From Rubrivirga marina (GTDB lineage Bacteria; Bacteroidota; Rhodothermia; Rhodothermales; Rubricoccaceae), in the NCBI RefSeq assembly GCF_002283365.1, contig NZ_MQWD01000005.1:62001-126000 (forward strand): a stretch of DNA of 64,000 nucleotides, written 5' to 3'. The notes beneath the pieces were generated by a model. The model ran no database searches, was not told the origin of the DNA, and worked only from the letters and a program-made list of their open reading frames with translations. The number at the start of each line of letters is the position of its first letter. Positions within the stretch are counted from its first letter, which is position 1. Both the position numbers and the translations under genes were made by a program. Positions 1 through 64,000 of the stretch are shown in pieces.

Positions 1-524
1 TGTTCGCCGGCGACCCGCTCTACCGGATCGTGAACCCGGGCAACCTCTGGCTCCGGCTCGAAGTCCCGGCCCGGTTCGCGAGCGAGGGGCTCGGGGCCGA
101 CGCCGCCGTGTTCACCGTCGAGGGCGGCGACCGCCCCTACCGGGCCTCGGGCCGCGTCGGCGCCGCCCCCGCCATCGACCCCGAGACGCGGACGCTCCCG
201 GTCCACCTCGCCGTGGCCTCGAACGACGGGACGCTCCGGGCCGGGATGCTCGCCGACGCCCGCGTGTTCTTCGGCGGGGCCGAGCGCGCGACGACGATCC
301 CCCAGGCCGCCGTCCAGCTCGAGGACGGCCAGCCGGTCGCCTACGTCCAGACGGGCGGGGAGTCGTTCACGCGCCGCCCGCTCTCGCTCGGGACGTCCGA
401 CGGCGAGTTCGTCGTCGTGTACTCGGGCGTCGAGCCCGGCGAGCGCGTCGTGACCGACGGGGCCTACGCCGTCCACCTCGCCTCGCTGGGCGCCCAGGAG
501 ATCGGCCACGGCCACGCCCACTAG
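1..524 (+). CDS. RND efflux periplasmic adaptor subunit, C-terminal part (CusB/HlyD type)
   Basis: The reading frame is already open at base 3 and ends at TAG 522-524, so only the C-terminal part of the protein is present. The visible portion has the beta-barrel and membrane-proximal layout of CusB/CzcB adaptors, with the stretches IDPETRTLPVHLAV, LRAGMLADARVFF and VEPGERVVTDGAYAVHLAS. Such adaptors link an inner-membrane RND pump to an outer-membrane channel in the periplasm. It ends in a His-containing tail (EIGHGHAH). The pump gene at 551 follows after 26 bases, which supports an adaptor-pump operon. The N-terminal half and the signal peptide lie outside the window. Confidence 0.85.
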   Translation, partial: FAGDPLYRIVNPGNLWLRLEVPARFASEGLGADAAVFTVEGGDRPYRASGRVGAAPAIDPETRTLPVHLAVASNDGTLRAGMLADARVFFGGAERATTIPQAAVQLEDGQPVAYVQTGGESFTRRPLSLGTSDGEFVVVYSGVEPGERVVTDGAYAVHLASLGAQEIGHGHAH

Positions 525-550
525 CGCCCCGCTCGTAACCGACCGCCGCC

Positions 551-3500
551 GTGCTCGACCGACTCATCCGCTGGTCCCTCCAGAACCGCCTCGTCGTCCT
601 GTTCGCGGCGGCGGTCCTCCTCGCGCTCGGGGCGTGGGCCGCCGTCTCGACGCCGGTCGACGTGTTCCCCGACCTCACGGCCCCGACGGTCACCGTCCTC
701 ACCGAGGCGCACGGGATGGCCGCCGAGGAGGTCGAGAGCCTGGTCACGTTCCCCGTCGAGACGGCCGTGAACGGGGCCTCCGGCGTCCGCCGCGTCCGCT
801 CGGCCTCGTCGCAGGGCATCTCCATCGTCTGGGTCGAGTTCGACTGGGGCACCGACATCTTCCGCGCCCGCCAGGTCGTGAGCGAGAAGCTCCAGCTCGT
901 CGGGGCCGGGCTCCCGGCGGGCGTCGAGCCGCCGGTGTTGGCGCCCGTGACCTCGATCATGGGCGAGGTCCTGCTCGTCGGCCTCACGAGCGAGGCGCAC
1001 ACGCCGATGGAGGTCCGCGCGGCGGCCGACTGGCAGGTCCGGCGGCGGCTCCTGGCCGTCCCGGGCGTCTCCCAGGTGGTCCCCATCGGCGGGGCCGTCA
1101 AGGCGTACCAGGTGCTCGTGGACCCCGCCGCGCTCCAGGGCTACGACGTGACGCTGGGCGAGGTCGTCGAGGCCGCGGCGGCGTCCAACCTCAACGCGGC
1201 GGGCGGGGTCTACCAGGAGAGCGGGCGCGAGGTCCTGATCCGGGGGATCGGGCGCGCCCAGGACGTCGGCGATATCGCGCGGACGGTCGTCGCCACGCGC
1301 GGCGGCGTCCCCGTCCTCCTGGGCGACGTGGCCCGGGTCGAGGTCGGCCCGCAGCCGCGGTACGGGACGGCCTCGGTCGACGCCGAGCCCGCCGTCATCC
1401 TCTCGATCCAGAAGCAGCCCGGCGCCAACACGCTCGACCTCACCGAGCGGATCGCGGCCGAGCTCGACGCCATTCAGACCCAGCTCCCCGACGGGATGGA
1501 GGTGAACCCGGCGCTCTTCCAGCAGGCCGGGTTCATCGAGGTCGCCGTCGACAACGTGGTCGAGGCGCTCCGCGACGGGGCCGTCCTCGTCGTGGTCGTC
1601 CTGTTCCTCTTCCTGTGGAACGTCCGGACCACGTTCATCTCGGTGCTGGCGATCCCGCTCTCGCTCGCCGCCGCGCTCCTGGTGATGAAGGGGCTCGGGG
1701 CGACGATCAACACGATGACGCTGGGCGGGCTGGCGATCGCGATCGGCGCGCTCGTCGACGACGCCATCATCGACGTCGAGAACGTGTTCCGGCGGCTGAG
1801 GGAGAACCGCCAGCGGCCGGAGGGAGAGCGGCACCCCGCCCTCGCCGTGATCTACCAGGCCTCGAAGGAGGTCCGCGCGCCGATCCTCAACGCGACGCTC
1901 ATCATCACGGTCGTCTTCCTCCCGCTCTTCTTCCTCTCGGGCGTCGAGGGCCGGATGCTCCGCCCGCTCGGGTTCGCCTACGTCGTGTCCATCATGGCGT
2001 CCCTGTTCGTGGCCGTGACCGTCACGCCGGTCCTGTGCTCGTTCCTCCTGCCCGACACGGCGGCCGTCGGGCGCGAGCGCGAGAGCTGGCTCGTCGAGAA
2101 GCTCCAGGGCCGCTACCGGCGCACGCTCGACTGGGTGCTCGGGCACACGCGGGCCGTCCTCGTCGGGGCCGCGGCGCTCGCCGTCGTCGCGCTCGCGGCG
2201 TTCCCGCTCCTCGGGCGCGGGTTCCTGCCCGAGTTCCAGGAGGGCACCCTCGTCATCAGCGCCGTGACCGTCCCGGGGACGGGGATCGAGGAGAGCGACC
2301 GGATCGGGCGGCAGGCCGAGGAGATCCTGCTCGCGCACCCGGCCGTCGCGGGCACGAGCCGCCGGACGGGCCGGGCCGAGCTGGACGAGCACGCCCAGGG
2401 CGCCAACGCGGCCGAGATCGACGTCCGTCTCGACCTCTCGGGCCACGAGATGGACGCCGTCCTCGACGACCTCCGCGACGCGCTGGCGGTGCTCCCCGGC
2501 ACGAACATCACGATCGGCCAGCCCATCGGGCACCGGATCGACCACATGCTCTCGGGCACGCGGGCGTCGATCGCCGTCAAGGTGTTCGGCCCCGACCTCT
2601 ACGAGCTCCGCCGGGTCGCCGAGGGCGTCCGCGCGGCCGTCGAGCCCGTCGAGGGCGTCGTCGACCTCGCCGTCGAGCAGCAGGCCGACGTCCCCCAGCT
2701 CCGCGTCTACGCCGACCGCGCCCGGATGGCCGGGTACGGGGTCACGCCCGCCGCGCTCGGCGAGGCCATCGACGTGGCGTTCGCGGGCGAGGCCGTCTCG
2801 CAGGTGCGGGAGGGCCAGGAGGCCTACGACCTCGTCGTCCGCTTCGCCGACGACGCGCGCGGCGACGCCGAGGCCGTCCGGGCCGCGCTCATCGACACCC
2901 CGCTCGGCCCGCGCGTCCGGCTCGACCAACTCGCCGACGTCCGCTCGGAGCGCGGGCCGAACACGATCACGCGCGAGAACGTCCAGCGCAAGCTCGTCGT
3001 CTCGGCGAACGTGGCCGGGCGCGACGTGGGCTCGGTCGTCGACGAGATGCGGGAGGCCGTGGCCGCAGGCGTCGACGTGCCCGAGGGGTACTTCGTCGAG
3101 TACGGGGGCCAGTTCGAGAGCGCCCAGTCGGCCACGCGGACGATCGCGCTCCTCTCGGTCCTGTCGCTCGCGCTCATCTTCCTCCTATTGTACCAGCAGT
3201 TCGGGAGCGCCCGGACGGCGCTCCTCCTCCTCGTCAACCTCCCGCTCGCGCTGACCGGCGGCGTGTTCGCGCTGCTCCTGACGGGCGGCGAGCTCAACGT
3301 GGCCGCGCTCGTGGGCTTCGTGACGCTGTTCGGGATCGCGGTCCGCAACGGAATTCTGTTGGTCAGCCACTACCAGCAGCTCCTGGCCGAGGGGGCGCCG
3401 TTCCGCGAGGCCCTCGTGCGGGGCTCGCTCGAGCGGCTCAACCCGATCCTCATGACGGCGCTCACGGCCGGGCTCGCGCTCATCCCGCTCGCGCTCGGGG

Positions 3501-3721
3501 GTGGCGAGCCGGGCAAGGAGATCCAGACGCCGATGGCCGTCGTGATCCTGGGCGGGCTGCTCACCTCGACGGTCCTCAACATGGCCGTCGTCCCGGCCCT
3601 CTTCGCGAGGTTCAGCGGCCGTGACCGGCTCCGCCCGGAGCCCGGGGCGGGCGCGTTCGGGGACGGCCTCGCCGGGGCGCCGGTCGCGGCCGTCCGGCCC
3701 GTCGAGCCCGCCCATCCGTGA
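551..3721 (+). CDS. cusA: CusA-type heavy-metal RND efflux pump
   Basis: Inner-membrane proton/metal antiporter of the HME-RND family, 1056 residues, the usual full length. It starts at GTG with the expected MLDRLIRWSLQNRLVVLF amino terminus. The TM4 motif near residues 398-412 is AIAIGALVDDAIIDVEN. The position that is the first Asp in CzcA is Ala here, while the second Asp and the Glu are kept, which is the A/D/E pattern of the copper/silver pump CusA rather than the Zn/Co pump CzcA. The extra Asp pairs (DD, IID) are not in E. coli CusA, so the metal is uncertain. Its stop overlaps the next gene by 4 bases. Family is certain; substrate (Cu/Ag) is an inference. Confidence 0.9.
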   Translation: MLDRLIRWSLQNRLVVLFAAAVLLALGAWAAVSTPVDVFPDLTAPTVTVLTEAHGMAAEEVESLVTFPVETAVNGASGVRRVRSASSQGISIVWVEFDWGTDIFRARQVVSEKLQLVGAGLPAGVEPPVLAPVTSIMGEVLLVGLTSEAHTPMEVRAAADWQVRRRLLAVPGVSQVVPIGGAVKAYQVLVDPAALQGYDVTLGEVVEAAAASNLNAAGGVYQESGREVLIRGIGRAQDVGDIARTVVATRGGVPVLLGDVARVEVGPQPRYGTASVDAEPAVILSIQKQPGANTLDLTERIAAELDAIQTQLPDGMEVNPALFQQAGFIEVAVDNVVEALRDGAVLVVVVLFLFLWNVRTTFISVLAIPLSLAAALLVMKGLGATINTMTLGGLAIAIGALVDDAIIDVENVFRRLRENRQRPEGERHPALAVIYQASKEVRAPILNATLIITVVFLPLFFLSGVEGRMLRPLGFAYVVSIMASLFVAVTVTPVLCSFLLPDTAAVGRERESWLVEKLQGRYRRTLDWVLGHTRAVLVGAAALAVVALAAFPLLGRGFLPEFQEGTLVISAVTVPGTGIEESDRIGRQAEEILLAHPAVAGTSRRTGRAELDEHAQGANAAEIDVRLDLSGHEMDAVLDDLRDALAVLPGTNITIGQPIGHRIDHMLSGTRASIAVKVFGPDLYELRRVAEGVRAAVEPVEGVVDLAVEQQADVPQLRVYADRARMAGYGVTPAALGEAIDVAFAGEAVSQVREGQEAYDLVVRFADDARGDAEAVRAALIDTPLGPRVRLDQLADVRSERGPNTITRENVQRKLVVSANVAGRDVGSVVDEMREAVAAGVDVPEGYFVEYGGQFESAQSATRTIALLSVLSLALIFLLLYQQFGSARTALLLLVNLPLALTGGVFALLLTGGELNVAALVGFVTLFGIAVRNGILLVSHYQQLLAEGAPFREALVRGSLERLNPILMTALTAGLALIPLALGGGEPGKEIQTPMAVVILGGLLTSTVLNMAVVPALFARFSGRDRLRPEPGAGAFGDGLAGAPVAAVRPVEPAHP

Positions 3722-4089
3722 GCGCGCGGCAGAAGGCGATGGCGTACACCGTGCTCAAGGTTCTGGTCTCGGCCGTCCTCGTCGTCGCCATCGCCGAGGC
3801 CGGGAAGCGCAGCTCGTTCCTGGGCGCCGTCCTCGCGTCCGTCCCGGCCGTCTCCGTCCTCGCGTTCGTCTGGCTCTACGTCGACACCGGCGACGTGGCC
3901 CGTGTGGCCGACCTGGCCTCGGGCGTGTTCTGGCTCGTGCTCCCGTCGCTCGTCCTGTTCGTCGCGCTCCCGGCGCTCCTCTGCCGTGGGTGGGCGTTCT
4001 GGCCGAGCCTCGGGGCCTCGCTCGCAGCGACGGTCGTGGCCTACGCGGCGATGGTCGCCGCGCTCGGCCGGTTCGGCGTCCGACTGTAG
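3718..4089 (+). CDS. DUF3147-like small membrane protein
   Basis: 123 residues, GTG start overlapping the pump stop (GTGA), so probably co-translated. There are four hydrophobic segments: VLKVLVSAVLVVAIAEAG, FLGAVLASVPAVSVLAFVWLY, VFWLVLPSLVLFVALPALL and SLGASLAATVVAYAAMVAAL. The layout resembles DUF3147 proteins, inner-membrane proteins of unknown function that often sit beside metal pumps. No catalytic motif is visible. The operon position suggests an accessory role in efflux, but that is only context. Confidence 0.6.
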   Translation: MSARQKAMAYTVLKVLVSAVLVVAIAEAGKRSSFLGAVLASVPAVSVLAFVWLYVDTGDVARVADLASGVFWLVLPSLVLFVALPALLCRGWAFWPSLGASLAATVVAYAAMVAALGRFGVRL

Positions 4090-4183
4090 GGAGCAGTTCT
4101 CCCGTGCGGCACGGACGCTCGGCGAGAGACGCGGACCCCCGACTGCCCACTCCTGTGAACCCCACACGAACCACCTCGGCAGG

Positions 4184-4215
4184 GTTGCGCTACCTGATCT
4201 GCGTCTGTACGTTTG
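4184..4215 (+). promoter_or_regulatory. Bacteroidota-type promoter of the ArsR gene, candidate leaderless
   Basis: TTG (4185-4187), 20 bases, then TACGTTTG (4208-4215), an exact match to the Bacteroidota -33/-7 pattern TTG-N19-21-TAnnTTTG. Initiation about five bases after the -7 element would fall at or next to the A of the ATG at 4220, so the transcript would have no leader. No Shine-Dalgarno sequence precedes this ATG. Confidence 0.65.
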
Positions 4216-4228
4216 ATCCATGGTTCAA
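4213..4228 (+). promoter_or_regulatory. ArsR/SmtB-type operator overlapping the start codon
   Basis: TTGATCCATGGTTCAA is an inverted repeat in which 14 of 16 bases pair. It resembles the TTGAAC/GTTCAA arms of SmtB/CzrA operators. It overlaps the end of the -7 element, the predicted transcription start and the ATG at 4220, so bound repressor would block initiation. Autoregulation by the 4220 product is inferred. Confidence 0.6.
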
Positions 4229-4636
4229 TCGTCATCCGACTCCTGCGCCGTCCGCTGCGTCCACCCCGACGCCGTCGAGGCCGCCCGCGTCGCGCTGGCG
4301 GACCGCGCCGAGCGCTTGGACGGTGCCCGTGCCTTGTTCGCCGCGCTCGGCGACCCGACCCGGCTCCGGCTCCTCGCCGCGCTCCAGGTCGGCCCGCTCT
4401 GCACGTGCGACCTCGCCGCGACCCTCGGCGTGACCGAGTCGGCCGTGAGCCACCAGCTCCGCGGCCTCCGCGCGCTCCGGCTCGTCGCGAGCGACCGCGA
4501 CGGGAAGGTGGTCTACCACCGGCTCGACGACGACCACGTCGCCGCGCTCCTCAGCGTGGCCGCCGAGCACGTGGCCGAGGTGGCCGTTGAGGATGAAACG
4601 CGACCGGCCGATACGACGTTGGCCCCCGCCGCATGA
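4220..4636 (+). CDS. ArsR/SmtB-family metal-sensing repressor
   Basis: 138-residue winged-helix repressor. The core is LFAALGDPTRLRLLAAL, then PLCTCDLA (the alpha-3 metal-site position of ArsR/CadC), then the recognition helix TESAVSHQLRGLRAL. Cysteines in the N-terminal CAVRCVH and the pair in CTC could form a CadC-like thiolate site. DDDHVAALLSVAAEHVAE near residues 103-120 has the acidic/His spacing of an SmtB alpha-5 zinc site. It heads the operon running to 12933, so it probably represses the pump and adaptor genes until metal binds. Its operator overlaps its own start codon. The metal (Zn, Cd, Pb, Co) cannot be decided from sequence. Confidence 0.88.
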   Translation: MVQSSSDSCAVRCVHPDAVEAARVALADRAERLDGARALFAALGDPTRLRLLAALQVGPLCTCDLAATLGVTESAVSHQLRGLRALRLVASDRDGKVVYHRLDDDHVAALLSVAAEHVAEVAVEDETRPADTTLAPAA

Positions 4637-4998
4637 CCACGCTCCGCCGCCTCCTGCCCCCGCTCGCCGCGCTCCTCGCGGTCCTCGTCGTCGTGCAGAC
4701 GACCGACCTCGTCGCGTGCGCCGACGAGGCGGTCGCAACTGAGCACGAAGAGACGCACACGGACGCGCTCGCGAGTGGCGGCCACCCCGTCCCCGCGCCC
4801 GGAGACAGCCACGACGACGAGCACGAGCACGAGGAGGGCACCTTCGCCGACTGCCTCTGCCACGTCGTCTTCGCGCCGACCGGCATCGTCCCGGACGCCG
4901 GCGTCCGTCCGGCCTCCGAGCCCGCGGCGTACGTCTACGTCGGCGCCGCCCCGCCCGAGGTCGAGCCGCTGGGGCTCGACCACGTCCCCCTCGCCTGA
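4633..4998 (+). CDS. Exported His/Asp/Glu-rich small protein
   Basis: 121 residues, ATG overlapping the repressor stop (ATGA). A hydrophobic signal (PPLAALLAVLVVVQTTDLVACA) is followed by an acidic His-rich stretch (EHEETHTD, SHDDEHEHEEG) and FADCLCHVVF, which looks like a metal-binding knot. It resembles the small exported Cys/His proteins found upstream of metal RND pumps in Bacteroidota (I recall DUF6660; not confirmed). A periplasmic metal-buffering role is inferred from composition and context. Confidence 0.6.
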   Translation: MTTLRRLLPPLAALLAVLVVVQTTDLVACADEAVATEHEETHTDALASGGHPVPAPGDSHDDEHEHEEGTFADCLCHVVFAPTGIVPDAGVRPASEPAAYVYVGAAPPEVEPLGLDHVPLA

Positions 4999-5062
4999 GG
5001 ACCGTCCGCACGCCTGACGTAGGCGCGCTCGGCTAGCCGCCAGCGCCGCCCCGTGTGGACCC

Positions 5063-5084
5063 GCCGTGTCTGTGGAGACACGGC
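5063..5084 (+). promoter_or_regulatory. 8-bp hairpin in the 182-bp gap before the fused pump gene
   Basis: GCCGTGTC (5063-5070), a 6-base loop, then GACACGGC (5077-5084). It is not followed by a T-run, so it is not a classical terminator. It lies about 97 bases before the chosen pump start and may be a transcript-level control element or an operator. Nothing else was recognised in 4999-5180. Confidence 0.3.
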
Positions 5085-5180
5085 CGCTATCCCGCCCCGC
5101 CCGGCCGCCGCCGGACGCGCACGCTCCCGTGCCGTCCGGGCCGCCCGTCGGGAGTCCCCTCCTGTAGCCGGTCCTCCGTC

Positions 5181-8100
5181 TTGTTCGATCGCATCGTCGC
5201 GTTCTCGCTCCGCCAGCGGGTCCTCGTTCTCTTCGCCACCGCCGGGCTCGTCGCCGCCGGGCTCTACGCCGCCACCCGGCTGCCCGTCGACGCCGTCCCC
5301 GACGTCACCAACAACCAGGTCCAGGTCCTGACGCAGGCCCCGGCCCTCAGCCCGCTCGAGGTCGAGCGGTTCGTGACGGTCCCCGTCGAGCTCGCGCTCA
5401 AGTCGCTCCCCGACCTCGTCGAGCTCCGCTCGCTCTCGCGCCAGGGGATCTCGGTCATCACCGTCGTCTTCGAGGAGGGCGTCGACACCTACTTCGCGCG
5501 CCAGCTCATCCTGGAGCAGCTGAGGGGGATCGAGTCCGAGCTGCCCCCTGGCACCGAGACGCCCGAGCTCGGGCCGGTCTCGACGGGCCTCGGCGAGGTG
5601 TTCCGGTACACGCTCCGCGACACGACGGGCACCTACTCGCCGATGGAGCTCCGCACGATCCAGGACTGGATCGTCCGACGCCAGCTCCTCGGGGTCCCCG
5701 GCCTCGCCGAGGTCAACTCCATCGGCGGCACCCTCAAGCAGTACCAGGTGCTCGTCGACCCCGAGCGGCTCGCGGGCTACGGGCTCACGCTCCGCGAGGT
5801 GTTCGACGCGACGGCCGAGGCGAGCGGGAACGCGGGCGCCGCCTACATCGAGACCGGGCCGGAGCAGCTCTCGGTCCGCACCGACGGGCTCGTCCAGAGC
5901 CTCGACGACCTCCGCAACACCGTCGTCGCCACGCGCGGCGGGACGCCGGTCACGCTCGGCGACGTCGCCGAGATCACGCTCGGCCCGGCCATCCGGTTCG
6001 GGGCCGCCACCCAGGACGGCGAGGGCGAGGTCGTGACCGGGTTCGCGTTGCAGCTCAAGGGCGCCAACGCCCGCGTCGTGGTCTCGGCCGTCAAGGACCG
6101 GATCGACGAGATCCAGCGGGCGCTCCCCGAAGGGGTCACGATCGAGCCGTACTACGACCGGACGGCCCTCGTGAACCGGACCATCAAGACGGTCGGGAAG
6201 CACCTGGCCGAGGGCGCGCTCCTGGTCATCGTCGTGCTCCTCATCCTGCTCGTGAACCTCCGGGCCGGGCTGGTGCTCGCGAGCGTGATCCCGCTCGCCA
6301 TGATGTTCGCCTTTATCGGGATGTGGATCACCGGGACCAGCGCGAACCTCATGAGCCTCGGCGCCATCGACTTCGGGCTCGTCGTCGATGGCTCGCTCAT
6401 CATCGTCGAGAACGTCCTCCGACGGATCGGGGTGATGCAGAAGGAGGGCGGCGGCCGGCTGTCCAAGGAGGCGTTCCGGGACCTCGTCTACGAGGGGACG
6501 CTCGAGGTCCGGAAGGTGGCCCAGTTCGGCGAGGTCATCATCCTCGTCGTCTACCTCCCCATCCTGTTCCTCCGGGGCATCGAGGGCAAGCTGTTCACGC
6601 CGATGGCGCTCACGGTGAGCTTCGCGCTCATCGGCGCGGTGATCTTGTCGATCACCTACGTGCCCGTCATGTGCTCGCTGGTGTTCGACCCGGAGAAGCC
6701 GGTCAAGCACTCGCCCATCGTCGACTGGCTCCACAAGGTGTACCGCCCGCTCCTCGACCGCGCGCTCGCGATGCGGGCCGTCGTGGTCGGCGGGTCGGCC
6801 GTCCTCTTCGCCATTGCCATCGCCAGCTTCGGCGGGCTGGGCGCCGAGTTCGTCCCGCGCTTGGACGAGGGCGACGTCGCCGTCCAGATCATCCGGCTCC
6901 CGAGCGTGTCGCTCACCGAGTCCGTCGAGATCGCGGGCGACGTCGAGCGGCGGCTCATGGCCTTCGACGAGGTCGAGACCGTCGTCGGCAACACGGGCCG
7001 GGCCGAGATCTCGACCGACCCGATGGGCGTCGAGATCACCGACGCCTACGTGATCCTGAAACCGAAGGACGAGTGGCCCGAGGTCGACGGCGACCAACGG
7101 ACCAAGCCCGAGCTGGTGGCCGCCATGCAGGAGGCCGTCGAGGACATCCCGGCGGGCGTCCAGTTCTACCAGCCCATCGAGATGCGGACGAACGAGCTCA
7201 TCGCGGGTGCCCGCGGTGACGTCGTCGTCAAGATCTTCGGCGAGAGCTACGACGAGCTCACGCCGCTCGCCGAGCAGGTCCAGGCCATCGTCCAGGAGAC
7301 GCCCGGCGCGACGTCGGTCTCGATGGACCAGACGACCGGCTCGCCCCAGCTCGTCGTCCGGCCCGACCGCGCGGCGCTGGCCCGCTACGGGCTCACGGTC
7401 GAGGCCCTGAACCGGATCGTCCAGACGGCCGTCGGCGGCGCCGTCGCGAGCGAGGTGTACGAGGGCGAGCGCCGGTTCGACCTCGTCGTCCGGTTCGCCG
7501 AGGGCGCCCGGTCGAGCCCGGCCGCCGTCGAGGCCCTCCCGGTCGTGACGCCGACCGGGGCGCAGGTCCCGCTCGGCGCGCTCGCGGCCGTCGAGGTCAC
7601 GTCCGGGCCGGTGTCCGTCTCGCGCGAGGAGGGCAGCCGGTTCGTCTCGGTCCAGTCGAACGTGACCGGCCGCGACCTCGCCTCGTTCGTCGAGGACGTC
7701 CAGGAGCGCGTGGCCGCCGAGGTCGCGCTCCCGCCCGGCTACCGGGTCGACTACGGCGGCCAGTTCGAGAACCTCGAGGCGGCCACGGCCCGGCTCTCGC
7801 TCGTGGTCCCGCTCGCGCTCGTCCTCATCTTCGTCTTGCTGTTCCAGACGTTCGGGTCGATGCGGCTGGCGGCCATCATCTACCTCTGCGTCCCCCTCTC
7901 GGTCGTGGGCGGGGTGGGGATGCTCTACCTCCTCGGCCTCCCGTTCTCGATCTCGGCGGGCGTCGGCTTTATCGCCCTCTTCGGGATCGCCGTCTTGAAC
8001 GGGCTCGTAATGGTCGGGGCCATCCGCAAGTTCGAGATCCACGGGCTCCCCCGCCGCGAGGCCGTCCTCGCCGGCGCCGACGAGCGGCTCCGCGCCGTCG

Positions 8101-9731
8101 TCACCACGGCCACGCTCGCAGGCGTCGGGTTCACGCCGATGCTCCTGGGCAGCGGCGCGGGCGCCGAGGTCCAGCGGCCCCTCGCGGCCGTCGTGATCGG
8201 CGGGCTGGTCACGAGCACGGTCCTCACGCTCTTCGTGCTCCCGACGGTCTACGCCTGGTTCGGCTCGGGGAACGCCCCCGACAAGCTCCCTGGCGCAGAC
8301 GACGTCCAGGCCGACCTCGACCGCTCGATCGACGCCGAGATCGGTTCGGACTGGGCGCCCAACGCGCCCGCCGTCCGCGAGGCCGACGCGGAGGCGCACG
8401 GCCACGACGGGCACGCAGGCGACGGCCACGACGCGCCGGAGCCGTCCGAAACCCGGCGCCGACCGGGGGCCGGACCGGCGCTCGGGCTGGTCCTCGCGCT
8501 CCTACTGGGGGCGGGGTCCGCGCGCGCCCAGGACGTGGGCGGCCCGGCCACGCCGCTCACGCTCGCCGGGGCTCTAGAGCAGGCCGAGGCCGTCGCGCCC
8601 GAGCTCTCGCTCGGGACGGCCGCCGTCGCCCGTGAGGCGGCCCGGCGCGAGAGCGCGGGCATCCTGCCCGCGACCGAGTTCTTCCTCGGCGTCGACCGCG
8701 TGCCCACCATCGACGGCGGGTTCGGCGGGACGGAGACGAGCCTGGGTGCGAGCCAGTCGTTCCGGCTGCCCCAGTACTACCGCGCCCAGCGCGGGGCGGC
8801 CGACGCGCTCCTGCGCCAGGCCGAGGTCGAGCAGGGCGCCCTCCGGCGCGGCGTCCGTTTGAGGGCCGCGCTCGCCTACGTCGAGGCCGTCGCCGCCGAC
8901 GCCCGGCTCGCGCTCGCCGACTCGTCGGTGGCCGTGGCCGAGAGCTTCGCGACCGCCTCGAACCGGCGGCAGGAGCTGGGCGCGACCGGCGCGCTCGAGC
9001 CCTTGCAGGCCGAGGTCGCGCTCGCCCAGGCCGTCCGGGTCCAGGCCGAGGCCGCCGGCGAGGCCCACCGCGCCCGCGCGGCGCTGGCGACCTACCTCGC
9101 CCGGACCGGCGAGATCGCGCTCGCCGACGCGCTCCCCGCGGTGACGGCGGCCGACCTCCCCGACCTCGACCGGCTCGCGGCGACGGGCGCGCTCGACTCC
9201 CTCCTCGCCCGGGCCAACCCCCGGGTCGCGGCGGCGGAGGCGGCCGTCCGCGTGGCCGAGGCCGAGGCCCGCGCCGTGCGCACCGAGCGGCTCCCGTCGT
9301 TCGGGGCCGAGGCCGCGCTCCAGACCGAGGGCGGCGCCGTCGGCTTCCTCGGGGGCCGCGTCGGCGTGGCCGTCCCGCTTGCCCGGCTCGCCAACGACGC
9401 GCCCGACCGGGCCGCCGCCGCGGCCGTCGAGGTCGCCCGGCGCGAGCGCGACCGGCTCGTCGTCGGGCTCGCGGCCGACCTCCGCCAGCGCGTGGCGTCG
9501 CTCCGGGCGGCCGTCGCCCAGGTCGCCCTCTACCGCGACCGGCTCGTGCCCCAGGCCGAGCGGGCCTACGCCATCGCCCTCCGGCTCCGCCGCGAGGGGG
9601 CCGCGAGCTACCTCGAGGTGCTCCAGGCCCAGACGGCGCTGATCGAGACGCGGGCCGCCGCGCTCGACGCCCGCGCGAACGCCGCCCGCCTCCGCACCGA
9701 GGCCGACGCCCTCCTCAACCCCGACTTCTAG
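5181..9731 (+). CDS. CzcA-type RND pump fused to a TolC-like outer-membrane domain
   Basis: I chose TTG at 5181 because it gives MFDRIVAFSLRQRVLVLF, the family amino terminus; the open frame extends upstream to a GTG at 5055 without homology. Residues 1 to about 1045 are an HME-RND pump. TM4 carries DFGLVVDGSLIIVEN with D397, D403 and E410, the D/D/E pattern of CzcA (Zn/Co/Cd). A His-rich linker (HGHDGHAGDGHD) follows, then a hydrophobic stretch ending ALLLGAGSARAQD near residue 1110 that looks like a signal peptide with an ARA cleavage site. The rest, with long alternating Ala/Glu helices, is a TolC-like efflux protein. Such fusions are known in Bacteroidota. Cleavage at the junction would release a separate channel protein. 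Confidence 0.85.
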   Translation: MFDRIVAFSLRQRVLVLFATAGLVAAGLYAATRLPVDAVPDVTNNQVQVLTQAPALSPLEVERFVTVPVELALKSLPDLVELRSLSRQGISVITVVFEEGVDTYFARQLILEQLRGIESELPPGTETPELGPVSTGLGEVFRYTLRDTTGTYSPMELRTIQDWIVRRQLLGVPGLAEVNSIGGTLKQYQVLVDPERLAGYGLTLREVFDATAEASGNAGAAYIETGPEQLSVRTDGLVQSLDDLRNTVVATRGGTPVTLGDVAEITLGPAIRFGAATQDGEGEVVTGFALQLKGANARVVVSAVKDRIDEIQRALPEGVTIEPYYDRTALVNRTIKTVGKHLAEGALLVIVVLLILLVNLRAGLVLASVIPLAMMFAFIGMWITGTSANLMSLGAIDFGLVVDGSLIIVENVLRRIGVMQKEGGGRLSKEAFRDLVYEGTLEVRKVAQFGEVIILVVYLPILFLRGIEGKLFTPMALTVSFALIGAVILSITYVPVMCSLVFDPEKPVKHSPIVDWLHKVYRPLLDRALAMRAVVVGGSAVLFAIAIASFGGLGAEFVPRLDEGDVAVQIIRLPSVSLTESVEIAGDVERRLMAFDEVETVVGNTGRAEISTDPMGVEITDAYVILKPKDEWPEVDGDQRTKPELVAAMQEAVEDIPAGVQFYQPIEMRTNELIAGARGDVVVKIFGESYDELTPLAEQVQAIVQETPGATSVSMDQTTGSPQLVVRPDRAALARYGLTVEALNRIVQTAVGGAVASEVYEGERRFDLVVRFAEGARSSPAAVEALPVVTPTGAQVPLGALAAVEVTSGPVSVSREEGSRFVSVQSNVTGRDLASFVEDVQERVAAEVALPPGYRVDYGGQFENLEAATARLSLVVPLALVLIFVLLFQTFGSMRLAAIIYLCVPLSVVGGVGMLYLLGLPFSISAGVGFIALFGIAVLNGLVMVGAIRKFEIHGLPRREAVLAGADERLRAVVTTATLAGVGFTPMLLGSGAGAEVQRPLAAVVIGGLVTSTVLTLFVLPTVYAWFGSGNAPDKLPGADDVQADLDRSIDAEIGSDWAPNAPAVREADAEAHGHDGHAGDGHDAPEPSETRRRPGAGPALGLVLALLLGAGSARAQDVGGPATPLTLAGALEQAEAVAPELSLGTAAVAREAARRESAGILPATEFFLGVDRVPTIDGGFGGTETSLGASQSFRLPQYYRAQRGAADALLRQAEVEQGALRRGVRLRAALAYVEAVAADARLALADSSVAVAESFATASNRRQELGATGALEPLQAEVALAQAVRVQAEAAGEAHRARAALATYLARTGEIALADALPAVTAADLPDLDRLAATGALDSLLARANPRVAAAEAAVRVAEAEARAVRTERLPSFGAEAALQTEGGAVGFLGGRVGVAVPLARLANDAPDRAAAAAVEVARRERDRLVVGLAADLRQRVASLRAAVAQVALYRDRLVPQAERAYAIALRLRREGAASYLEVLQAQTALIETRAAALDARANAARLRTEADALLNPDF

Positions 9732-9768
9732 ACCGACCGTCCCCCCTACGGTCCACCCCCCAACTCCG

Positions 9769-10998
9769 ATGAATCGACTCCCCATTTACTCCCTCCTCCT
9801 CTTGCTCCTCGCCGCCCCGCTGGCGGGCTGCGGTTCGGACTCCGAAGCGGCCGCTGGCGAGGACGACCACGCGGGCGAGGCCCCAGGCGCCCACGCCGAC
9901 GAGGGCGCTGGCGAAGGCGCCGAAGACGAGCACGGCGACGAACTCACGCTGACCGACGAGCAGGCCGCCGCGACCGAGATCACGACCGAGGTCGTCCGGT
10001 CTTCGGCGCTCGCGGCCGAGGTCCGCGTCCCCGCGCGCATCGTCCCGACCGAGACGGGCCAGGCCCAGGTTGGCGCGCTCGTGGACGGCCGGGTCGTCCG
10101 GCTCCTGGTCGCCGAAGGCCAGTCCGTGCGGCGCGGCGCGGCCGTTGCCGTCATCGAGAGCCCGGAGGTGGCCCGCCTCCAGGGCGAATACCTCCGGACG
10201 CAGGCCCGCGTGACGCAGGCCCGCCAGCAGCTCGACCGCTCGCGCCAGCTCGCCGCCGAGAACCTGATCTCGCAGACGCTCCTGGAGCAGGCCGTCGCCG
10301 ACGCCCGGGCGTCGGAGTCGGAGGCCGCCGCGATCGCGGGCGAGATCCGCGCCGAAGGGGGCGCCACCCCGTCGGGGCCGGGCGCCGTCACGGGCCGCGT
10401 GACCGTCACGTCACCCATCTCGGGCGTCGTCTCCGAGCGCCAGGCCGAGCTGGGCGCCTTCGTCCAGGCGAGCGCCCCGCTCTACGAGGTCGTCGCGCCG
10501 GGCCAGGTCTACGCCGACGCGAGCGTGGACCCCGACCTCGCCTCCTCGATCCGGTCCGGCGACGCCGCCGTCATCGAGGCGCCGGGCGGGCGCCGGTTCC
10601 GGGGCGTCGTCCAGTTCGTCGGGGCCGAGGTCGCGGGCGAGACGCGGACGGCGACGGTCCGGCTCCGCGTCACGAACGCGACGGGCGAGCTCCGGCCCGA
10701 GACGTTCGTGACGGTCGTGTTCGACGTCGAGGCCGGGGAGGGCACCGCCGAGGGCCGCACGGCCGTCACGGTCCCGACCGAGGCCGTCGACCGCGACGGC
10801 GGCGACGCCTACGTCTGGGTCCCGGTCGAGGGCGAGCCCCGGACGTACGCCCGCCGGGCCGTCCGGCTCGGGGAGGCGACCGGCGACCGCGTCGAGGTCC
10901 TCTCGGGGCTCGAGCCCGGCGAGACCGTCGTGACGGCGGGGGTCTTCGCGCTCAAGAGCTTCCAGAGCCGCGGCGAGCTCACAGAACACGACCACTAA
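9769..10998 (+). CDS. RND efflux adaptor lipoprotein (CusB/CzcB type)
   Basis: 409 residues. The signal peptide ends in a lipobox (APLAGC, Cys about residue 21), so it is probably a membrane-anchored periplasmic lipoprotein. A long acidic His stretch follows (EDDHAGEAPGAHADEG, EDEHGDE), then lipoyl/barrel-sandwich halves (VGALVDGRVVRLLVAEGQSV), the alpha-hairpin with RLQGEYLRTQARVTQARQQL, and a beta-barrel to the C-terminal FQSRGELTEHDH. It lies 37 bases after the fused pump gene and would complete a tripartite efflux system with it. The His/Asp region may present metal to the pump. Confidence 0.85.
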   Translation: MNRLPIYSLLLLLLAAPLAGCGSDSEAAAGEDDHAGEAPGAHADEGAGEGAEDEHGDELTLTDEQAAATEITTEVVRSSALAAEVRVPARIVPTETGQAQVGALVDGRVVRLLVAEGQSVRRGAAVAVIESPEVARLQGEYLRTQARVTQARQQLDRSRQLAAENLISQTLLEQAVADARASESEAAAIAGEIRAEGGATPSGPGAVTGRVTVTSPISGVVSERQAELGAFVQASAPLYEVVAPGQVYADASVDPDLASSIRSGDAAVIEAPGGRRFRGVVQFVGAEVAGETRTATVRLRVTNATGELRPETFVTVVFDVEAGEGTAEGRTAVTVPTEAVDRDGGDAYVWVPVEGEPRTYARRAVRLGEATGDRVEVLSGLEPGETVVTAGVFALKSFQSRGELTEHDH

Positions 10999-11002
10999 AC
11001 CG

Positions 11003-11776
11003 ATGAAGCGGACTACCACCCTCCTCCTGGCTGCCGCGGGCGGCGCGCTCCTCTGGCGCCGCGCCCGGCGCACGGCCGACGACCCCGACGGGGGCGTCCT
11101 CGACGCCGACGAGGCCCGCGCGCTCTACGACCGCCTCGCGCCCGTCTACGACGGCGTCGCGGGCGCCTACGCGCTCCTCGGCGCCCGGCGGCTCCACGAC
11201 CGCGCCGTCGGGGCGCTCCGCCTCCGGCCGGGCGACACCGCCGTCAGCCTGGGCTGCGGGACCGGCCCGAACCTCGGACCGCTCGCCCGCGCCGTCGGCC
11301 CGACCGGCCGCGTCGTCGGCGTGGACCTCTCGGCCGGAATGCTGGCCCAGGCCCGCGACCGCGTCCGCCGCCTCGGCCTCGACAACGTCGAGCTGGTCCG
11401 GGCCGACGTCCGCGAGTTCGCGTTCCCCGAAGGGCTCGACGGCGTCCTCGCCGTGTTCGCGCTCGAGATGGTCCCGGGCTACGACGCCGTCGTCGAGCGG
11501 GCCGTCGCCGCACTCCGGCCCGGCGGGCGGATCGCCGTCTCCGGGCTCCGCCGGCCCGACGGCTGGCCCGAGTGGGCCGTCCGGCTCGGCGAGCTCGTCA
11601 ACCGGCCGTTCGGGGTGAGCCGGGCCTACGAGTCGTTCCGGCCCTGGGAGGCCGTCCGCCGCCACGCCCGCGAGGTCGCGTACCGCGAGGCCGTGCTCGG
11701 CGCCGTCTACCTCTCCGTCGGCGAGGCGCCGTCCCCAGACAGGTCATCCCGTCAACGTCAAGAACCGTACGCATGA
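11003..11776 (+). CDS. Class I SAM-dependent methyltransferase
   Basis: 257 residues. An N-terminal hydrophobic/basic stretch (TTLLLAAAGGALLWRRARR) suggests membrane association. Motif I is VSLGCGTGPNLGPLA, followed by VVGVDLSAGMLAQARDRV and DGVLAVFALEMV. These resemble UbiE/Coq5-like and Methyltransf_11 enzymes. The substrate is unknown. It starts 4 bases after the adaptor stop and overlaps the exchanger by 4 bases, so it is inside the efflux operon. Lipid or quinone methylation as a metal adaptation is speculative. Confidence 0.7.
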   Translation: MKRTTTLLLAAAGGALLWRRARRTADDPDGGVLDADEARALYDRLAPVYDGVAGAYALLGARRLHDRAVGALRLRPGDTAVSLGCGTGPNLGPLARAVGPTGRVVGVDLSAGMLAQARDRVRRLGLDNVELVRADVREFAFPEGLDGVLAVFALEMVPGYDAVVERAVAALRPGGRIAVSGLRRPDGWPEWAVRLGELVNRPFGVSRAYESFRPWEAVRRHAREVAYREAVLGAVYLSVGEAPSPDRSSRQRQEPYA

Positions 11777-12933
11777 GCACCTGGGTCTGGGGAATCGTCT
11801 TGCTGGTGGCCGCGACGGTCTCTCACTGGGGGGCCGAGCGCCTCGCCAAGCCGCTGCACAAGCTGACCCGCCAGTGGGGGCTCACCGCGGCGGCGGGCGG
11901 CGCGCTCGTCGCCCTCGTCACGGCCGGCTCCGAGATCGGGATCAACACCACGAGCGCGCTCCGCGACGTGACCGACATCGGGCTCGGGATGTCGCTCGGG
12001 TCCAACGTGCTCGCCATCCCGCTCACCGTGACGGTGGTCTACCTGGCGACGCGCAAGCGGCGGCTCGGAGAGGAAGAGGGCTCCGACGACTCGGGCTCCG
12101 ACGACTCGGGCTCCGACGACTCGGGCTCCGACGACTCGGGCTCCGACGACTCGGGCTCCGACGACTCGGGCTCCGACGACTCGGGCTCCGACGACTCGGG
12201 CTCCGACGACTCGGGCTCGGGCAGCGAGGCGGGGGAAAGCGCCGACGAGCACCGCCGCCACGTCGAGGACCACTTCCTCCCCGTCGCGAAGGAGACCGTC
12301 ACCGTGCTCACGCTGCCGTACTTCGGGCTGCTCGCGCTCGTGGCCGTGCTCACGCTGCCGGCGCCCTGGCGCGGGCTCCAACCCATCGACGCCGTGTTCC
12401 TCCTCGCCGGGTACGCCCTCTACCTCGCGCAGGCGCTCAAACGCGGGAAGGAGGAGGGCGAGAAGGGCTCGTGGTCGCGCAAGGAGGTCGCGCTGGCGGT
12501 GGCCGGCGTGGCCGCGATGGGCGTGGGGGCCTACTTCGTCGTCCGCGCCAGCGAGAACATCGCCTCGGGCCTCGGGCTCTCCGAGATCGTCACGGGCCTG
12601 TTCATCACGGCCCTCGCCACGGCGCTCCCGGAGCTGTTCGGGGCGTGGAGCATCGCCCGGAGCGGGCAGGTCACGGCGGCCACGTCGAGCGTGATCGGCG
12701 ACCACGCCGTCACGATGACCGTCGCCCTCGTCCCGCTCGCCCTGGTCACGCTCCCGATCGAGGACCTCCGGCTCTTCTCGGTGAACCTCGCCTTCGTCGC
12801 CCTCCTCCCGGCGGTCTACGCCGCGCTCATCCACTGGGGCAGCGACGAGCACGGGTTCACGAGGGGTCAGGTCGTCGCCCTCGACGCGACGTACCTCGTC
12901 TACCTCGCCGTCATGTTCCTGTGGGTCCTCTAG
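11773..12933 (+). CDS. Calcium/cation:proton (sodium) antiporter, CaCA superfamily
   Basis: 386 residues, start overlapping the methyltransferase stop (ATGA). There are two alpha repeats: GSEIGINTTSALRDVTDIGL with SLGSNVLAIP in the N-terminal half, and ITALATALPELFGAWSIARS in the C-terminal half. These carry the Glu and polar residues of Na/Ca exchangers. The halves are joined by an acidic cytoplasmic loop containing nine GSDDS repeats (about residues 103-147) followed by a Glu/His stretch. It exchanges Ca2+ or a similar cation across the inner membrane. The acidic loop could act as a cation-sensing element, as regulatory loops do in other CaCA proteins; that is an inference. Confidence 0.8.
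   Translation: MSTWVWGIVLLVAATVSHWGAERLAKPLHKLTRQWGLTAAAGGALVALVTAGSEIGINTTSALRDVTDIGLGMSLGSNVLAIPLTVTVVYLATRKRRLGEEEGSDDSGSDDSGSDDSGSDDSGSDDSGSDDSGSDDSGSDDSGSDDSGSGSEAGESADEHRRHVEDHFLPVAKETVTVLTLPYFGLLALVAVLTLPAPWRGLQPIDAVFLLAGYALYLAQALKRGKEEGEKGSWSRKEVALAVAGVAAMGVGAYFVVRASENIASGLGLSEIVTGLFITALATALPELFGAWSIARSGQVTAATSSVIGDHAVTMTVALVPLALVTLPIEDLRLFSVNLAFVALLPAVYAALIHWGSDEHGFTRGQVVALDATYLVYLAVMFLWVL
12079..12213 (+). repeat. Nine perfect tandem copies of a 15-bp unit encoding GSDDS
   Basis: The unit GGCTCCGACGACTCG repeats from 12079 every 15 bases with no mismatch through 12213, then decays into GGCTCGGGCAGC. It is in frame in the cytoplasmic loop of the CaCA exchanger, so copy-number change would alter loop length and charge without a frameshift. 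Perfect identity suggests recent expansion. Confidence 0.95.
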
Positions 12934-13021
12934 CCCCCACCGAGCCCATGAGCCCACAGACGAGAAGTTGGAGCCGTCGCCCCATCCACTGCGGAGGCGG
13001 CGGGCTCACGCCGGAGACGCC

Positions 13022-13135
13022 ATGAGCCACGACCACGCCCCAAGCGCCAGCGTAGACGGAAGCACGGGCCGACGGCTCCTCATCGCCTTCGTCCTCAACG
13101 CCGGGATCACCGCCGCCGAGCTCGGCGGCGGCCTC
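13022..13135 (+). pseudogene. Truncated cation diffusion facilitator (CzcD-like) gene fragment
   Basis: About 38 codons read as the start of a CDF transporter: MSHDHAPSASVDG, then RRLLIAFVLNAGITAAELGGG, the beginning of TM1. Homology then stops abruptly; the frame continues as Arg-rich nonsense and the five further TM segments are missing. The break coincides with the left arm of an inverted repeat at 13131. The remainder up to 13312 holds no recognisable gene. I read this as a gene broken by deletion or insertion. Confidence 0.65.
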
Positions 13136-13193
13136 AGACCGCGCTCCGCCGCCCGCGCGCTCCGCCGCTGTCGTCCTCCAAGGGGTCTGAGGC
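13131..13193. repeat. 10-bp inverted repeat with internal direct repeats at the CDF breakpoint
   Basis: GCCTCAGACC (13131-13140) pairs exactly with GGTCTGAGGC (13184-13193) across 43 bases. Inside are two copies of GCGCTCCGCCGC (13141-13152 and 13157-13168). The left arm starts where CDF homology ends. It could be a small insertion's ends or a bidirectional transcript-end structure before the convergent FTR1 gene. Confidence 0.55.
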
Positions 13194-13312
13194 GCCGTGG
13201 GGGGGTGGAGAAGACGGCGTCGCCCAAGAGGCAGGTGAACGGGGCGGGACACGAAGAGGGGGCGACCCCGGTGGCCGGGGGCGCGAGCCTCCAAGCCGGT
13301 CAGGGTCCCGTC

Positions 13313-14320
13313 TCATACGACCGGCTCCGGTCGGGAGGAGACGGCGAGGGACGGCGGCGGCACCGACGGCCGGACGGCGGGCCGCTGGCCCCTCCGCTGG
13401 GGCCGCCACACCTTGAGGTACCGCGAGACGACGTACGACCCGCCGACCAAGAGGGCGGCCACCGCCTGGGCGCCGAGCGACTCGGCCGTGGGGAAGACGG
13501 CGAACCACATCCCCATCCACGCCGGGATCGCGAGGGGCACGGGCGTGACGCCGACCCACGCGGCCTGCTGCATTTCCTGCACGCTCTCGCCCACCATCAC
13601 CACGAGGACGCCCGCCAGCATGACGCCGGTGAACACGAGCATCTTCTTGTAGGGCAGCCGGTGGTGGGCCACGAACGTGAGCACCCCGACGACGGCCGTG
13701 AACGCGAGCCCGATGGCGACCCCCTGCGACACGACGCCGGAGCCCGCCTGGAGCCGCATGTTCTGGAGGAACAGGACGACCTCGAACCCCTCGCGGTAGA
13801 CGACCGAGAACCCGAGGAGCGCGAACCCCCACGCCGTCCGCGAGCCCTCGCGCCCGGCCTCGGCGAGGAGCCGCTGGCGGCGCTTGTTGTGCATCGATAT
13901 CCACCCGGTCCAGTAGACTTTGTGGAAGAACCAGTTCATGATCACCAGCAGCACGACGACGGCCAGCAGGCCCGTCGCCGCCTGGACGTCGAGGGCCGGC
14001 GCGTTCACGGCGTCGATGAGGGCGACGACGACGAACCACGTCGCCACGCTCGCCACGAACGCGCTGGCGGCCCCCCACGTGATCGGCCGGCGGTAGACCC
14101 GGTGCGCGCCCATCATGCTCGCCGTCACCGCCGCGAACACGAGGATGGCCTCCAGCCCCTCCCTGAAGACGATGAGCCCCGTGTTCATGACGACGGCCCC
14201 GGGGCTCAGGTCGGCCGCGAGCGGGTCGGGGTTGCCGGCCGAGGTGACCCCCTGCCACACCATCGCGCCGAGGACGCCGAGGGTCCCGAGCGCCAGCCCA
14301 GCCGTGATGATCCGTCTCAT
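13313..14320 (-). CDS. FTR1-family high-affinity iron permease
   Basis: 335 residues with about seven hydrophobic segments. The two signature motifs are present: FREGLEAILV near residue 51 and the variant YREGFEVVLF in the second half (REGFE for the usual REGLE). These acidic residues carry iron across the inner membrane in the FTR1/EfeU family. The C-terminal tail is basic and Pro-rich. It is the only minus-strand gene in the first 24 kb, so it is separately controlled, perhaps through the DtxR-like box at 14331. No EfeO/EfeB partner is visible. An alternative substrate (Pb, as in PbrT) is possible because PbrT belongs to this family and sits in metal-resistance clusters. Confidence 0.85.
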   Translation of the reverse strand: MRRIITAGLALGTLGVLGAMVWQGVTSAGNPDPLAADLSPGAVVMNTGLIVFREGLEAILVFAAVTASMMGAHRVYRRPITWGAASAFVASVATWFVVVALIDAVNAPALDVQAATGLLAVVVLLVIMNWFFHKVYWTGWISMHNKRRQRLLAEAGREGSRTAWGFALLGFSVVYREGFEVVLFLQNMRLQAGSGVVSQGVAIGLAFTAVVGVLTFVAHHRLPYKKMLVFTGVMLAGVLVVMVGESVQEMQQAAWVGVTPVPLAIPAWMGMWFAVFPTAESLGAQAVAALLVGGSYVVSRYLKVWRPQRRGQRPAVRPSVPPPSLAVSSRPEPVV

Positions 14321-14330
14321 GGTCAGTCAG

Positions 14331-14347
14331 TTTAGACTCGATCTAGA
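14331..14347 (-). promoter_or_regulatory. Candidate DtxR/MntR-type metal box upstream of the iron permease
   Basis: TTTAGACTCGATCTAGA forms arms TTTAGA / TCTAGA (one mismatch) around CTCGA, close to the TTTAG-N7-CTAAA pattern of DtxR-family sites. It starts 10 bases upstream of the permease start codon, a plausible repressor position. The assignment rests on pattern only. Confidence 0.4.
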
Positions 14348-14452
14348 TAAGCGCGAAGTCTGGCCTCATGGCCCTGATTCGTCCGCCTCCCTTCTATTTC
14401 ACACGCGGCCTGTCCTCCCTGTGGGCGCCGCTCGTCAGACCCACGCCCCTCA

Positions 14453-15265
14453 ATGAACCGCACCGCCTACCACGTCGAGAAGATGGACTGCGCCGCCGAG
14501 GAGCGGCTCGTCCGCATGGCGCTGGCCGACGTCGAGGGCGTCGGCCCGCTCCGGTTCGACCTCACGGCCCGCCGCGTGGTCGTGGTCCACGAGGGCGACG
14601 CCGCGCCGGTCACGGACGCGCTCACAGGCCTCGGACTCGGCGCCCGCCCGTCGGGCGAGACGGAGTCCGCTACCGAAGCGGACCTCGTCCCCGAGACGAC
14701 CGGGACCGAGGAGCGCGGCCCGCTCCGCATCGCGCTCGGCATCAACGCCACGTTCTTCGTGGTCGAGTTCACGGCCGGGCTCGTCTCGGGCTCGATGGGG
14801 CTCGTCGCCGACTCGCTGGACAACCTCGCCGACGCCCTCGTCTACGCGCTCAGCCTCGCGGCCGTCGGCGGCGCCGTGGCCCGGAAGAAGGAGCTCGCGC
14901 GGTACAGCGCCTACCTCCAGGGCGGGCTCGCCGTGTTCGGGCTCGCCGAGGTGGTCCGCCGGTTCGCGGTCGGCGGCGAGGCGCCCGACGTGGCGACGAT
15001 GATCGTCGTGGCGAGCCTCACCCTCTTGGGCAACGTCGCGACGCTCCTGGTGCTCCGCCGGGCGCGGGGAGGCAGCCCGGGCGAGGCCCACGTCGAGGCA
15101 AGCTGGATCTTTACCTCGAACGACATCAAGGTCAACGGCCTGGTCATCCTCTCGGCCCTGGTCGTCTGGGCGACGGGCTCGGCCGCGCCGGACCTGATCG
15201 CGGGCGCGTTGGTCTTCGTCATCGTCGCCAACGGCGCCCGGCGCATCCTCGCGCTCTCGAAGTAG
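14453..15265 (+). CDS. CDF-like cation transporter with degenerate N-terminal HMA domain
   Basis: 270 residues. Residues 1-65 look like a heavy-metal-associated fold (YHVEKMDCAAEERLVRMAL) but with MDC-AAEE in place of the CxxC metal pair. Residues from about 90 on are a CDF membrane core: INATFFVVEFTAGLVSGSMG, then LVADSLDNLADALVYALSL with the DxxxD site of TM2, and SNDIKVNGLVILSALVVW for TM5. The usual cytoplasmic C-terminal dimerisation domain is missing. It probably exports a divalent metal. It heads the plus-strand run to 19958. Confidence 0.7.
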   Translation: MNRTAYHVEKMDCAAEERLVRMALADVEGVGPLRFDLTARRVVVVHEGDAAPVTDALTGLGLGARPSGETESATEADLVPETTGTEERGPLRIALGINATFFVVEFTAGLVSGSMGLVADSLDNLADALVYALSLAAVGGAVARKKELARYSAYLQGGLAVFGLAEVVRRFAVGGEAPDVATMIVVASLTLLGNVATLLVLRRARGGSPGEAHVEASWIFTSNDIKVNGLVILSALVVWATGSAAPDLIAGALVFVIVANGARRILALSK

Positions 15266-15285
15266 GCCCCGTTCCCCGCCACCCC

Positions 15286-16056
15286 ATGTACGAGCTCCTC
15301 CCGCAGACCCAGAACGACGTCCTCGGCGTCCGCCTCGGCGGCGCCCTCACCGGCGACGACTACCGGGCGCTCCGGGCGGCCCTCCAGCGGGCGGGCCGGG
15401 ACGGGCCGGTCCACCTCCTCGTCCTCGCCGACGACCACCACGGCCCGGCCGAGCCCGGGGCGGCGTGGGCCGACCCCGCCGACGCGCCGGTCCGGCCCGT
15501 CGCCGTGGGGCGGCTGGCCCTCGTCGGCGACGGCGAGTGGCACACGTGGACGGCGTGGCTCGACCGGCTCCTCGCCCCGGACGCCGTCCGGTCGTTCTCC
15601 GAGGCCCTGCTCGCCGAGGCGTGGGCCTGGCTCCGCGAGGGCGACACTTCTCCCGCTTCACCCCCCGAAGCCGTGACGGACCCGGACCCCTGCCCCCTCC
15701 TGCTCGGCCTCGTCGAGGCGCTCCGCGAGGCCGCGCCCCGGCTGAACGGGGGGCTCCCGTACCCCCAGCGGACCGGGATCGACGACGTCCAGGCGGGCGC
15801 GCCCCGCCCCGACGGCCCCGCCCGGTGCTCGCTCCCGGTCACGGTCCGCGTCGCTCGGGGCGTCGAGAAGCGCTACGTCCTCTCGGTGGAGACCGGGGCG
15901 GGGCGGGCCGCCCTCGCCGTCTCGGACGGGGCCGAGTTCGAGGACCGCTTCCGCCTGGCGACGACGCCCGGCGACCCCCCCGTAGAGGCCGACGTCCACC
16001 GGCTGTTCACCGCCCTCACGGCCGACCTCGGCCTCCACTTCGCCACGGCCTCCTGA
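15286..16056 (+). CDS. SpoIIAA-like (STAS/CRAL-TRIO fold) protein with extra C-terminal domain
   Basis: 256 residues from the ATG 20 bases after the CDF gene. Residues 1-115 match the SpoIIAA-like family: MYELLPQTQNDVLGVRLGG, LTGDDYRALRAALQRAG, VGRLALVGDGEWHTW and the closing SEALLAEAWAWL. The second half (from about 120) is a different domain starting DPDPCPLLLGLVEALREAAP, with no motif I recognise. The biochemical role is unknown. Sitting between two metal transporter genes suggests a regulatory or adaptor role, but the sequence does not show it. Confidence 0.6.
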   Translation: MYELLPQTQNDVLGVRLGGALTGDDYRALRAALQRAGRDGPVHLLVLADDHHGPAEPGAAWADPADAPVRPVAVGRLALVGDGEWHTWTAWLDRLLAPDAVRSFSEALLAEAWAWLREGDTSPASPPEAVTDPDPCPLLLGLVEALREAAPRLNGGLPYPQRTGIDDVQAGAPRPDGPARCSLPVTVRVARGVEKRYVLSVETGAGRAALAVSDGAEFEDRFRLATTPGDPPVEADVHRLFTALTADLGLHFATAS

Positions 16057-16069
16057 CCCGCTCGGCCCC

Positions 16070-16807
16070 ATGAACGAGTACCTCACCGTCCTCGCGCTCA
16101 CGGCCCTCCCGGCGGCGGCCAACTTCGCGGGGGGCCTCCTCGCTGAGGTCGTCCCTCAGAGCGACCGCGTGCTGAGGCTGGCGCTCCACGCTGCCGCCGG
16201 GATCGTCATCGGTGTGGTCGGGATCGAGCTGATGGAGCAGGTGCTCGGCGTGGGCCGACCGTGGATCCCGATCCTGGCACTCGTGGCGGGGGGCGCCGTC
16301 GCCGTCGCGCTCGACGCCGCCGTCGGGTACGTCCGGGGCCGGTTCGGCGGGGCCGACGCCGCCGCCGACGCGGGCGCGTGGATGATCTACCTCGGCGTCT
16401 CGGTGGACCTCTTCTCCGACGGCGTCCTCATCGGGGCGGGCTCGACGCTCAGCCTGGGGCTGGGGCTCCTCCTCGCGCTCGGGCAGGTCCCGGCCGACGT
16501 ACCCGAGGGGTTCGCCACGATCGCCACGTTCCGCCGCGAGGGCGTCCCGCGTCGGCGGCGGCTCCTGCTGTCGGCCTCGCTCGCGCTCCCCATCCTCCTC
16601 GGAGCCACGCTGAGCTACTGGGCCGTCCGTGGGCTCCCGGACCTCTACAAGGTCTCGCTCCTCGCACTCACCGCCGGGATCCTCCTCACGATCGCCGTCG
16701 AGGAGATGGTGACGCAGGCCCACCAGACGCCGGACTCGCGCTGGGACTCGCTCGCCCTCGTGGGCGGCTTCGCCCTGTTCGCCCTCGTCGCCGTCTACTT
16801 CGGCTGA
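16070..16807 (+). CDS. ZIP-family metal transporter
   Basis: 245 residues, eight hydrophobic segments. Conserved ZIP positions are recognisable in altered form: the TM4 site reads SVDLFSDGVLIG (usually HNFPEG) and the TM5 site reads ADVPEGFATIATF (usually HEIPQE). The change from His to Asp in TM4 is unusual for zinc importers. ZIP proteins move Zn, Fe or other divalent ions into the cytoplasm or, in some bacterial cases, facilitate efflux down a gradient. Here it lies in an efflux-dominated cluster 13 bases after the SpoIIAA-like gene. Confidence 0.75.
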   Translation: MNEYLTVLALTALPAAANFAGGLLAEVVPQSDRVLRLALHAAAGIVIGVVGIELMEQVLGVGRPWIPILALVAGGAVAVALDAAVGYVRGRFGGADAAADAGAWMIYLGVSVDLFSDGVLIGAGSTLSLGLGLLLALGQVPADVPEGFATIATFRREGVPRRRRLLLSASLALPILLGATLSYWAVRGLPDLYKVSLLALTAGILLTIAVEEMVTQAHQTPDSRWDSLALVGGFALFALVAVYFG

Positions 16808-16835
16808 CGGTCCCCTCCCCCAACCCCACACCCCG

Positions 16836-17285
16836 ATGGCAACGCTCTGCCTCCCCTTCGCCGACGTGTTCCCGGACGTGGACGAGGCCCACGACCCCTG
16901 CGTGGTCCGGCTCGTCGCCACGCTCGAGGCCCACGACGGGGTCGTCCTGGCCCACGTGGTGACCGGCATCGCCGGGACGCCGGTCCGGCTGTGCGTCCAC
17001 CACGACCCGGCCGTGGCCCCGGCCGACGACGTCCGGGACACGGTCTGCGTCCTCTCCGAGAGCCAGCGGACCCACTTCGGGCACGTCCACGCCCGCGTGG
17101 CCGACGCGGCGGCGGCCTGCGCCGCCGCCGAGCGGACCCGGCGGGTCTCCGGCGTACGGGGGGTCGAGACGACGGACGACGGGACACTCCACGTCGAGTA
17201 CAACCGGGACCGGACGACCGAGGCCGCCGTCCGCGCGGCCATCGAGGAGGTCGTGACCGACCTGCCCGGACCGGCCGATGCGTAA
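16836..17285 (+). CDS. Stand-alone copy of the N-terminal domain of the following P1B ATPase
   Basis: 149 residues. The start (LCLPFADVFPDVDEAHDPCVVRL) parallels the start of the 17412 ATPase (LDLDVLLPDAPDAQDACVARL). The central PVRLCVHHDPAVAPADDVR parallels AQLCLHYDPDAVALPRLR. The end (VEYNRDRTTEAAVRAAI) parallels IEFDRDQTTEADLRRAL. It therefore appears to be a paralogue of the two ferredoxin-like segments of the ATPase and has no membrane part. Extra Cys residues (CAAAE, VCVL) are not in the ATPase copy. A soluble metal carrier or regulator for the pump is a reasonable inference. Confidence 0.65.
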   Translation: MATLCLPFADVFPDVDEAHDPCVVRLVATLEAHDGVVLAHVVTGIAGTPVRLCVHHDPAVAPADDVRDTVCVLSESQRTHFGHVHARVADAAAACAAAERTRRVSGVRGVETTDDGTLHVEYNRDRTTEAAVRAAIEEVVTDLPGPADA

Positions 17286-17391
17286 GCCGTCGCTCCTGCG
17301 GTGGGCTTCGCGGGGACTGGCAGCCCCCGCGCTGCTCTGGGCCGCCGCGCCGGCGCACACCCTGTACAGCCCGTGGAGCCTCCCCTCCTGA
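17278..17391 (+). CDS. Possible 37-residue membrane or secreted peptide
   Basis: ATG at 17278 overlaps the end of the preceding gene by 8 bases; stop TGA 17389-17391. The product starts MRKPSLLRWASRGLAAPALL and continues WAAAPAHTLYSPWSLPS. The basic start plus hydrophobic core and APA-H could be a signal peptide or a single TM anchor. It fills the gap between the domain paralogue and the ATPase. Short length makes chance likely, so confidence is low. Confidence 0.3.
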   Translation: MRKPSLLRWASRGLAAPALLWAAAPAHTLYSPWSLPS

Positions 17392-17411
17392 CCCTCTCCG
17401 ATCCGACTCCC

Positions 17412-19958
<2,547 letters not shown>

Positions 19959-20006
19959 CGCGGGCGGGACCCGGACCCAGGGTGAAGACCGCGTCACGTG
20001 AAGGTC

Positions 20007-20024
20007 CCTGCACCACGGTGCAGG
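20007..20024 (+). promoter_or_regulatory. MerR-type dyad operator of the mercury operon
   Basis: CCTGCACC-AC-GGTGCAGG is an 8+8 bp perfect dyad in the 100-bp gap between the ATPase stop and the first gene of the mer operon, 34 bases before its ATG. MerR-family dyads lie in the promoter spacer; TACCCTGC at 20028-20035 could be a weak -10/-7 element directly after it. Binding by the 20318 product is inferred. Confidence 0.6.
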
Positions 20025-20058
20025 CCCTACCCTGCCTCCGAACCCGCCCCGCGCCCCC

Positions 20059-20313
20059 ATGACGCCCCGCACCATCGACGTCTACTCCGCCGACTGCCCC
20101 CTCTGCGCCGACGCCGTGGCGCTCGTCGAACGGCTCGCCCGACCCGACGACACGGTGACGGTCCGCTCCGTCAACGCCGAGGCCGTCGCGTCCGAGGCCG
20201 CCCGTCTCGGCGTCCGGTCCGTGCCCGCCGTCGCCGTCGACGGCGAGCTCGCGTCGTGCTGCCGGGCGGGCGGCGTGACCGAGGCCGGCCTCCACGCCGC
20301 GCTCGGCGCCTGA
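20059..20313 (+). CDS. Small thioredoxin/glutaredoxin-like protein (CPLC)
   Basis: 84 residues with a redox fold: IDVYSADCPLCADAVALVE carries a CxxC active site at residues 13-16, and GVRSVPAVAVDGEL has the cis-Pro. A second pair, SCCRAG, is near residues 67-68. It is the first gene of the mercury operon, right after the operator. It could pass Hg(II) or reducing equivalents to MerA. Bacterial mer operons do not normally begin with such a gene. Confidence 0.7.
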   Translation: MTPRTIDVYSADCPLCADAVALVERLARPDDTVTVRSVNAEAVASEAARLGVRSVPAVAVDGELASCCRAGGVTEAGLHAALGA

Positions 20314-20317
20314 GGCC

Positions 20318-20731
20318 GTGGCCCTCACCCGCAGCGCCCTCGCCCGCGCCGCCGGCGTGGCCCCATCGGCCGTCCGCTACTACGAGCGGGCCGGGGTCCT
20401 CCCCGAGCCCGCCCGGACGGCCAAGGGGTACCGCGCCTACGGACCCGGCGACGTCGAGCGGCTCCGGTTCGTCCGGCGCGCCCAGGAGCTCGGGTTCTCG
20501 CTCGGCGAGATCGCCGGGCTCCTCGACCTCGCGGTCTCTGAGGGCGACCCCTGCGACGACGTCCGCGCCCGTGCCGAGGCCCACCATGCCGACGTCGCCG
20601 CGAAGGTCCGCGACCTCGAACGGATCCGGGACACCCTCGACGGTCTCATCGCGGCGTGCCGCGACCACGCCCCGACCGACCCCTGCCCCATCCTCGACGC
20701 CCTCCGCCACGATGACGACCCCTCCGCCTGA
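20318..20731 (+). CDS. merR: MerR mercury-responsive regulator
   Basis: 137 residues, GTG start 4 bases after the preceding stop. The winged helix-turn-helix is SALARAAGVAPSAVRYYERA, with GYRAYGPGDVERLRFVRRAQ, then a dimerisation helix. The metal cysteines are C79, C114 and C123. The spacings of 35 and 9 equal those of the MerR Hg(II) site (C82/C117/C126) and differ by one from ZntR. With merT-P and merA downstream this makes mercury the likely ligand. It overlaps the next gene by 20 bases. It would bind the dyad at 20007 and activate the operon that contains it. Confidence 0.85.
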   Translation: MALTRSALARAAGVAPSAVRYYERAGVLPEPARTAKGYRAYGPGDVERLRFVRRAQELGFSLGEIAGLLDLAVSEGDPCDDVRARAEAHHADVAAKVRDLERIRDTLDGLIAACRDHAPTDPCPILDALRHDDDPSA

Positions 20732-21365
20732 CCCCCCCGCCGACCGGGGCGCCCGCTGGGGCGTGGCCGCCGCGATCGGCGCGGCCGTGGCCGCGAGCGC
20801 CTGCTGCACCGTCCCGCTATTGCTCGTGTCCCTCGGCGTCGGCGGCGCCTGGGTCGGCTCGCTCACCGCCTTCGAGCCCTACCGGCCCTTCTTTATTGTC
20901 CTCGCCGTCGGCGCGCTGGGCTTCGTGGCCTGGCGCGAGTGGCGCGCGGCCCGGCTCGCCGCCTCGGGCAGCGACGCCGCCGACTGCGACTGCGAGGAGG
21001 ACGCCGTCCAGCCCCGCACGCGCCGCGCGATCCTGGGCGTGGGCGCGCTCGCGGCCGTCTTGCTCCTCGCCTCCCCGTGGCTCGTCCGCGCCGCCAGCGG
21101 GCCGCCGGACTCGGCCGTGCTCCCCACAGGTGCCCCGCTCGCGACGGCCCAGGTGGCGCTCACCGTCGAGGGCATGACGTGCGCCTCGTGCGACGCGACC
21201 GTCCGCCGCGCGCTCCTGAACGTCGACGGCGTGAACGCGGCCGACGTCTCGTTTGCGCCGCCCCGCGCCGTCGTCTCCTTCGACCCCACGCGGGCGACGG
21301 TCGCCGACCTGATGGCCGCGACCGCTGCCGCCGGCTACCCCACGACGCCCGCCACCGACGCTTGA
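20712..21365 (+). CDS. MerT-MerP fusion mercury transporter
   Basis: 217 residues from the ATG at 20712, inside the end of merR. TM1 contains the vicinal pair C31-C32 (SACCTVPLLLV), the MerT Hg entry site. A second pair C92/C94 (DCDCEED) is on the cytoplasmic loop between TM2 and TM3, as in MerT. After TM3 (GVGALAAVLLLASPWLV) comes a periplasmic MerP-like HMA domain with GMTCASC near residues 156-162. It imports Hg(II) to the cytoplasm for reduction by MerA. MerT-P fusions are known; here it replaces separate merT and merP. Confidence 0.88.
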   Translation: MTTPPPDPPADRGARWGVAAAIGAAVAASACCTVPLLLVSLGVGGAWVGSLTAFEPYRPFFIVLAVGALGFVAWREWRAARLAASGSDAADCDCEEDAVQPRTRRAILGVGALAAVLLLASPWLVRAASGPPDSAVLPTGAPLATAQVALTVEGMTCASCDATVRRALLNVDGVNAADVSFAPPRAVVSFDPTRATVADLMAATAAAGYPTTPATDA

Positions 21366-21366
21366 C

Positions 21367-23178
21367 ATGTCCGAGACCCTGACCCTCACCGTCGGCGGGA
21401 TGACGTGCTCGGGCTGCGCCCGTCACGTCACCAAGGCGCTCGAGGCGCTCCCCGGCGTGGCCTCGGCCGACGTCCCCGGCTGGGAGTCCGGCCGGGCCGA
21501 CGTCACGCTCGACGACGACGCGCCCACGAGCCCGGCCGACCTAGTGGGCGCCGTCGAGGCCGCGGGCTACCGCGCCGCTCTCGAAGGCGCCGCCCTCGAA
21601 GGCGCCGCACCGAGCGAGGCGCCCGCCGCCCCCGCCTCCGGTCCCGCGGCCGGCTACGGCGCCCCCACCGAGCCCCCGGCCGTCCCCTCAGGCGACGGCG
21701 CGGCCTCGGCCGTCCAGCCCGAGGCGCTCGAGTCCCTCCCCGAGGGCACCTACGACCTCGTCGTGATCGGTGGGGGCTCGGCCGCCTTCGCCGCCGCGCT
21801 CAAAACGTCGGAGCTCGGCGGGCGCACGGCCATCGTCAACGACGGGCTCCCCATCGGCGGGACGTGCGTGAACGTAGGCTGCGTGCCCTCGAAGGCGACC
21901 ATCCGCGCGGCCGAGGCCGTCCACCGCGCCCAGCGGACGGCGTTCGACGGCGTCGAGACGACGGGCCGCGTGGCCGATTTCGGCGCCGTGCTCGCCCAGG
22001 TCCGCGCCCTCGTCGCCGACCTCCGCCAGGCCAAGTACGTCGACGTGGTCTCGGGCGACGACGCCATCGACCTCGTCGCCGGCCGCGCCCGGCTGGCGGG
22101 CCGTGACGGCGGCCCTCTCGCGGGGGGCGGGCTCCACACGGTCGAGGTGGCCGGCGGCCCGACGCTCCGCGCCCGGTCCGTCCTCGTCGCCACCGGCGCC
22201 CGGACGTTCGTCCCCGACGTCCCGGGCCTGGCCGACGCGGGCTTCCTGACGAACGACACGCTCTGGGATCTGGGCGCCGCACCGGACCACCTCGTCGTGC
22301 TCGGTGGTGGATATGTGGCCGTCGAGGCCGCCCAGGCGTTCGCCCGGCTCGGCGTGCCCGTCACGCTCCTCCAGCGCTCGGCCCGCGTCCTCCCCCGCCA
22401 AGACGCCGCGCTCACCGACGCGCTCGAAGGGTTCCTCCGGGCCGACGGCGTCACCGTCCGCACCGGCGTCGCCACGCAGGCCGTCCGCCGCGGGGGCGCC
22501 GAGACCGTCGTCGAGATCGAGGTCGACGGCCGCACCGAGACGGTCCGCGGCTCGCACCTCCTGCTCGCGACGGGCCGCCGCGGCAACACCGACAGCCTGG
22601 GCCTGGAGGCGCTCGGCATCGACACCGACAAACGGGGCTTCGTGCCCGTCGACGCCACCCTCCGGACATCTGCCGAGGGCGTGTTCGCGGCCGGCGACGT
22701 GCTCGGCGACAAGATGTTCGTCTACACGGCGGCGTACGAGGGCGCGCTCGCCGCGCGAAACGCACAGCAGAGCCTCTACGCCGGGGCCGACTACACGGCG
22801 CTCCCCTGGGTCGTCTTCACCGACCCCCAGCTCGCCGGCGTCGGCCTCGACCTCGCCCAGGCCCAGGCCACGGGCTTCGACGCCGAGGCCTCGACGCTCG
22901 CGATGGAGCACGTCCCCCGCGCCCTGGCTGCGCGCGACACGCGGGGCTCGGTCACGCTCGTCCGCGACCGCGAGACCGACGCCGTCCTCGGCGCCCGGGT
23001 CCTGGCGCCCGAGGGCTCGGAGCTCCTGATGGAGGTGGCCCTCGCCGTCCGCCACGGGATCACGACCCGGCAGCTCGCCGACGCCTTCCACCCGTACCTC
23101 ACCCTCTCCGAGGCCGTCAAGCTCGCCGCCATCACGTTCCGGAAGGACGTCGGCCAGCTGAGCTGCTGCGCCGCCTGA
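21367..23178 (+). CDS. merA: Mercuric reductase
   Basis: 603 residues, ATG one base after the merT-P stop. The N-terminal HMA domain has GMTCSGC at 13-19. The flavin disulfide-reductase core follows an Ala/Pro linker: FAD motif VVIGGGSAAFAAAL, redox disulfide GTCVNVGCVPSK with C167/C172, and a second Rossmann motif VVLGGGYVAVEAAQAF. The C-terminal vicinal pair C600-C601 in QLSCCAA is the hallmark that receives Hg(II) from the dimer partner. It reduces Hg(II) to volatile Hg(0) with NADPH in the cytoplasm. Confidence 0.95.
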   Translation: MSETLTLTVGGMTCSGCARHVTKALEALPGVASADVPGWESGRADVTLDDDAPTSPADLVGAVEAAGYRAALEGAALEGAAPSEAPAAPASGPAAGYGAPTEPPAVPSGDGAASAVQPEALESLPEGTYDLVVIGGGSAAFAAALKTSELGGRTAIVNDGLPIGGTCVNVGCVPSKATIRAAEAVHRAQRTAFDGVETTGRVADFGAVLAQVRALVADLRQAKYVDVVSGDDAIDLVAGRARLAGRDGGPLAGGGLHTVEVAGGPTLRARSVLVATGARTFVPDVPGLADAGFLTNDTLWDLGAAPDHLVVLGGGYVAVEAAQAFARLGVPVTLLQRSARVLPRQDAALTDALEGFLRADGVTVRTGVATQAVRRGGAETVVEIEVDGRTETVRGSHLLLATGRRGNTDSLGLEALGIDTDKRGFVPVDATLRTSAEGVFAAGDVLGDKMFVYTAAYEGALAARNAQQSLYAGADYTALPWVVFTDPQLAGVGLDLAQAQATGFDAEASTLAMEHVPRALAARDTRGSVTLVRDRETDAVLGARVLAPEGSELLMEVALAVRHGITTRQLADAFHPYLTLSEAVKLAAITFRKDVGQLSCCAA

Positions 23179-23182
23179 GCCC

Positions 23183-24541
23183 ATGCCCGACCCCTACGAC
23201 CTCGTCGTCCTCGGCACCGGCTCCGGCGCCTCGACGGCCGCCCACAAGTGCGCCGCCGCCGGCTGGCGCGTGGCCGTCGTCGACTCGCGCCCCTACGGCG
23301 GGACGTGCGCCCTCCGTGGGTGCGACCCGAAGAAGGTGCTCGTCGGCGCCGAGCACCTCGTCGACTGGGGCCGTCGGATGGCCGGCCACGGCGTCGACGC
23401 GCCCCCCTCGATCGACTGGGCCGACCTGATGGCCTTCAAGCGGACGTTCACCGAGCCCGTCCCCGACAAGCGCGAGGCCGCCTTCAAGAAGAAGGGGATC
23501 GACACGCTTCATGGCCGCGCCCGCCTGGTCGCCCCCGACGCGCTCGTGGTCGACGGCGAGGACGGCGAGCGTCGCCTGACGTTCGAGCACCTCCTCGTCG
23601 CGACGGGCGCCGAGCCGGCCCCGCTCCCGTTCGACGGCGCCGAGCACGTCGCCACGAGCACCGACTTCCTCGACCTGGACGCGCTCCCCGAGCACGTCGT
23701 GTTCGTGGGCGGCGGCTACGTCTCGATGGAATTCGCCCACGTCGTCGCCCGGACGGCCGCCCGCGCGACGGTCGTCCACCGCGGCGAGCGGCCGCTCGAG
23801 GCCTTCGACCCCGACCTCGTCGACCGCCTCGCGGCCCACACCTGTGAGATCGGCGTCGACCTCCGCCTGGGCACGTCCGTCGTCGGCGTCGAGCGCCACG
23901 GCGACGGGTTCCGGGTGACGACCGAGACCACGGGCGGCGAGCGCTGGACGGTCGACGCCGACCTCGTCGTCCACGGGGCCGGCCGGGTCCCCGCCCTCGC
24001 CGACCTCGACCTGGAGGCCGCGGGCGTCGAGTCTTCGAAGCGCGGGGTGACGGTCGACGACCACCTCCGGAGCGTCTCGAACCCGCGCGTCTGGGCCGCC
24101 GGCGACGCGGCCGACTCGGGCGGCCCGCCGCTCACGCCCGTCGCCGCCCACGAGTCCCACGTCGTGGCGTCGAACCTCCTCAAGGGCCCGCACCGGACGC
24201 CGAACCACGACGGCGTCCCCTCGGTCGCCTTCACCGGCCCGCCCCTCGCCCGCGTAGGGCTGACCGAGGCCGAGGCCGACGCGCGGGGCCTCGACATCGA
24301 GGTACACACGGGCGACACGACCGACTGGTACACCTACCGCCGGGTCCGGGCCGAGGTCGCGTGCTACAAGGTGCTCACGGCCGGCGACCGCGTCGTGGGC
24401 GCGCACCTGCTGGGGCCGGGCGCGGGCGAGCTCGTCAACGTGTTCGCGCTCGCGATCCGCCACGGGGTCTCGGCGCGCGCGCTCCGCGAGACGATCTGGG
24501 CCTACCCCACGCACGCCTCCGACGTGCCCTACATGGTGTGA
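23183..24541 (+). CDS. Second FAD/NAD(P) disulfide oxidoreductase in the mer operon
   Basis: 452 residues, 4 bases after merA. FAD motif VVLGTGSGASTAAHKCAAAG; redox pair GGTCALRGCDPKKV with C42/C47, a variant of the MerA/Lpd motif; second nucleotide motif VVFVGGGYVSMEFAHV. It lacks the HMA domain and the C-terminal Cys pair of MerA, and ends in YPTHASDVPYMV in place of the Lpd/GR His-Pro-Thr catalytic segment with Glu. It is probably a pyridine-nucleotide disulfide reductase that recycles a thiol, perhaps the 20059 protein. It ends 9 bases from the convergent traG stop. Confidence 0.75.
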   Translation: MPDPYDLVVLGTGSGASTAAHKCAAAGWRVAVVDSRPYGGTCALRGCDPKKVLVGAEHLVDWGRRMAGHGVDAPPSIDWADLMAFKRTFTEPVPDKREAAFKKKGIDTLHGRARLVAPDALVVDGEDGERRLTFEHLLVATGAEPAPLPFDGAEHVATSTDFLDLDALPEHVVFVGGGYVSMEFAHVVARTAARATVVHRGERPLEAFDPDLVDRLAAHTCEIGVDLRLGTSVVGVERHGDGFRVTTETTGGERWTVDADLVVHGAGRVPALADLDLEAAGVESSKRGVTVDDHLRSVSNPRVWAAGDAADSGGPPLTPVAAHESHVVASNLLKGPHRTPNHDGVPSVAFTGPPLARVGLTEAEADARGLDIEVHTGDTTDWYTYRRVRAEVACYKVLTAGDRVVGAHLLGPGAGELVNVFALAIRHGVSARALRETIWAYPTHASDVPYMV

Positions 24542-24550
24542 GGGCGGTTA

Positions 24551-26665
24551 TCACACCTTCGCGGCAGGTCGAGCTGTCCTTTGGGGTTTGCTACTGGGGT
24601 TCGGGGGGCCAGTAGATGACCTGGTCCGAGCGCGTGGTCCAAACGCTTGGTCTTCGTAGTACGCGATCCGGCGGGCCAGCACCGGGTCCTCCCCGCGCAC
24701 GAGGAGGACTTGGTCGTCGCGCCCCAGCCGTCGGAGCTCGTCCGGCGTCACGAGCGGCCGGCCCGTCTCCGTCGCCCCGGCCGACGACGACCGCGACGAG
24801 TGCTTCCCCCGACTCCGCCCCGACGACTGCGACTGGTGGAAGACCGTCGCCGTCCCGGCCATCTTCGAGAGGTACTCGGCCGTGAACTGGTCCGTCGTCC
24901 CGAACGCCTGGACCACGTCGGCGTTGGCGACGAACGACTCCCAGTCGCGGGGGTAGAGCCGCCGGAGCTGGCCGAGGTCCTGCAAAAAGGGCCAGACCTG
25001 GACGCCGTACCCGGCCATGAGCGAGACGGCCCGGCGGACGGGCGGCATCGGCCCGAGCTGGGCGAACTCGTCGAGGAGGAACAGCGCGCGCCGCTCCGGC
25101 GACGGCGCCCCGCCCGGAAGCGGCCCGAGCCGCGCGAGGGCCGAGATCGTCGTCGCGACCGAGAGCCGGAGCCACCGCGAGAAGGCGTCGAGCCGGTCGG
25201 GCGGGAGGAGGAGGTAGACCGAGAGTGGACCCGGGTGGGGGAGCCGCCCCGCCCCGCCCTCGGGGTCCGGCAGCGCGTGGTCGCCGACGCCCCACACGTG
25301 CCCGGCGCGGCGGGGGCGTCCGGGTCGGAGGTCGGCCGGGTCGAACGTGCTCCGGCCGAGGACGGCCTCCATCCGGGGCGAGTCGAGGAAGTGCGTGTGG
25401 CTCTGGGCGGTCGAGACGACGGCCGAGAGCTCGCGCTCGTGCTTCCGGTCCATCCGGTTCCCCGTCCGCCGCACGACCGGGTCGTCGTGCCCCATCATCG
25501 TGCCGAGGAGGGCCTTGAACGTCCGCGCGTCGCCGGTCAGGAGCTCGCGGACCGTGAGGAGCGACCGGCCCGGCCCGTCGTAGTCGAGGGCGACGTAGAG
25601 GGCGAGCCCGGCGAGGAGCGCCTTGGCCTCGTCCGACCAGAACCGGCTCTCGCCCGCGCCCCCGTCCTCGACGACCAACATCTCGGCGAGGAGCGCGGCG
25701 TCGTCCGCGGCGTCGGCGGATCCGAGGCCGACGAGGTCGAGCGGGTTGAGCCGCCCGCGCTCGATCCGACCCCGCCCGACGTCGCCGAACAGGTCCCGGG
25801 GCGCGAGCCCGAACGGGTCGAGCGCGACGACCCGGTGGCCGAGGACGCCCGCCCGATAGCGCGCCGTGAGCGCGAGGTTCTCCCCCTTCGGGTCGGTCAC
25901 GACGACCGGCCCGGGGTGGTCGAGGAGGTTCGGGACGACGGCCCCGACGCCCTTCCCCGCCCGGGTCGGCGCGACGGTGAGGACGTGGCCCGGCCCGTCG
26001 TAGCGGAGGAGCGGGCCGGTAGACCGGCCCCCGGGCTTACGGCCGCCGAGCGGCCGGCGGCCTCTCCCCTCCCCTGCTGCCCGCGACCGTTCGACGGCGT
26101 GCCCCGCCTCGGGAGGCCGCCCGTTCGACCGCCCGAGGACGAGACCGGCCGGGGCGTCGAGGAGGGTCCGGCCCTCGCCCCACGCGGCCGTCCCGTGGGC
26201 GGACGACGGCCGCGTGGGACGGGGCGCCGTGAGCGCGGCGAGGAGCGTGAGCGCGAGGAGCCCGCCGACCGCACCCGCCTTCACGGCCAGCCCGACCTCG
26301 GCGGAGTCGGCCCCGAGCGTCCGTGCTGCTTGGGACGTCCAGAGCGCCCCGTCAGAGGGGGCGTAGACCGGCCCGGCCCACGCGGGCGCACACACGACGA
26401 CGGCCAGGAGGACTGCGAGCGCCGGACGCCAGCGGCCGTATACGGCGAGCCCCAGTCCGGCGCCCGCGCCGAGGACGAGGGCGCACCGGACGACGACCAG
26501 GCCGCTTCCCACGAGGCGGACGGCGGGGGGGCCGAGGTGGGCGCCGTACCCGGCGGCGTTGGCGAGCGCGGCGGCGGCGTATAGCGCGCCGACAACGACG
26601 GAGCCCAAGAGGACGGCCACGAGCGTGACCGACGACCGGGAGCCGGGCGGTGTCGGCGCGGGCAC
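24551..26665 (-). CDS. traG: TraG/VirD4-type conjugal coupling ATPase
   Basis: 704 residues, GTG start. Four N-terminal hydrophobic segments; Walker A VAPTRAGKGVGAVVPNLLD near residue 230, VVTDPKGENLALTARYRAG, Walker B ALFLLDEFAQLGP, and GVQVWPFLQDLGQL. The Ser/Arg-rich tail (SSGRSRGKHSSRSSS) is low complexity. Coupling proteins recruit the relaxase-DNA complex to the secretion channel at the inner membrane. It is the last gene of the trb run, beginning 3 bases after trbF. No relaxase gene is adjacent, which is unusual. Confidence 0.9.
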   Translation of the reverse strand: MPAPTPPGSRSSVTLVAVLLGSVVVGALYAAAALANAAGYGAHLGPPAVRLVGSGLVVVRCALVLGAGAGLGLAVYGRWRPALAVLLAVVVCAPAWAGPVYAPSDGALWTSQAARTLGADSAEVGLAVKAGAVGGLLALTLLAALTAPRPTRPSSAHGTAAWGEGRTLLDAPAGLVLGRSNGRPPEAGHAVERSRAAGEGRGRRPLGGRKPGGRSTGPLLRYDGPGHVLTVAPTRAGKGVGAVVPNLLDHPGPVVVTDPKGENLALTARYRAGVLGHRVVALDPFGLAPRDLFGDVGRGRIERGRLNPLDLVGLGSADAADDAALLAEMLVVEDGGAGESRFWSDEAKALLAGLALYVALDYDGPGRSLLTVRELLTGDARTFKALLGTMMGHDDPVVRRTGNRMDRKHERELSAVVSTAQSHTHFLDSPRMEAVLGRSTFDPADLRPGRPRRAGHVWGVGDHALPDPEGGAGRLPHPGPLSVYLLLPPDRLDAFSRWLRLSVATTISALARLGPLPGGAPSPERRALFLLDEFAQLGPMPPVRRAVSLMAGYGVQVWPFLQDLGQLRRLYPRDWESFVANADVVQAFGTTDQFTAEYLSKMAGTATVFHQSQSSGRSRGKHSSRSSSAGATETGRPLVTPDELRRLGRDDQVLLVRGEDPVLARRIAYYEDQAFGPRARTRSSTGPPNPSSKPQRTARPAAKV

Positions 26666-26668
26666 GGG

Positions 26669-27595
26669 CTACGGGGCCTCGGCAGCGGCCGGGCGGCGGG
26701 GCGGGGCGCTCACCGGCCGCCTGACGGGCGGCGTCTCGGTCTCCCGCTGGGCCGGGCGCTCCTCCACCTCGGTGTCGGAGTCGGAGGGCGCGGCGTCGCC
26801 TGCCGTCGGGGCGAGCGGGCTCCACGAGAGGTCGGTCACGAAGACCCCGAGCGGGTTCCGCTCGACGGCCTCCGTCGTCGTCGGTGGCGCGACTGTGACC
26901 GAGAGGTACCCCTCCCACGCCCGCTCCCGCACGCCCTCGCGCGGGGACTCCTCGCGCTCGTTCCACTGGACCCGGTACGTCGCCGGCCCGCCCTCGGCGG
27001 CGCCGGGGACCGGGAGCACGTTCGTGACCTCGACGGCCCGGCGGTACCCCCTCCCCTGCTGGCGAGGGTCGTTGGCGGGGTCGGAGAAGTACCCCTCGAG
27101 GTAGCCCCGGGCGTCGCCGGCGACGTGGGCGTAGGCCCGATAGACGGCGTCGCGCTGGGCGACCGGGTCCGGGTACGCCGTCCGGATGTCGGCGACGAAC
27201 CGGGCGACGGCCGACGTCACGACGCGGTCCTCGGCGGCGGGGACGGCGTCGGCCGGAGCGACGGCCTCCGCGCGGCCGAGCCGGTCCACCTCGACGACGT
27301 AGGGGACGACGCGGCTCTGGAGCGAGAGCGTGACCAGGCCGACGACCGAGAGGGCGAGGAGCGCGAGCGACCCGAACGCGACGAGCTGCCAGTTCCGCTT
27401 CCCCTTCGCGAGGTCGGAGAACTGGCGGGTGAACTCGTACCGGCCCCGCAGCACCTCCGGCGGCGCCTTCTCGTCCCGCGCCCACCCTTTGGGCGGGGCC
27501 TCAGCGGCGAGAGCGGGGGGCAGGCTCCCCGCATGGCCGTCGCCCGAGGGGGCGGCAGAGCGGGGACGGCGGGTGAGGCGGTCGAGGATCGACAT
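26669..27595 (-). CDS. trbF: TrbF/VirB8-like inner-membrane conjugation protein
   Basis: 308 residues: cytoplasmic N-terminus, one TM segment (LVAFGSLALLALSVVGLVTL) near 75-95, then a periplasmic VirB8-type domain (VVPYVVEVDRLGRAEAV, YRVQWNEREES, GYLSVTVAPPTT and the closing NPLGVFVTDLSWSP). A Pro/Glu-rich tail follows. VirB8 proteins nucleate the secretion channel. It sits between trbL and traG in a tight minus-strand run. Confidence 0.85.
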   Translation of the reverse strand: MSILDRLTRRPRSAAPSGDGHAGSLPPALAAEAPPKGWARDEKAPPEVLRGRYEFTRQFSDLAKGKRNWQLVAFGSLALLALSVVGLVTLSLQSRVVPYVVEVDRLGRAEAVAPADAVPAAEDRVVTSAVARFVADIRTAYPDPVAQRDAVYRAYAHVAGDARGYLEGYFSDPANDPRQQGRGYRRAVEVTNVLPVPGAAEGGPATYRVQWNEREESPREGVRERAWEGYLSVTVAPPTTTEAVERNPLGVFVTDLSWSPLAPTAGDAAPSDSDTEVEERPAQRETETPPVRRPVSAPPRRPAAAEAP

Positions 27596-27620
27596 GGCTT
27601 GTGCGCCGCAGACGGCGCAG

Positions 27621-28577
27621 CTAGACGGAGCTCAGCGCCCGCTCGAACCCGACCGTGAGGTCGCGCGTGAGGAGCGTCGAGACCTTGTAGGGGATGACGA
27701 CGACGAGGAGCGTGAACGTGAGCGAGCCCCCGAGGACGGTGAGCGCGGCCGTCACGTCGCTCGACCCGCCCGAAACGAGCGGGAGCCACGTCTGGGCCAC
27801 GTTGTACCCGACGCCGACGAGGAGGAACAGCGAGAACAGCCGGATGCCCAGGTTGAACACGTAGGCCACGAACCGGTCGGCGAGGTTGGCCGTCCCGCGG
27901 AAGGCGGCGAACCCGAGGACGAGCGCGCCCGCCGCGAGCGCGATGAACGACTCGACGATGACGACGACGAGAGCTGCCGCGATGACCGCGTACATGAGCT
28001 CGACGAAGAAGGCCGCCAGCGCGACGAGGATGGCCGTCGCCATGAGCGAGAACGAGAGGTCGATCAAGCTCACGCCGTCGAAGAACCCGTTGACCATCGA
28101 GGTCGAGAGCTGGACGCCCAGGCCCAGGACGTCGCCCGGGCTCACGACGCCGGGCGCGACCGTCTGCCCGGCCGCGAGGAACCCGTCGATGATGGGCGGG
28201 AACCACACGCCGAACGAGGCGATGAGCCCGAACGCGAACGCGAGCCACGCCAGCTTCAAGACGAGCGCGCTCAGGATGCGGTCGGGGCCGCTCTCGCGGA
28301 GGGTCCAGACGATGGCCGAGAGGGCGATCTCGATGACGGCGAGGACCCCGAACGTCCCGGCCGCAATCCCGAGGAGCGCGGGCCGGGCAGCCTGGACGGC
28401 TGTGCGGAAGTCGTCGACGATCGTGTCGAGGACGGGCGGGGGGACGACGGGGACCGGGGCGAGTTGGGCGGCGGCCTCGGGAGCCGCGAGCGCGGCCACC
28501 GCGGCGACGGCGGCGCAGCGTCCGACCACGCGGGCGGCTCGGCCGACGGCGCGGGTCCGGGGGGCAGGCGTGGGCAT
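27621..28577 (-). CDS. trbL: TrbL/VirB6-like polytopic conjugation protein
   Basis: 318 residues with a signal-like start ending in APEAAAQ and about six TM segments, including LLGIAAGTFGVLAVIEIALS, LMYAVIAAALVVVIVESFIAL, the TrbL signature LAAGALVLGFAAFRGTANLA, and LFSLFLLVGVGYNVAQTWL. VirB6/TrbL proteins form the inner-membrane translocation path for DNA. A repeat-free tail closes with VIPYKVSTLLTRDLTVGF. Placed between trbI and trbF; the order trbG-I-L-F differs from the RP4 order L-F-G. Confidence 0.85.
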   Translation of the reverse strand: MPTPAPRTRAVGRAARVVGRCAAVAAVAALAAPEAAAQLAPVPVVPPPVLDTIVDDFRTAVQAARPALLGIAAGTFGVLAVIEIALSAIVWTLRESGPDRILSALVLKLAWLAFAFGLIASFGVWFPPIIDGFLAAGQTVAPGVVSPGDVLGLGVQLSTSMVNGFFDGVSLIDLSFSLMATAILVALAAFFVELMYAVIAAALVVVIVESFIALAAGALVLGFAAFRGTANLADRFVAYVFNLGIRLFSLFLLVGVGYNVAQTWLPLVSGGSSDVTAALTVLGGSLTFTLLVVVIPYKVSTLLTRDLTVGFERALSSV

Positions 28578-28595
28578 GGCGGCTGTAGAGCGGTG

Positions 28596-30179
28596 TTACC
28601 GGCGGGAGGACGCCCCCCGTGCGAACCGGCCCACGGCCGCCCGAGCCCGGTACGGGCTGGCGAACGGGAGGTCGCGCGCGAGCAGGACGTAGAACCGGTA
28701 CCCCGGCGAGACCCGGACCGTCGGTTGGACGCGGAGATCCTGGCGGACCGTCTCGGTCGCGATCCGCGAGAGCTCGATGGCGACCTGTCGCGAGGCCACC
28801 TCCTGGGGCGACACGTCGAACCCGATGCCCCGGTTGGACGGCGCCGCCATCTCGACCCCGGCGCCGACGGCGGCCAGCAGCAACGCCGAGCCGACCACGC
28901 GGCCGTAGTGGCGATCCACCCGGTCGGAGAGCCCCGCGTTGCCTTCGAGGTCGGCGCCGGGCAGGCCCGGCAGCTCGACCGTTGTCCCGTTGGGGAAGGT
29001 CATCTGTGTCCAGGCCACGAGCGCCCGGTTCTGGCCCGTCGCGATCTGGTCGTCGTACTCGCCGACGAGGCGGGTCCCGGCCGGGATCAGTACGTCGCGC
29101 TGGGTCACCGAGTCGTAGACGTTTCGGGTGACCTGGGCGACGACGGGGCCGGGCAGGTCCGAGTTCATCCCCGTCACGAGCGCGGCCGGGATGACGGACC
29201 CGGCCCGGAGTGTTGGGCGCCCGCTGGCCGGTCTGGCGACGACCTCGTACTCCGTGCCGCGCCCGGCGCTGGCGGTCGCCGAGGCTCGGCTCTGGGGAGT
29301 CGCCCCCGTGCTCTGCGAAGTCAGGGCCGTCGGGTGGGCCACAGCGGCGGGGACACGCGCCGTCGGCGGCGGGGCGTCGTTCGACGAGAACATCCCGGCC
29401 ACCTCGCGCATGAACGCCAGCTCCTCGGCGACCTCTGGCCCGAGGTCGGCGGGCGGGTCCGGCCTCTGCGGTCCACTCGCGGACGACCCCGCCATGAGCG
29501 GCGAGGCCACGGCGCGCTCGTACGACTCCCGTGCCGGGTCGGGCGTCCGAGCGGGGGCGCCCGACGCCGGGCGGCTGCCGGCGCCCTGACCGCTCCCCGT
29601 CGCTCCGTACGCCTGCGTGGTGGCGTAGCCGTGCGCCGGGGCCGCGGAGCCGCCCCCGCCGTAGGAGCCGTACGCCTGAGCGCCGTAGGGGTTGGACCCG
29701 TAGGGGTCCGGGTACGCTGGGTCCACGGGCGCCGCCGGGTCGAGGGCCGTCTCGTCGTAGTACCCGGCCGTCGCCTCGTCGACGTACGCGCCCGGGGGCG
29801 GGCCGGCGGGCGCGGCCTGAGCGTCCGGTGCAGCCGAGTCGCCGCCCCCGAACACGACGAGGAGCAGGCAGAGGACGGTCCCGGCGATGAGGACGCCCGC
29901 CATCGCGAACTTCCGGTCGATCCGGACGGGCTCGTTCCGTTCGTCGGGCTCGGGCTCCAGAACGTCGGCGACCCGGCGCTCATCGGTGAGCGCGCTGGGC
30001 GTCGCCCGGTCGTCCTCGGGTTGGCCGTCGTCGAGCTGGGGGCCATCGCCGGGAGCGCCGTCGCCAGAGGCGGTCCACGCACCGGGCGGGGCCGACGGCG
30101 CGGAGACCTCGGGATCGAGGATGGGCGAGTCCACGTCGGGGGGACCGAACGGCTGGAGATCGTCGTCGTGGGGGAACAT
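28596..30179 (-). CDS. trbI: TrbI/VirB10-like conjugation protein
   Basis: 527 residues. A cytoplasmic acidic Pro-rich part, one TM segment (FAMAGVLIAGTVLCLLLVVF) near 90-110, a long periplasmic linker rich in Gly/Tyr/Ala/Pro, then the VirB10 domain (LRAGSVIPAALVTGMNSDLP, DVLIPAGTRLVGEYDDQI, VDRHYGRVVGSALLLAAVGA, closing PTVRVSPGYRFYVLLARDLP). It spans the envelope and gates the channel. The linker carries many short G/Y/A repeats. Upstream gap to trbG is 48 bases. Confidence 0.9.
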   Translation of the reverse strand: MFPHDDDLQPFGPPDVDSPILDPEVSAPSAPPGAWTASGDGAPGDGPQLDDGQPEDDRATPSALTDERRVADVLEPEPDERNEPVRIDRKFAMAGVLIAGTVLCLLLVVFGGGDSAAPDAQAAPAGPPPGAYVDEATAGYYDETALDPAAPVDPAYPDPYGSNPYGAQAYGSYGGGGSAAPAHGYATTQAYGATGSGQGAGSRPASGAPARTPDPARESYERAVASPLMAGSSASGPQRPDPPADLGPEVAEELAFMREVAGMFSSNDAPPPTARVPAAVAHPTALTSQSTGATPQSRASATASAGRGTEYEVVARPASGRPTLRAGSVIPAALVTGMNSDLPGPVVAQVTRNVYDSVTQRDVLIPAGTRLVGEYDDQIATGQNRALVAWTQMTFPNGTTVELPGLPGADLEGNAGLSDRVDRHYGRVVGSALLLAAVGAGVEMAAPSNRGIGFDVSPQEVASRQVAIELSRIATETVRQDLRVQPTVRVSPGYRFYVLLARDLPFASPYRARAAVGRFARGASSRR

Positions 30180-30227
30180 GGCGTGCTTCTGCGCTGGGCC
30201 ACCCTCGCCGGTCGAGGGCGGGACGGG

Positions 30228-31313
30228 TTAGTCGTTGGCGCGGAGGATTCGGACGGAGCGCTCGACCTGGCGCGTCCCTCCGAGCCCGAGGAAGCCGGTG
30301 CGGACTGTGGCCCCGAGCACGAGCTCGAACACGTCGGCCGTCCGGTCTGTCACGTAGGTCCCGTCGTCGTAGGCGTAGTTGAGGACCTCGCGCTCACCGC
30401 CCGGCCCCTGGACGTAGAGGACGGGGACCGTCCCGCCCCGGAGCTGCGCGGGGTCGAGCTGGACGTAGGTGTGGACGCCGTCGTCGAACACCCGCGCGAC
30501 CATCTCGCGGGCCTGGCGGTCGCCGACGGTCTGGTAGTTGAACGAGAGGTCGTCGAGCGAGGCCAGGTCCTCGAGCGTCGGCTCGGCCGAGCGCGCGGCC
30601 ACCGCGGCGGCCTCGGCCGCGCGGGGACCGTAGGCGGTCCCGGCGAGGGCGTCGTCGGGGTAGTAGAACCGGATGTGCCGGGCGTAGCGGGGCTGCGGGT
30701 TCTGCGCCTCGGCGCGCCGGGCACGTCGGGACCGCGCGCGCCGAGGTGCCGGGGCCGAGTCGAGCGTGACGTGGTAGACCCGTCGGTCGGTCGAGACCAC
30801 GAGGTTCGTCGTCACGTCGTGGGCGAGGGGCTTCACGACGACGAGGGGGACACGGCCCGCCGGTCCGGTCTGCGTTTGCTCGATGGCGAACCGCTCGGTG
30901 TCGCCGGCGACGATGCCCAAGACCGTCTCACCCGGCTGGAGCTCGATGACCGAGGCCCGGAGCGGGGCCGCTGCGAGGACGGGCTGGCTGTGCCCGAACG
31001 GGAACACCATGACCGTGGACTGGCGGAGGACGCCCGCGCGCCCGGTCCGCTGGTACTCCGCCACGAGCTCGCCGAGGGCCTGCTCCATCTGGGCCGACGT
31101 GACGACGACGGACCCCGACGTGAACCCGTCGCCGACGAGGGTGCCGTCGGGGCCGGGCGTGGCGACGGTAGCCGTAGCGCCGGAGGCGAGGACGATGGTC
31201 TCGGGGTCCGCAGCGGACGGCCCGGCGTCGGCTTGCGCGAGGGCGGCGGGGACAGAGGCGACGACGAGCGCCGCCAGCGCGGCGGCGAGGACGGGGCGGG
31301 GCGTGCGAGGCAT
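30228..31313 (-). CDS. trbG: TrbG/VirB9-like conjugation protein
   Basis: 361 residues with a signal peptide (LAAALAALVVASVPAALAQA). Body motifs include VMVFPFGHSQPVLAAAPLRA, ELQPGETVLGIVAGDTERF, the Arg-rich middle, YARHIRFYYPDD and the terminal VDP-type region VHTYVQLDPAQLRGGTVPVL. VirB9/TrbG forms the outer-membrane core ring with VirB7 and VirB10. It is the first gene of the second trb block, preceded by the repeated upstream element at 31338. Confidence 0.85.
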   Translation of the reverse strand: MPRTPRPVLAAALAALVVASVPAALAQADAGPSAADPETIVLASGATATVATPGPDGTLVGDGFTSGSVVVTSAQMEQALGELVAEYQRTGRAGVLRQSTVMVFPFGHSQPVLAAAPLRASVIELQPGETVLGIVAGDTERFAIEQTQTGPAGRVPLVVVKPLAHDVTTNLVVSTDRRVYHVTLDSAPAPRRARSRRARRAEAQNPQPRYARHIRFYYPDDALAGTAYGPRAAEAAAVAARSAEPTLEDLASLDDLSFNYQTVGDRQAREMVARVFDDGVHTYVQLDPAQLRGGTVPVLYVQGPGGEREVLNYAYDDGTYVTDRTADVFELVLGATVRTGFLGLGGTRQVERSVRILRAND

Positions 31314-31337
31314 CGGCGGGCGGAGTGTGGTTCACCT

Positions 31338-31370
31338 CGGTAGGTGCCGGACCGTGCTCGACCCCGCCAC
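31338..31370 (-). promoter_or_regulatory. Repeated upstream element, copy before trbG
   Basis: Plus-strand CGGTAGGTGCCGGACCG (31338-31354) followed by TGCTCGACCCCGCCAC is shared with 39410-39442 before trbB: 17 of 17 bases identical in the first part and 12 of 16 in the second. On the minus strand it ends 24 bases before the trbG ATG. Both copies precede the first gene of a trb block, so a shared promoter or operator is likely. The rest of 31371-31596 holds only a GC-rich 14-bp palindrome (31515-31528). Confidence 0.55.
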
Positions 31371-31596
31371 TCCCATCTGATTTCCCTCGCTGGTTGGGCC
31401 GCGCTGGACAGAGCGGCACTGCCGCCCGGTGACTGGCCGACGCTTAACCGGCCCTGCGTCTCCCAACACCCGTTCTGCGGCCTCACACCGCAACCTGGGG
31501 AGCGGGGTCCCGTAGGGGGCTCGCCCCCAGACACCGCCCCTCGTGCTCGTCCGTCTCGCTGCCGCCGTCGATGTCCTCGCTGTGCGAGGGAGCTAG

Positions 31597-32112
31597 ATGG
31601 GAAGCGCGCCAATGCTCGGCACGGCCCACATCGCACTCGCTGTCGCCTCCCTGACTCTGGGAGCGATGGTGTTCCTCCAGCCGAAGGGCGGCCGGCGCCA
31701 TCGTCTCCTCGGCCGCCTCTACGCTGGCGCACTGGTGCTCGTGAACGTGAGCGCGCTGTTGGTCTACGAGGAGTCCTCGGGCCCGGGGCCGTTCCACGTC
31801 CTCGCGCTCGTCAGCCTCGCCACGCTGAGCGCGGGGCTCGTCCCGGCCCTCCTGCGCCGGCCGGGGGGGTCTTGGTTGGAGGCCCACGCCTACTTCATGA
31901 GCTGGTCGTACGTCGGGCTCGTCGCCGCGGGCGTCGCCCAGGTGGGAACGATGGTCGCGGGACCTGGCGCGCTCCCGGTCGTGCTCCCATCGGTCCTGAT
32001 CGTGCTGGTCGGCGCCCTGCTGATCCACGGCCGTGTGCCCAGGGTCCTTTCAGGCTTCGCCCGCAAGGAGGTGCGCCCTGGCGGTCCGCTGTACGGACCT
32101 CAGCCGCCCTGA
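31597..32112 (+). CDS. DUF2306-like four-helix membrane protein
   Basis: 171 residues. It begins LGTAHIALAVASLTLGAMVF, then the GGRRHRLLGRLYAGALVLVN loop typical of DUF2306 (YozB-like) proteins, then three more TM segments including AHAYFMSWSYVGLVAAGVAQ with conserved His. The function is unknown in this family. It is encoded on the plus strand inside an otherwise minus-strand conjugation cluster and so looks like inserted cargo. GGGAG precedes the ATG at a good distance. Confidence 0.7.
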   Translation: MGSAPMLGTAHIALAVASLTLGAMVFLQPKGGRRHRLLGRLYAGALVLVNVSALLVYEESSGPGPFHVLALVSLATLSAGLVPALLRRPGGSWLEAHAYFMSWSYVGLVAAGVAQVGTMVAGPGALPVVLPSVLIVLVGALLIHGRVPRVLSGFARKEVRPGGPLYGPQPP

Positions 32113-32201
32113 AGGTCGACGACACGACCGCCGGCCACTGCACGGGTCCACGCCACCCTCGGGTCAGCCTCAAGAGTTATGGTCGCTGTGCTGGAACACG
32201 A

Positions 32202-32219
32202 TGTACGAAATTTCGTACA
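32202..32219. promoter_or_regulatory. Perfect 18-bp palindromic operator of the toxin-antitoxin pair
   Basis: TGTACGAAATTTCGTACA is self-complementary over all 18 bases. It lies 22 bases before the toxin GTG and just before the AAGGAG ribosome site at 32223. This is the usual place for the HTH antitoxin (32644 product) to repress its own operon. The AT-rich core stands out in this GC-rich DNA. Confidence 0.7.
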
Positions 32220-32241
32220 ATGAAGGAGTCACCCACACGCC

Positions 32242-32604
32242 GTGTCCGACTCCCGCAAGCCGCTCGATTTCTGGGCCGACGCCCGCGAGGTCCTCCGAGG
32301 CTGCCCGGCCCCCGTCCGCCAGCGGGTCGGGTTCGCGCTCGACGAGGCCCAGCGCGGCAAGACGTCCGGGAGCGCGAAGCCCCGGAACGACGTCGGGAAG
32401 GGCGTCTACGCCATCACCACGGACCGCGACTCCGAGACCTACCGGACGTTCTACGTCGCCCGCTTCGCCGAGGCCGTCTACTGCTTCTACGTCGTCCACA
32501 AGAAGGCGACGACGGGGAAGGCCCTCCCCGAGCGTCAGAAGAAGCTGGCGGCGGCCCGGTACCGAGAGATCGTCGAGTGGCGGGCGTCCGAGGGCCTCCG
32601 CTGA
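32242..32604 (+). CDS. HigB/Gp49-family toxin (RelE superfamily)
   Basis: 120 residues, GTG start with AAGGAG upstream. It has the Gp49/DUF891 pattern: PLDFWADAREVLRGCPAPVR, then GKGVYAITTDRDSETYRTFY and FYVVHKKATTGKALPERQK, followed by a basic helix KKLAAARYREIVEW. Such toxins cut ribosome-bound mRNA. Gene order (toxin first, HTH antitoxin second) is that of HigBA-type systems. The pair could stabilise the mobile element by killing cells that lose it. Confidence 0.8.
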   Translation: MSDSRKPLDFWADAREVLRGCPAPVRQRVGFALDEAQRGKTSGSAKPRNDVGKGVYAITTDRDSETYRTFYVARFAEAVYCFYVVHKKATTGKALPERQKKLAAARYREIVEWRASEGLR

Positions 32605-32643
32605 ACCCGACTGTCGCCACCCGCACCCTAGACCCCCACCGCC

Positions 32644-32931
32644 ATGCCCGGTCCCACCCGCTCCACCGGCAACGTGTTCGAGGACCTCGGCTTCGAGTCC
32701 GAGGAGGCCGCACTCCTCCGCGTCAAGAGCCGCCTGCTCTCGTCGCTCGCGTCGTTCGTGGCCGAGTTCGACACCCAGGCCGACGCCGCCGCGGCCCTCG
32801 GGGTCTCCCGGCCGCGCGTCTCCGAGATCAAGAACGGCCACCTCGACAAGTTCTCGACCGACAACCTCATCGGCCTCTGCTACCGGGCCGGGCTCCGCGT
32901 CCCCGACTTCGACCTCGTCCCGGCGAGGTGA
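32644..32931 (+). CDS. XRE/HigA-type antitoxin
   Basis: 95 residues. VFEDLGFESEEAALLRVKSR is the amino-terminal signature of HTH_37-type antitoxins. The helix-turn-helix is FDTQADAAAALGVSRPRVSE with IKNGHLDKFSTDNL. It starts 39 bases after the toxin stop. It probably neutralises the toxin and binds the palindrome at 32202. The following 241 bases (32932-33172) contain no gene I can support. Confidence 0.8.
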   Translation: MPGPTRSTGNVFEDLGFESEEAALLRVKSRLLSSLASFVAEFDTQADAAAALGVSRPRVSEIKNGHLDKFSTDNLIGLCYRAGLRVPDFDLVPAR

Positions 32932-33172
32932 CCCCCTGCCGGACCCGGCACGCCACGTCGGTGCCCGCGAGCCGCTCGCACGGCCGGTCGGGCGCGTCCT
33001 CGACGGAGTCTTGGAGGTGGGCTATGGGCGCGGGCGTCCGTCGGTATCGGCGCCTGGGGGCGGTCCGCCGGCGTATGGATCGGGGCCGTCACCGCACCCG
33101 GCGGACAGAGGGAGCAGAGCGAGCGTGTGATCGTGCCGGGGTAAGGGGGGGGCGGTCGTGGTGGTGTCGCCG

Positions 33173-33733
33173 CTACCGGCGTGGTGGAGTAGAGTCCGCC
33201 GGGGGGGCGTCGAAGATGGAGCCGGTGTTGTAATCCCGCCCGGTCATCCCTTCGGCGCTCCGGCGGGTTCGCTCGGCGACGAGGGCGCTATAGGCGAGCC
33301 CGAACGCCCGGCCCGACTGGGCCTCGTCGAGCCGCCCGTCGAGGTCGCGGCTACCCCCGCGCGCCTCGGGTACGTAGGCCTCGTACACGTCCGTGCAGGC
33401 GCCCCGTCGGCCGACGACGGCCCCTTCGAGAAGCGCTTCGAGACAGAGCGCGGCACCGTCGAGGTAGGTCTCGGACCTCCCCTCCCCCTCGGACAGCCAG
33501 TAGGCCGCGCCGTACTCGGGGAGGGGGGCGCACGGCTCGTCGGGGGCGTCATCGATGCAGGCGGCGAGGTGGGCGACCGACTCTGCCATCCCGTCGGCAG
33601 CAGGACCAGAGGGCGCCGTGTCGGTCTCCGATCCGCACCCGGCGGCGAGGAGGCCGACGAGGATCATGGCGAAGAGCGGCTGTCGAGTCCGAGAGATGGG
33701 GCGAGGAGTGCAAAGGGGAGCGGTGGAGCGCAT
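33173..33733 (-). CDS. TrbK-like lipoprotein with TrbJ-like terminal motif
   Basis: 186 residues from ATG 33733; the shorter ATG at 33667 would leave the signal peptide without its basic start. The lipobox is LLAAGC. Cys-rich body: HLAACIDDAPDEPCAPLP, LDGAALCLEALL and RRGACTDVYEAY, so up to two disulfides. Near the end GMTGRDYNTGSIF matches the last residues of TrbJ (GMGGVDYNTTGIF) at 9 of 13 positions. Its place after trbJ is that of trbK, which encodes the entry-exclusion lipoprotein in RP4. Entry exclusion is therefore a reasonable inference, though no direct sequence match to TrbK is claimed. Confidence 0.55.
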   Translation of the reverse strand: MRSTAPLCTPRPISRTRQPLFAMILVGLLAAGCGSETDTAPSGPAADGMAESVAHLAACIDDAPDEPCAPLPEYGAAYWLSEGEGRSETYLDGAALCLEALLEGAVVGRRGACTDVYEAYVPEARGGSRDLDGRLDEAQSGRAFGLAYSALVAERTRRSAEGMTGRDYNTGSIFDAPPADSTPPRR

Positions 33734-33753
33734 GGGGCCGGTAATTCTGGGAG

Positions 33754-33787
33754 GGTCCCCGGCCGACGCATAGGCCGGGGACCTTTT
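33754..33787 (+). terminator. Rho-independent terminator in plus orientation
   Basis: Perfect 11-bp stem GGTCCCCGGCC (33754-33764) / GGCCGGGGACC (33773-33783) with an 8-base loop, followed by TTTT. The T-run is on the plus strand, so it would stop transcripts coming from the toxin-antitoxin unit that run antisense through the trbK-like gene. Read on the minus strand it has no T-run and lies between trbJ and the trbK-like gene, where it may only stabilise or attenuate mRNA. Confidence 0.7.
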
Positions 33788-33803
33788 CGGTAGATCGGGA
33801 CGG

Positions 33804-34610
33804 CTAGAAGATCCCGGTCGTGTTGTAGTCCACTCCGCCCATGCCCGAAGAGTTCGCGGCGGCCTGCGCGGCGGCCCTCCGACCGACGTCGACCACGTAG
33901 GCCCGTCGGGCGGCGACCGCCGCCTGCGTCCGGGCCTCCTGGTCGATCTGGAGGAGCGCCGTCTGCCGGAGGAGCTGGGACTCCTGGGCCTGGTAGGCCT
34001 GGACGGTCCCCTGGACCTCGGCGATCCGTTGGGCCGTGTCGGCGCCCCGGATCTGGCGTTGGAACTCGGCCAGGTCCGCCTGCGCCGCCTGGATCTGGAC
34101 GGCGTGCTCGCGGATCGAGCGGAGCGTCCCGAGGGCCGAGTCGAGCTCGTCGTCGAGCCAGGCGTCCGTCGTCGTCGCGGTGGCCGTGGGGTCGGCCCCC
34201 CGGTAGAACGAGTCGAAGTCGCTCACGAGCGAGGCCGAGGCGTACGCCACGTTCGAGCCGGAGACGAGCGTGGCGTCCACGGCCGAGACGAACCCGGTGA
34301 CGTCGCGGAGGTTGTAGCGCGCGAGCCGCCGGAGGTTCTCCGTGAAGGCCCGGAGCTGGTCGCGGTTCGTGCGGAGCTGGTCGACGATCTTCCGACCGTT
34401 CCAGACGCTCTTGGCGATGTGAGCCGGGTCCACGACCGCCCACTGCGCCTTCGCCTCCTGAGCGGGCAGGGCGAACAGGAAGAGGAGGGCGAGCGGGGCG
34501 AGGGTCCTGGAGCGGACCCGTCGCGTGCTCGTCGGGGAAGGTCCGCCGCGTCCGGGGACGTGGCGGCGTGACCGGACCGCTGGGGGGCCGGAGAGAGAGT
34601 GCCTGAGCAT
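33804..34610 (-). CDS. trbJ: TrbJ/VirB5-like conjugation protein
   Basis: 268 residues. An unusually long basic N-terminal stretch precedes the signal core LAPLALLFLFALPAQEAKAQ; a later start may be used. The mature part is helical: WAVVDPAHIAKSVWNGRKIV, DQLRAFTENLRRLARYNL, then long Gln/Ala coiled coil (QIQAAQADLAEFQRQI, VQAYQAQESQLLRQ). It ends in GMGGVDYNTTGIF. VirB5/TrbJ proteins are minor pilus or adhesion components. It sits downstream of trbE with an 81-base gap. Confidence 0.8.
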   Translation of the reverse strand: MLRHSLSGPPAVRSRRHVPGRGGPSPTSTRRVRSRTLAPLALLFLFALPAQEAKAQWAVVDPAHIAKSVWNGRKIVDQLRTNRDQLRAFTENLRRLARYNLRDVTGFVSAVDATLVSGSNVAYASASLVSDFDSFYRGADPTATATTTDAWLDDELDSALGTLRSIREHAVQIQAAQADLAEFQRQIRGADTAQRIAEVQGTVQAYQAQESQLLRQTALLQIDQEARTQAAVAARRAYVVDVGRRAAAQAAANSSGMGGVDYNTTGIF

Positions 34611-34691
34611 GGTGCTTGGGCTGTGGGAGCGGGAGGCCCGACGCCCGACGGCGAGAGCCGGCCGGTCCCGTTGAGGGTTGGACCGCCGGGG

Positions 34692-37409
34692 TCATGGCCG
34701 CGTAGGGCCGACCGCCGACGGTGGAGAGACGTCGGCGTGCGTCGCCGACGCCCGGCCGACCAGACCCGGCCCGTGAGGGTGGGCGGCCGGACCGCTCGTT
34801 GCCCTCTCGTCGCGTCGGCCACCCGAGCCGCACGGCTCGGCCAGCGCGTCGGCGCGGCCGGAGAGGCCGGCGAGCCGAAGCCACGCCTGCGGCCACCGGG
34901 CGCCCTCGGTCTCGGCCAGCCGTGCGGCCTCCCGAACCGTCTCGTCGGCTGACCGGCCGGGGAGCGCGGTGAGGAAGGCGAGCTCGAGGTCCGAGAGGGC
35001 GAGGTCGAACATCCGCGCGCCCGACGGCGAGCGGACGTAGTAGTCCCGCTTCTTCCGCGCCCGCGCGAGCCGAGACACCTCGGCCCCGTTCAGCCCGAGC
35101 CACTGGTACAGCGCGGCCGTGTCGGGCTCTGTGGCGTCGGGGTTGGGCAGGAAGATCCGCGTCGGACAGCTCTCGATCAGGAGTTGGGCGCCCTCGACGC
35201 CGTCGCGGAACTGGGCCGGGCTGTGGGCCACGACGACGACGGCCGCGTTCCGCTTGCGGAGCGTGAGGAGCCACTGGCGGAGCCGGTCGGCAAAGCGGCC
35301 GTGCATGAGGGCGGCCCACGCCTCCTCGATGACGATGAGCGTAGGCGAGCCGTCGAGCGACTCCTCGACGCGGCGGAACAGGTAGGTCAGGGCCGGCACG
35401 AGGACGCGGTCCGACATCCCGACGAGGTGCGAGAGCTCGACGACCTGGTGCCGGACGGCCCCCTCTCCCCGACCGCGGCCGTCGGTGGCCGCCTGCACGT
35501 CCGCACGTGCAAACGAATCGCGGTCCGCGTCGAAGAGCGCGCCGTAGGCCCCCTCCAGCGTGTACGGCCGGACGAGCGCCCTCAGCCGCTCGGTCCCGAG
35601 GTTTACGAGGAGCGCGGTCAGCGTCCGGCCCTCCGGCGGGTTCTCCGCCAGCAGGCCGACGGCGTGCGTGAGCCGGCCCCGCTCCTCCGGCGTGAGCGCC
35701 TGGCCCTGGAGCTCGACGAGCGACTCGACCCAGTCGACGGCCCACGTCCGGACCTCGGGCCGGTCCACGTCGCGGAGCGGCTGCATCTCGACCGGGTTCC
35801 GGGCCGCCAGCGGCCCCGCGAGGTCGTAGTGCGCCGCGCCCATCGCGCGGCCCGAGACGTAGTGGCTGTAGCCGACGTCGAACGTCACCGTCCGGGCGCG
35901 CTCGTAGCGTCGCCACTGCGCGAGGAGGAGCCCGACGAGCACCGACTTCCCCGCGCCTGTGGCCCCGACGACGAGGGTGTGGCCGACGTCGCCCTCGTGG
36001 AGGCAGAGCCGGAACGGGGTCGAGCCGTCTGTCTTGGCCCACAGGAGCGGCGGGCTGTCCGGGGGGAACAGTTGGGAGGGGACGGCCTCGTGGCCCCCCC
36101 ACGGTGCCGTGAGCGGCAGGACGTCGACGACGTTCTCCGTGGTCAAGAGCGGACGGCGGAGGTTGGGGTGGCCGTGGCCCGGGAGCGTTCCTAGGAAGGC
36201 GTCGACGGCGTTCACGTCCTCGACGCGCCCCGTGAACCCGAGGTCCCGGGCGACCTTCAGGAGCGCGGCGGCGCGGTCGTCGGCCTCGCGCCGTGTGTCG
36301 GCCATGACGACGGCGGAGACCGTGAGGTACCCGAACCGGACGTCGCCGCCCGAGTTGGCCGCGCGGGCGTTCCCGGCGTCGTGGACCATCTGGGTCGCGT
36401 TCCCGTCCTGGAAGGCGAGGTCCATCTCGGTCGTCTCGCGCTTCTGCTTCGAGGCCAGGTCCTTCACCCAGTCGCCCGCGCCCCGGCGCTTCTGGAACCA
36501 CCCGAGCTGGGCCTTCCCGATGGCCTTTACGGCCGTCGCGGGCGAGAGCGGGAGGAACCGGACGCTCCAGCGGTACGGGAAGGGCAGGCGGAGGGCGGGG
36601 TCGGCGAGGCCGGGCCGGGTCGCGCTCGGGTAGCCCTGAACCGCCACGACGCGGACGTGCTTGGCGCCGACGCGAGGCTCGAACCCGCCGACGAACGGCT
36701 GGTCGCTCAGGGCGTGGTCGAGGTACGCCCCCCGGCCTGGCACGCCGACGGCGTCACCCAGCCCGGTCAGGCACTCGTGGAGGTGACAGAGGAGCGCGGC
36801 GCTCCCGAGCCGCTCGACGCGCATGGCCGACGAGAGCCGGTCGCGGACGCCGCGGAGGTCGCGCTCGAACTGACCTACGAGCCGGTCCCAGACCTCGGAC
36901 GCGGACCCGTCCTCGCGGCCCCTCACGAGCCGCGTTTGGAGCTGGCTCGCGAGCCCCGCGGGCGGCGTGTAGGTCACGGTGAGGACGGCCTCGGTCTCGT
37001 AGTGCTCGCCGACGGAGGCGTACCGGGCGCGGCGGGCGCCGTCGATGGCCCGGCTCACGGGGTCCGGGAAGTGGCAGCGCTCGGGGGGCGCGTAGCCCGT
37101 CGCGTCGCGGCGGACGGCGTCGGCGTGGACCATCCACCCGTCGCCGAGCGCGGCGAGGGCGGCGTTCGCGTGGCCCGCCAGGTTCACGACCTCGGCGGCG
37201 GTCGAGGAGGCGAGGTCGCGGCCCCGGACGCGCCACGCGGCCAGGAACGAGCCGTCCTTCGTGAGGACGACCCCCTCCCCCACCAGGAACCCCCAACCGA
37301 GCAGGTCGGAGAGCCCGCGCGGGGCCGCCCGGTGCTCACGGAGGCGGCCGAGTCCGGCGGCGCCGAGGGCGCCCGCGGTGAGTCCAGCGGCGGCAGCGAG
37401 GAGGCTCAT
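34692..37409 (-). CDS. trbE: TrbE/VirB4-type conjugal transfer ATPase
   Basis: 905 residues. N-terminal VirB4 domain (GWGFLVGEGVVLTKDGSFLA, MVHADAVRRDATGYAPPERC), then Walker A VVGATGAGKSVLVGLLLAQW near residue 490, TVTFDVGYSHYVSGRAMGA, Walker B LIVIEEAWAALMHG, and KRNAAVVVVAHSPAQFRDGV. VirB4 ATPases energise pilus assembly and substrate transfer. The last 60 residues are Arg/Gly-rich low complexity. It follows trbD with 24 bases between. Confidence 0.93.
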   Translation of the reverse strand: MSLLAAAAGLTAGALGAAGLGRLREHRAAPRGLSDLLGWGFLVGEGVVLTKDGSFLAAWRVRGRDLASSTAAEVVNLAGHANAALAALGDGWMVHADAVRRDATGYAPPERCHFPDPVSRAIDGARRARYASVGEHYETEAVLTVTYTPPAGLASQLQTRLVRGREDGSASEVWDRLVGQFERDLRGVRDRLSSAMRVERLGSAALLCHLHECLTGLGDAVGVPGRGAYLDHALSDQPFVGGFEPRVGAKHVRVVAVQGYPSATRPGLADPALRLPFPYRWSVRFLPLSPATAVKAIGKAQLGWFQKRRGAGDWVKDLASKQKRETTEMDLAFQDGNATQMVHDAGNARAANSGGDVRFGYLTVSAVVMADTRREADDRAAALLKVARDLGFTGRVEDVNAVDAFLGTLPGHGHPNLRRPLLTTENVVDVLPLTAPWGGHEAVPSQLFPPDSPPLLWAKTDGSTPFRLCLHEGDVGHTLVVGATGAGKSVLVGLLLAQWRRYERARTVTFDVGYSHYVSGRAMGAAHYDLAGPLAARNPVEMQPLRDVDRPEVRTWAVDWVESLVELQGQALTPEERGRLTHAVGLLAENPPEGRTLTALLVNLGTERLRALVRPYTLEGAYGALFDADRDSFARADVQAATDGRGRGEGAVRHQVVELSHLVGMSDRVLVPALTYLFRRVEESLDGSPTLIVIEEAWAALMHGRFADRLRQWLLTLRKRNAAVVVVAHSPAQFRDGVEGAQLLIESCPTRIFLPNPDATEPDTAALYQWLGLNGAEVSRLARARKKRDYYVRSPSGARMFDLALSDLELAFLTALPGRSADETVREAARLAETEGARWPQAWLRLAGLSGRADALAEPCGSGGRRDERATSGPAAHPHGPGLVGRASATHADVSPPSAVGPTRP

Positions 37410-37433
37410 GGCGGAGTGGGCGGAGGGCTGTTG

Positions 37434-37805
37434 TTATCGGCTAGGGACCGACGGGGTCGGCTTCCGCGAGCCTGTCGAGGCGGGGGGGAGCGGGTCGTAG
37501 GCGTCGGCCTGCGTGAGCGTCCGCGCGGCGAACTGGGGGAGCAGCTCGTCCACGTCCGAGAGCTTGACCATGAGCGGGTGGACCCCGGCCACGACGGCGA
37601 GGACGACGAGTCCTGAGCCGACCGAGAGGCCCAGGAGGTACACGAGGCAGACGACGAGCGTGACCTCGAGGATGAGGAACGAGCGGTCGACGCCGGCGAA
37701 CCGGGGGACGCGGACGAGCGACTGGTGGACCGGGCGCTCGGGGAGCCGCTCGGCGGCCTGGAGCCCGTCCGCGCGGTCGCGGCGGCGTGTCTGGGGGGAC
37801 AACAT
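37434..37805 (-). CDS. trbD: TrbD/VirB3-like inner-membrane protein
   Basis: 123 residues: VHQSLVRVPRFAGVDRSFLI is the VirB3/TrbD amino-terminal signature, followed by two TM segments (LEVTLVVCLVYLLGLSVG and SGLVVLAVVAGVHPLMV), then a polar tail (FAARTLTQADAYDPLPP). It works with VirB4 in pilus assembly. Between trbC and trbE as in other trb clusters. Confidence 0.85.
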   Translation of the reverse strand: MLSPQTRRRDRADGLQAAERLPERPVHQSLVRVPRFAGVDRSFLILEVTLVVCLVYLLGLSVGSGLVVLAVVAGVHPLMVKLSDVDELLPQFAARTLTQADAYDPLPPASTGSRKPTPSVPSR

Positions 37806-37895
37806 GGGGGATCGGGTGGCGTGGACCCAGCGACCGGGCCGATGGAGCGCGCGTGTCGGCGCGTGGAGGTCCTCGACCGGCCCGGACGGGGCGGT

Positions 37896-38246
37896 CTAGA
37901 AGGAGGCCCCGGAGATCCCGAGCGTGGCCGCGAACGTCGTCGCGCCGATCGCGATGCCAAGCCCGAGGACGGCCTGGCCGATCCGCTTGGCGCCCTCCTC
38001 GTTCCGCGTGAAGGCCCAGATGATGCCGCCCATCGCGATGGCGATCACGGCCACGAGGCGGACCGTGTTGCCGGTGAGCGCGTCGGCGAGGGTCTGGAGC
38101 GGGCCGTCCCACGGCATGGCCGCGCCGCCGGAGGCCGAGGCCTCGGCGGCCATGAGGACGGTGAGCGCGAACAGGCCGAGGAGGCGGACCGGGACGCGGG
38201 CGAGGAACCGGGCAGCCCCGGACGTGGAGGGAGAGAGTGAGTTCAT
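37896..38246 (-). CDS. trbC: TrbC/VirB2-like pilin
   Basis: 116 residues from the ATG at 38246 (the open frame upstream to 38432 is Thr/Pro/Gly-rich and not pilin-like). Signal/TM part LLGLFALTVLMAAEASASGG with a likely ASASG cleavage site, then PWDGPLQTLADALTGNTV and two TM segments (LVAVIAIAMGGIIWAFTRNE and IGQAVLGLGIAIGATTFAA). This is the compact two-helix pilin fold. Next to trbB as expected. Confidence 0.85.
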   Translation of the reverse strand: MNSLSPSTSGAARFLARVPVRLLGLFALTVLMAAEASASGGAAMPWDGPLQTLADALTGNTVRLVAVIAIAMGGIIWAFTRNEEGAKRIGQAVLGLGIAIGATTFAATLGISGASF

Positions 38247-38367
38247 GGTGCTGCCCTTGAGGGCGGTGGGCGGAGTCGGTCCGCCGGTGAAGCCGGGCGT
38301 CCCCAGCGTGTGGGTTGGTCGGGCAGGGGCCGCCGTCGGCCCCGTGCCCGAGTGGGCGTCCCCGGTG

Positions 38368-39369
38368 TCAGATGGGGTGGAGCGCGTAGGCCCCGTCGCG
38401 GTACCCGTCCACCCGGACGAGCTCGCGGACACGTCGGCCCTCGTTCCCGCCCTCGATCACGACGACGACTCCGACGGCCTCGGCCACGAGCGCGCGCTGA
38501 GAGGGCACGCCCGCCCGCTGCGCCAGGCGGTCGAGGCGTCGGAGCGCGCCCTGGGCGTCGGTCGCGTGGACCGTCGCGCACCCGCCGGGGTGGCCCGTGG
38601 CCCAGGCGTCGAGGAGGTGGAGCGCGGCCCCGTCGCGGACCTCGCCGACGACGATCCGGTCCGGCGTGCAGCGGAGCGTGAACCGGACGAGGTCCGAGAG
38701 CGAGACGCCCTCGCCGGTGCCGGTCCCTGGCACCGTCCGAAGGGCGAGGTGGTCGTCGGCCCGGCATTGGAGCTCGGCCGTGTCCTCGAGGACGACGACC
38801 CGCTCTCGGGGGTACTGCTCGCTCATCTCTAGCAGGACCGCGTTGCACAGCGTCGTCTTGCCAGAGCCGGTCCCGCCGCAGACGAGGACGTTCTCGTGGT
38901 CGCGGACGGCGTCCTTGATCGCCTGGCACTGGGCGGACGTCATCGTCCCGTGCTCGACGTAGCTCGCGAGCGTGAACACGCGCCGGGCGGGCTTGCGGAT
39001 GACGAAGCAGGCGCGGGGGACGAGCGGCGGGACGAACCCCTGGAGCCGGGCGCCCCCGAACGTCTCGGCCGGGAGCTCGGCCTGGACCGAGGGCGTCGTC
39101 GGACCGAGCGTGTCTCCCCGGTAGGCCGCGACGGTGCCCAGGAACTGCTCGACTTGGTCGCCGCGGACGGCGGCCCCGAGGCAGACCTTGCCGCGCGAGT
39201 GCGTGTCGGCTCGGAGCACGCCGTCGCCCGCGTTGACGTAGACCTCGGTGACGTCGTCGTCGGCGAACGTGGCGACCACCTCGGGGCCGAGGTACCGCTC
39301 CATGAGCCCACGGTAGCGGGACTCCTTCGAGAGGTCCTGGCCGGACGACGTTGCGGCGAGCGAGGTCAT
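38368..39369 (-). CDS. trbB: TrbB/VirB11-type secretion ATPase
   Basis: 333 residues from ATG 39369. N-terminal domain YLGPEVVATFADDDVTEVYV; then FVIRKPARRVFTLASYVEHG; Walker A VLVCGGTGSGKTTLCNAVLL near residue 155; Asp box VVVLEDTAELQC; Walker B DLVRFTLRCTPDRIVVGEVR; His box ATGHPGGCATVHATDAQGAL. VirB11 hexamers switch the machine between pilus assembly and DNA transfer. It is the first gene of the first trb block. Confidence 0.95.
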   Translation of the reverse strand: MTSLAATSSGQDLSKESRYRGLMERYLGPEVVATFADDDVTEVYVNAGDGVLRADTHSRGKVCLGAAVRGDQVEQFLGTVAAYRGDTLGPTTPSVQAELPAETFGGARLQGFVPPLVPRACFVIRKPARRVFTLASYVEHGTMTSAQCQAIKDAVRDHENVLVCGGTGSGKTTLCNAVLLEMSEQYPRERVVVLEDTAELQCRADDHLALRTVPGTGTGEGVSLSDLVRFTLRCTPDRIVVGEVRDGAALHLLDAWATGHPGGCATVHATDAQGALRRLDRLAQRAGVPSQRALVAEAVGVVVVIEGGNEGRRVRELVRVDGYRDGAYALHPI

Positions 39370-39409
39370 AGGAAGTCGGTCTGAGCGCCTTGCGGCAGAG
39401 TGCTCATCC

Positions 39410-39442
39410 CGGTAGGTGCCGGACCGCCTCCGATCCCGCCAC
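39410..39442 (-). promoter_or_regulatory. Repeated upstream element, copy before trbB
   Basis: CGGTAGGTGCCGGACCG (39410-39426) plus CCTCCGATCCCGCCAC, the partner of 31338-31370. On the minus strand it ends 40 bases before the trbB ATG. Together with the trbG copy it suggests that both conjugation blocks respond to one regulator or sigma factor. Confidence 0.55.
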
Positions 39443-39519
39443 CCTCCTCCGCAGTTTTTCGGACGTCCCCCTCCCCCCCTCCCCGCCTGACTGGTGGCGT
39501 CCACCATGGCCGACCTTCA

Positions 39520-39557
39520 AGTGCCTGGGCACTACAATAGTAAGTGCCCAGGCACTT
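39520..39557. repeat. Palindrome cluster A: two AGTGC-N4-GCACT sites
   Basis: AGTGCCTGGGCACT (39520-39533) and AGTGCCCAGGCACT (39543-39556), 23 bases apart start to start, in the gap between the kinase stop and the trbB promoter region. The second site extends to a 16-bp dyad with AA/TT. Same motif as at 42075 and 45004. The rest of 39443-39574 has only a short GGTGG-CGT-CCACC hairpin. Confidence 0.85.
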
Positions 39558-39574
39558 AAATATGAGCCTCGGTT

Positions 39575-42379
39575 CTATTGGCCCTCCAGTGTCCCCAGCA
39601 GACGCTCGACGCGCTCGTACGCTCTGCCCCCCTCCGATCTCGTGCCCCACACGGCGGACTTCAGGACGACTACGGCCTCGTTCCCGCGCCCGTCGGCAAC
39701 CAGGGCCTCGGCGTGCACAGAAGCGGCCGTCAAGAGAGCGTCGAAGTACGGTCCAAACAATGGCAAATGGTCGCGAGCGATCTGAAGACCGGCCTCGCTG
39801 AGTTCGAGCGCACGGGCGACGTCGCTGGACTCGAGCGCGATCTCGGCGAGAGCCGCTCGCGCCACCGCCGCGGTCCCCGGCCCCGCGTCCTCCGGCCTCA
39901 TGGCGACCGCCCGCCGGAGCGGAACCGCAGCAGCGGCGTTGCTCCCCCACTGGTAGAGCGTTCGGCCTTGTTCCGTGAGCGCGTACGCGAGGATGGCCGG
40001 GTCTCCCGTGGCCTCCGCGTCAGCGACCACGTCAGAGAAGACGGCGGCGGCCTGCGGTCCCCTGTTCGCCGTGAGAACGGCGTCATGCGTCCGAGCACGA
40101 ACGGACCGGCGGTCGCCCTCGCCGAACTGGTTTGACAAGACCCGAACGGCCCGGCCCGTGACCTCCAGCGCCTCGGAACGGGCACCCGCCCGCCGGAGGG
40201 CGAGGGCTTCGACGTGGAGCCCGAGGGCAACGCCTTCGGCCCAAGCCTCGGTCGTCTCCACGGGTCCGTTCGGCCGGCCGAGAGCACGGAGCGCCGCGGT
40301 CGCGCTCCGTGCTCGTTCGGCAGCCTCGTCGTGCTTGCCCTGTGCGGTGAGCGCCAGCGCAGCGACCGTCCCGGCTCGAGCCGCCAACAAGCCGAGGCCC
40401 ACTGTGCTCTTCATGAGTGGGAACGCATCGGTAGTACTCCCGACCCCGGCAAGGCCTCCTCCCCCCCGTTCGGCCTCGGGGTCCAGGCCAAGCCGGTCGA
40501 ACACGGCGCTCGCACGTCGCGATAGGTCGAGCGCCCCTTCTAGTTCCCCCGCGTACACGCTGTAGAGCGCGAGGTCGGTGTCGATGGACGCGGCAACTGC
40601 GCTGCCTTCGCCGTAACGAGAGACCGCCAGGGCGCGAGCCTCTACGGCGAGTTCGGTGGCTCGCCGGAGACCGTCCGAGGTCGGGGTCCCGGCGATCTCG
40701 CGCCCGGCGAACCCGGCCGCACACCGGGCTTGACCCCGGAGCGCTGCGATGACGGTGGGGTGGTCCGGGCCGCTCGCCGCGCGGAGGAGGACCGCTCGGC
40801 TGTAGAGACGGAGCGCCTCGTCGAGGTCTCCCCGCTCGGACAGCTGCTCGGCGAGCGTGAGGGAGAGGTCGGCGCCGACGGTCGGTTGGCTGACGCCGCC
40901 CTCGACGATCTCGGCGGCCCGGACGAGGAAGGCCCGCCCCGCGCGGGCCTCGGTGGGCGCCGACCGGATCACGTCCTCGACGACGAGCGCGAGTTGACCG
41001 GCGCTCGCCTCAGCGCCTCCGGTCGAGGCCCGCCAGCGCTGCTCGGCGGCGGCGAAGGCGAGCACCACAGCGAGCACGCAGGCCGACGCCGCGACGAGCC
41101 CTCCGCGGTGCCGGGCGGCGAACCACGCGGCGCGACGGGTGAAGCTGACACCGACCCCGGCGGGAGGACGCCCGTTCGACACCCGGCGCACGTCGACGTG
41201 AAGGGCGTCGGCCGAACCGTACCGCTGATCCGGGTCGGGGTCGATGGCCCGCTCGACGATGGCGTCGATGGCCCAGCGCCCCTGGCGGCTCAAGTCGAGC
41301 TCGACCACCCTCGAGGGTGGGGCGCATCCGTCGAGCGGCCGGCGGCCGGTCAGGAGCTCGTAGAGGAGGGTGCCGAGGGCGAACACGTCGGTCGCCGTCG
41401 TCGTCTCCGCGGCCCGCCCCGCTCCCGCAGGGAGGGCCTGCTCAGGGGCAGCGTAGGCCGGCGTCATCGGCCGGAACCCCGGCCCGGTCGTGTCCCCTCC
41501 CCTGCCCCACGAGGTCCCGAAATCGCGGTCGTCGAGGGGCTTCGCGACGCCGAAGTCGAGAAGGTGGACGCGGCACTCGCCGTCGGGCCCCCTCGATGCG
41601 ACGACGTTCGACGGTTTGATGTCGCGGTGGACCACGAGGTTGGCGTGGGCGTGGCGGACGGCGTCGCAGAGGATCGCGAAGGCCCCGAGCCGCTCCGTCG
41701 GACTCAGCGAGTGCGCCCTGGCGAAGTCCGTGATCGGGGCGCCGCGCACGTACTCCATCGCGAAGAACGGCCGCCCGTCCTCCGTCGCTCCGGAGCCGAG
41801 GAGCTTGGGGATCGACTCGTGTCTGAGCGCCGCGAGCTGGCGCTGCTCCCTCGCGAACCTCGCGCGTGCGTTGGGGGCCGTCGAGGTCAGCACCTTGACG
41901 GCCGCTCGCTGACCCGTCCTCGGATCGTCGGCGAGGTACACGGCCCCCATCCCGCCCTCCCCCACTTTGCGCCGGACCACGTAGCATCCGGCCTGTGTTC
42001 CTATGAGGTCGCCGGACGTTCGGGGAGACGGGCGGGCAGCGAAATCGTCAGAAGAGCGAGCTTCGTTCGGGTCGAGTGCCTGGGCACTATGGTTTGAAAG
42101 TGCCTGGGCACTCACTTTATAGTCGCCCGCACCTTGTCCCCCTACCGATCGGTCCCCCGTCTGTCCCCAGTCGGCCGCCTCGAAGAGGTCCTCGACTCCC
42201 CGGCGAACGGGACCGGGCGGCATCCGTCCGATGGCCGAACGGCGCTCCTCCTCGGGGAGTGCGAACACATCGTCGAAGGACTGCTCTACGTCCTCCCAGT
42301 GCTCCGCGAGCCAAGAAGCCGCGTCGGTGGAGGAGCCGTCACCTCGTGAGACGGGGGGCGTCTCGTCGTCGTCGCTCAT
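39575..42379 (-). CDS. Membrane Ser/Thr protein kinase with TPR-like C-terminal half
   Basis: 934 residues. Residues 1-75 have the LPEEERRSAIGRMPPGPVRRG motif common in ECF-linked kinases. Kinase domain about 130-400: VGEGGMGAVYLADDP, AAVKVL, VHRDIKPSNVVA, LDFGVAKPLDD, TPAYAAPEQALPAG. One TM segment near 435 (LVAASACVLAVVLAFAAAEQ), then about 480 residues of Ala/Arg-rich helical TPR-like repeats that would face the periplasm. Palindrome cluster B lies inside the gene and encodes the SAQALSNHSAQAL stretch (about residues 89-102). It follows the ECF sigma gene by 65 bases, as in Planctomycete/Rhodothermales sigma-kinase pairs. Confidence 0.85.
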   Translation of the reverse strand: MSDDDETPPVSRGDGSSTDAASWLAEHWEDVEQSFDDVFALPEEERRSAIGRMPPGPVRRGVEDLFEAADWGQTGDRSVGGQGAGDYKVSAQALSNHSAQALDPNEARSSDDFAARPSPRTSGDLIGTQAGCYVVRRKVGEGGMGAVYLADDPRTGQRAAVKVLTSTAPNARARFAREQRQLAALRHESIPKLLGSGATEDGRPFFAMEYVRGAPITDFARAHSLSPTERLGAFAILCDAVRHAHANLVVHRDIKPSNVVASRGPDGECRVHLLDFGVAKPLDDRDFGTSWGRGGDTTGPGFRPMTPAYAAPEQALPAGAGRAAETTTATDVFALGTLLYELLTGRRPLDGCAPPSRVVELDLSRQGRWAIDAIVERAIDPDPDQRYGSADALHVDVRRVSNGRPPAGVGVSFTRRAAWFAARHRGGLVAASACVLAVVLAFAAAEQRWRASTGGAEASAGQLALVVEDVIRSAPTEARAGRAFLVRAAEIVEGGVSQPTVGADLSLTLAEQLSERGDLDEALRLYSRAVLLRAASGPDHPTVIAALRGQARCAAGFAGREIAGTPTSDGLRRATELAVEARALAVSRYGEGSAVAASIDTDLALYSVYAGELEGALDLSRRASAVFDRLGLDPEAERGGGGLAGVGSTTDAFPLMKSTVGLGLLAARAGTVAALALTAQGKHDEAAERARSATAALRALGRPNGPVETTEAWAEGVALGLHVEALALRRAGARSEALEVTGRAVRVLSNQFGEGDRRSVRARTHDAVLTANRGPQAAAVFSDVVADAEATGDPAILAYALTEQGRTLYQWGSNAAAAVPLRRAVAMRPEDAGPGTAAVARAALAEIALESSDVARALELSEAGLQIARDHLPLFGPYFDALLTAASVHAEALVADGRGNEAVVVLKSAVWGTRSEGGRAYERVERLLGTLEGQ
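42075..42112. repeat. Palindrome cluster B: two AGTGC-N4-GCACT sites inside the kinase gene
   Basis: AGTGCCTGGGCACT at 42075-42088 and again at 42099-42112, identical and 24 bases apart, so in frame. They encode two copies of SAQAL in the linker between the kinase's N-terminal motif and the catalytic domain. AT-rich sequence (CACTTTATAG) follows the second site. Confidence 0.9.
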
Positions 42380-42444
42380 AGCCCTCGTCTAGGGATCGGG
42401 ACGCCGTCTCCAACGCCCGAAACGGGGGCGGCGGGCCGCGTCGT

Positions 42445-43035
42445 TCAGTCGAGAGGGGTGTCCGGCCGGAGGAGGACCCCGAGGAGCCCGCGGGCCTTCG
42501 TCAAGTCCCGCTCGACCGTCCGGAGCGGGACCCGGAGCGTGGCCGACACTTGACCGACGGTGAGCCCGACCTCGAAGCGGAGCCGGACCACCTCCCGGAG
42601 CCGGGGCGACACTTGGCCCAGGCGGTCGAGGACCGCCCCGAGGTCGATGGCGCCGTGGACGACCGACTCAGGGTCGGCGTCTACGTCCGAGGGCAGACGC
42701 TCCTCCACGAGCGTCTCCCGGACGGCGGAGCCCCAACGCTTCTGCCGGTTCCGCGCGCGGGCTCGGGCGACGACCACGTGGTTCATCTCGCGGTAGACCC
42801 GGCCCATGTGGGCGTCGGGGTCGTCGCGGACCTCGTCGGGAAGCCGGAGGTACGCCTCGTGCGCCAGCCCGGTCGGCCCCACGGTGCACACGCGCTCCCG
42901 CCGGTGGACCCGGTCGGCGACCTCTCGGAGTCTCTGGTAGACGTCGGGGGCGGTCCGCTTACGGCCGTGGAGGAGGGGGACCCTCCGGGTAGCCGAGTCC
43001 TCGTCGCGCCTTGGGGTGTCGTGCTGCTGGGCCAT
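42445..43035 (-). CDS. ECF-type RNA polymerase sigma factor
   Basis: 196 residues. Region 2 includes VGPTGLAHEAYLRLPDEVRD and MGRVYREMNHVVVARARARN; region 4 is VSPRLREVVRLRFEVGLTVG with QVSATLRVPLRTVERDLTKA. This is the TIGR02999/ECF_sub group that is usually encoded with Ser/Thr kinases, as here. It may direct transcription of element genes under control of the kinase; the repeated elements before trbB and trbG are candidate targets. No anti-sigma factor is seen. Confidence 0.85.
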   Translation of the reverse strand: MAQQHDTPRRDEDSATRRVPLLHGRKRTAPDVYQRLREVADRVHRRERVCTVGPTGLAHEAYLRLPDEVRDDPDAHMGRVYREMNHVVVARARARNRQKRWGSAVRETLVEERLPSDVDADPESVVHGAIDLGAVLDRLGQVSPRLREVVRLRFEVGLTVGQVSATLRVPLRTVERDLTKARGLLGVLLRPDTPLD

Positions 43036-43181
43036 CTGTAGGGGCGGGGCGGGCCGTATTCGCGTGGTTCAATTTGTAATACGCCGGTGCTCGGGTCAAG
43101 CCCGACAGAGCATTTCCTTCACCGATTGTGCACAGTGGACCGACGATGGCTCCTCCGCCCGAGGACGTACCGGCCGTGGAA

Positions 43182-43712
43182 TCAGTCCTCTACGAGGAGC
43201 GCGCGGAGCCTGGATCTGATGTCGGAGACGGGTCCTACGTACCGCGAATCGATCGACGTTCGGACTCGGCTGGAGTGGAGCCAGTATTCGCCCGGACCGA
43301 GGACGTGCTCTCCCAGACGCGGGACGAGCGGACGGCCTGCGCGATCACGGAAGAGGGGGGCGCTGTTCGGGAGCCGAGTGCCGCTGACGGAGACGCCCGC
43401 GCTGTCTACGACGACCCGGTCTCCAGGGAGCCCCGCGATCTCCTTCCCGAGCGGGATGACCCCGCCGGGGCACGCCCCGTTCGGGAGGTAGTCGGCGACG
43501 GCTTCGGCGGCCTCTTGGTCGGGGCACGCCTCGACGAGGACGCCGGTCCGGGCGTCGGACGGGTCGAAGTCGGAGGCGAGGTAGAGCCCGCGGGGGAGGC
43601 TGTCGGTGTAGTTGAACCGGACGCCGACGGCGTGGGCCGCAATGGCGACGGCGAGGAGTACGGCCCCCAGCCCCAGCGACGCGCGCGCGACCGTCCCGAG
43701 CCGACCGCTCAC
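43182..43712 (-). CDS. traF: TraF-type S26 signal peptidase
   Basis: 176 residues. One N-terminal TM segment (LGLGAVLLAVAIAAHAVG), then RFNYTDSLPRGLYLAS with the catalytic Ser, VIPLGKEIAGLPGDRVVVDS with the catalytic Lys, and GEYWLHSSRVRTSIDSRYVGP. Plasmid TraF matures and cyclises the TrbC-type pilin in the periplasm, so it fits the trb system. It starts by GTG overlapping the preceding stop by 4 bases. About 147 bases separate it from the ECF gene; an AT-rich patch (43068-43081) is there. Confidence 0.85.
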   Translation of the reverse strand: MSGRLGTVARASLGLGAVLLAVAIAAHAVGVRFNYTDSLPRGLYLASDFDPSDARTGVLVEACPDQEAAEAVADYLPNGACPGGVIPLGKEIAGLPGDRVVVDSAGVSVSGTRLPNSAPLFRDRAGRPLVPRLGEHVLGPGEYWLHSSRVRTSIDSRYVGPVSDIRSRLRALLVED

Positions 43713-44122
43713 GCCTCCCCGCCGAAGCCGAACGCCCGAAGCGCGTTCTCCACGATCTCGCTCATGTCCGAGCCGCGTGAGTCGTCGCCGCTCGCCCCGG
43801 CCACCTTCACCTCCTTGTGGATGGCGGGATCGATGTACGAGGTCATCTTCCGCTTCTCGCCTCCCTTGTGCAGGTAGAGCCCGTTTCCGAGGTAGTTGCC
43901 TCGGTTAGGCGTGGCCTTCTTTCCTTTCGAACTGGAGCCTTTGGTGCCGCCCTTCGAGGGCTTCTTGGCGGCAGCGCGCTTCGCTGGGGCCGGGGCGGGC
44001 TCGGTCGGCGTTGCCCGGCTGGCCGGGGGGGGCGAGCGGTCCGTCCGCTCCGGCGTCGTGGTCGGGCGGCGGGGCTGCGTGAGCATCCCCAGGAAGTCGA
44101 TCTTGCGTTCGTCGTCAGCCAT
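43709..44122 (-). CDS. Ribbon-helix-helix DNA-binding protein, probable ParB-type partner of ParA
   Basis: 137 residues. A long basic, Pro/Lys-rich disordered N-terminus (KRAAAKKPSKGG, SSSKGKKAT) and a C-terminal RHH motif: MTSYIDPAIHKEVKVAGA with SDMSEIVENALRAFGFG. Position 31 bases downstream of parA on the same strand matches small centromere-binding proteins of type Ib partition loci. It is the best candidate to bind the AGTGC-N4-GCACT palindromes. ParB function is inferred from context. Confidence 0.7.
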   Translation of the reverse strand: MADDERKIDFLGMLTQPRRPTTTPERTDRSPPPASRATPTEPAPAPAKRAAAKKPSKGGTKGSSSKGKKATPNRGNYLGNGLYLHKGGEKRKMTSYIDPAIHKEVKVAGASGDDSRGSDMSEIVENALRAFGFGGEA

Positions 44123-44153
44123 GATTCGGTGCTGCTGGAAATGGGGGAGGGGG

Positions 44154-44972
44154 CTACGCTGTGGCCTGGACCGGGAGGGCGAGGGAGCCGCGCTGGACGA
44201 GCGCGTCGAGTACCGCTCGGTAGTCCTCGGCGAGTCGGCCGTCCGGGCGGTACTCGACGGCCGTGAGCGCGCGGGCGTACGACCGGCTCGCGGCCGAGCT
44301 TGTGCGGACGGGGGGGAGGACGGCGCCCTCGGGGTACTCCCCGAACGCCTCGTGGAGCACGCCGAGGAACTCCGCCGTCTCCGAGTACCGGGCGTCGACG
44401 GCGCACGGGAGGTAGAGCACGCGGGGGACCTCGCCGAGCGCGCCCTCGACGGCGTCGACCATCCGGCGGAGCCGGACGACCCCGCGCATCGAGAGCGACG
44501 AGAGCGTGACGGGCGCCACGATGAGGTCGGCGCCCGCGACCGCGTTGAGGCTCAGCCGGCCGATGGCCGGGGGGCAGTCGACCACGCAGAGGTCGTAGCG
44601 GTCGGCCTTCCGGACGCCGCTGACGAGCGTCCCGACGGCCCAGAGGTCGCCGGTCTCGGCGATGGACTCCTCGAAGAGCGTGAGCCCCTCCGTCGCCGCC
44701 AGCACGTCGACGCGGCCCGAGCCCGGTCCGAGGGCGCCGGGCTCCCGGCCGGTCCGGACGACGTCGGCCCACCGGGCCTCGCCGGAGAGGACGTCGCTGA
44801 GCCCGGGGCTCGGGGGATCGCTCCCCAGGAACAGCTCGGTGGCCGACCCCTGCGAGTCGAGGTCGACGACGAGGACGGACGCCCCGCGCTCGGCCGCGAC
44901 GGCGGCGATGGTGACGGCGGAGGTCGTCTTTCCGACGCCGCCCTTCTGGTTCGTGAACGCGATCGTCTTCAT
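44154..44972 (-). CDS. parA: ParA-family partition ATPase
   Basis: 272 residues from ATG 44972; an upstream TTG at 44996 lies in the -7 promoter element and is rejected. Deviant Walker A FTNQKGGVGKTTSAVTIAAV at residues 5-24, VLVVDLDSQGSATELFL, Walker B DLCVVDCPPAIGRLSLNAV. ParA proteins form filaments or gradients on the nucleoid that position plasmid or element DNA. With the RHH gene downstream and three palindromes in its promoter this is a self-regulated partition locus. Confidence 0.9.
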   Translation of the reverse strand: MKTIAFTNQKGGVGKTTSAVTIAAVAAERGASVLVVDLDSQGSATELFLGSDPPSPGLSDVLSGEARWADVVRTGREPGALGPGSGRVDVLAATEGLTLFEESIAETGDLWAVGTLVSGVRKADRYDLCVVDCPPAIGRLSLNAVAGADLIVAPVTLSSLSMRGVVRLRRMVDAVEGALGEVPRVLYLPCAVDARYSETAEFLGVLHEAFGEYPEGAVLPPVRTSSAASRSYARALTAVEYRPDGRLAEDYRAVLDALVQRGSLALPVQATA

Positions 44973-44993
44973 GGGGCCGGGGGGAGGGGAGTG

Positions 44994-45023
44994 CAAAGGT
45001 ACTAGTGCTCAGGCACTTTTCAA
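44994..45023 (-). promoter_or_regulatory. Bacteroidota-type parA promoter with operator in its spacer
   Basis: On the minus strand TTG (45023-45021), 19 bases, then TACCTTTG (45001-44994), an exact TTG-N19-TAnnTTTG match. The predicted start leaves a leader of about 17 bases before ATG 44972. Palindrome 45004-45017 occupies the spacer, so a protein bound there would exclude RNA polymerase. Confidence 0.75.
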
Positions 45024-45058
45024 TAGTGCTCAGGCACTTTAACAAGTGCCTGAGCACT
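45004..45058. repeat. Palindrome cluster C: three AGTGC-N4-GCACT sites in the parA promoter
   Basis: AGTGCTCAGGCACT at 45004 and 45025, and AGTGCCTGAGCACT at 45045, spaced 21 and 20 bases, so on one face of the helix. The first is in the spacer of the parA promoter. Likely combined operator and centromere (parS-like) array for the RHH protein. Confidence 0.85.
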
Positions 45059-45286
45059 CACAGGAAGTCGTACAAGCGGGCCGTCAGGTCGAGACTGGAT
45101 GCGGGGGCGGTCATCGAAGGGGGGAGGTGCCCGTGTAGGCCCCTGGCGTGCCCGCTGCTGCGAGCAAGTACGCCCCGAGTGTTTCCGGTCGGGCGGGGAG
45201 GGGGGCGCGGCGAGAGGGCCTGTAGAGCCTCGGACGCTGGGGCACGCAGGCCAGCGAAAGGCCAGGAGGAGAGGCGTCCGGTCTGC

Positions 45287-45323
45287 GTGGGAACGGGCGC
45301 ACAGGGGGGAGCGCCGTTCCCAC
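45287..45323 (+). promoter_or_regulatory. 10-bp hairpin just before the methyltransferase start
   Basis: GTGGGAACGG (45287-45296) pairs with CCGTTCCCAC (45314-45323) across 17 bases; an inner CGC/GCG can extend it. It ends 16 bases before ATG 45340 with no T-run after it, so translational control or a protein-binding dyad is more likely than termination. The rest of the 281-base gap 45059-45339 shows no gene. Confidence 0.5.
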
Positions 45324-45339
45324 TCACCCTGACGAACTC

Positions 45340-46371
45340 ATGACCCTCTTCGACCGACCAGAGCCCGACGTTCCCACAGCTCTCGGCGCGCCCCGCCCCG
45401 AACGGCTCGCCCGTCTCGTCGAGTCCGCGCTCGCTTCGTCCCGCTCGACAACGCCCGCTGACCTCTTCGCGCTGGCGGCCGACGCCTTCGGCGGGACGCT
45501 CTCCGAGGGCGCCTTCTCGCCCCGCGACGCCTACGACGCCGCCGAGTTCGGGCTCCACCTCCACCTGCTCCGGCTCAGGCTCCCGCTCGGGGACGACCCC
45601 GCCGCCGCGCTCGCTGAGGTCGAACGACTCTCGGGCCTCCTGCCGAGCCAGACGCGCCGGACGACGGCGCAGAACGACTACCAGCAGTTCTCGACGCCCG
45701 CCGCCTACGCCGCGCTGTGCGCGTGGGTGAGTGGAGTGGGGGAGGGGGACCGTGTGATCGAGCCCTCAGCTGGGACCGGCGCGCTCTGCGCGTTCGCACT
45801 CGCGGCGGGCGCCTCGGTTCATGCCAACGAACTGTGTGGTCGCAGGGCGGACCTCCTGGCATCGCTCCTCGCGGAGGCCGGTCAGGACCCGAGCCGGACC
45901 CTCACGCGCGAGAACGCCGACCACCTCGACGCCATCCTCCCCCCCGGGGTCAGAGCGGACGTGCTCCTGATGAATCCACCCTTCTCCCAGACGGCCGGGC
46001 GGCTCGGCCACCGCCGCGTCCCGACGGTCGGGACGGACCACGTGCTCCAGGCACTCCGGAGGCTCGACGAGGGCGGGCGGCTCGTGGCCGTCTTGAGCGC
46101 GGGCGTGCGGCGGGGGAAGCCGACGCACCGGGCGTTCTTCGGGGCCGTCGACCGAAACCCCTTCCGTCTCCGGGCCGACGTCGAGGTCGGCGAGGCCGTG
46201 TACCGGCCGTACGGGACCTCCGTGCGCACGCGGGTCCTCGTCGTAGACCGAGTCTCAGGCGGCGAGTCGAGCGGCCGGGGAGACCGGATCGAGGTCGCCG
46301 TGGAGACCTTGGCGGACGCGGCGGCGGCCTTGACTCCAGCCCGTCGCGCTGTCACCCTCCGAGTCGACTAG
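45340..46371 (+). CDS. N6-adenine-type DNA methyltransferase of plasmid type
   Basis: 343 residues. QTRRTTAQNDYQQFSTPAAY leads into motif I VIEPSAGTGALCAFALAAGA and ANELCGRRADLL; motif IV is DVLLMNPPFSQTAGR (NPPF). The layout resembles the methylase part of large plasmid methylase-helicase (strawberry-notch-like) proteins, but here it ends alone. No restriction enzyme is nearby, so an orphan enzyme that protects or marks the element is plausible. It is divergent from parA and preceded by a hairpin. Confidence 0.75.
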   Translation: MTLFDRPEPDVPTALGAPRPERLARLVESALASSRSTTPADLFALAADAFGGTLSEGAFSPRDAYDAAEFGLHLHLLRLRLPLGDDPAAALAEVERLSGLLPSQTRRTTAQNDYQQFSTPAAYAALCAWVSGVGEGDRVIEPSAGTGALCAFALAAGASVHANELCGRRADLLASLLAEAGQDPSRTLTRENADHLDAILPPGVRADVLLMNPPFSQTAGRLGHRRVPTVGTDHVLQALRRLDEGGRLVAVLSAGVRRGKPTHRAFFGAVDRNPFRLRADVEVGEAVYRPYGTSVRTRVLVVDRVSGGESSGRGDRIEVAVETLADAAAALTPARRAVTLRVD

Positions 46372-46374
46372 CCC

Positions 46375-47367
46375 GTGCCTGCCTTGCCCATCACGCGCCT
46401 CCCCCGGGTCCCAGCCCTCGCCCTCGCTCTCATCGGGCTCGCCGCGTGCGGGGAGTCGGGTCGTTCTCCAACCGCCAGCGGGCCGGACGCCGACCCGCCC
46501 GAGGCGGCTACGACCGGCGACGGGCTGCCCGCCGCGCTCCTCGGCACCTACGACGCCGACGCCGACGCCTGCGCGCAGGGGATGACCTCCGGCCGACTGA
46601 CCGTCCGGACGGACACGCTCGACTTCTTCTACGGCTTCGCGGTCGTCGATGAGGTCTCGGCGCACGACGGGGGCTACCAGGTCGAGACGACGCTGTACCA
46701 GACGGAGGGGGCCGTCGAGGTCGTCCCGGAGCCGACCTCGTACCGGATCGAGCGGACGGCCGACGGGCTCCGCATCGAGTCGGCCTACGCGGGCGCGTCG
46801 GCGCTCGTCCGCTGTGCCGACGCGCAGACGGGTGTCGCCAGCGGGACGGCCGCGTCTCGTGCCGACGTCCAAGCGCGTACACCCAGACCGAGAACTGCGA
46901 GACGCTCCGCGAGGCGGAGGTCGAGGCCGGGACGACGGAGCAGCGGTGCCCCGGCTACGGCGGCGTCGCGCTCTTCGTCTCCGAAGGCGACCTCCGCACC
47001 GACGTCGACGCGGGCGTCCCGAACGGCTCGTGGGACACGCCCGCTGGGTTCAAGTCGGTCGGAAGACGGTCGAGTGGCGTCTCCGCGACGGGCGGCCATT
47101 CCCCGCCATCGTCCGGTACGAGGTCGAGGGGACGGGCGGGACGGCGGCCGAGCGCCGGTCGGACCTCGCCGTCGTCACGGTGGGGCGCGAGGGGGCACCG
47201 GGCTGCCTCGTGGGCTACGTGCCCGCCGACGCCCAGCCGGACCAGAACGCGGCGGCCCGTCGGCTCGCCGACCGCGACGCCGAGGGGTTACGATTGCGAC
47301 GCCGACAGGGGCTGGCGACGCGTCCTGGAACCTCGTGCCGTGCGCGAGGGCGTACCCGGGCCGCTAG
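46375..47367 (+). pseudogene. Frameshifted lipoprotein/exported-protein gene
   Basis: GTG start 4 bases after the methylase. The first 160 codons are sound: signal peptide with lipobox GLAAC and the stretch GLPAALLGTYDADADACAQG. Then coding sense moves between frames: AYTQTENCETLREAEVEAGT from 46875 in a second frame; a missing base near 47063 moves it to a third (TVEWRLRDGRPFPAIVRYEV); an extra T near 47288 returns it (YDCDAD); the original frame resumes with DASWNLVPCARAYPGR before the stop. This could be two genes fused and decayed, or assembly indels. The function is unknown. Confidence 0.6.
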
Positions 47368-48362
47368 GGGTGGTCTACGGCGTTCCACTCCCGCCCCGCG
47401 TCCCGCACCAGCCCGAGCAGGCACCGCCGCCTGGCCCCCTCCGCCTCGGCCGCTTGGCGGAACGCCTCGTCCTCCACGGTCGGCACGCCCGCCGCCGCCA
47501 GCGGCGCGAGCGACGGGGCCTCGGGCGCGCCGTCCGCCTCGTCCACGAACGACGCGCTCAGCGTGTCGAGGTAGTCGCCCAGCACGCGCCGGAGCGGCTC
47601 GACCTCGGCGGGCGCCATCCGGGCCGCGGGCGTCACGCCCTCCGCCAGCAGCAGGAGCGCCTCGTCGAGCACGGCCAGCATCACCGGCGCCGACGTCCGC
47701 CGCTCGCGGCTCCCGAAAAAGTGGAGGGCCGGGTACGCCTCGTGTCGCCGCCCGTGCGCCTCCACCATCGGCGTGAGGTTCGCGAGGTGCTGGCCCAGCC
47801 CGTCGAAGCCGGACCCCGTCCACGCCCGCGCGACGACCTCGTGCGGCGTCGCGCCCAGCCCGTCCACGACGCCCGCGAGCTGGCGCGCGCCCGTGACGGC
47901 CCCGACCACCTGGAGCACGTAGGTCACGACGAGCGTGACGACGGCGAAGCCGTTGAGCGCGACGGCGCTCGCGATGACGCCCCAGCCGCCGGAACCGGGC
48001 GCCCAGAGCGCCCCGAGCCCGAGCGTCCAGAGGTACGTCCCGACGGCGTAGGCGCGCGAGAGCGCGTCGGCGGGCGCGTTCGTCTTCGGGTCCACGACAG
48101 AGGCGGGGTCGGCCGAGAACACGAGCCACCACCCGAGCCACAGCGCGCCCGTCCACCACAGGAACGCGGCGACGAGCGTGGCCGGACCCGTCCACCCCGG
48201 CGCGCGTCCGCCTCCGAGCGCCTTCGCCAGCGCGTAGACGCCGCGCCCGACCCGGCCCGCGACCGGCCCGGCCCCGCGCGGGGCCACCGTCGTCCAGAGC
48301 GCGTCGACGAGCGCGAACGCGACGAGCGCCCCGCCTCCGACGGCGACCAGAGCCCCGGTCAC
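47364..48362 (-). CDS. Ion-channel-like membrane protein
   Basis: 332 residues, GTG start overlapping the methyltransferase stop (GTGA). Hydrophobic segments at 4-20, about 58-80 and 115-140 flank a re-entrant-like stretch AVGTYLWTLGLGALWAPGSG that occupies the place of a K+ channel selectivity filter but lacks TVGYG. The C-terminal 180 residues are soluble and Ala/Glu rich. It resembles two-TM channel-family proteins; ion and gating are unknown. It is the last gene of the rhodopsin-led operon, and its stop shares the CTAG at 47364-47367 with the convergent pseudogene. Confidence 0.5.
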   Translation of the reverse strand: MTGALVAVGGGALVAFALVDALWTTVAPRGAGPVAGRVGRGVYALAKALGGGRAPGWTGPATLVAAFLWWTGALWLGWWLVFSADPASVVDPKTNAPADALSRAYAVGTYLWTLGLGALWAPGSGGWGVIASAVALNGFAVVTLVVTYVLQVVGAVTGARQLAGVVDGLGATPHEVVARAWTGSGFDGLGQHLANLTPMVEAHGRRHEAYPALHFFGSRERRTSAPVMLAVLDEALLLLAEGVTPAARMAPAEVEPLRRVLGDYLDTLSASFVDEADGAPEAPSLAPLAAAGVPTVEDEAFRQAAEAEGARRRCLLGLVRDAGREWNAVDHP

Positions 48363-49234
48363 GAGAGGTGCCCGACGAGCATCCCGTAGCGCATGGCGCC
48401 GTCGGCGTAGGCCCGCTGCATGGCCGGGAACGCCCCGACGAACCGCCGGGCACGCCCGTCGCTCACCGCGAGAATCGCGCGGACCTCGGGACGCCGAGCG
48501 ATCGCGGCGCAGAGGTCCCACGTCCGGGCCACGCGCGGCGTGAGGTCCCACGTCCGGAGGTCTCCGAATCCGGCCGCCCGCATCCACCCCTCGTACTCTG
48601 CCGCCGTCGCGAGCGAGGGGCACAGCATCCCCTCGCACACCGACGCCACGAGCGCCTCGCCCTCGGCGTCGAGGCCGCCCCCGCTAGCGGCTCCCTCGGC
48701 GGTCCCGTCGGCGACCCCGCCGTCGCCCCGGAGCCAGGCGCAGAGCGCGAGGGCCCCACCGGGGCGGAGCCGCCGCGCGGCGGCCTCGACGAAGGTGGCC
48801 TTGTCCTCGAGGTGCTCGGTGCACTCGACCGTCCATACGACGTCGTAGTCGGTGCCCAGCGCGTCGAGGTCACGGGCGTCGTGGACCTGGAACCGGACCC
48901 GGTCGCCGACCCCCTCCGCCTGGGCTCCCGACGTCGCCATGTCCACCTGGACGGGGCTCAGCGTGATCCCGTCGACGCGGCACTCCAGGTGGGCGGCGAG
49001 CCACCGGGCCGACCCGCCCACGCCGCACCCCACGTCGAGCACGCGGGCGCCCTCCGGCACGCCAGCCCGCTCCGCCAGCAGGGCCACGAGCCGCTCCTGG
49101 GCCGTCCGGGCCGGTACGTCCTCGCCCTCCTCCCAGTACCCGTGGTGGATGTGGTCGCCCCAGAAGGTCCGGTAGAAGACGGAGATCCGGTCGTAGTGGT
49201 CGCGGACGGCGTCGGCGGGGTCGGGAGGGGGCAT
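48359..49234 (-). CDS. SAM-dependent methyltransferase (tocopherol/cyclopropane-type small-molecule group)
   Basis: 291 residues. DHYDRISVFYRTFWGDHIHH with GYW is the amino-terminal hallmark of gamma-tocopherol-like methyltransferases. Motif I is VLDVGCGVGGSARWLAAHL, followed by GITLSPVQVDMA and VVWTVECTEHLEDK. The substrate is not evident; a lipid, quinone or carotenoid-type molecule is likely from the family. It overlaps the channel-like gene and lies 25 bases after the GMC gene. Confidence 0.75.
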   Translation of the reverse strand: MPPPDPADAVRDHYDRISVFYRTFWGDHIHHGYWEEGEDVPARTAQERLVALLAERAGVPEGARVLDVGCGVGGSARWLAAHLECRVDGITLSPVQVDMATSGAQAEGVGDRVRFQVHDARDLDALGTDYDVVWTVECTEHLEDKATFVEAAARRLRPGGALALCAWLRGDGGVADGTAEGAASGGGLDAEGEALVASVCEGMLCPSLATAAEYEGWMRAAGFGDLRTWDLTPRVARTWDLCAAIARRPEVRAILAVSDGRARRFVGAFPAMQRAYADGAMRYGMLVGHLS

Positions 49235-49259
49235 GGGCGGTGGGGCCGGTCGGCCGTGG

Positions 49260-51017
49260 TTAGTGGAGCGGCCCCGGCGAGGGCACGTAGCGGTTCACGA
49301 TGGCGTCGGCCGCCCGGTAGGCCAGCGCGCCGACCGTCCCCGTCGGGTTGTAGCCCGCGTTCTGGGGGAAGACGCCCGCGCCCATCACGAACACGTTGTC
49401 GACGCCCCACACCTGCAGGTCCGGGTTGACCACGCTCGTCTCGGGGTCGGTCCCCATGACGGTGCCGCCCGTGTTGTGCGTCGTCTGGTAGGGCACGATG
49501 CTGTAGTGGTCCGAGAGCCGGCTCACCTTGACGTGCGTTGGGTCCATGGCGCGGGCGATCTCGGCCGCCCGGTCGGTGAGGTACTCCGTCATCCGGCGCT
49601 CATTCCCGCCCCAGTCGAACGTCATCCGCAAGAGCGGCTGCCCATAGGCGTCGCGGTACGTCGGGTCGAGGTCGAGATAATTGCCGCGGTAGCTCATCAC
49701 CGCCCCCTGGCTCACGATCGTCGCCGCCCGGTTGAAGTACTTCGCGACGGCCCGCTTCCACTCCGGCCCCCACGACGGCGTCCCGTCCGGGATCGGGTGC
49801 GTGTTGATCGGCCGGTGGCCGGTGATGTAGAGGCCCAGCGAGGCGCCGTCGACGAACCCCAGGCCGGTGTGGTCGAAGTTGTCGCCGTTGAAGTCGTCCA
49901 CGACCGTCCCCATCGCGCCCGCGCCGGCGAACGTGTTGAGGTCCTTGTCGTCGAAAAAGACCGTCGCGCTCGTGACCGCCTGGTAGGCGTAGTTCCGGCC
50001 GACGGTGCCCCGGCCGGTCGCCGGGTCGTAGGTCTCGCCGATCCCCGAGAGCATCATCAGCCGCGCGTTGTGGAGCCCGTACGCCGTCAGGAGCACCATC
50101 TCGGCCGGCTGCTCGACCTCGCGGCCCTGAGCGTCCACGTAGAGCACGCCCGTCGCGCGCGTCCCGTCCGGGCTCATGAGCACGCGCGTCACGTGGGCGC
50201 CCGTCCTCAGCTCGAAGTTGCCCGTCTTCAGGGCCGCTGGGATGACGGTCGCCTGCGGGCTCGCCTTGGCGTAGATCTCGCACCCGAACCGCTCGCAGTA
50301 CCCGCAGTAGTGGCACGCGCCGAGCTGCATCCCGTCGGGGTTCGTGTACTCCGTCGTCGAGTTGGCCGACGGCCCGGGGAACGGGTGCAGTCCCATCCCT
50401 TCGGCCGCCTCCTTGTACAGGTGCTGCGCGTAGCTCGTCTTCATCGGCGGGTTCGGGTACGGCCCGCGCGGCCCCTCGAAGGGGTTGCCGCCCGGCTGGA
50501 CCGCGCCGCCCAGGTTGCCCGCCACGCCGCCGACGCCGCACGTCCGCTCGAACCGGTCGTAGAACGGCGCGAGCTCGTCGTAGGTCACGCCCCAGTCCTG
50601 GATCGTGTTGTCCCGGGGCAGGATGCCCTCGCCGTAGCGCGCGACGGCCCGGCTCCGCGCCTCGAACGTGTACGGCAGGAACCGCCACGTCTGCCCGTTC
50701 CAGTGCACGCCCGCGCCGCCCAGCCCCTCGCCGAGCAGGAACGAGCCCAGCGTCCGCATCGGGAGCGCCCGCTGGCTCCGGTTGTTCCGGAACGTCAGCG
50801 TCTCGCGCGAGAGGTCCTGCATGAGCTCGTAGCGGACCGCGTACCGCAGCTCGTCGTGGACGTGGGGCGGCTGGAAGTCGGGCTTCGTCGCGCGGTAGCC
50901 GCCGCGCTCCAGGCCGACGACCGTGAGGCCCGCCTCGGCGAGCTGGTGGGCCAGGATGCCGCCCGTCCAGCCGACGCCGACAGTGACGGCGTCGACGGGG
51001 GGGAGTCGGTGGGCCAT
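49260..51017 (-). CDS. GMC-family oxidoreductase, gluconate 2-dehydrogenase large-subunit type
   Basis: 585 residues. FAD-binding start VTVGVGWTGGILAHQLAEAG; LGACHYCGYCERFGCEIYAK is a Cys cluster typical of membrane-bound sugar dehydrogenase subunits; the C-terminal active-site region is QTTHNTGGTVMGTDPETSVV and GAGVFPQNAGYNPTGTVGAL. It has no signal peptide and is probably exported in complex with the Tat-tagged subunit at 51057. It oxidises a sugar or alcohol in the periplasm and passes electrons to the respiratory chain. A cytochrome c subunit is not visible. Confidence 0.85.
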   Translation of the reverse strand: MAHRLPPVDAVTVGVGWTGGILAHQLAEAGLTVVGLERGGYRATKPDFQPPHVHDELRYAVRYELMQDLSRETLTFRNNRSQRALPMRTLGSFLLGEGLGGAGVHWNGQTWRFLPYTFEARSRAVARYGEGILPRDNTIQDWGVTYDELAPFYDRFERTCGVGGVAGNLGGAVQPGGNPFEGPRGPYPNPPMKTSYAQHLYKEAAEGMGLHPFPGPSANSTTEYTNPDGMQLGACHYCGYCERFGCEIYAKASPQATVIPAALKTGNFELRTGAHVTRVLMSPDGTRATGVLYVDAQGREVEQPAEMVLLTAYGLHNARLMMLSGIGETYDPATGRGTVGRNYAYQAVTSATVFFDDKDLNTFAGAGAMGTVVDDFNGDNFDHTGLGFVDGASLGLYITGHRPINTHPIPDGTPSWGPEWKRAVAKYFNRAATIVSQGAVMSYRGNYLDLDPTYRDAYGQPLLRMTFDWGGNERRMTEYLTDRAAEIARAMDPTHVKVSRLSDHYSIVPYQTTHNTGGTVMGTDPETSVVNPDLQVWGVDNVFVMGAGVFPQNAGYNPTGTVGALAYRAADAIVNRYVPSPGPLH

Positions 51018-51056
51018 GAGAGGGGAGGTCTGAAGTGTGAAAGAGGGGGGCGACGG

Positions 51057-51926
51057 TCAGTGGCCGCCGTCGTGGGAGTGGCCGTCGTCCGAGCCGCCGT
51101 GGCCATCGCCATCGTCCCCGTGACCGTCGCCGCGGGGCTGGGGCGTGACCGTCGCCATCCCCTTCGGCCCGCCGCCGTGGTCGTGCCCGTGGCCCATGCT
51201 CACCTCGCCCTGCTGCACCTGGGCCAGGCTCGTCGGGCCGGGCGCGTGGTCGACGCCGTAGTCCTCGATGATGCCCTCGTACTCGCCCACGACACCGGGG
51301 AAGCCGATCATTTTCCAAGCCGCCATGTCGGCGTTGCCGCCGTAGGCCGGGTCGGCGAAGTAGCCCTCGATGGTGTTCGCGTGGAGCAGCTCCCAGAACC
51401 GCGCCAGCACGGCGTCGGGCACGCCGGCGAGGTGGACGTCCCCGGCTTCGAGGTCGCGGAGGAACTCGTCCTGGAGCACGGGGCCGATCTCGGCGAACGG
51501 GAGGCCGGTCCGCCGGACCCAGTAGTCGTCGATCTCGCGCATCGAGAGGCGGTACACCTCGCGCGGCGTCAGCCGGAGCTGGTAGCCCTGCTCGGGCGTG
51601 CCGTCGGCCCACGGCCCCTGGCCGTAGTTCTTGGCGAACGCCCCGTAGGCCCCGTCGAGCTGGCCGTCGATGAAGTAGGCCACGCCGGCCTCCTTCGCGC
51701 CCGGCCCGAGCTCGTCGGCCGGGATGAGCCGCGCGACCGCGGCCTCGACGAAGGCGGCCTCGGGCTCGGTCAGGAACACGTAGGCCTGGTCCTCGCCGAG
51801 CGCGCCGCCCCGCGCACGGCGCTTGGGCCGGGGCGCGGCCTCGGCGGGCACGACCGCCACGGCGGCCCCGGCGCCGAGCACGCCCATGGACTTGAGGAAC
51901 GAACGGCGAGAGTCGGGTCTAGGCAT
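51057..51926 (-). CDS. Gluconate 2-dehydrogenase subunit 3-like protein with Tat signal and His-rich tail
   Basis: 289 residues. Twin-Arg-type signal SRRSFLKSMGVLGAGAAVAV; the DUF/subunit-3 core has FLTEPEAAFVEAAVARLIPA, YFIDGQLDGAYG and TPREVYRLSMREIDDY. The last 45 residues are His/Asp/Gly rich (GHGHDHGGG, DGHGDDGDGHGG, DDGHSHDGGH), unlike the usual family, and look like a metal-binding tail. It would carry the large subunit through the Tat system. Confidence 0.8.
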   Translation of the reverse strand: MPRPDSRRSFLKSMGVLGAGAAVAVVPAEAAPRPKRRARGGALGEDQAYVFLTEPEAAFVEAAVARLIPADELGPGAKEAGVAYFIDGQLDGAYGAFAKNYGQGPWADGTPEQGYQLRLTPREVYRLSMREIDDYWVRRTGLPFAEIGPVLQDEFLRDLEAGDVHLAGVPDAVLARFWELLHANTIEGYFADPAYGGNADMAAWKMIGFPGVVGEYEGIIEDYGVDHAPGPTSLAQVQQGEVSMGHGHDHGGGPKGMATVTPQPRGDGHGDDGDGHGGSDDGHSHDGGH

Positions 51927-52251
51927 CGGAGGCGGAGGAAAGAGGGGAGGGGGACTCGGTGACCTCGACCGTCGCCAGCGCGCCGTCGTCGGGCTCGCGG
52001 CGGACGCGGAGCCACACGCCCGCCTCGCGGTCCGAGCGGCGGAGCGCGTCGAGCACGGGGGCCGTGGCCTTGGGGTCCAAGAGCGTCACCCGGCCGTCAG
52101 CGTCGACGAGCGCGTAGCCGCTCTCGAGGCAGTGGCCCATCTGAGAGCACGCCGTCGTGTGCGCGCGGGCGCGCTCGGCGTACTCGTCGCGCGGGTACTT
52201 CCGGAGGCAGGCGATGTCGAGGACCCAGCCCTCGGCGGTTTCGGGATGCAT
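51919..52251 (-). CDS. Small conserved-looking protein of unknown function
   Basis: 110 residues, overlapping the next gene's start by 8 bases and 4 bases after the 52256 gene. It starts MHPETAEGWVLDIACLRKYP and has AHTTACSQMGHCLESGYALV with Cys-x5-Cys and a His, then a beta-rich C-terminal half (GRVTLLDPKAT, VWLRVRREPDDGALATVEVT). There is no signal peptide. I do not recognise the family. Its place in the rhodopsin-GMC operon is the only clue. Confidence 0.6.
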   Translation of the reverse strand: MHPETAEGWVLDIACLRKYPRDEYAERARAHTTACSQMGHCLESGYALVDADGRVTLLDPKATAPVLDALRRSDREAGVWLRVRREPDDGALATVEVTESPSPLSSASDA

Positions 52252-52255
52252 GGGA

Positions 52256-53047
52256 CTAGAGGTTCGGGGCGAGGGGGATGACGACGCCGCCGATGACGGA
52301 CCACGGGCTCGCGTCGTCGAGGTAGAGCCGGCCGCCGCGGCGGACCTCGTCGCCCGCGTCCGGGAGACCCGTCAGGTAGTCCAGCAGGACGTACACGCCG
52401 ACGTCGCGGAGGAAGGAGGCCCCCGGCCGCCCCTCCGGCAGGCCCGCGAGCGGGTAGCCCGTCGCGGCGAGCTCGAGGTTGAACCGCTGGACGTAGGTGC
52501 CGTCGTCGTCGGGCCGGGCGGCCGGGCCGAACTGGTCGACCACGCCGAGGCCCACGGCGGCCCAGCCGCCGAGCTGTGCCCGCTCCACGAGCGCGAGGTC
52601 GAGGGAGACCTCGACCAGCGGGGCGTTCGCAGCCACGGCGCCCTCGCCGAGCGACTCCGCGCTGTACCCCGTGAACGGGTTCGAGTCGGTGTCGGCGAAC
52701 GGCGTCCAGAGAACCTGGAGCCCGAGCGACGTCCGGGGCAGCCGCGTCGGCACGGCGACGGTGGCGACCAGGAGCACCTGGGCGTCGGGGTCCAGCTCGC
52801 GGACCTCGCCCGTCGCGAGGTCGCGCACGCGAGGCCCGCCGAAGGCGTTGCCCGCCGCCACGCTCGGCTCGAACGTGACCGAGGGCGTGCAGAGCAGCCC
52901 GCCGCACCCGTCGTCTTGGGCGGCGGATTGGGGGGAGAGCGCCAGGGCGGCGAGCAGCAGGGCCGCCACGGACCCCCGCCAGCGGGCGGCAAGAGGGGGG
53001 GCGAGCGCGGCGCTCGCGCGAGGGGCAGCGTGTAGACGGGCACACAT
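52256..53047 (-). CDS. Exported, probably outer-membrane beta-barrel protein
   Basis: 263 residues. Signal peptide core AALLLAALALSPQSAAQ; mature start DDGCGGLLCTPSVTFEP with a Cys pair. Alternating beta-like strands follow (VLLVATVAVPTRLPRTSLGL, LVEVSLDLALVERAQLGGWA, FNLELAATGYPLAGL) and it closes WSVIGGVVIPLAPNL, compatible with a small barrel. The function is not recognised. It starts 11 bases after the rhodopsin stop, so the two are co-transcribed; an outer-membrane pore serving the operon is a guess. Confidence 0.6.
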   Translation of the reverse strand: MCARLHAAPRASAALAPPLAARWRGSVAALLLAALALSPQSAAQDDGCGGLLCTPSVTFEPSVAAGNAFGGPRVRDLATGEVRELDPDAQVLLVATVAVPTRLPRTSLGLQVLWTPFADTDSNPFTGYSAESLGEGAVAANAPLVEVSLDLALVERAQLGGWAAVGLGVVDQFGPAARPDDDGTYVQRFNLELAATGYPLAGLPEGRPGASFLRDVGVYVLLDYLTGLPDAGDEVRRGGRLYLDDASPWSVIGGVVIPLAPNL

Positions 53048-53058
53048 CGGGGCGGACG

Positions 53059-53796
53059 TCAGGCGAGGGGGCGGCGCGGGACCGTCGTCCGCTCCGGGAC
53101 GGCCTCGTCGCCCAAGAACTCACGGTTCCGCATCACGGTCGAGAGCGTGCTCAGCGCCAGGAACCCGAACCCGACCTTCGCGACGACGTCGAGGACCGTG
53201 AACAGCCCGGCCTCCCAGGCGTCGCCGACCACGTCGAGCCCCTCGGGGCTGAGGATCCAGACGAGCGGGTACATCGTCCACAGGAACACGTGGACGCCCA
53301 CCAGCCGCCGGAACGCGCCCGCCGACTGGGGGTGGGCCGCGACGGCGCTCCGCCGGTACGGCCCGAGGAGCATGTAGGCGATGGCGAGGTAGGCCCCGCA
53401 CGAGACGAGGTACCACGTGATGGCCGTCGCGTCCTCGGGGAGCACGGTCGCGATGAACCCGGTCCCGATCATGAAGGCGTTGGCCCCGATGAGCTGGGCC
53501 GCCAGCACGTTCCGGCTCGACGCGACGAGCGTGAGGTCGAGGAGCAGCAGCGGCGTCGTCAGGAACCACGTCGCGTAGCGGACCCACGTCGTCCGCGTCC
53601 CGTCGGCCGAGACGTAGGCGCCGTACCCCATCGCCATCGTGAGGTAGAGGGCGAAGGCGACCAGGCAGATGAAGAAGTTCAGCGTGTAGAGGATCTCGCG
53701 GGGCCGGTGATCGGCCTTCGCCGCGCCGACCCCGAAGAGCACGGAGCCGAGCGCCATCGCCGCCGTGCCGATCCAGTACCAAGTCGTCGCAGTCAT
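53059..53796 (-). CDS. Microbial rhodopsin with T-T-D helix C motif (probable anion pump or sensor)
   Basis: 245 residues, seven TM segments. Helix C reads WVRYATWFLTTPLLLLDL. By alignment to bacteriorhodopsin R73 is R82, T76 is D85, T80 is T89, and D87 is D96. The primary proton acceptor is therefore Thr, as in halorhodopsins and the TSD cyanobacterial chloride pumps, while the D96-type donor is kept. Helix F has FLWTMYPLVWILSPEG. Helix G has LDVVAKVGFGF, with K207 as the retinal Schiff-base Lys and D203 as D212. L84 at the tuning position suggests green absorption. It is the first gene of a seven-gene operon with a copper-type box upstream. No retinal-synthesis gene is in the window. Confidence 0.93.
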   Translation of the reverse strand: MTATTWYWIGTAAMALGSVLFGVGAAKADHRPREILYTLNFFICLVAFALYLTMAMGYGAYVSADGTRTTWVRYATWFLTTPLLLLDLTLVASSRNVLAAQLIGANAFMIGTGFIATVLPEDATAITWYLVSCGAYLAIAYMLLGPYRRSAVAAHPQSAGAFRRLVGVHVFLWTMYPLVWILSPEGLDVVGDAWEAGLFTVLDVVAKVGFGFLALSTLSTVMRNREFLGDEAVPERTTVPRRPLA

Positions 53797-53857
53797 GGGG
53801 GAGTGGAGAGGGGAGGCCCATAGCTACTGAGCCCATTCCTGTCGCGTCTCGTCCTCA

Positions 53858-53876
53858 ACCTGAAAATGCGCTCAGG
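53858..53876 (-). promoter_or_regulatory. Shared 19-bp box, copy 1 (rhodopsin operon)
   Basis: Minus-strand CCTGAGCGCATTTTCAGGT, 61 bases before the rhodopsin ATG. It lies in a longer dyad TCAACCTGA/TCAGGTTGA (53855-53863 / 53872-53880). TAGCTATG, a near match to TAnnTTTG, begins about 30 bases downstream. Matches copies 2 and 3 at 14 of 19 invariant positions. Confidence 0.7.
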
Positions 53877-53913
53877 TTGACTTGGATCATGGTTTTCCCG
53901 AGCGCGGGTCCTG

Positions 53914-53961
53914 GGCGGCGTCCCCGGCGGCGTCCCCGGCGGCGTCCCCGGCGGCGTCCCC
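53914..53961. repeat. Four tandem copies of a 12-bp GC-rich unit
   Basis: GGCGGCGTCCCC repeats perfectly four times with a partial fifth copy, in the 327-base gap between the rhodopsin start and the histidine kinase stop. It is non-coding on either strand as far as can be judged. Apart from it and the shared box, 53797-54123 shows nothing. Confidence 0.9.
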
Positions 53962-54123
53962 GGCGGCCCGTTAGCGACCCGTCAGTGGCCTGGCCCGCGC
54001 GCTCCATCCCCAGCCCTCACGATGCGCCCCCCCCTCCGGGCGCCCGACGCCGCGCGCCCGGGCTCCCGCGCGGGACGCACCGGCTCGCCGGTGGGCGGTC
54101 GGGGCGAGACGGGCCAGCGCCGG

Positions 54124-55548
54124 TCAGTCCGACCCGTGCAGGCAGGGGAGGAGGACCCAGAACGTCGCGCCAAGGCCGGGGCCCGGGCTCGCGCACCCGA
54201 CCTCCCCGCTGTACCCCTCGACGATGGCCTTGACGATGGCGAGGCCGAGCCCGCTCCCCGGCTCGGCCTGGACCTCCGGCGTGTCGGCCCGGAAGAACCG
54301 GTCGAACAGCCGCTCGCACGTCGCCTCGTCGAACCCGGCGCCCGTGTCCTCGACCTCCAGCCGCGCCGACCCGTCGACGTGCCCCAGCCGGACCGAGACC
54401 CGCCCGCCCGGGGGCGTGTACTTCACCGCGTTCCCCACCAGGTTGTCGACGACCTCGGCGAGCGGCCCGGCCTCGGCCGCGAGCCGGACGTCGGGTTCGG
54501 CCGACACGTCGAGCGCGAGCCCGCGCGCGGCGGCCTCGGGCCGGAGCCGCCCGGCACGCTGGCGGACGAGCGCGCCGAGGTCGAGCCGGGCGTCGGGCGT
54601 CTTCTCGAGCGACTCGGCCCGGGCGAGGTGGAGGAGGCCCTGGACCGTCCCCGTCATCTCGGCCACGTCCTCGACGACCCGGCCCAGCGTCTCGCGGTAG
54701 GCCTCGGGCTCGCGCTCTCGGCGGAGCGCGACCTCGGCCTCGCTCCGGAGCGTCGCGAGCGGCGTCAGGAGCTCGTGGGCCGCGTTCGCGGTGAACCGCC
54801 GTTCCCTCGCGACCGACGCTTCGAGGCGGGCGAGGAGCCCGTTGAACGTCTCGGCCAGGTCCGTCAGCTCGTCGCGCGTCTCGAAGTCTGACGGGAGCCG
54901 CCCGCCGAGTCGGCCGCCGTCGGCCGCGAGCCGCCCGGCCGCGTCAGTCAGCACGGCGACCGGGCGGAGCGCCCGACGCGCGAGCCACCACCCGGCCCCC
55001 AGCGCGAACAACACGCCGAGCGCCACGCCGAGCGCCAGCGTCCGGCCGAGGTCGCGGAGCTCGCGGTGCCGGCTCCACTCGACGCCCGAGACCTCGACGT
55101 AGCCCGCGAGCGCGCCGGACGGCGCCCGGAGCGGCTCGACGAGCGACCGGAGCGGCTCGCCCGCCCACTCCCGGCTCGCCCGGAGCGCGTCGCCGCCCTC
55201 GGGGAGCGCGACGCCGAGTGGGGGCCGCCCGCGCACGTTCTGGGAGGCGAAGGCCACGTCGCCGTCGGGCGTCAGCACGCGGACGAACGTCGCGTTCGGC
55301 CCGTCTAGCCGCGTCGCGACGGCCGCCGTCGAGGCGAGCGCGCCCGCGTCGACGCCGCCCTCGCCGACGGCCAGGAGGGGGACGACGGCCTCGAGTTCGT
55401 GGTCGAGGTGCCGGTCGAACGAGCGGTGCGCGGCGGCGTGGAACCCGACGTAGCAGAACACGGCGAACGCGCTGAGCAGCAGGAGCAGCGTGAGCGCGTA
55501 CCACAGCGCGAGCCGGGCCGAGATCGGGAGGGGGGGGAGCGGGCTCAT
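54124..55548 (-). CDS. CusS-type sensor histidine kinase
   Basis: 474 residues from ATG 55548. TM1 LWYALTLLLLLSAFAVFCYV, a periplasmic domain of about 130 residues, TM2 ALGVALGVLFALGAGWWLAR, HAMP, H-box FTANAAHELLTPLATLRSEA, N-box VDNLVGNAVKYTPPGGRVSV, and G boxes DTGAGFDEATCERLFDRFFR and GSGLGLAIVKAIVE. Closest in layout to heavy-metal sensor kinases (CusS/PcoS). The periplasmic domain has almost no His/Met, so the stimulus is not proven to be copper. It follows the response regulator by 23 bases. Confidence 0.85.
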   Translation of the reverse strand: MSPLPPLPISARLALWYALTLLLLLSAFAVFCYVGFHAAAHRSFDRHLDHELEAVVPLLAVGEGGVDAGALASTAAVATRLDGPNATFVRVLTPDGDVAFASQNVRGRPPLGVALPEGGDALRASREWAGEPLRSLVEPLRAPSGALAGYVEVSGVEWSRHRELRDLGRTLALGVALGVLFALGAGWWLARRALRPVAVLTDAAGRLAADGGRLGGRLPSDFETRDELTDLAETFNGLLARLEASVARERRFTANAAHELLTPLATLRSEAEVALRREREPEAYRETLGRVVEDVAEMTGTVQGLLHLARAESLEKTPDARLDLGALVRQRAGRLRPEAAARGLALDVSAEPDVRLAAEAGPLAEVVDNLVGNAVKYTPPGGRVSVRLGHVDGSARLEVEDTGAGFDEATCERLFDRFFRADTPEVQAEPGSGLGLAIVKAIVEGYSGEVGCASPGPGLGATFWVLLPCLHGSD

Positions 55549-55571
55549 GGGGGACGAACGCTCGTCGGCGC

Positions 55572-56297
55572 TCACTCCGCGCCCGGGGCGCCGTCGGCGG
55601 GGGCGAGCCGGTAGCCCACGCCCCGGATCGTCTCGATCGACGGAGCGCCCGAGGCCCCCGACTCCCTCTCGGCGTCGGCGAGCCGCTGGCGGAGCCCGCT
55701 GACCGTCACGTCGAGCGCGTTGTCGGTCACGAAGAGCGGGTCGCCCCAGACCCGCTCCGCGAGGACCGTCCGCGAGAGGGCCGCGTCGGCGCTCCGCATG
55801 AGGACCTCGAGCATGGCGTGCTCCTTGGGGCGGAGGTTGAGGACGGCCTCGCGGAGCGGCCCGGCCATCGTCACCCTCCGTCGCTCGCCGTCGAGCACGA
55901 GGGGGCCGACGGCGACGGTCCGTTTCTGGTCCGAGAGCGGGGGCCGCCGGAGGAGCGCACGGAGCCGGGCCACGAGCTCCTCGAAGGCGAACGGCTTGGG
56001 GAGGTAGTCGTCGGCGCCGGCGTCGAGCCCGGCCACGCGGTGCTCCACGTCCGAGAGCGCCGTCAGCATCAGGACCGGCTGGTCCTTGCCCGCGGCCCGG
56101 ACCCGCTCGACGATCGTCTTGCCGTCGCCTCGGGGGAGCCGCCAGTCGACGACGAACGCGTCGTAGGCGTTCTCCAGGGCGAGCCGCTCGCCGACCTCGG
56201 CGTCGCCGGCCACGTCGACGCGGTACCCCTCCTCCTCGAGCCCGCGGCGGACGGAGTCGGCGAGGCGCGCCTCGTCTTCGATGAGGAGGACCCACAT
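55572..56297 (-). CDS. OmpR/CusR-type response regulator
   Basis: 241 residues from ATG 56297 (MWVLLIEDEARLADSVRRG); an upstream ATG at 56363 overlaps the shared box and is less likely. Receiver: acidic IEDE, phospho-acceptor FVVDWRLPRGDG, TALSD, and Lys in DDYLPKPFAFEELVARLR. DNA-binding winged helix: LRPKEHAMLEVLMRSADAAL, DNALDVTVSGLRQRLADAER and IRGVGYRLA. Divergent from the DUF2231 unit with one shared box between. Probably the factor that binds the 19-bp boxes. Confidence 0.9.
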   Translation of the reverse strand: MWVLLIEDEARLADSVRRGLEEEGYRVDVAGDAEVGERLALENAYDAFVVDWRLPRGDGKTIVERVRAAGKDQPVLMLTALSDVEHRVAGLDAGADDYLPKPFAFEELVARLRALLRRPPLSDQKRTVAVGPLVLDGERRRVTMAGPLREAVLNLRPKEHAMLEVLMRSADAALSRTVLAERVWGDPLFVTDNALDVTVSGLRQRLADAERESGASGAPSIETIRGVGYRLAPADGAPGAE

Positions 56298-56362
56298 GGG
56301 GGCGTCGGGGGAGGGGAACGGGTCAGGCACGGGATACTCACGGATCGCGGTGGGGGCGGGCA

Positions 56363-56381
56363 CCTTAACGCCTTTTCAGGT
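56363..56381 (+). promoter_or_regulatory. Shared 19-bp box, copy 2 (two-component/DUF2231 divergent region)
   Basis: CCTTAACGCCTTTTCAGGT, 60 bases before ATG 56442. It sits between the divergent response regulator and the DUF2231 unit, the usual place for autoregulation. CGCCCCGTTTCATG about 25-38 bases downstream parallels CGCCCCGTTAGAG in copy 3. Confidence 0.7.
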
Positions 56382-56441
56382 CCCGCTCAGCCCTACCTCA
56401 GCCGGCGCCCCGTTTCATGGGCACGCCACCACTCTGCCCCC

Positions 56442-56561
56442 ATGGCCATCGCCGTCGCGCTCTACTTCGCCGCCCTCGTCGCCGCCATCGCCGCCGTCGG
56501 GCGTGCGCTCGCGCCGCCCGCCGTCCGGGTCCTCGACGCCACCCTCCGCCTCCCCCGCTGA
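56442..56561 (+). CDS. 39-residue single-TM small protein
   Basis: ATG at the same distance from the shared box as the copper oxidase start, which supports this start. Product: AIAVALYFAALVAAIAAVGR as one TM segment, then LAPPAVRVLDATLRLPR. Its stop overlaps the next ATG (TGATG). Possibly a small membrane partner of the DUF2231 protein. It resembles no family I know. Confidence 0.55.
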   Translation: MAIAVALYFAALVAAIAAVGRALAPPAVRVLDATLRLPR

Positions 56562-57595
56562 TGCTTCCCGACTGGCTCCCCAACGTCCACCCGCTCGTCG
56601 TCCACTTCCCCATCGCGCTCCTCGTCGTGGCTGCGCTTGTGGACGCGGTCGCCCTCGTCGTCCGGCGGACGTACCCGTGGGTCCGGGCCTCGGCCGTCGG
56701 GCTCTACGCGCTCGGCGCGCTCGGGGCCGCGGCCGGGTTCCTCACTGGCCGCGACGCCTCGGACGAGGTCGACCTCCCGGCCCAGGCGCTCACCACGCTC
56801 AACGCCCACGCCGACTGGGCCCTCTACCTCGTGTGGTTCGCCGGGCTCTACGCCGCCGTCCGCGTCGCGGCCCTGTGGCTCGACGGGCGGGGCCGGGAGC
56901 CGGGTCGGCTCGCCGTCCACGCCCCGCTGGCGGCGCTCGGGCTCGTCGGGCTGTTCCTCGTCCAGCAGACGGCCGAGCGCGGCGGGCAGATGGTGTACCA
57001 GTACGGCGTGGCCGTGGCGGCCGCCCAAGCCGACGCTCCCGGCGGGGGCGGGATGGGCGACCACTCGGGCATGGTCATGGACGACTCGGTAGCGGACAGC
57101 CCGGGCGCCGACGCCCCAGCGGGCCTCCCCGCCCTCGACGTCCTCTCCGGCGCCCCGCCCGACGGGGCCACGCTCACGGCCGCGCCGGGCCGCCCGGCGT
57201 TCGTGGCGACCGGCGGCCCCGTCGGGGACGTGGTGGCCGAGGCCACGCTCGACCTCTCCGGGTTCACGGGCACGGCCATGCTCGTCCACCACGTCCGCGA
57301 CGCCCGGAACTACGACTTCCTCGCGCTCGACAAGCCCGCCTCCGGCGAGGTCATGCTCCGCCAGGGGCGCGTCGAAGACGGCCGCGAGACGACCATGGAC
57401 GAGGGGGCGGCCCCGCTCGACGGCCCGGCCGAGCTCAAGGCGTACGCCGTGGGCACCCACTTCCGGGGCTACCTCGGCGGCGAGCAGCTCACGCACCCCC
57501 ACGGCCCGGCCGCCCCGCCCGGCCGCGTCGGGCTCCGTCTCGACGGCGCGGGCACGGCCCGCGTCCTCGCGCTCTCGGCGACCCCCGTCGAGTAG
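56561..57595 (+). CDS. DUF2231 membrane protein with periplasmic lectin-like domain
   Basis: 344 residues from the ATG at 56561. N-terminal four-TM DUF2231 domain: LPNVHPLVVHFPIALLVVAA with the family's HP-x-x-VHFP signature, then TLNAHADWALYLVWFAGLYA and HAPLAALGLVGLFLVQQTAE. A Met/Asp/His linker (GMGDHSGMVMDDS) follows, then from about 195 a beta-rich domain like DUF1080/LamG folds (VVAEATLDLSGFTGTAMLVH, ARNYDFLALDKPASGEVML, RVGLRLDGAGTARVLALSA). DUF2231 proteins are often near copper genes; the reaction is unknown. Confidence 0.75.
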   Translation: MLPDWLPNVHPLVVHFPIALLVVAALVDAVALVVRRTYPWVRASAVGLYALGALGAAAGFLTGRDASDEVDLPAQALTTLNAHADWALYLVWFAGLYAAVRVAALWLDGRGREPGRLAVHAPLAALGLVGLFLVQQTAERGGQMVYQYGVAVAAAQADAPGGGGMGDHSGMVMDDSVADSPGADAPAGLPALDVLSGAPPDGATLTAAPGRPAFVATGGPVGDVVAEATLDLSGFTGTAMLVHHVRDARNYDFLALDKPASGEVMLRQGRVEDGRETTMDEGAAPLDGPAELKAYAVGTHFRGYLGGEQLTHPHGPAAPPGRVGLRLDGAGTARVLALSATPVE

Positions 57596-57642
57596 CGCCC
57601 CCCTACACCCCTACACCCCGCGGCGCCCCGCCGCCCACGTCC

Positions 57643-58029
57643 ATGCGCGTCTCCCTGCTCCTCGCTCTCCCCCTCGCCCTCGCCGCGTGTGCCTCCGAGG
57701 ACCCCCCCGCCGTCCCCGACGCGCCCCCGGGGGCCGCCGTTGAGGACGAGCTCTCCGTCGACGACGATCTCTCCGCCGAGGACGGCGCCTTGGAGGACGG
57801 CTCCCTCGACCCCGGCGACCCGCTCGGGGTCCCCCAGGTTGAGCCGGCCCGGCCCGCCCCAGCCCCGCCGGTGCCGCCGAGCGAGCGCCCGGAGGCCGCC
57901 GAGGACCACCCCGAGGGCGAGCACACGATGGAGGACGGCATGATGATGGACGGGGACCACACAATGGACGGCGAGGCCCCCATGGACCACGGCCAGATGG
58001 ACCATGACCAGATGGACCACGACCAGTGA
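57643..58029 (+). CDS. Met/His/Asp-rich lipoprotein (copper-binding candidate)
   Basis: 128 residues. Signal peptide with lipobox ALAAC; acidic Pro-rich middle; C-terminal Met/His/Asp clusters EGEHTMEDGMMMDGDHTMDG and MDHGQMDHDQMDHDQ. MDHxQ repeats are typical of periplasmic copper-binding proteins (PcoE/CopB-type). It lies between the DUF2231 gene and the shared box of the copper oxidase operon. Confidence 0.65.
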   Translation: MRVSLLLALPLALAACASEDPPAVPDAPPGAAVEDELSVDDDLSAEDGALEDGSLDPGDPLGVPQVEPARPAPAPPVPPSERPEAAEDHPEGEHTMEDGMMMDGDHTMDGEAPMDHGQMDHDQMDHDQ

Positions 58030-58071
58030 CGGGGGGGGCGCGGCGTCGCTTCGCGCCCTCTTCGCGTGCGG

Positions 58072-58090
58072 CCTTAGCGTCTTTTAAGGT
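58072..58090 (+). promoter_or_regulatory. Shared 19-bp box, copy 3 (copper oxidase operon)
   Basis: CCTTAGCGTCTTTTAAGGT, 60 bases before ATG 58151. CCTTA/TAAGG arms make it a dyad. CGCCCCGTTAGAG follows about 25 bases downstream. Confidence 0.7.
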
Positions 58091-58150
58091 GTGGGGCCGC
58101 ACTTCCGCACGCACGCCCCGTTAGAGACCCACGACCCACGCCCCATCCTA

Positions 58151-60073
58151 ATGGACCGCCGACTCTTTATCCGCAACGCCTCCGCCCTCGGCGCCCTCGC
58201 GGGCCTGAGCGCGATGACCCCGGCCTGGGCGCGCTCGGCGCTCACCCTCGGCCCCGCCCGCGTCGAGGGCTTGGCGCCCACGGTCCGGCGCCCCGGCCTC
58301 GTCGAGTACGACCTGACGATCGACCGGACCCCCCTCTTGTTCGGCGGCGAGCGCGGGACGGCCGTCACCATCAACGGCGGCGTGCCGGGCCCGCTCCTCC
58401 GGTTCACCGAGGGCGACGAGGCCGTCATCCGCGTCCACAACCGTCTCGACGAGATGACGTCGGTCCACTGGCACGGGCTCATCCTCCCCAACGACCAGGA
58501 CGGCGTCCCCCACGTCAACTTCCCCGGCATCGCGGCACGGTCGACGTTCGAGTACCGGTACCCCATCCGCCAGTACGGGACCTACTGGTACCACAGCCAC
58601 TCCGCCTTCCAGGAGCAGCTCGGCCACTACGGCGCGCTGGTGATCGACCCGGCCGGGCCGGAGCCGTACGCCTTCGACCGCGAGCTGATCGTGGTCTTGT
58701 CGGACTGGACGTTCGAGGACCCCCACGACGTGCTCGACAACCTCAAGAACCGGGCGAACTACTACAACTACCAGCGGAACACGCTCGGCGACGTCCTGAG
58801 CGGCGACGTCAGCCCGTCGAGCTACCTCGCGTGGGAGCGGATGCGGATGGACCCGACCGACATCTCCGACATCACCGGCGCGACGTACACCTTCCTGATG
58901 AACGGGCAGGCCCCCGACCCGGGCTGGAGCGGGCTGTTCCGCCCCGGCGAGCGCGTTCGGCTCCGGTTCGTCAACGCGAGCGCGCTGACGTTCTACGACG
59001 TCCGCATCCCCGGCCTCCCCATGACCGTCGTCCAGGTCAACGGCCAGCACGTCCAGCCCGTCGAGACCGACGAGATCCGGATGGGGATCGCCGAGACCTA
59101 CGACGTCGTCGTCGAGCCCGGCGACCGGGCCTACACCGTCTTCGCCGAGGCCATGGACCGCTCCGGCTACGCGCGCGGCACGCTGGCGCCGCGCGTCGGC
59201 ATGACGGCGCCCGTCCCCGAGCGCCGCGAGCGCCCGTCGCTCACCATGATGGACATGGGGATGGACCACGGCGCGATGGGCGGCATGGACGGAATGGACC
59301 ACGGCAGCATGGACATGTCCGGCGGCGCGGCCTCGGGCGGCGCGATGGCCGGGATGGACCACGGCGCGATGGACATGCCAGCCTCCGACGCCTCGATGGA
59401 AGGCATGGACCACTCCGGCATGGCGATGGGCGCCGCCAGCGGCGAGATGGCGATGCCCGGCGTCGACCGCACCGGCCTCCGCCCGCCAGGCACGATCCCG
59501 GAGCCCACGATGCACGGGCCCGACGATCACGGCAAGGCCAACGCGATGGCGCCCATGCAGACGCGCTCGCGCCTCCACGAGCCCGGCGTCGGGCTGGGCG
59601 ACGACGGCCGCCGCGTGCTCGTCTACACCGACCTCAAGGCGCTCCACCCCGAGCCCCGCCGGGCGCCCGACCGCGAGATCGAGCTCCACCTCACCGGCAA
59701 CATGGAGCGCTACATGTGGGGGATCAACGGGAAGACCTACGCCGAGGAGCCGCTCATCCCGATGACCCTCGGCGAGCGCTTGCGGCTCACCATGGTCAAC
59801 GACACCATGATGAACCACCCGATGCACCTCCACGGCATGTGGATGGAGCTCGAGAACGGGCAGGGCGACTACATCCCGCGCGTCCACACCATCGTCGTCA
59901 AGCCCGCCGAGCGGGTCTCGCTCTTGGTCGAGGTCGACGCGCTCGGGCCGTGGGCCTTCCACTGCCACATCCTCTACCACATGGACCTCGGGATGTTCAG
60001 GGTGGCCATGGTCCAGCGCCCCGGCGAGACGCTCCCGCCCGAGCTCGCCGCCTCGTACGTGCCCCAGGGCTGA
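58151..60073 (+). CDS. copA: CopA-type multicopper oxidase
   Basis: 640 residues. Tat-like signal DRRLFIRNASALGALAGL; copper ligands in SVHWHGLILP (near 103), YWYHSHSAFQEQ, NHPMHLHGMWME and FHCHILYHMDLGMF. The insert from about 365 to 470 is Met/His rich (MDMGMDHGAMGGMDGMDHGS and further MDHG repeats), as in CopA/PcoA. It oxidises Cu(I) to Cu(II) in the periplasm and binds copper. First gene of the operon 58151-62646 under copy 3 of the shared box. Confidence 0.93.
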   Translation: MDRRLFIRNASALGALAGLSAMTPAWARSALTLGPARVEGLAPTVRRPGLVEYDLTIDRTPLLFGGERGTAVTINGGVPGPLLRFTEGDEAVIRVHNRLDEMTSVHWHGLILPNDQDGVPHVNFPGIAARSTFEYRYPIRQYGTYWYHSHSAFQEQLGHYGALVIDPAGPEPYAFDRELIVVLSDWTFEDPHDVLDNLKNRANYYNYQRNTLGDVLSGDVSPSSYLAWERMRMDPTDISDITGATYTFLMNGQAPDPGWSGLFRPGERVRLRFVNASALTFYDVRIPGLPMTVVQVNGQHVQPVETDEIRMGIAETYDVVVEPGDRAYTVFAEAMDRSGYARGTLAPRVGMTAPVPERRERPSLTMMDMGMDHGAMGGMDGMDHGSMDMSGGAASGGAMAGMDHGAMDMPASDASMEGMDHSGMAMGAASGEMAMPGVDRTGLRPPGTIPEPTMHGPDDHGKANAMAPMQTRSRLHEPGVGLGDDGRRVLVYTDLKALHPEPRRAPDREIELHLTGNMERYMWGINGKTYAEEPLIPMTLGERLRLTMVNDTMMNHPMHLHGMWMELENGQGDYIPRVHTIVVKPAERVSLLVEVDALGPWAFHCHILYHMDLGMFRVAMVQRPGETLPPELAASYVPQG

Positions 60074-60079
60074 CCGACC

Positions 60080-60105
60080 CGGGCGGCCCCACCTCCGGCC
60101 GCCCG
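60080..60105 (+). promoter_or_regulatory. First of two hairpins between copA and copB
   Basis: CGGGCGGCC (60080-60088) pairs with GGCCGCCCG (60097-60105), an 8-base loop, starting 7 bases after the copA stop. No T-run. Likely protects or partly terminates the copA mRNA. Confidence 0.5.
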
Positions 60106-60107
60106 AC

Positions 60108-60147
60108 GCCGCCCCCCGACCCTCCGAGCGACGGGGAGGGGGGCGGC
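60108..60147 (+). promoter_or_regulatory. Second hairpin between copA and copB
   Basis: GCCGCCCCCC (60108-60117) pairs with GGGGGGCGGC (60138-60147) across 20 bases, directly after the first hairpin. Together they fill the 102-base gap and end 28 bases before the copB ATG. Confidence 0.5.
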
Positions 60148-60175
60148 CCCTTCTGCTCCCGATCGACCCTCTCCG

Positions 60176-60955
60176 ATGCTCCGAACCGTCCCCCTCGTTC
60201 TCGTCGCCGTCCTACTGACGCTCGCCGCCGGCGCCCCGGCCTCGGCCCAGGACGCCCCGCCGTTCCCGGAGTACCCCGACTTCCGGCCCGGCGCCGTCGC
60301 CGCGGCCGACCAGAACCTCTACTCCCTCGCGCTCCTCGACCTCTTCGAGGCCGCCCCGGCCGCCTCCGGCGTGCCCGCCCGCGTCGAGGGCCTGTACCGG
60401 ATCGGGACGGACTACACCCGGCTCTACATCAAGGGCGAGGGCGAGGGGCTCATCGCCGACGCCGAGGGGGAGGTCGAGGGCCAGGCGCTCTACAGCCGCC
60501 TCATCACGTCGTACTTCGAGGCCCAGGCGGGCCTCCGGCTCGACACCGAGTTCGGCGACGGCGACGTCCGCGCCCGGCCCCACCTCGTCGTCGGGCTCGA
60601 GGGGCTCGCGCCCTACTTCTTCGAGGTCGAGCCCGCCGTGTTCCTCTCGGCCGCGGGCGATCTCTCGGCCCGGTTCGTCGGGTCCTACGACCTCCTGCTC
60701 ACACAGCGGCTCGTGGCCCAGCCCCGGCTGGAGGTGAACGCGGCGCTCCAGGAGGTGGCCGACTGGGGCGTCGGGTCGGGCCTCAACGACACCGAGGTCG
60801 GCCTCCGTCTCCGCTACGAGGTCCGCCGCGAGGTGGCCCCGTACGTCGGCGTGAACTGGACCCAGCGCTACGGGGCCGCCGCCGACTTCGCCCGCGCCGA
60901 GGGCGGCTCGGCCTCCGAGGCCAACGTCGTCTTCGGCATCCGCCTCTGGCGCTAG
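60176..60955 (+). CDS. copB: CopB-type outer-membrane copper resistance protein
   Basis: 259 residues. Signal VAVLLTLAAGAPASAQ; then the CopB barrel: VEGLYRIGTDYTRLYIKGEG, LRLDTEFGDGDVRARPHLVV, FEVEPAVFLSAAGDLSARF, LLTQRLVAQPRLEVNAALQE and closing VVFGIRLWR with aromatic/Arg end. It lacks the long Met-rich N-terminal stretch of proteobacterial CopB; those repeats are instead on separate proteins here (57643, 61597). Sequesters or passes copper at the outer membrane. Confidence 0.85.
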   Translation: MLRTVPLVLVAVLLTLAAGAPASAQDAPPFPEYPDFRPGAVAAADQNLYSLALLDLFEAAPAASGVPARVEGLYRIGTDYTRLYIKGEGEGLIADAEGEVEGQALYSRLITSYFEAQAGLRLDTEFGDGDVRARPHLVVGLEGLAPYFFEVEPAVFLSAAGDLSARFVGSYDLLLTQRLVAQPRLEVNAALQEVADWGVGSGLNDTEVGLRLRYEVRREVAPYVGVNWTQRYGAAADFARAEGGSASEANVVFGIRLWR

Positions 60956-60958
60956 CCC

Positions 60959-61600
60959 ATGACCCGCCAACACCTCCTCGCAGCCTGGGGCCTCACCACG
61001 ACCGTCGGGTGGCTCGCGACGGCCGCGCTCGGCGCCGCCGACCGGGGCCTCTTCGGGCTCGAGGTCCACGCGACGATCGTCGCCCTCTGGGCCGGGCTCA
61101 TGGCTGTGCCGATCGCCTTGTCGGCCGTCCTCGCCCGCGGTCCCGGCGCGAGCGCGCACGGGTGGGTCTGGGTCGGGCTCGTCCTCGCGGGCCTCGCCCA
61201 GAACGCCTACGTCGTCCTCGCCGGGGGCACGCACCCGGGCACCGGGGGGGGGCACGGCGAGGGCGCCGCGGTGGGCACCGCCGCGGGGGAGGGCGACGGC
61301 CTCCTCGCGAGCCTCGACCAGGACGCCAGCTTTTACCACCTCTGGTTCGCGCTCGGCGCCGCCGGGTTCGCCGCGAGCGCCCTCGCCGTCGAGGGCCGGG
61401 GCCGAAAAGCGCTCTACGGCGTGGCCGCCGCCCTCAACGGTCTCATGGTCGTCGTGCTCGTGCTGGCGCCGTCCACGCAGGCTGCGGCTTTCCCTATCGC
61501 CGCGATCATCCAGGGTCTCCCCGTGCTCGCTGACCTCCCGCTCCGCGACCGCGCCCACCGCGCGGTCGCCCCTTCGTACCCCGTTCCCCTACCGTCATGA
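60959..61600 (+). CDS. Six-TM membrane protein of unknown function in the copper operon
   Basis: 213 residues. TM-like segments LLAAWGLTTTVGWLATAALG, TIVALWAGLMAVPIALSAVL, GWVWVGLVLAGLAQNAYVVL, FYHLWFALGAAGFAASAL and GVAAALNGLMVVVLVLAPST. The loop GGTHPGTGGGHGEGAAVG is Gly/His rich. I recognise no family. It starts 3 bases after copB and overlaps the next gene by 4, so it belongs to the operon; copper uptake or electron transfer are possible roles but not shown. Confidence 0.6.
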   Translation: MTRQHLLAAWGLTTTVGWLATAALGAADRGLFGLEVHATIVALWAGLMAVPIALSAVLARGPGASAHGWVWVGLVLAGLAQNAYVVLAGGTHPGTGGGHGEGAAVGTAAGEGDGLLASLDQDASFYHLWFALGAAGFAASALAVEGRGRKALYGVAAALNGLMVVVLVLAPSTQAAAFPIAAIIQGLPVLADLPLRDRAHRAVAPSYPVPLPS

Positions 61601-62646
61601 AACGCTCTCTCCTCCTCGTCACGGTGCTGTTCGCAGCCCCCGCCGCCCTCGCCCAGCAGCACGGCGGCATGGACCACTCGCAGATGGACCACTCCCAAAT
61701 GCAGGGGATGGACCGCGCCGCGATGGACCACGACGCCCTCATGGCGCTCCACATGCGCATGATGGCCGACCCCGAGATCCACGCCGCCATGCGCGCCGAC
61801 GCCGAGATGCAGGCGCTCATGGCCGAGGTGATGCCTGGGATGGATCATTCGGGCATGGACCACGGCCAGATGCAGGGCATGGACCACGAGATGCCCATGG
61901 ACGCCGACGCCCGCGCCGCCATGATGGCCCGGATGCGCGAGCGGATGCAGGCCATGACGCCGGAGGCCCACGCCGCGTTCATGGCCCGAATGCAGGCCGC
62001 CCACGCCCGTCTCATGGCGACCCCCGCCGTCCACCAGCGCATGATGGCCGACCCCGAGATGCGCCGGATGATGGAGGCCATGCCGGGCGGGATGCCGGGC
62101 ATGGGCCAGATGGACCACGGCTCGATGGACCACGGTCAGATGGAGGGCATGGACCACGGTTCGGTGGACCATAGTCAGATGGAAGGGATGGACCACTCGC
62201 AGATGGCGGGCATGGACCACGCCGAGGGCGTCGCGATGCAGCGCCGCAACGCGGGCGTCCAAAACGGCGACGAGCGCCCGGCCACGCCGACCGTCGGCGA
62301 GGCCGAGTTCGCCGCCTCGGCCACCGCCGACCGCTTCCACGCCGCCCTCGCCGCGGGCGACCGCGCCGCGATGGAGGCGCTCCTCGCGCCCGACGCCGTC
62401 GTCCTGGAAGGCGGCGGCCACGAGTCGCGCGCCGAGTACCTCTCGCACCACTTCGCCCGCGACGCCGAGTTCTTGTCCGGCACCGCGCCCGAGCCGCTCT
62501 ACCGCCGCACCGGCGTCGCCGGGGACGCCGCCTGGGTCGCCTCCACGCAGCGCCTCGGCGACGTGGAGATGGCCGAGCTGCTCGTCATGAAGCGGACCCC
62601 CGACGGCTGGCGCGTCGCCGCCGTCCACTGGTCGTCGGCCCGCTAG
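61597..62646 (+). CDS. Exported Met/His/Asp-repeat protein with C-terminal NTF2-like domain
   Basis: 349 residues. Signal SLLLVTVLFAAPAALAQQ. About 20-215 is built of MDHSQM, MDHGQM and MxGMDH repeats, plus two Met-rich helical repeats (HMRMMADPEIHAAMRADAEM; MMADPEMRRMMEAM), dense in copper ligands. From about 230 a SnoaL/DUF4440-like NTF2 fold: AAGDRAAMEALLAPDAVVLE, RAEYLSHHFARDAEFLSG and MKRTPDGWRVAAVHWSS. A large periplasmic copper sponge with an added small-molecule or stability domain is inferred. Last gene of the copper operon. Confidence 0.7.
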   Translation: MKRSLLLVTVLFAAPAALAQQHGGMDHSQMDHSQMQGMDRAAMDHDALMALHMRMMADPEIHAAMRADAEMQALMAEVMPGMDHSGMDHGQMQGMDHEMPMDADARAAMMARMRERMQAMTPEAHAAFMARMQAAHARLMATPAVHQRMMADPEMRRMMEAMPGGMPGMGQMDHGSMDHGQMEGMDHGSVDHSQMEGMDHSQMAGMDHAEGVAMQRRNAGVQNGDERPATPTVGEAEFAASATADRFHAALAAGDRAAMEALLAPDAVVLEGGGHESRAEYLSHHFARDAEFLSGTAPEPLYRRTGVAGDAAWVASTQRLGDVEMAELLVMKRTPDGWRVAAVHWSSAR

Positions 62647-62760
62647 CCGCGTCGGCCTCGCCAGGTCCTGTAGGCCCACCCCCCGAGCCGGAGGTGCGCC
62701 CATCCGACACCCTCCGCCGCAGGCGTGGAGGGCCCCGTCACCCATTGCCCCCACCCCGGA

Positions 62761-64000
62761 GTGTCCCGAAAGGTCGTCGTGTTCGGCGCCGGCATCGCCG
62801 GCCTCAGCGCAGCCCACGAGTTTGTCCGGCGGGGCTACCGCGTCGAGGTCTACGAGCGGAACGGCTCGGCGGGCGGCTTCTTCCGCAGCGCCCGACGCAC
62901 AGAGGACAATCTGCCCACCGAGTACTCGTGGCACGGGTTCGGCCCGTGGTACCACAACACGTTCGACCTCCTCCGGCAGATCCCCTTCGACGACGACGGC
63001 ACGCTCTACGACCGCGTGCTCTCGCGGCCGGTGGAGTACGCCGTCGTGACCGATACGGCCGACGACGATCTGGACATGGACGGCCTGTTCGACAAGCCCC
63101 GCGCGTTCCGGATGACCGCCCGCGACACGCTCTCGCTGGGGTGGGGCCTGCTCAAAGCGTGGTCCGCGAACGCCCGGTCGAGGGAGCGCTACGCGCGGAC
63201 GAACGCCGCGGCCTACTGGGAGCCCCGCATGTCGACGGTCGGGCACGCCACGTGGCGCGCGCTCTTCGGCCCCTGGATCGGGTCGGACTGGCCGTACGCC
63301 TCGCTCCACCACGTCGGGCTGTTCTTCGGCCGGAACGTCCGGTCCGGCCCGCGGCATCCGCACCCGGCCGACGCCGAGGGCCCGGCGTGGGCCCACGAGC
63401 CGGGCGGCGGCTGGTCGCTCCTGCGCGGGCCGAGCAACGAGTGGTGGTTCGACCGCTGGGTCGCCGACCTCGGCCGCCGTGGCGTCGCGTTCCACTGGGA
63501 GACGCCGCTCCACCAGCTCCACGTCGACGGCGGGCGCGTCAGCGGGGCGACGGTGGGGGCCGGCACGTCCGTCGAGGCCGACGTCTACGTCCTGGCGACG
63601 ACCCCCTTCGCGGCGGCCGAGGTCGTGGCCCGGACGCCGGAGCTGGCGCGGGACGAGCAGCTCGCGAAGTTCCGGCCCCTCGTCCAGGACGGCCCCCACA
63701 CCCAGGTCTCGTTCCGGATCGCGTTCGACGAGCGGATGGCGTGGCCGCGCGAGCGGACGGCCATCGCCCTCACCGACTCCGCGTTCAACGTCACGCTCTT
63801 CGCCAACGAGCAGGCGTGGCCCGCCAGCGTCGACCTCGGCCGGGGCGTCCGGTCGCTCTGGACCGGCACGGCCTGCGTGTCGACCGTGCCCGGCCCGGTC
63901 CACGGCAAGCCGCTGCGGACCTGCACGGAGGACGAGTTCCTCGACGAGGTCCTCGCCCAGATCTACGCGTCCGACGCGCTCGACCTCATGATCCGGGAGG
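62761..64000 (+). CDS. FAD-dependent amine-oxidase/desaturase-like oxidoreductase, N-terminal part
   Basis: GTG start; the open frame runs past the window end (413 codons visible). FAD motif VVVFGAGIAGLSAAHEFVRR with YRVEVYERNGSAGGFFRSAR, as in phytoene desaturase, hydroxysqualene dehydroxylase and amine oxidases. Later GGGWSLLRGPSNEWWFDRWV and DVYVLATTPFAAAEVVA fit the family. The substrate is unknown; carotenoid or isoprenoid chemistry is possible, which would matter for the rhodopsin, but there is no direct evidence. It is 114 bases after the copper operon. Confidence 0.7.
   Translation, partial: MSRKVVVFGAGIAGLSAAHEFVRRGYRVEVYERNGSAGGFFRSARRTEDNLPTEYSWHGFGPWYHNTFDLLRQIPFDDDGTLYDRVLSRPVEYAVVTDTADDDLDMDGLFDKPRAFRMTARDTLSLGWGLLKAWSANARSRERYARTNAAAYWEPRMSTVGHATWRALFGPWIGSDWPYASLHHVGLFFGRNVRSGPRHPHPADAEGPAWAHEPGGGWSLLRGPSNEWWFDRWVADLGRRGVAFHWETPLHQLHVDGGRVSGATVGAGTSVEADVYVLATTPFAAAEVVARTPELARDEQLAKFRPLVQDGPHTQVSFRIAFDERMAWPRERTAIALTDSAFNVTLFANEQAWPASVDLGRGVRSLWTGTACVSTVPGPVHGKPLRTCTEDEFLDEVLAQIYASDALDLMIRE

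Follow-up and report, generated by a model that had tools for sequence, protein, structure and literature searches.

Known Rhodopsins and Copper Regulons

The closest described relatives of the rhodopsin treated here, HR2, are RmHR, R28HR1, R28HR2, SyHR and MastR (PMC5877348, PMC7979833); it belongs to the same protein family and shares the TTD motif given for R28HR2. Light-driven Cl- pumping has been reported for a red-shifted BacHR of Rubrivirga marina in the parts of PMC7979833 used here. This conflicts with the excerpts of PMC5877348, in which R28HR2 in E. coli gave no light-induced pH change. The same excerpts report a low similarity between the surroundings of rhodopsin genes and name neither a plasmid nor a copper context for them.

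The second kind of system is the CusRS, PcoRS and CopRS regulons. As far as the excerpts of PMC11195947 (which also treats the palindromes of CusR-type regulators) and PMC7380067 go, these have an OmpR-type regulator with its kinase, a palindrome that flanks the regulator gene and precedes copper genes, and a plasmid- or island-borne location. The locus described here has the same features and differs in its own sequence, ACCTGA-N8-TCAGGT, in many sites per plasmid and in a rhodopsin among the targets. Compared to the known bacterial halorhodopsins the setting of HR2 is new: a probable plasmid, a copper operator and an operon. The third system is the GMC complexes of the fructose/gluconate-2-dehydrogenase type, where the GMC subunit likewise lies beside a Tat-exported small subunit.

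The Probable Rhodopsin Operon

The window is the whole stretch of 64,000 nucleotides that was analysed, positions 62,001 to 126,000 of R. marina contig C5, which is 170 kb long and rich in copper resistance genes. Coordinates are those of the window unless C5 is given.

47364-48362, minus, GTG start: membrane protein with a pore domain of Kir-type fold and the filter TLGLGA
48359-49234, minus: class I SAM methyltransferase (Pfam; nearest in PDB 3bus, a methyltransferase, and MitM)
49260-51017, minus: GMC flavoprotein (PF05199/PF00732; PDB 8xcm, E 1.9e-30)
51057-51926, minus: Tat-exported small subunit of GMC dehydrogenase (PF13618, E 6.8e-30, and TAT signal)
51919-52251, minus: small Cys-containing protein, no Pfam match
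52256-53047, minus: exported ORFan, N-terminus signal-peptide-like by eye, no family match
53059-53796, minus: HR2, bacterial halorhodopsin with TTD motif (PF01036, E 2.8e-49)
53855-53880 (26 bp; 20-nt core 53858-53877), no strand: candidate operator TCAACCTGA-N8-TCAGGTTGA, with 61 nt between its core and the HR2 start codon

The original prediction described seven minus-strand genes between 47364 and 53796 separated by 11, 4, -8, 39, 25 and -4 bases. All seven were found again, the recomputed gaps are identical, and Pfam backs the rhodopsin, the Tat-tagged subunit (Gluconate_2-dh3 plus TAT), the GMC protein and the methyltransferase. That they form one transcription unit is plausible from the spacing, and the five genes from the rhodopsin to the GMC flavoprotein recur in the same order in G049, a second genome, on the contig named Rubrivirga sp. 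SW42617_bin_3. That contig stops shortly past the GMC gene, and the G049 channel gene starts at the extreme end of another contig. A consensus scan found no sigma-70-like promoter and no terminator in 47000-54200, which is weak evidence because this phylum may have promoters that the model does not describe. It should be noted that, apart from the seven genes, gene models were made by a script using position-specific base composition; its start codons are approximate and therefore also the distances. For several of the seven genes the script placed the start further downstream, and there the ORF starts were retained.

HR2 is a member of the microbial rhodopsin fold family. The retinal Lys lies in LDVVAKVGFG, aligned with LDIASKVGFG of MastR. 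The T-T-D motif was read from YATWFLTTPLLLLD, Thr at BR position 85 and the Schiff-base Lys being both present, and agrees with the TTD motif given for R28HR2 in Table 1, the part of PMC5877348 that lists it. The best PDB matches are the cyanobacterial chloride pumps MastR (2.6e-73) and SyHR. HR2 is 62% identical to the rhodopsin of the Rubricoccus-like genome G046 and 59% to the second halorhodopsin of its own genome; the corresponding values in the excerpts of PMC5877348 are 62% and 57%. HR2 is probably R28HR2 of R. marina, a reported light-driven Cl- pump. The light-driven ion gradient of the original prediction was of the right kind, and the likely ion can be specified as Cl-. There is one Blh gene in the genome, which favours the model given below; the origin of the strain from 3000 m depth speaks against it.

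A Proposed Copper Regulon and Its Probable Plasmid

C5 carries the genes expected of a plasmid, a replication initiator, a partition gene and type IV secretion genes:

C5:47340-48773: RPA replication initiator (PF10134)
44154-44972, minus: ParA-type partition ATPase
24551-39369, minus: type IV secretion genes TraG/VirD4, VirB8, TrbL, TrbI, CagX, VirB4 and VirB11 (seven families)

Judged from these genes C5 is a probable conjugative plasmid; a search for circularity found no exact terminal overlap of 15-300 bases. We also looked at eight rhodopsin genes on other plasmids. None of the seven that are annotated has a copper-annotated gene within the 6-8 kb shown, in gene tables that are incomplete and with one stretch ending at the end of its record.

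Directly upstream of HR2 lies a two-component pair and, beyond it, a block of copper genes:

54124-55548, minus: sensor histidine kinase, CusS/CopS-like (HAMP, HisKA, HATPase)
55572-56297, minus, start uncertain (ORF opens at 56363): OmpR/PhoB-type response regulator (PF00072 and PF00486), candidate regulator
56362-56381 (C5:118362), no strand: exact copy of the operator, with the response regulator on one side and the DUF2231 gene on the other
56561-62646, plus: copper block with DUF2231, multicopper oxidase (58151-60073), CopB (60176-60955) and others (domain search)
58071-58090, no strand: one-mismatch copy of the operator, which precedes the multicopper oxidase by 60 nt

The pair has the features of the CusRS/CopRS type, an OmpR-type regulator with a HAMP/HisKA kinase among copper genes, and a palindrome common to the copper-gene promoters and the flank of the regulator. 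This palindrome, ACCTGA-N8-TCAGGT, is also found in the rhodopsin promoter. A putative plasmid-borne copper regulon with a common operator is the strongest signal of the locus, and it was missed by the original prediction.

A degenerate form of the palindrome has seven exact sites on C5, none of them inside the gene models, which cover 86% of the contig; two overlap the last six bases of the preceding gene model. On C5 the reversed pattern with up to one mismatch gave no sites, altered spacings of 4-7 and 9-12 gave none each, and 179 other half-site permutations gave a mean of 0.01; 60 order-2 Markov simulations of C5 gave none. The neighbours of the sites are the response regulator, two copper-type P-type ATPases, HR2, an acyltransferase, DUF326 and DUF305 genes, and the shared promoter of a CusB-type system, in which CusA and CusC were recognised by eye. 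The palindrome was also considered as an intrinsic terminator and rejected: the scan found none, and no T-run is seen by eye behind the arms.

The Model

The model we consider rather probable from these sequences is that of a plasmid-borne, copper-inducible operon for a light-driven Cl- pump, which a CusRS-like regulator would control and which would raise the membrane potential under copper stress. The operon would be a cargo block on the probable conjugative plasmid. The halorhodopsin gene would sit between the operator of a copper-type two-component system and the other target of that operator, the pore-domain membrane protein, and in some relatives a periplasmic FAD-dehydrogenase cassette follows it. 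Copper, or a similar metal, would activate the neighbouring sensor-regulator pair of CusRS/CopRS-like type, and the phosphorylated OmpR-type regulator would bind the palindrome that precedes HR2 by 61 nt. This would turn on HR2 and the genes that follow it, along with the copper-type P-type ATPases, the Cus-type efflux system, the multicopper oxidase and CopB. Both the binding regulator and the copper signal are presumed from the sequence. In the light HR2 would import Cl- and would contribute to the proton-motive force for H+-driven efflux, because the import makes the interior more negative. This contribution would be independent of the Fe-S-dependent respiratory chain, which copper damages. 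The membrane-potential role, and any share the dehydrogenase has in it, is speculative.

What bacterial chloride-pumping rhodopsins do in nature is poorly understood. One that appears to be under a metal-stress promoter, on what is probably a mobile plasmid, gives a concrete condition for its use, copper plus light, and would link phototrophy genes with metal-resistance cargo. Literature searches on copper and rhodopsin did not find this link in print; the excerpts of PMC4524478 hold both rhodopsin synteny and a cited copper-stress reference, the two not being connected. One can go further and regard the rhodopsin as a metal-resistance gene, a copper-induced Cl- pump whose membrane potential contributes to powering copper efflux and which is spread by conjugative plasmids in Rhodothermia. 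This we put forward as possible and quite tentatively.

Apparent Capture of the Rhodopsin

The locus was compared among relatives. The gene on its left flank (45340-46371, plus; methyltransferase-like by eye, no Pfam match) has syntenic counterparts in G050, G033 and G048. At this locus G048 lacks the block entirely. G050 has the channel-like gene alone, without rhodopsin or dehydrogenase block. In G033 an orthologous rhodopsin (86% identity) directly adjoins the channel-like gene, the five intervening genes being absent; DNA similarity to G033 takes in HR2 and the operator and ends at window position 53883. The distance from operator core to start is 61 nt for HR2 in G000 (the present genome), G049 and G033, the only three genomes where an HR2 ortholog with the site is known, and also for the channel gene in G050. 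The rhodopsin therefore seems to have been captured downstream of a pre-existing copper operator, its distance from that operator staying exactly the same. Distances elsewhere are 58 nt (ATPase), 60 nt (multicopper oxidase, the site with one mismatch) and 59 nt (acyltransferase). At the remaining sites the nearest start is about 30 to 260 nt away, so that 58-61 nt is not a general rule.

It could be argued that HR2 is a passenger, inserted by chance behind a copper promoter and expressed with copper, serving ordinary light energy capture and having no role in tolerance. The variable cargo in G048, G050, G033 and G000 would fit this, as would the absence of the site at the two further rhodopsin genes of the genome (L001 and L003 on contig C1). 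We find it doubtful, since HR2 is kept in three genomes with a dN/dS of 0.09 against G049 (only five changes behind it) and 0.28 against G033, the operator and its 61-nt spacing are retained, and the similarity to G033, which includes HR2 and the operator, stops there.

The Candidate Regulator

The copper-inducible operon of our model is assigned to the neighbouring OmpR-type regulator. The palindrome might instead be the operator of a CueR-like copper sensor of the MerR family, which would leave the regulon itself unaffected. A 20-bp inverted repeat starting ACC and ending GGT resembles CueR operators, and two MerR-like genes were seen by eye on the contig (C5:7830-8237 and window 20318-20731). 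Neither of them adjoins a site. Six of eight copies of the response-regulator gene have an exact site next to them, the two copies in G034 having forms with one or two mismatches there, and the kinase follows the sites across the nine genomes scanned. Seven have both exact sites and a kinase of at least 60% identity (at least 79% in six); the two without exact sites are G046, with no kinase at E 1e-60, and G032, whose kinase is 45% identical. A MerR-family sensor is for these reasons unlikely.

Kinase copies of at least 79% identity occur in G049, G050, G033 (where the frame contains a stop), G048, G047 (in two pieces) and on contig C1. Relatives of 38-58% identity are found in further genomes, 33 of 114 having a match at E up to 1e-60; the site scan covered nine genomes. 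The second two-component pair on C5 (57057-59187 of the contig) has a kinase of 51% identity, and no site was found by it in C5:59001-59600 even with two mismatches allowed. One G047 site (C191:8606) falls inside a script gene model which appears over-extended; an ATPase-like start comes after the site.

The Dehydrogenase and the Other Genes

The original prediction saw a dedicated seven-gene envelope system in which light-driven ion flow is coupled to periplasmic oxidation by the dehydrogenase; this is very improbable in spite of the tight spacing of all seven genes, the five collinear genes in G049 and a dN/dS of 0.15-0.22 for the GMC protein, subunit 3 and the small protein, since the other five genes are missing beside the rhodopsin and channel gene of G033, GMC and subunit-3 pairs stand without a rhodopsin in the plasmid stretches shown of Roseivivax and Halorussus, the G050 and G048 loci also speak against it, and none of the seven proteins matches a cytochrome c family in Pfam, which differs from the three-subunit GMC dehydrogenases.

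Synteny in relatives, on which the coupling had been made to depend, is lacking for the dehydrogenase and present for the rhodopsin-channel pair. The link as a conserved unit was rejected because G033 does not have the five-gene block, which at this locus is confined to G000 and G049. The operon seems to include the dehydrogenase as an optional extra; the difference may be a gain in G000 and G049 or a loss in G033.

The protein at 52256-53047 had been called barrel-like. Such a fold is unsupported: no family is matched, and the AlphaFold model, made from two sequences, has a pLDDT of 28. Of 114 genomes, none but G000 and G049 gives a match to it at E up to 0.001. 

The channel-like assignment of 47364-48362 holds for the fold and less so for the K+ filter, which is degenerate. 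The two-helix pore fold is found in a structure model of pLDDT 88, and there are profile matches to K+ channels. VIA-align pairs it with a KirBac chimera over 96 residues at 2.5 A and Z 9.0, a modest value taken alone; the first five rows are all Kir-type channels, and the C-terminal half, after about residue 153, is barely covered. Foldseek found nothing at E 0.001 or below. PF07885 (Ion_trans_2) is matched by nine of 13 family members, the protein of the window not among them. A TxGYGD or TxGxGD selectivity filter is absent from it; TLGLGA is common to it and its three closest relatives, and the nine others have TLGxGD or TMGNGD.

A homolog of the small protein (51919-52251) is situated about 5 kb from a copper-type kinase in G034, and the G049 homolog lies behind a fragment read as a PQQ-type dehydrogenase. 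The nearest solved relative of the GMC flavoprotein is the large subunit of fructose dehydrogenase (the 8xcm entry listed above), and in Roseivivax a cytochrome c gene adjoins the GMC and subunit-3 pair.

Halorhodopsin gene and its replicon

The 4.98-Mb genome of Rubrivirga marina (G000) has three rhodopsin genes. The one considered here, the bacterial halorhodopsin gene HR2, is probably plasmid-borne, contig C5 (170,049 bases) being a probable plasmid to judge from its sequence. The window spans bases 62001-126000 of C5, which encodes a replication initiator of the RPA type, ParA and seven T4SS families. Contig C11 of the related genome G050 has the initiator at 92% identity, and a search of the T4SS proteins against the whole of that contig gave no match; VirB4 (82%) and VirB11 (74%) are found on C7 of G048, of which part was covered, and VirB11 (70%) on C44 of G033. 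Relatives of HR2 (E <= 1e-5) occur in only 8 of 72,556 plasmid records, in four of which Blh adjoins the rhodopsin; the single Blh-type retinal-synthesis gene of G000 lies on the main contig, C1.

HR2 is probably R28HR2 of R. marina SAORIC-28 (PMC5877348), since the rhodopsin number, the TTD motif and the identities to other halorhodopsins fit that paper, where R28HR2 gave no pH change. In PMC7979833 the TTD protein of R. marina is listed at 577 nm, and Cl−-dependent light-driven transport, stronger with CCCP, is described for a red-shifted R. marina BacHR.

The probable seven-gene operon

The genes and flanking features are:

53059-53796 (−), HR2
52256-53047 (−), exported ORFan
51919-52251 (−), small protein
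51057-51926 (−), subunit 3
49260-51017 (−), GMC dehydrogenase
48359-49234 (−), methyltransferase
47364-48362 (−), channel gene
54124-55548 (−), CusS/CopS-like sensor kinase
55572-56297 (−), response regulator
45340-46371 (+), left-flank gene

When the ORFs were checked, all seven genes proved to lie on the strand and with the intergenic gaps given in the original prediction. Pfam matches were obtained for four of the proteins (bacteriorhodopsin-like, Gluconate_2-dh3 with a TAT signal, GMC oxidoreductase, SAM methyltransferase) and no Pfam family for the other three, among them the ORFan, for which the label “barrel-like” found no support. The nearest PDB relative of the GMC protein is the fructose dehydrogenase large subunit, and those of the methyltransferase are 3bus and MitM. 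The label “channel-like” is supported, as to the fold, by a predicted structure (pLDDT 88) resembling Kir-type pores (Z 9.0 over 96 residues); plain Foldseek with this model gave nothing at E <= 0.001, and Ion_trans_2 is matched by 9 of 13 aligned family members. The filter reads TLGLGA in the protein and its three closest relatives and TLGxGD or TMGNGD in the other nine. This loss of the K+ filter aspartate is conserved in four orthologs, including that of G050, where no rhodopsin is present.

A putative copper operator

HR2 lies downstream of a putative copper operator, a reading that the regularity of the sequence supports. The HR2 promoter contains the palindrome TCAACCTGA-N8-TCAGGTTGA (20-nt core 53858-53877); no second copy occurs in the window even with 3 mismatches allowed, and 100 shuffles gave 0. 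The relaxed core ACCTKA-N8-TMAGGT has 9 exact occurrences in G000, 7 on C5 and 2 on C1; at up to 1 mismatch there are 16, versus 2 for the reversed pattern, and operator controls on C5 were zero or near zero. None of the 7 exact C5 sites is inside a gene model; 2 share 6 bases with the end of the gene model before them.

Genes preceded or bordered by the exact C5 sites
HR2
response regulator/DUF2231
P-type ATPase
DUF326
DUF305
second P-type ATPase with HMA domains/Cus-type genes
acyltransferase

The Cus-type genes beside the second P-type ATPase were assigned by Pfam (CusB) and by eye (CusA and CusC). A multicopper oxidase gene is preceded by a 1-mismatch copy. Across 7 genomes the loci read hold at least 37 exact sites, at least 24 of them distinct, with the consensus ACCTGAGCGCCTTTTAAGGT. 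The scan around rhodopsins took in 34 loci at 32 distinct places, drawn from part of the 45 rhodopsin match rows and in a few cases truncated by the end of a contig; among them only those of the three HR2 orthologs hold an exact site.

The two C1 sites lie in a second copper-type island (1864025-1882322), which has a kinase 79% identical to that of the plasmid and a channel-gene paralog; a rhodopsin search gave no match there. Upstream of the HR2 operator a 12-bp tandem repeat (GTCCCCGGCGGC) occupies 53908-53967; the G049 array is, by eye, shorter and imperfect.

The candidate regulator

The response-regulator gene has an exact site beside it on C5 and C1 of G000 and in G033, G047, G048 and G050, and its two G034 copies are flanked by sites with 1 mismatch (C22) or 2 mismatches (C8); the G049 regulator promoter falls off the contig. 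According to PMC11195947, copper OmpR-type regulators of E. coli and Pseudomonas bind palindromes adjoining their own genes. It is possible that a MerR-type protein owns the operator. As to the response regulator, its kinase is found at 79% identity or more in G000, G049, G050, G033, G048 and G047 and at 60-63% in G034; of the genomes without exact sites G046 has no kinase at E <= 1e-60 and G032 one at 45%, in a comparison over the 9 genomes scanned for the site. Kinases at 38-58% identity occur in further genomes. The kinase frame of G033 (locus L053:10729-12153) carries one in-frame stop, a TAG, with operators and rhodopsin frame intact.

History of the locus

Both flanks of the block are collinear in the relatives.

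Gene order from kinase to left-flank gene
G048: kinase, directly followed by left flank, none of the block between
G050: kinase, operator, channel gene, left flank
G033: kinase, 591-aa plus-strand ORF (L053:8608-10383), operator, HR2 (86%), channel gene (80%), left flank
G000: kinase, operator, HR2, five genes (ORFan to methyltransferase), channel gene, left flank
G049: a single contig, with the G000 order from kinase to GMC

HR2 starts 61 nt from the operator core in three genomes, and so does the channel gene of G050; at other targets core and start codon are about 30 to 260 nt apart. From the equal 61-nt spacing we suggest that HR2 took over the position that the channel gene had downstream of a pre-existing operator. 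In G033 a single base lies between the stop codon of HR2 and the start codon of the channel gene; in G000 the five-gene block starts just past the HR2 stop.

Within 114 genomes of the order, rhodopsins of at least 86% identity occur in 3 (G000, G049, G033; some rhodopsin match in 32) and the ORFan in 2. The channel gene has a match of some kind in 10 genomes, in 4 of them at 79% identity or above; subunit 3 has one in 13, in 2 of them at 95% or above. The methyltransferase family is present in 113, its best match outside G000 being 42%, with the G049 stretch beyond the contig end.

Proposed mechanism

Cl− pumped inward would make the cell interior more negative. CusCBA-type efflux is proton-driven. 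Having no Fe-S clusters, the pump would presumably still run while copper harms respiration, and the dehydrogenase could supply electrons from periplasmic oxidation. The original prediction joined a light-driven gradient with this oxidation and ion flow; its observation was confirmed and its interpretation is partly supported. The G033 locus lacks the dehydrogenase, which argues against HR2 requiring it. In PMC7979833 the E. coli medium turned alkaline, an effect that CCCP strengthened, and this is what an inward pull on protons would produce.

Selection and divergence

Between G000 and G049 dN/dS is 0.09 for HR2 (5 changes), 0.15 for GMC, 0.21 for the small protein, 0.22 for subunit 3, 0.38 for the channel gene and 0.68 for the ORFan (8 changes); between G000 and G033 it is 0.28 for HR2 and 0.26 for the channel gene. 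Synonymous divergence between G000 (49260-53796) and the G049 locus L054 is 0.01-0.02 for the rhodopsin and the ORFan and reaches 0.33 for GMC, a rise from gene to gene that is suggestive of recombination inside the operon.

Elsewhere on C5 (contig positions 133775-134218) a frame without Pfam match looks like the product of a deletion that fused part of a PQQ-type dehydrogenase, the type assigned by eye, to a truncated small-protein homolog (compare 51919-52251). On C618 of G049 the PQQ-type fragment and the small-protein homolog are separate.
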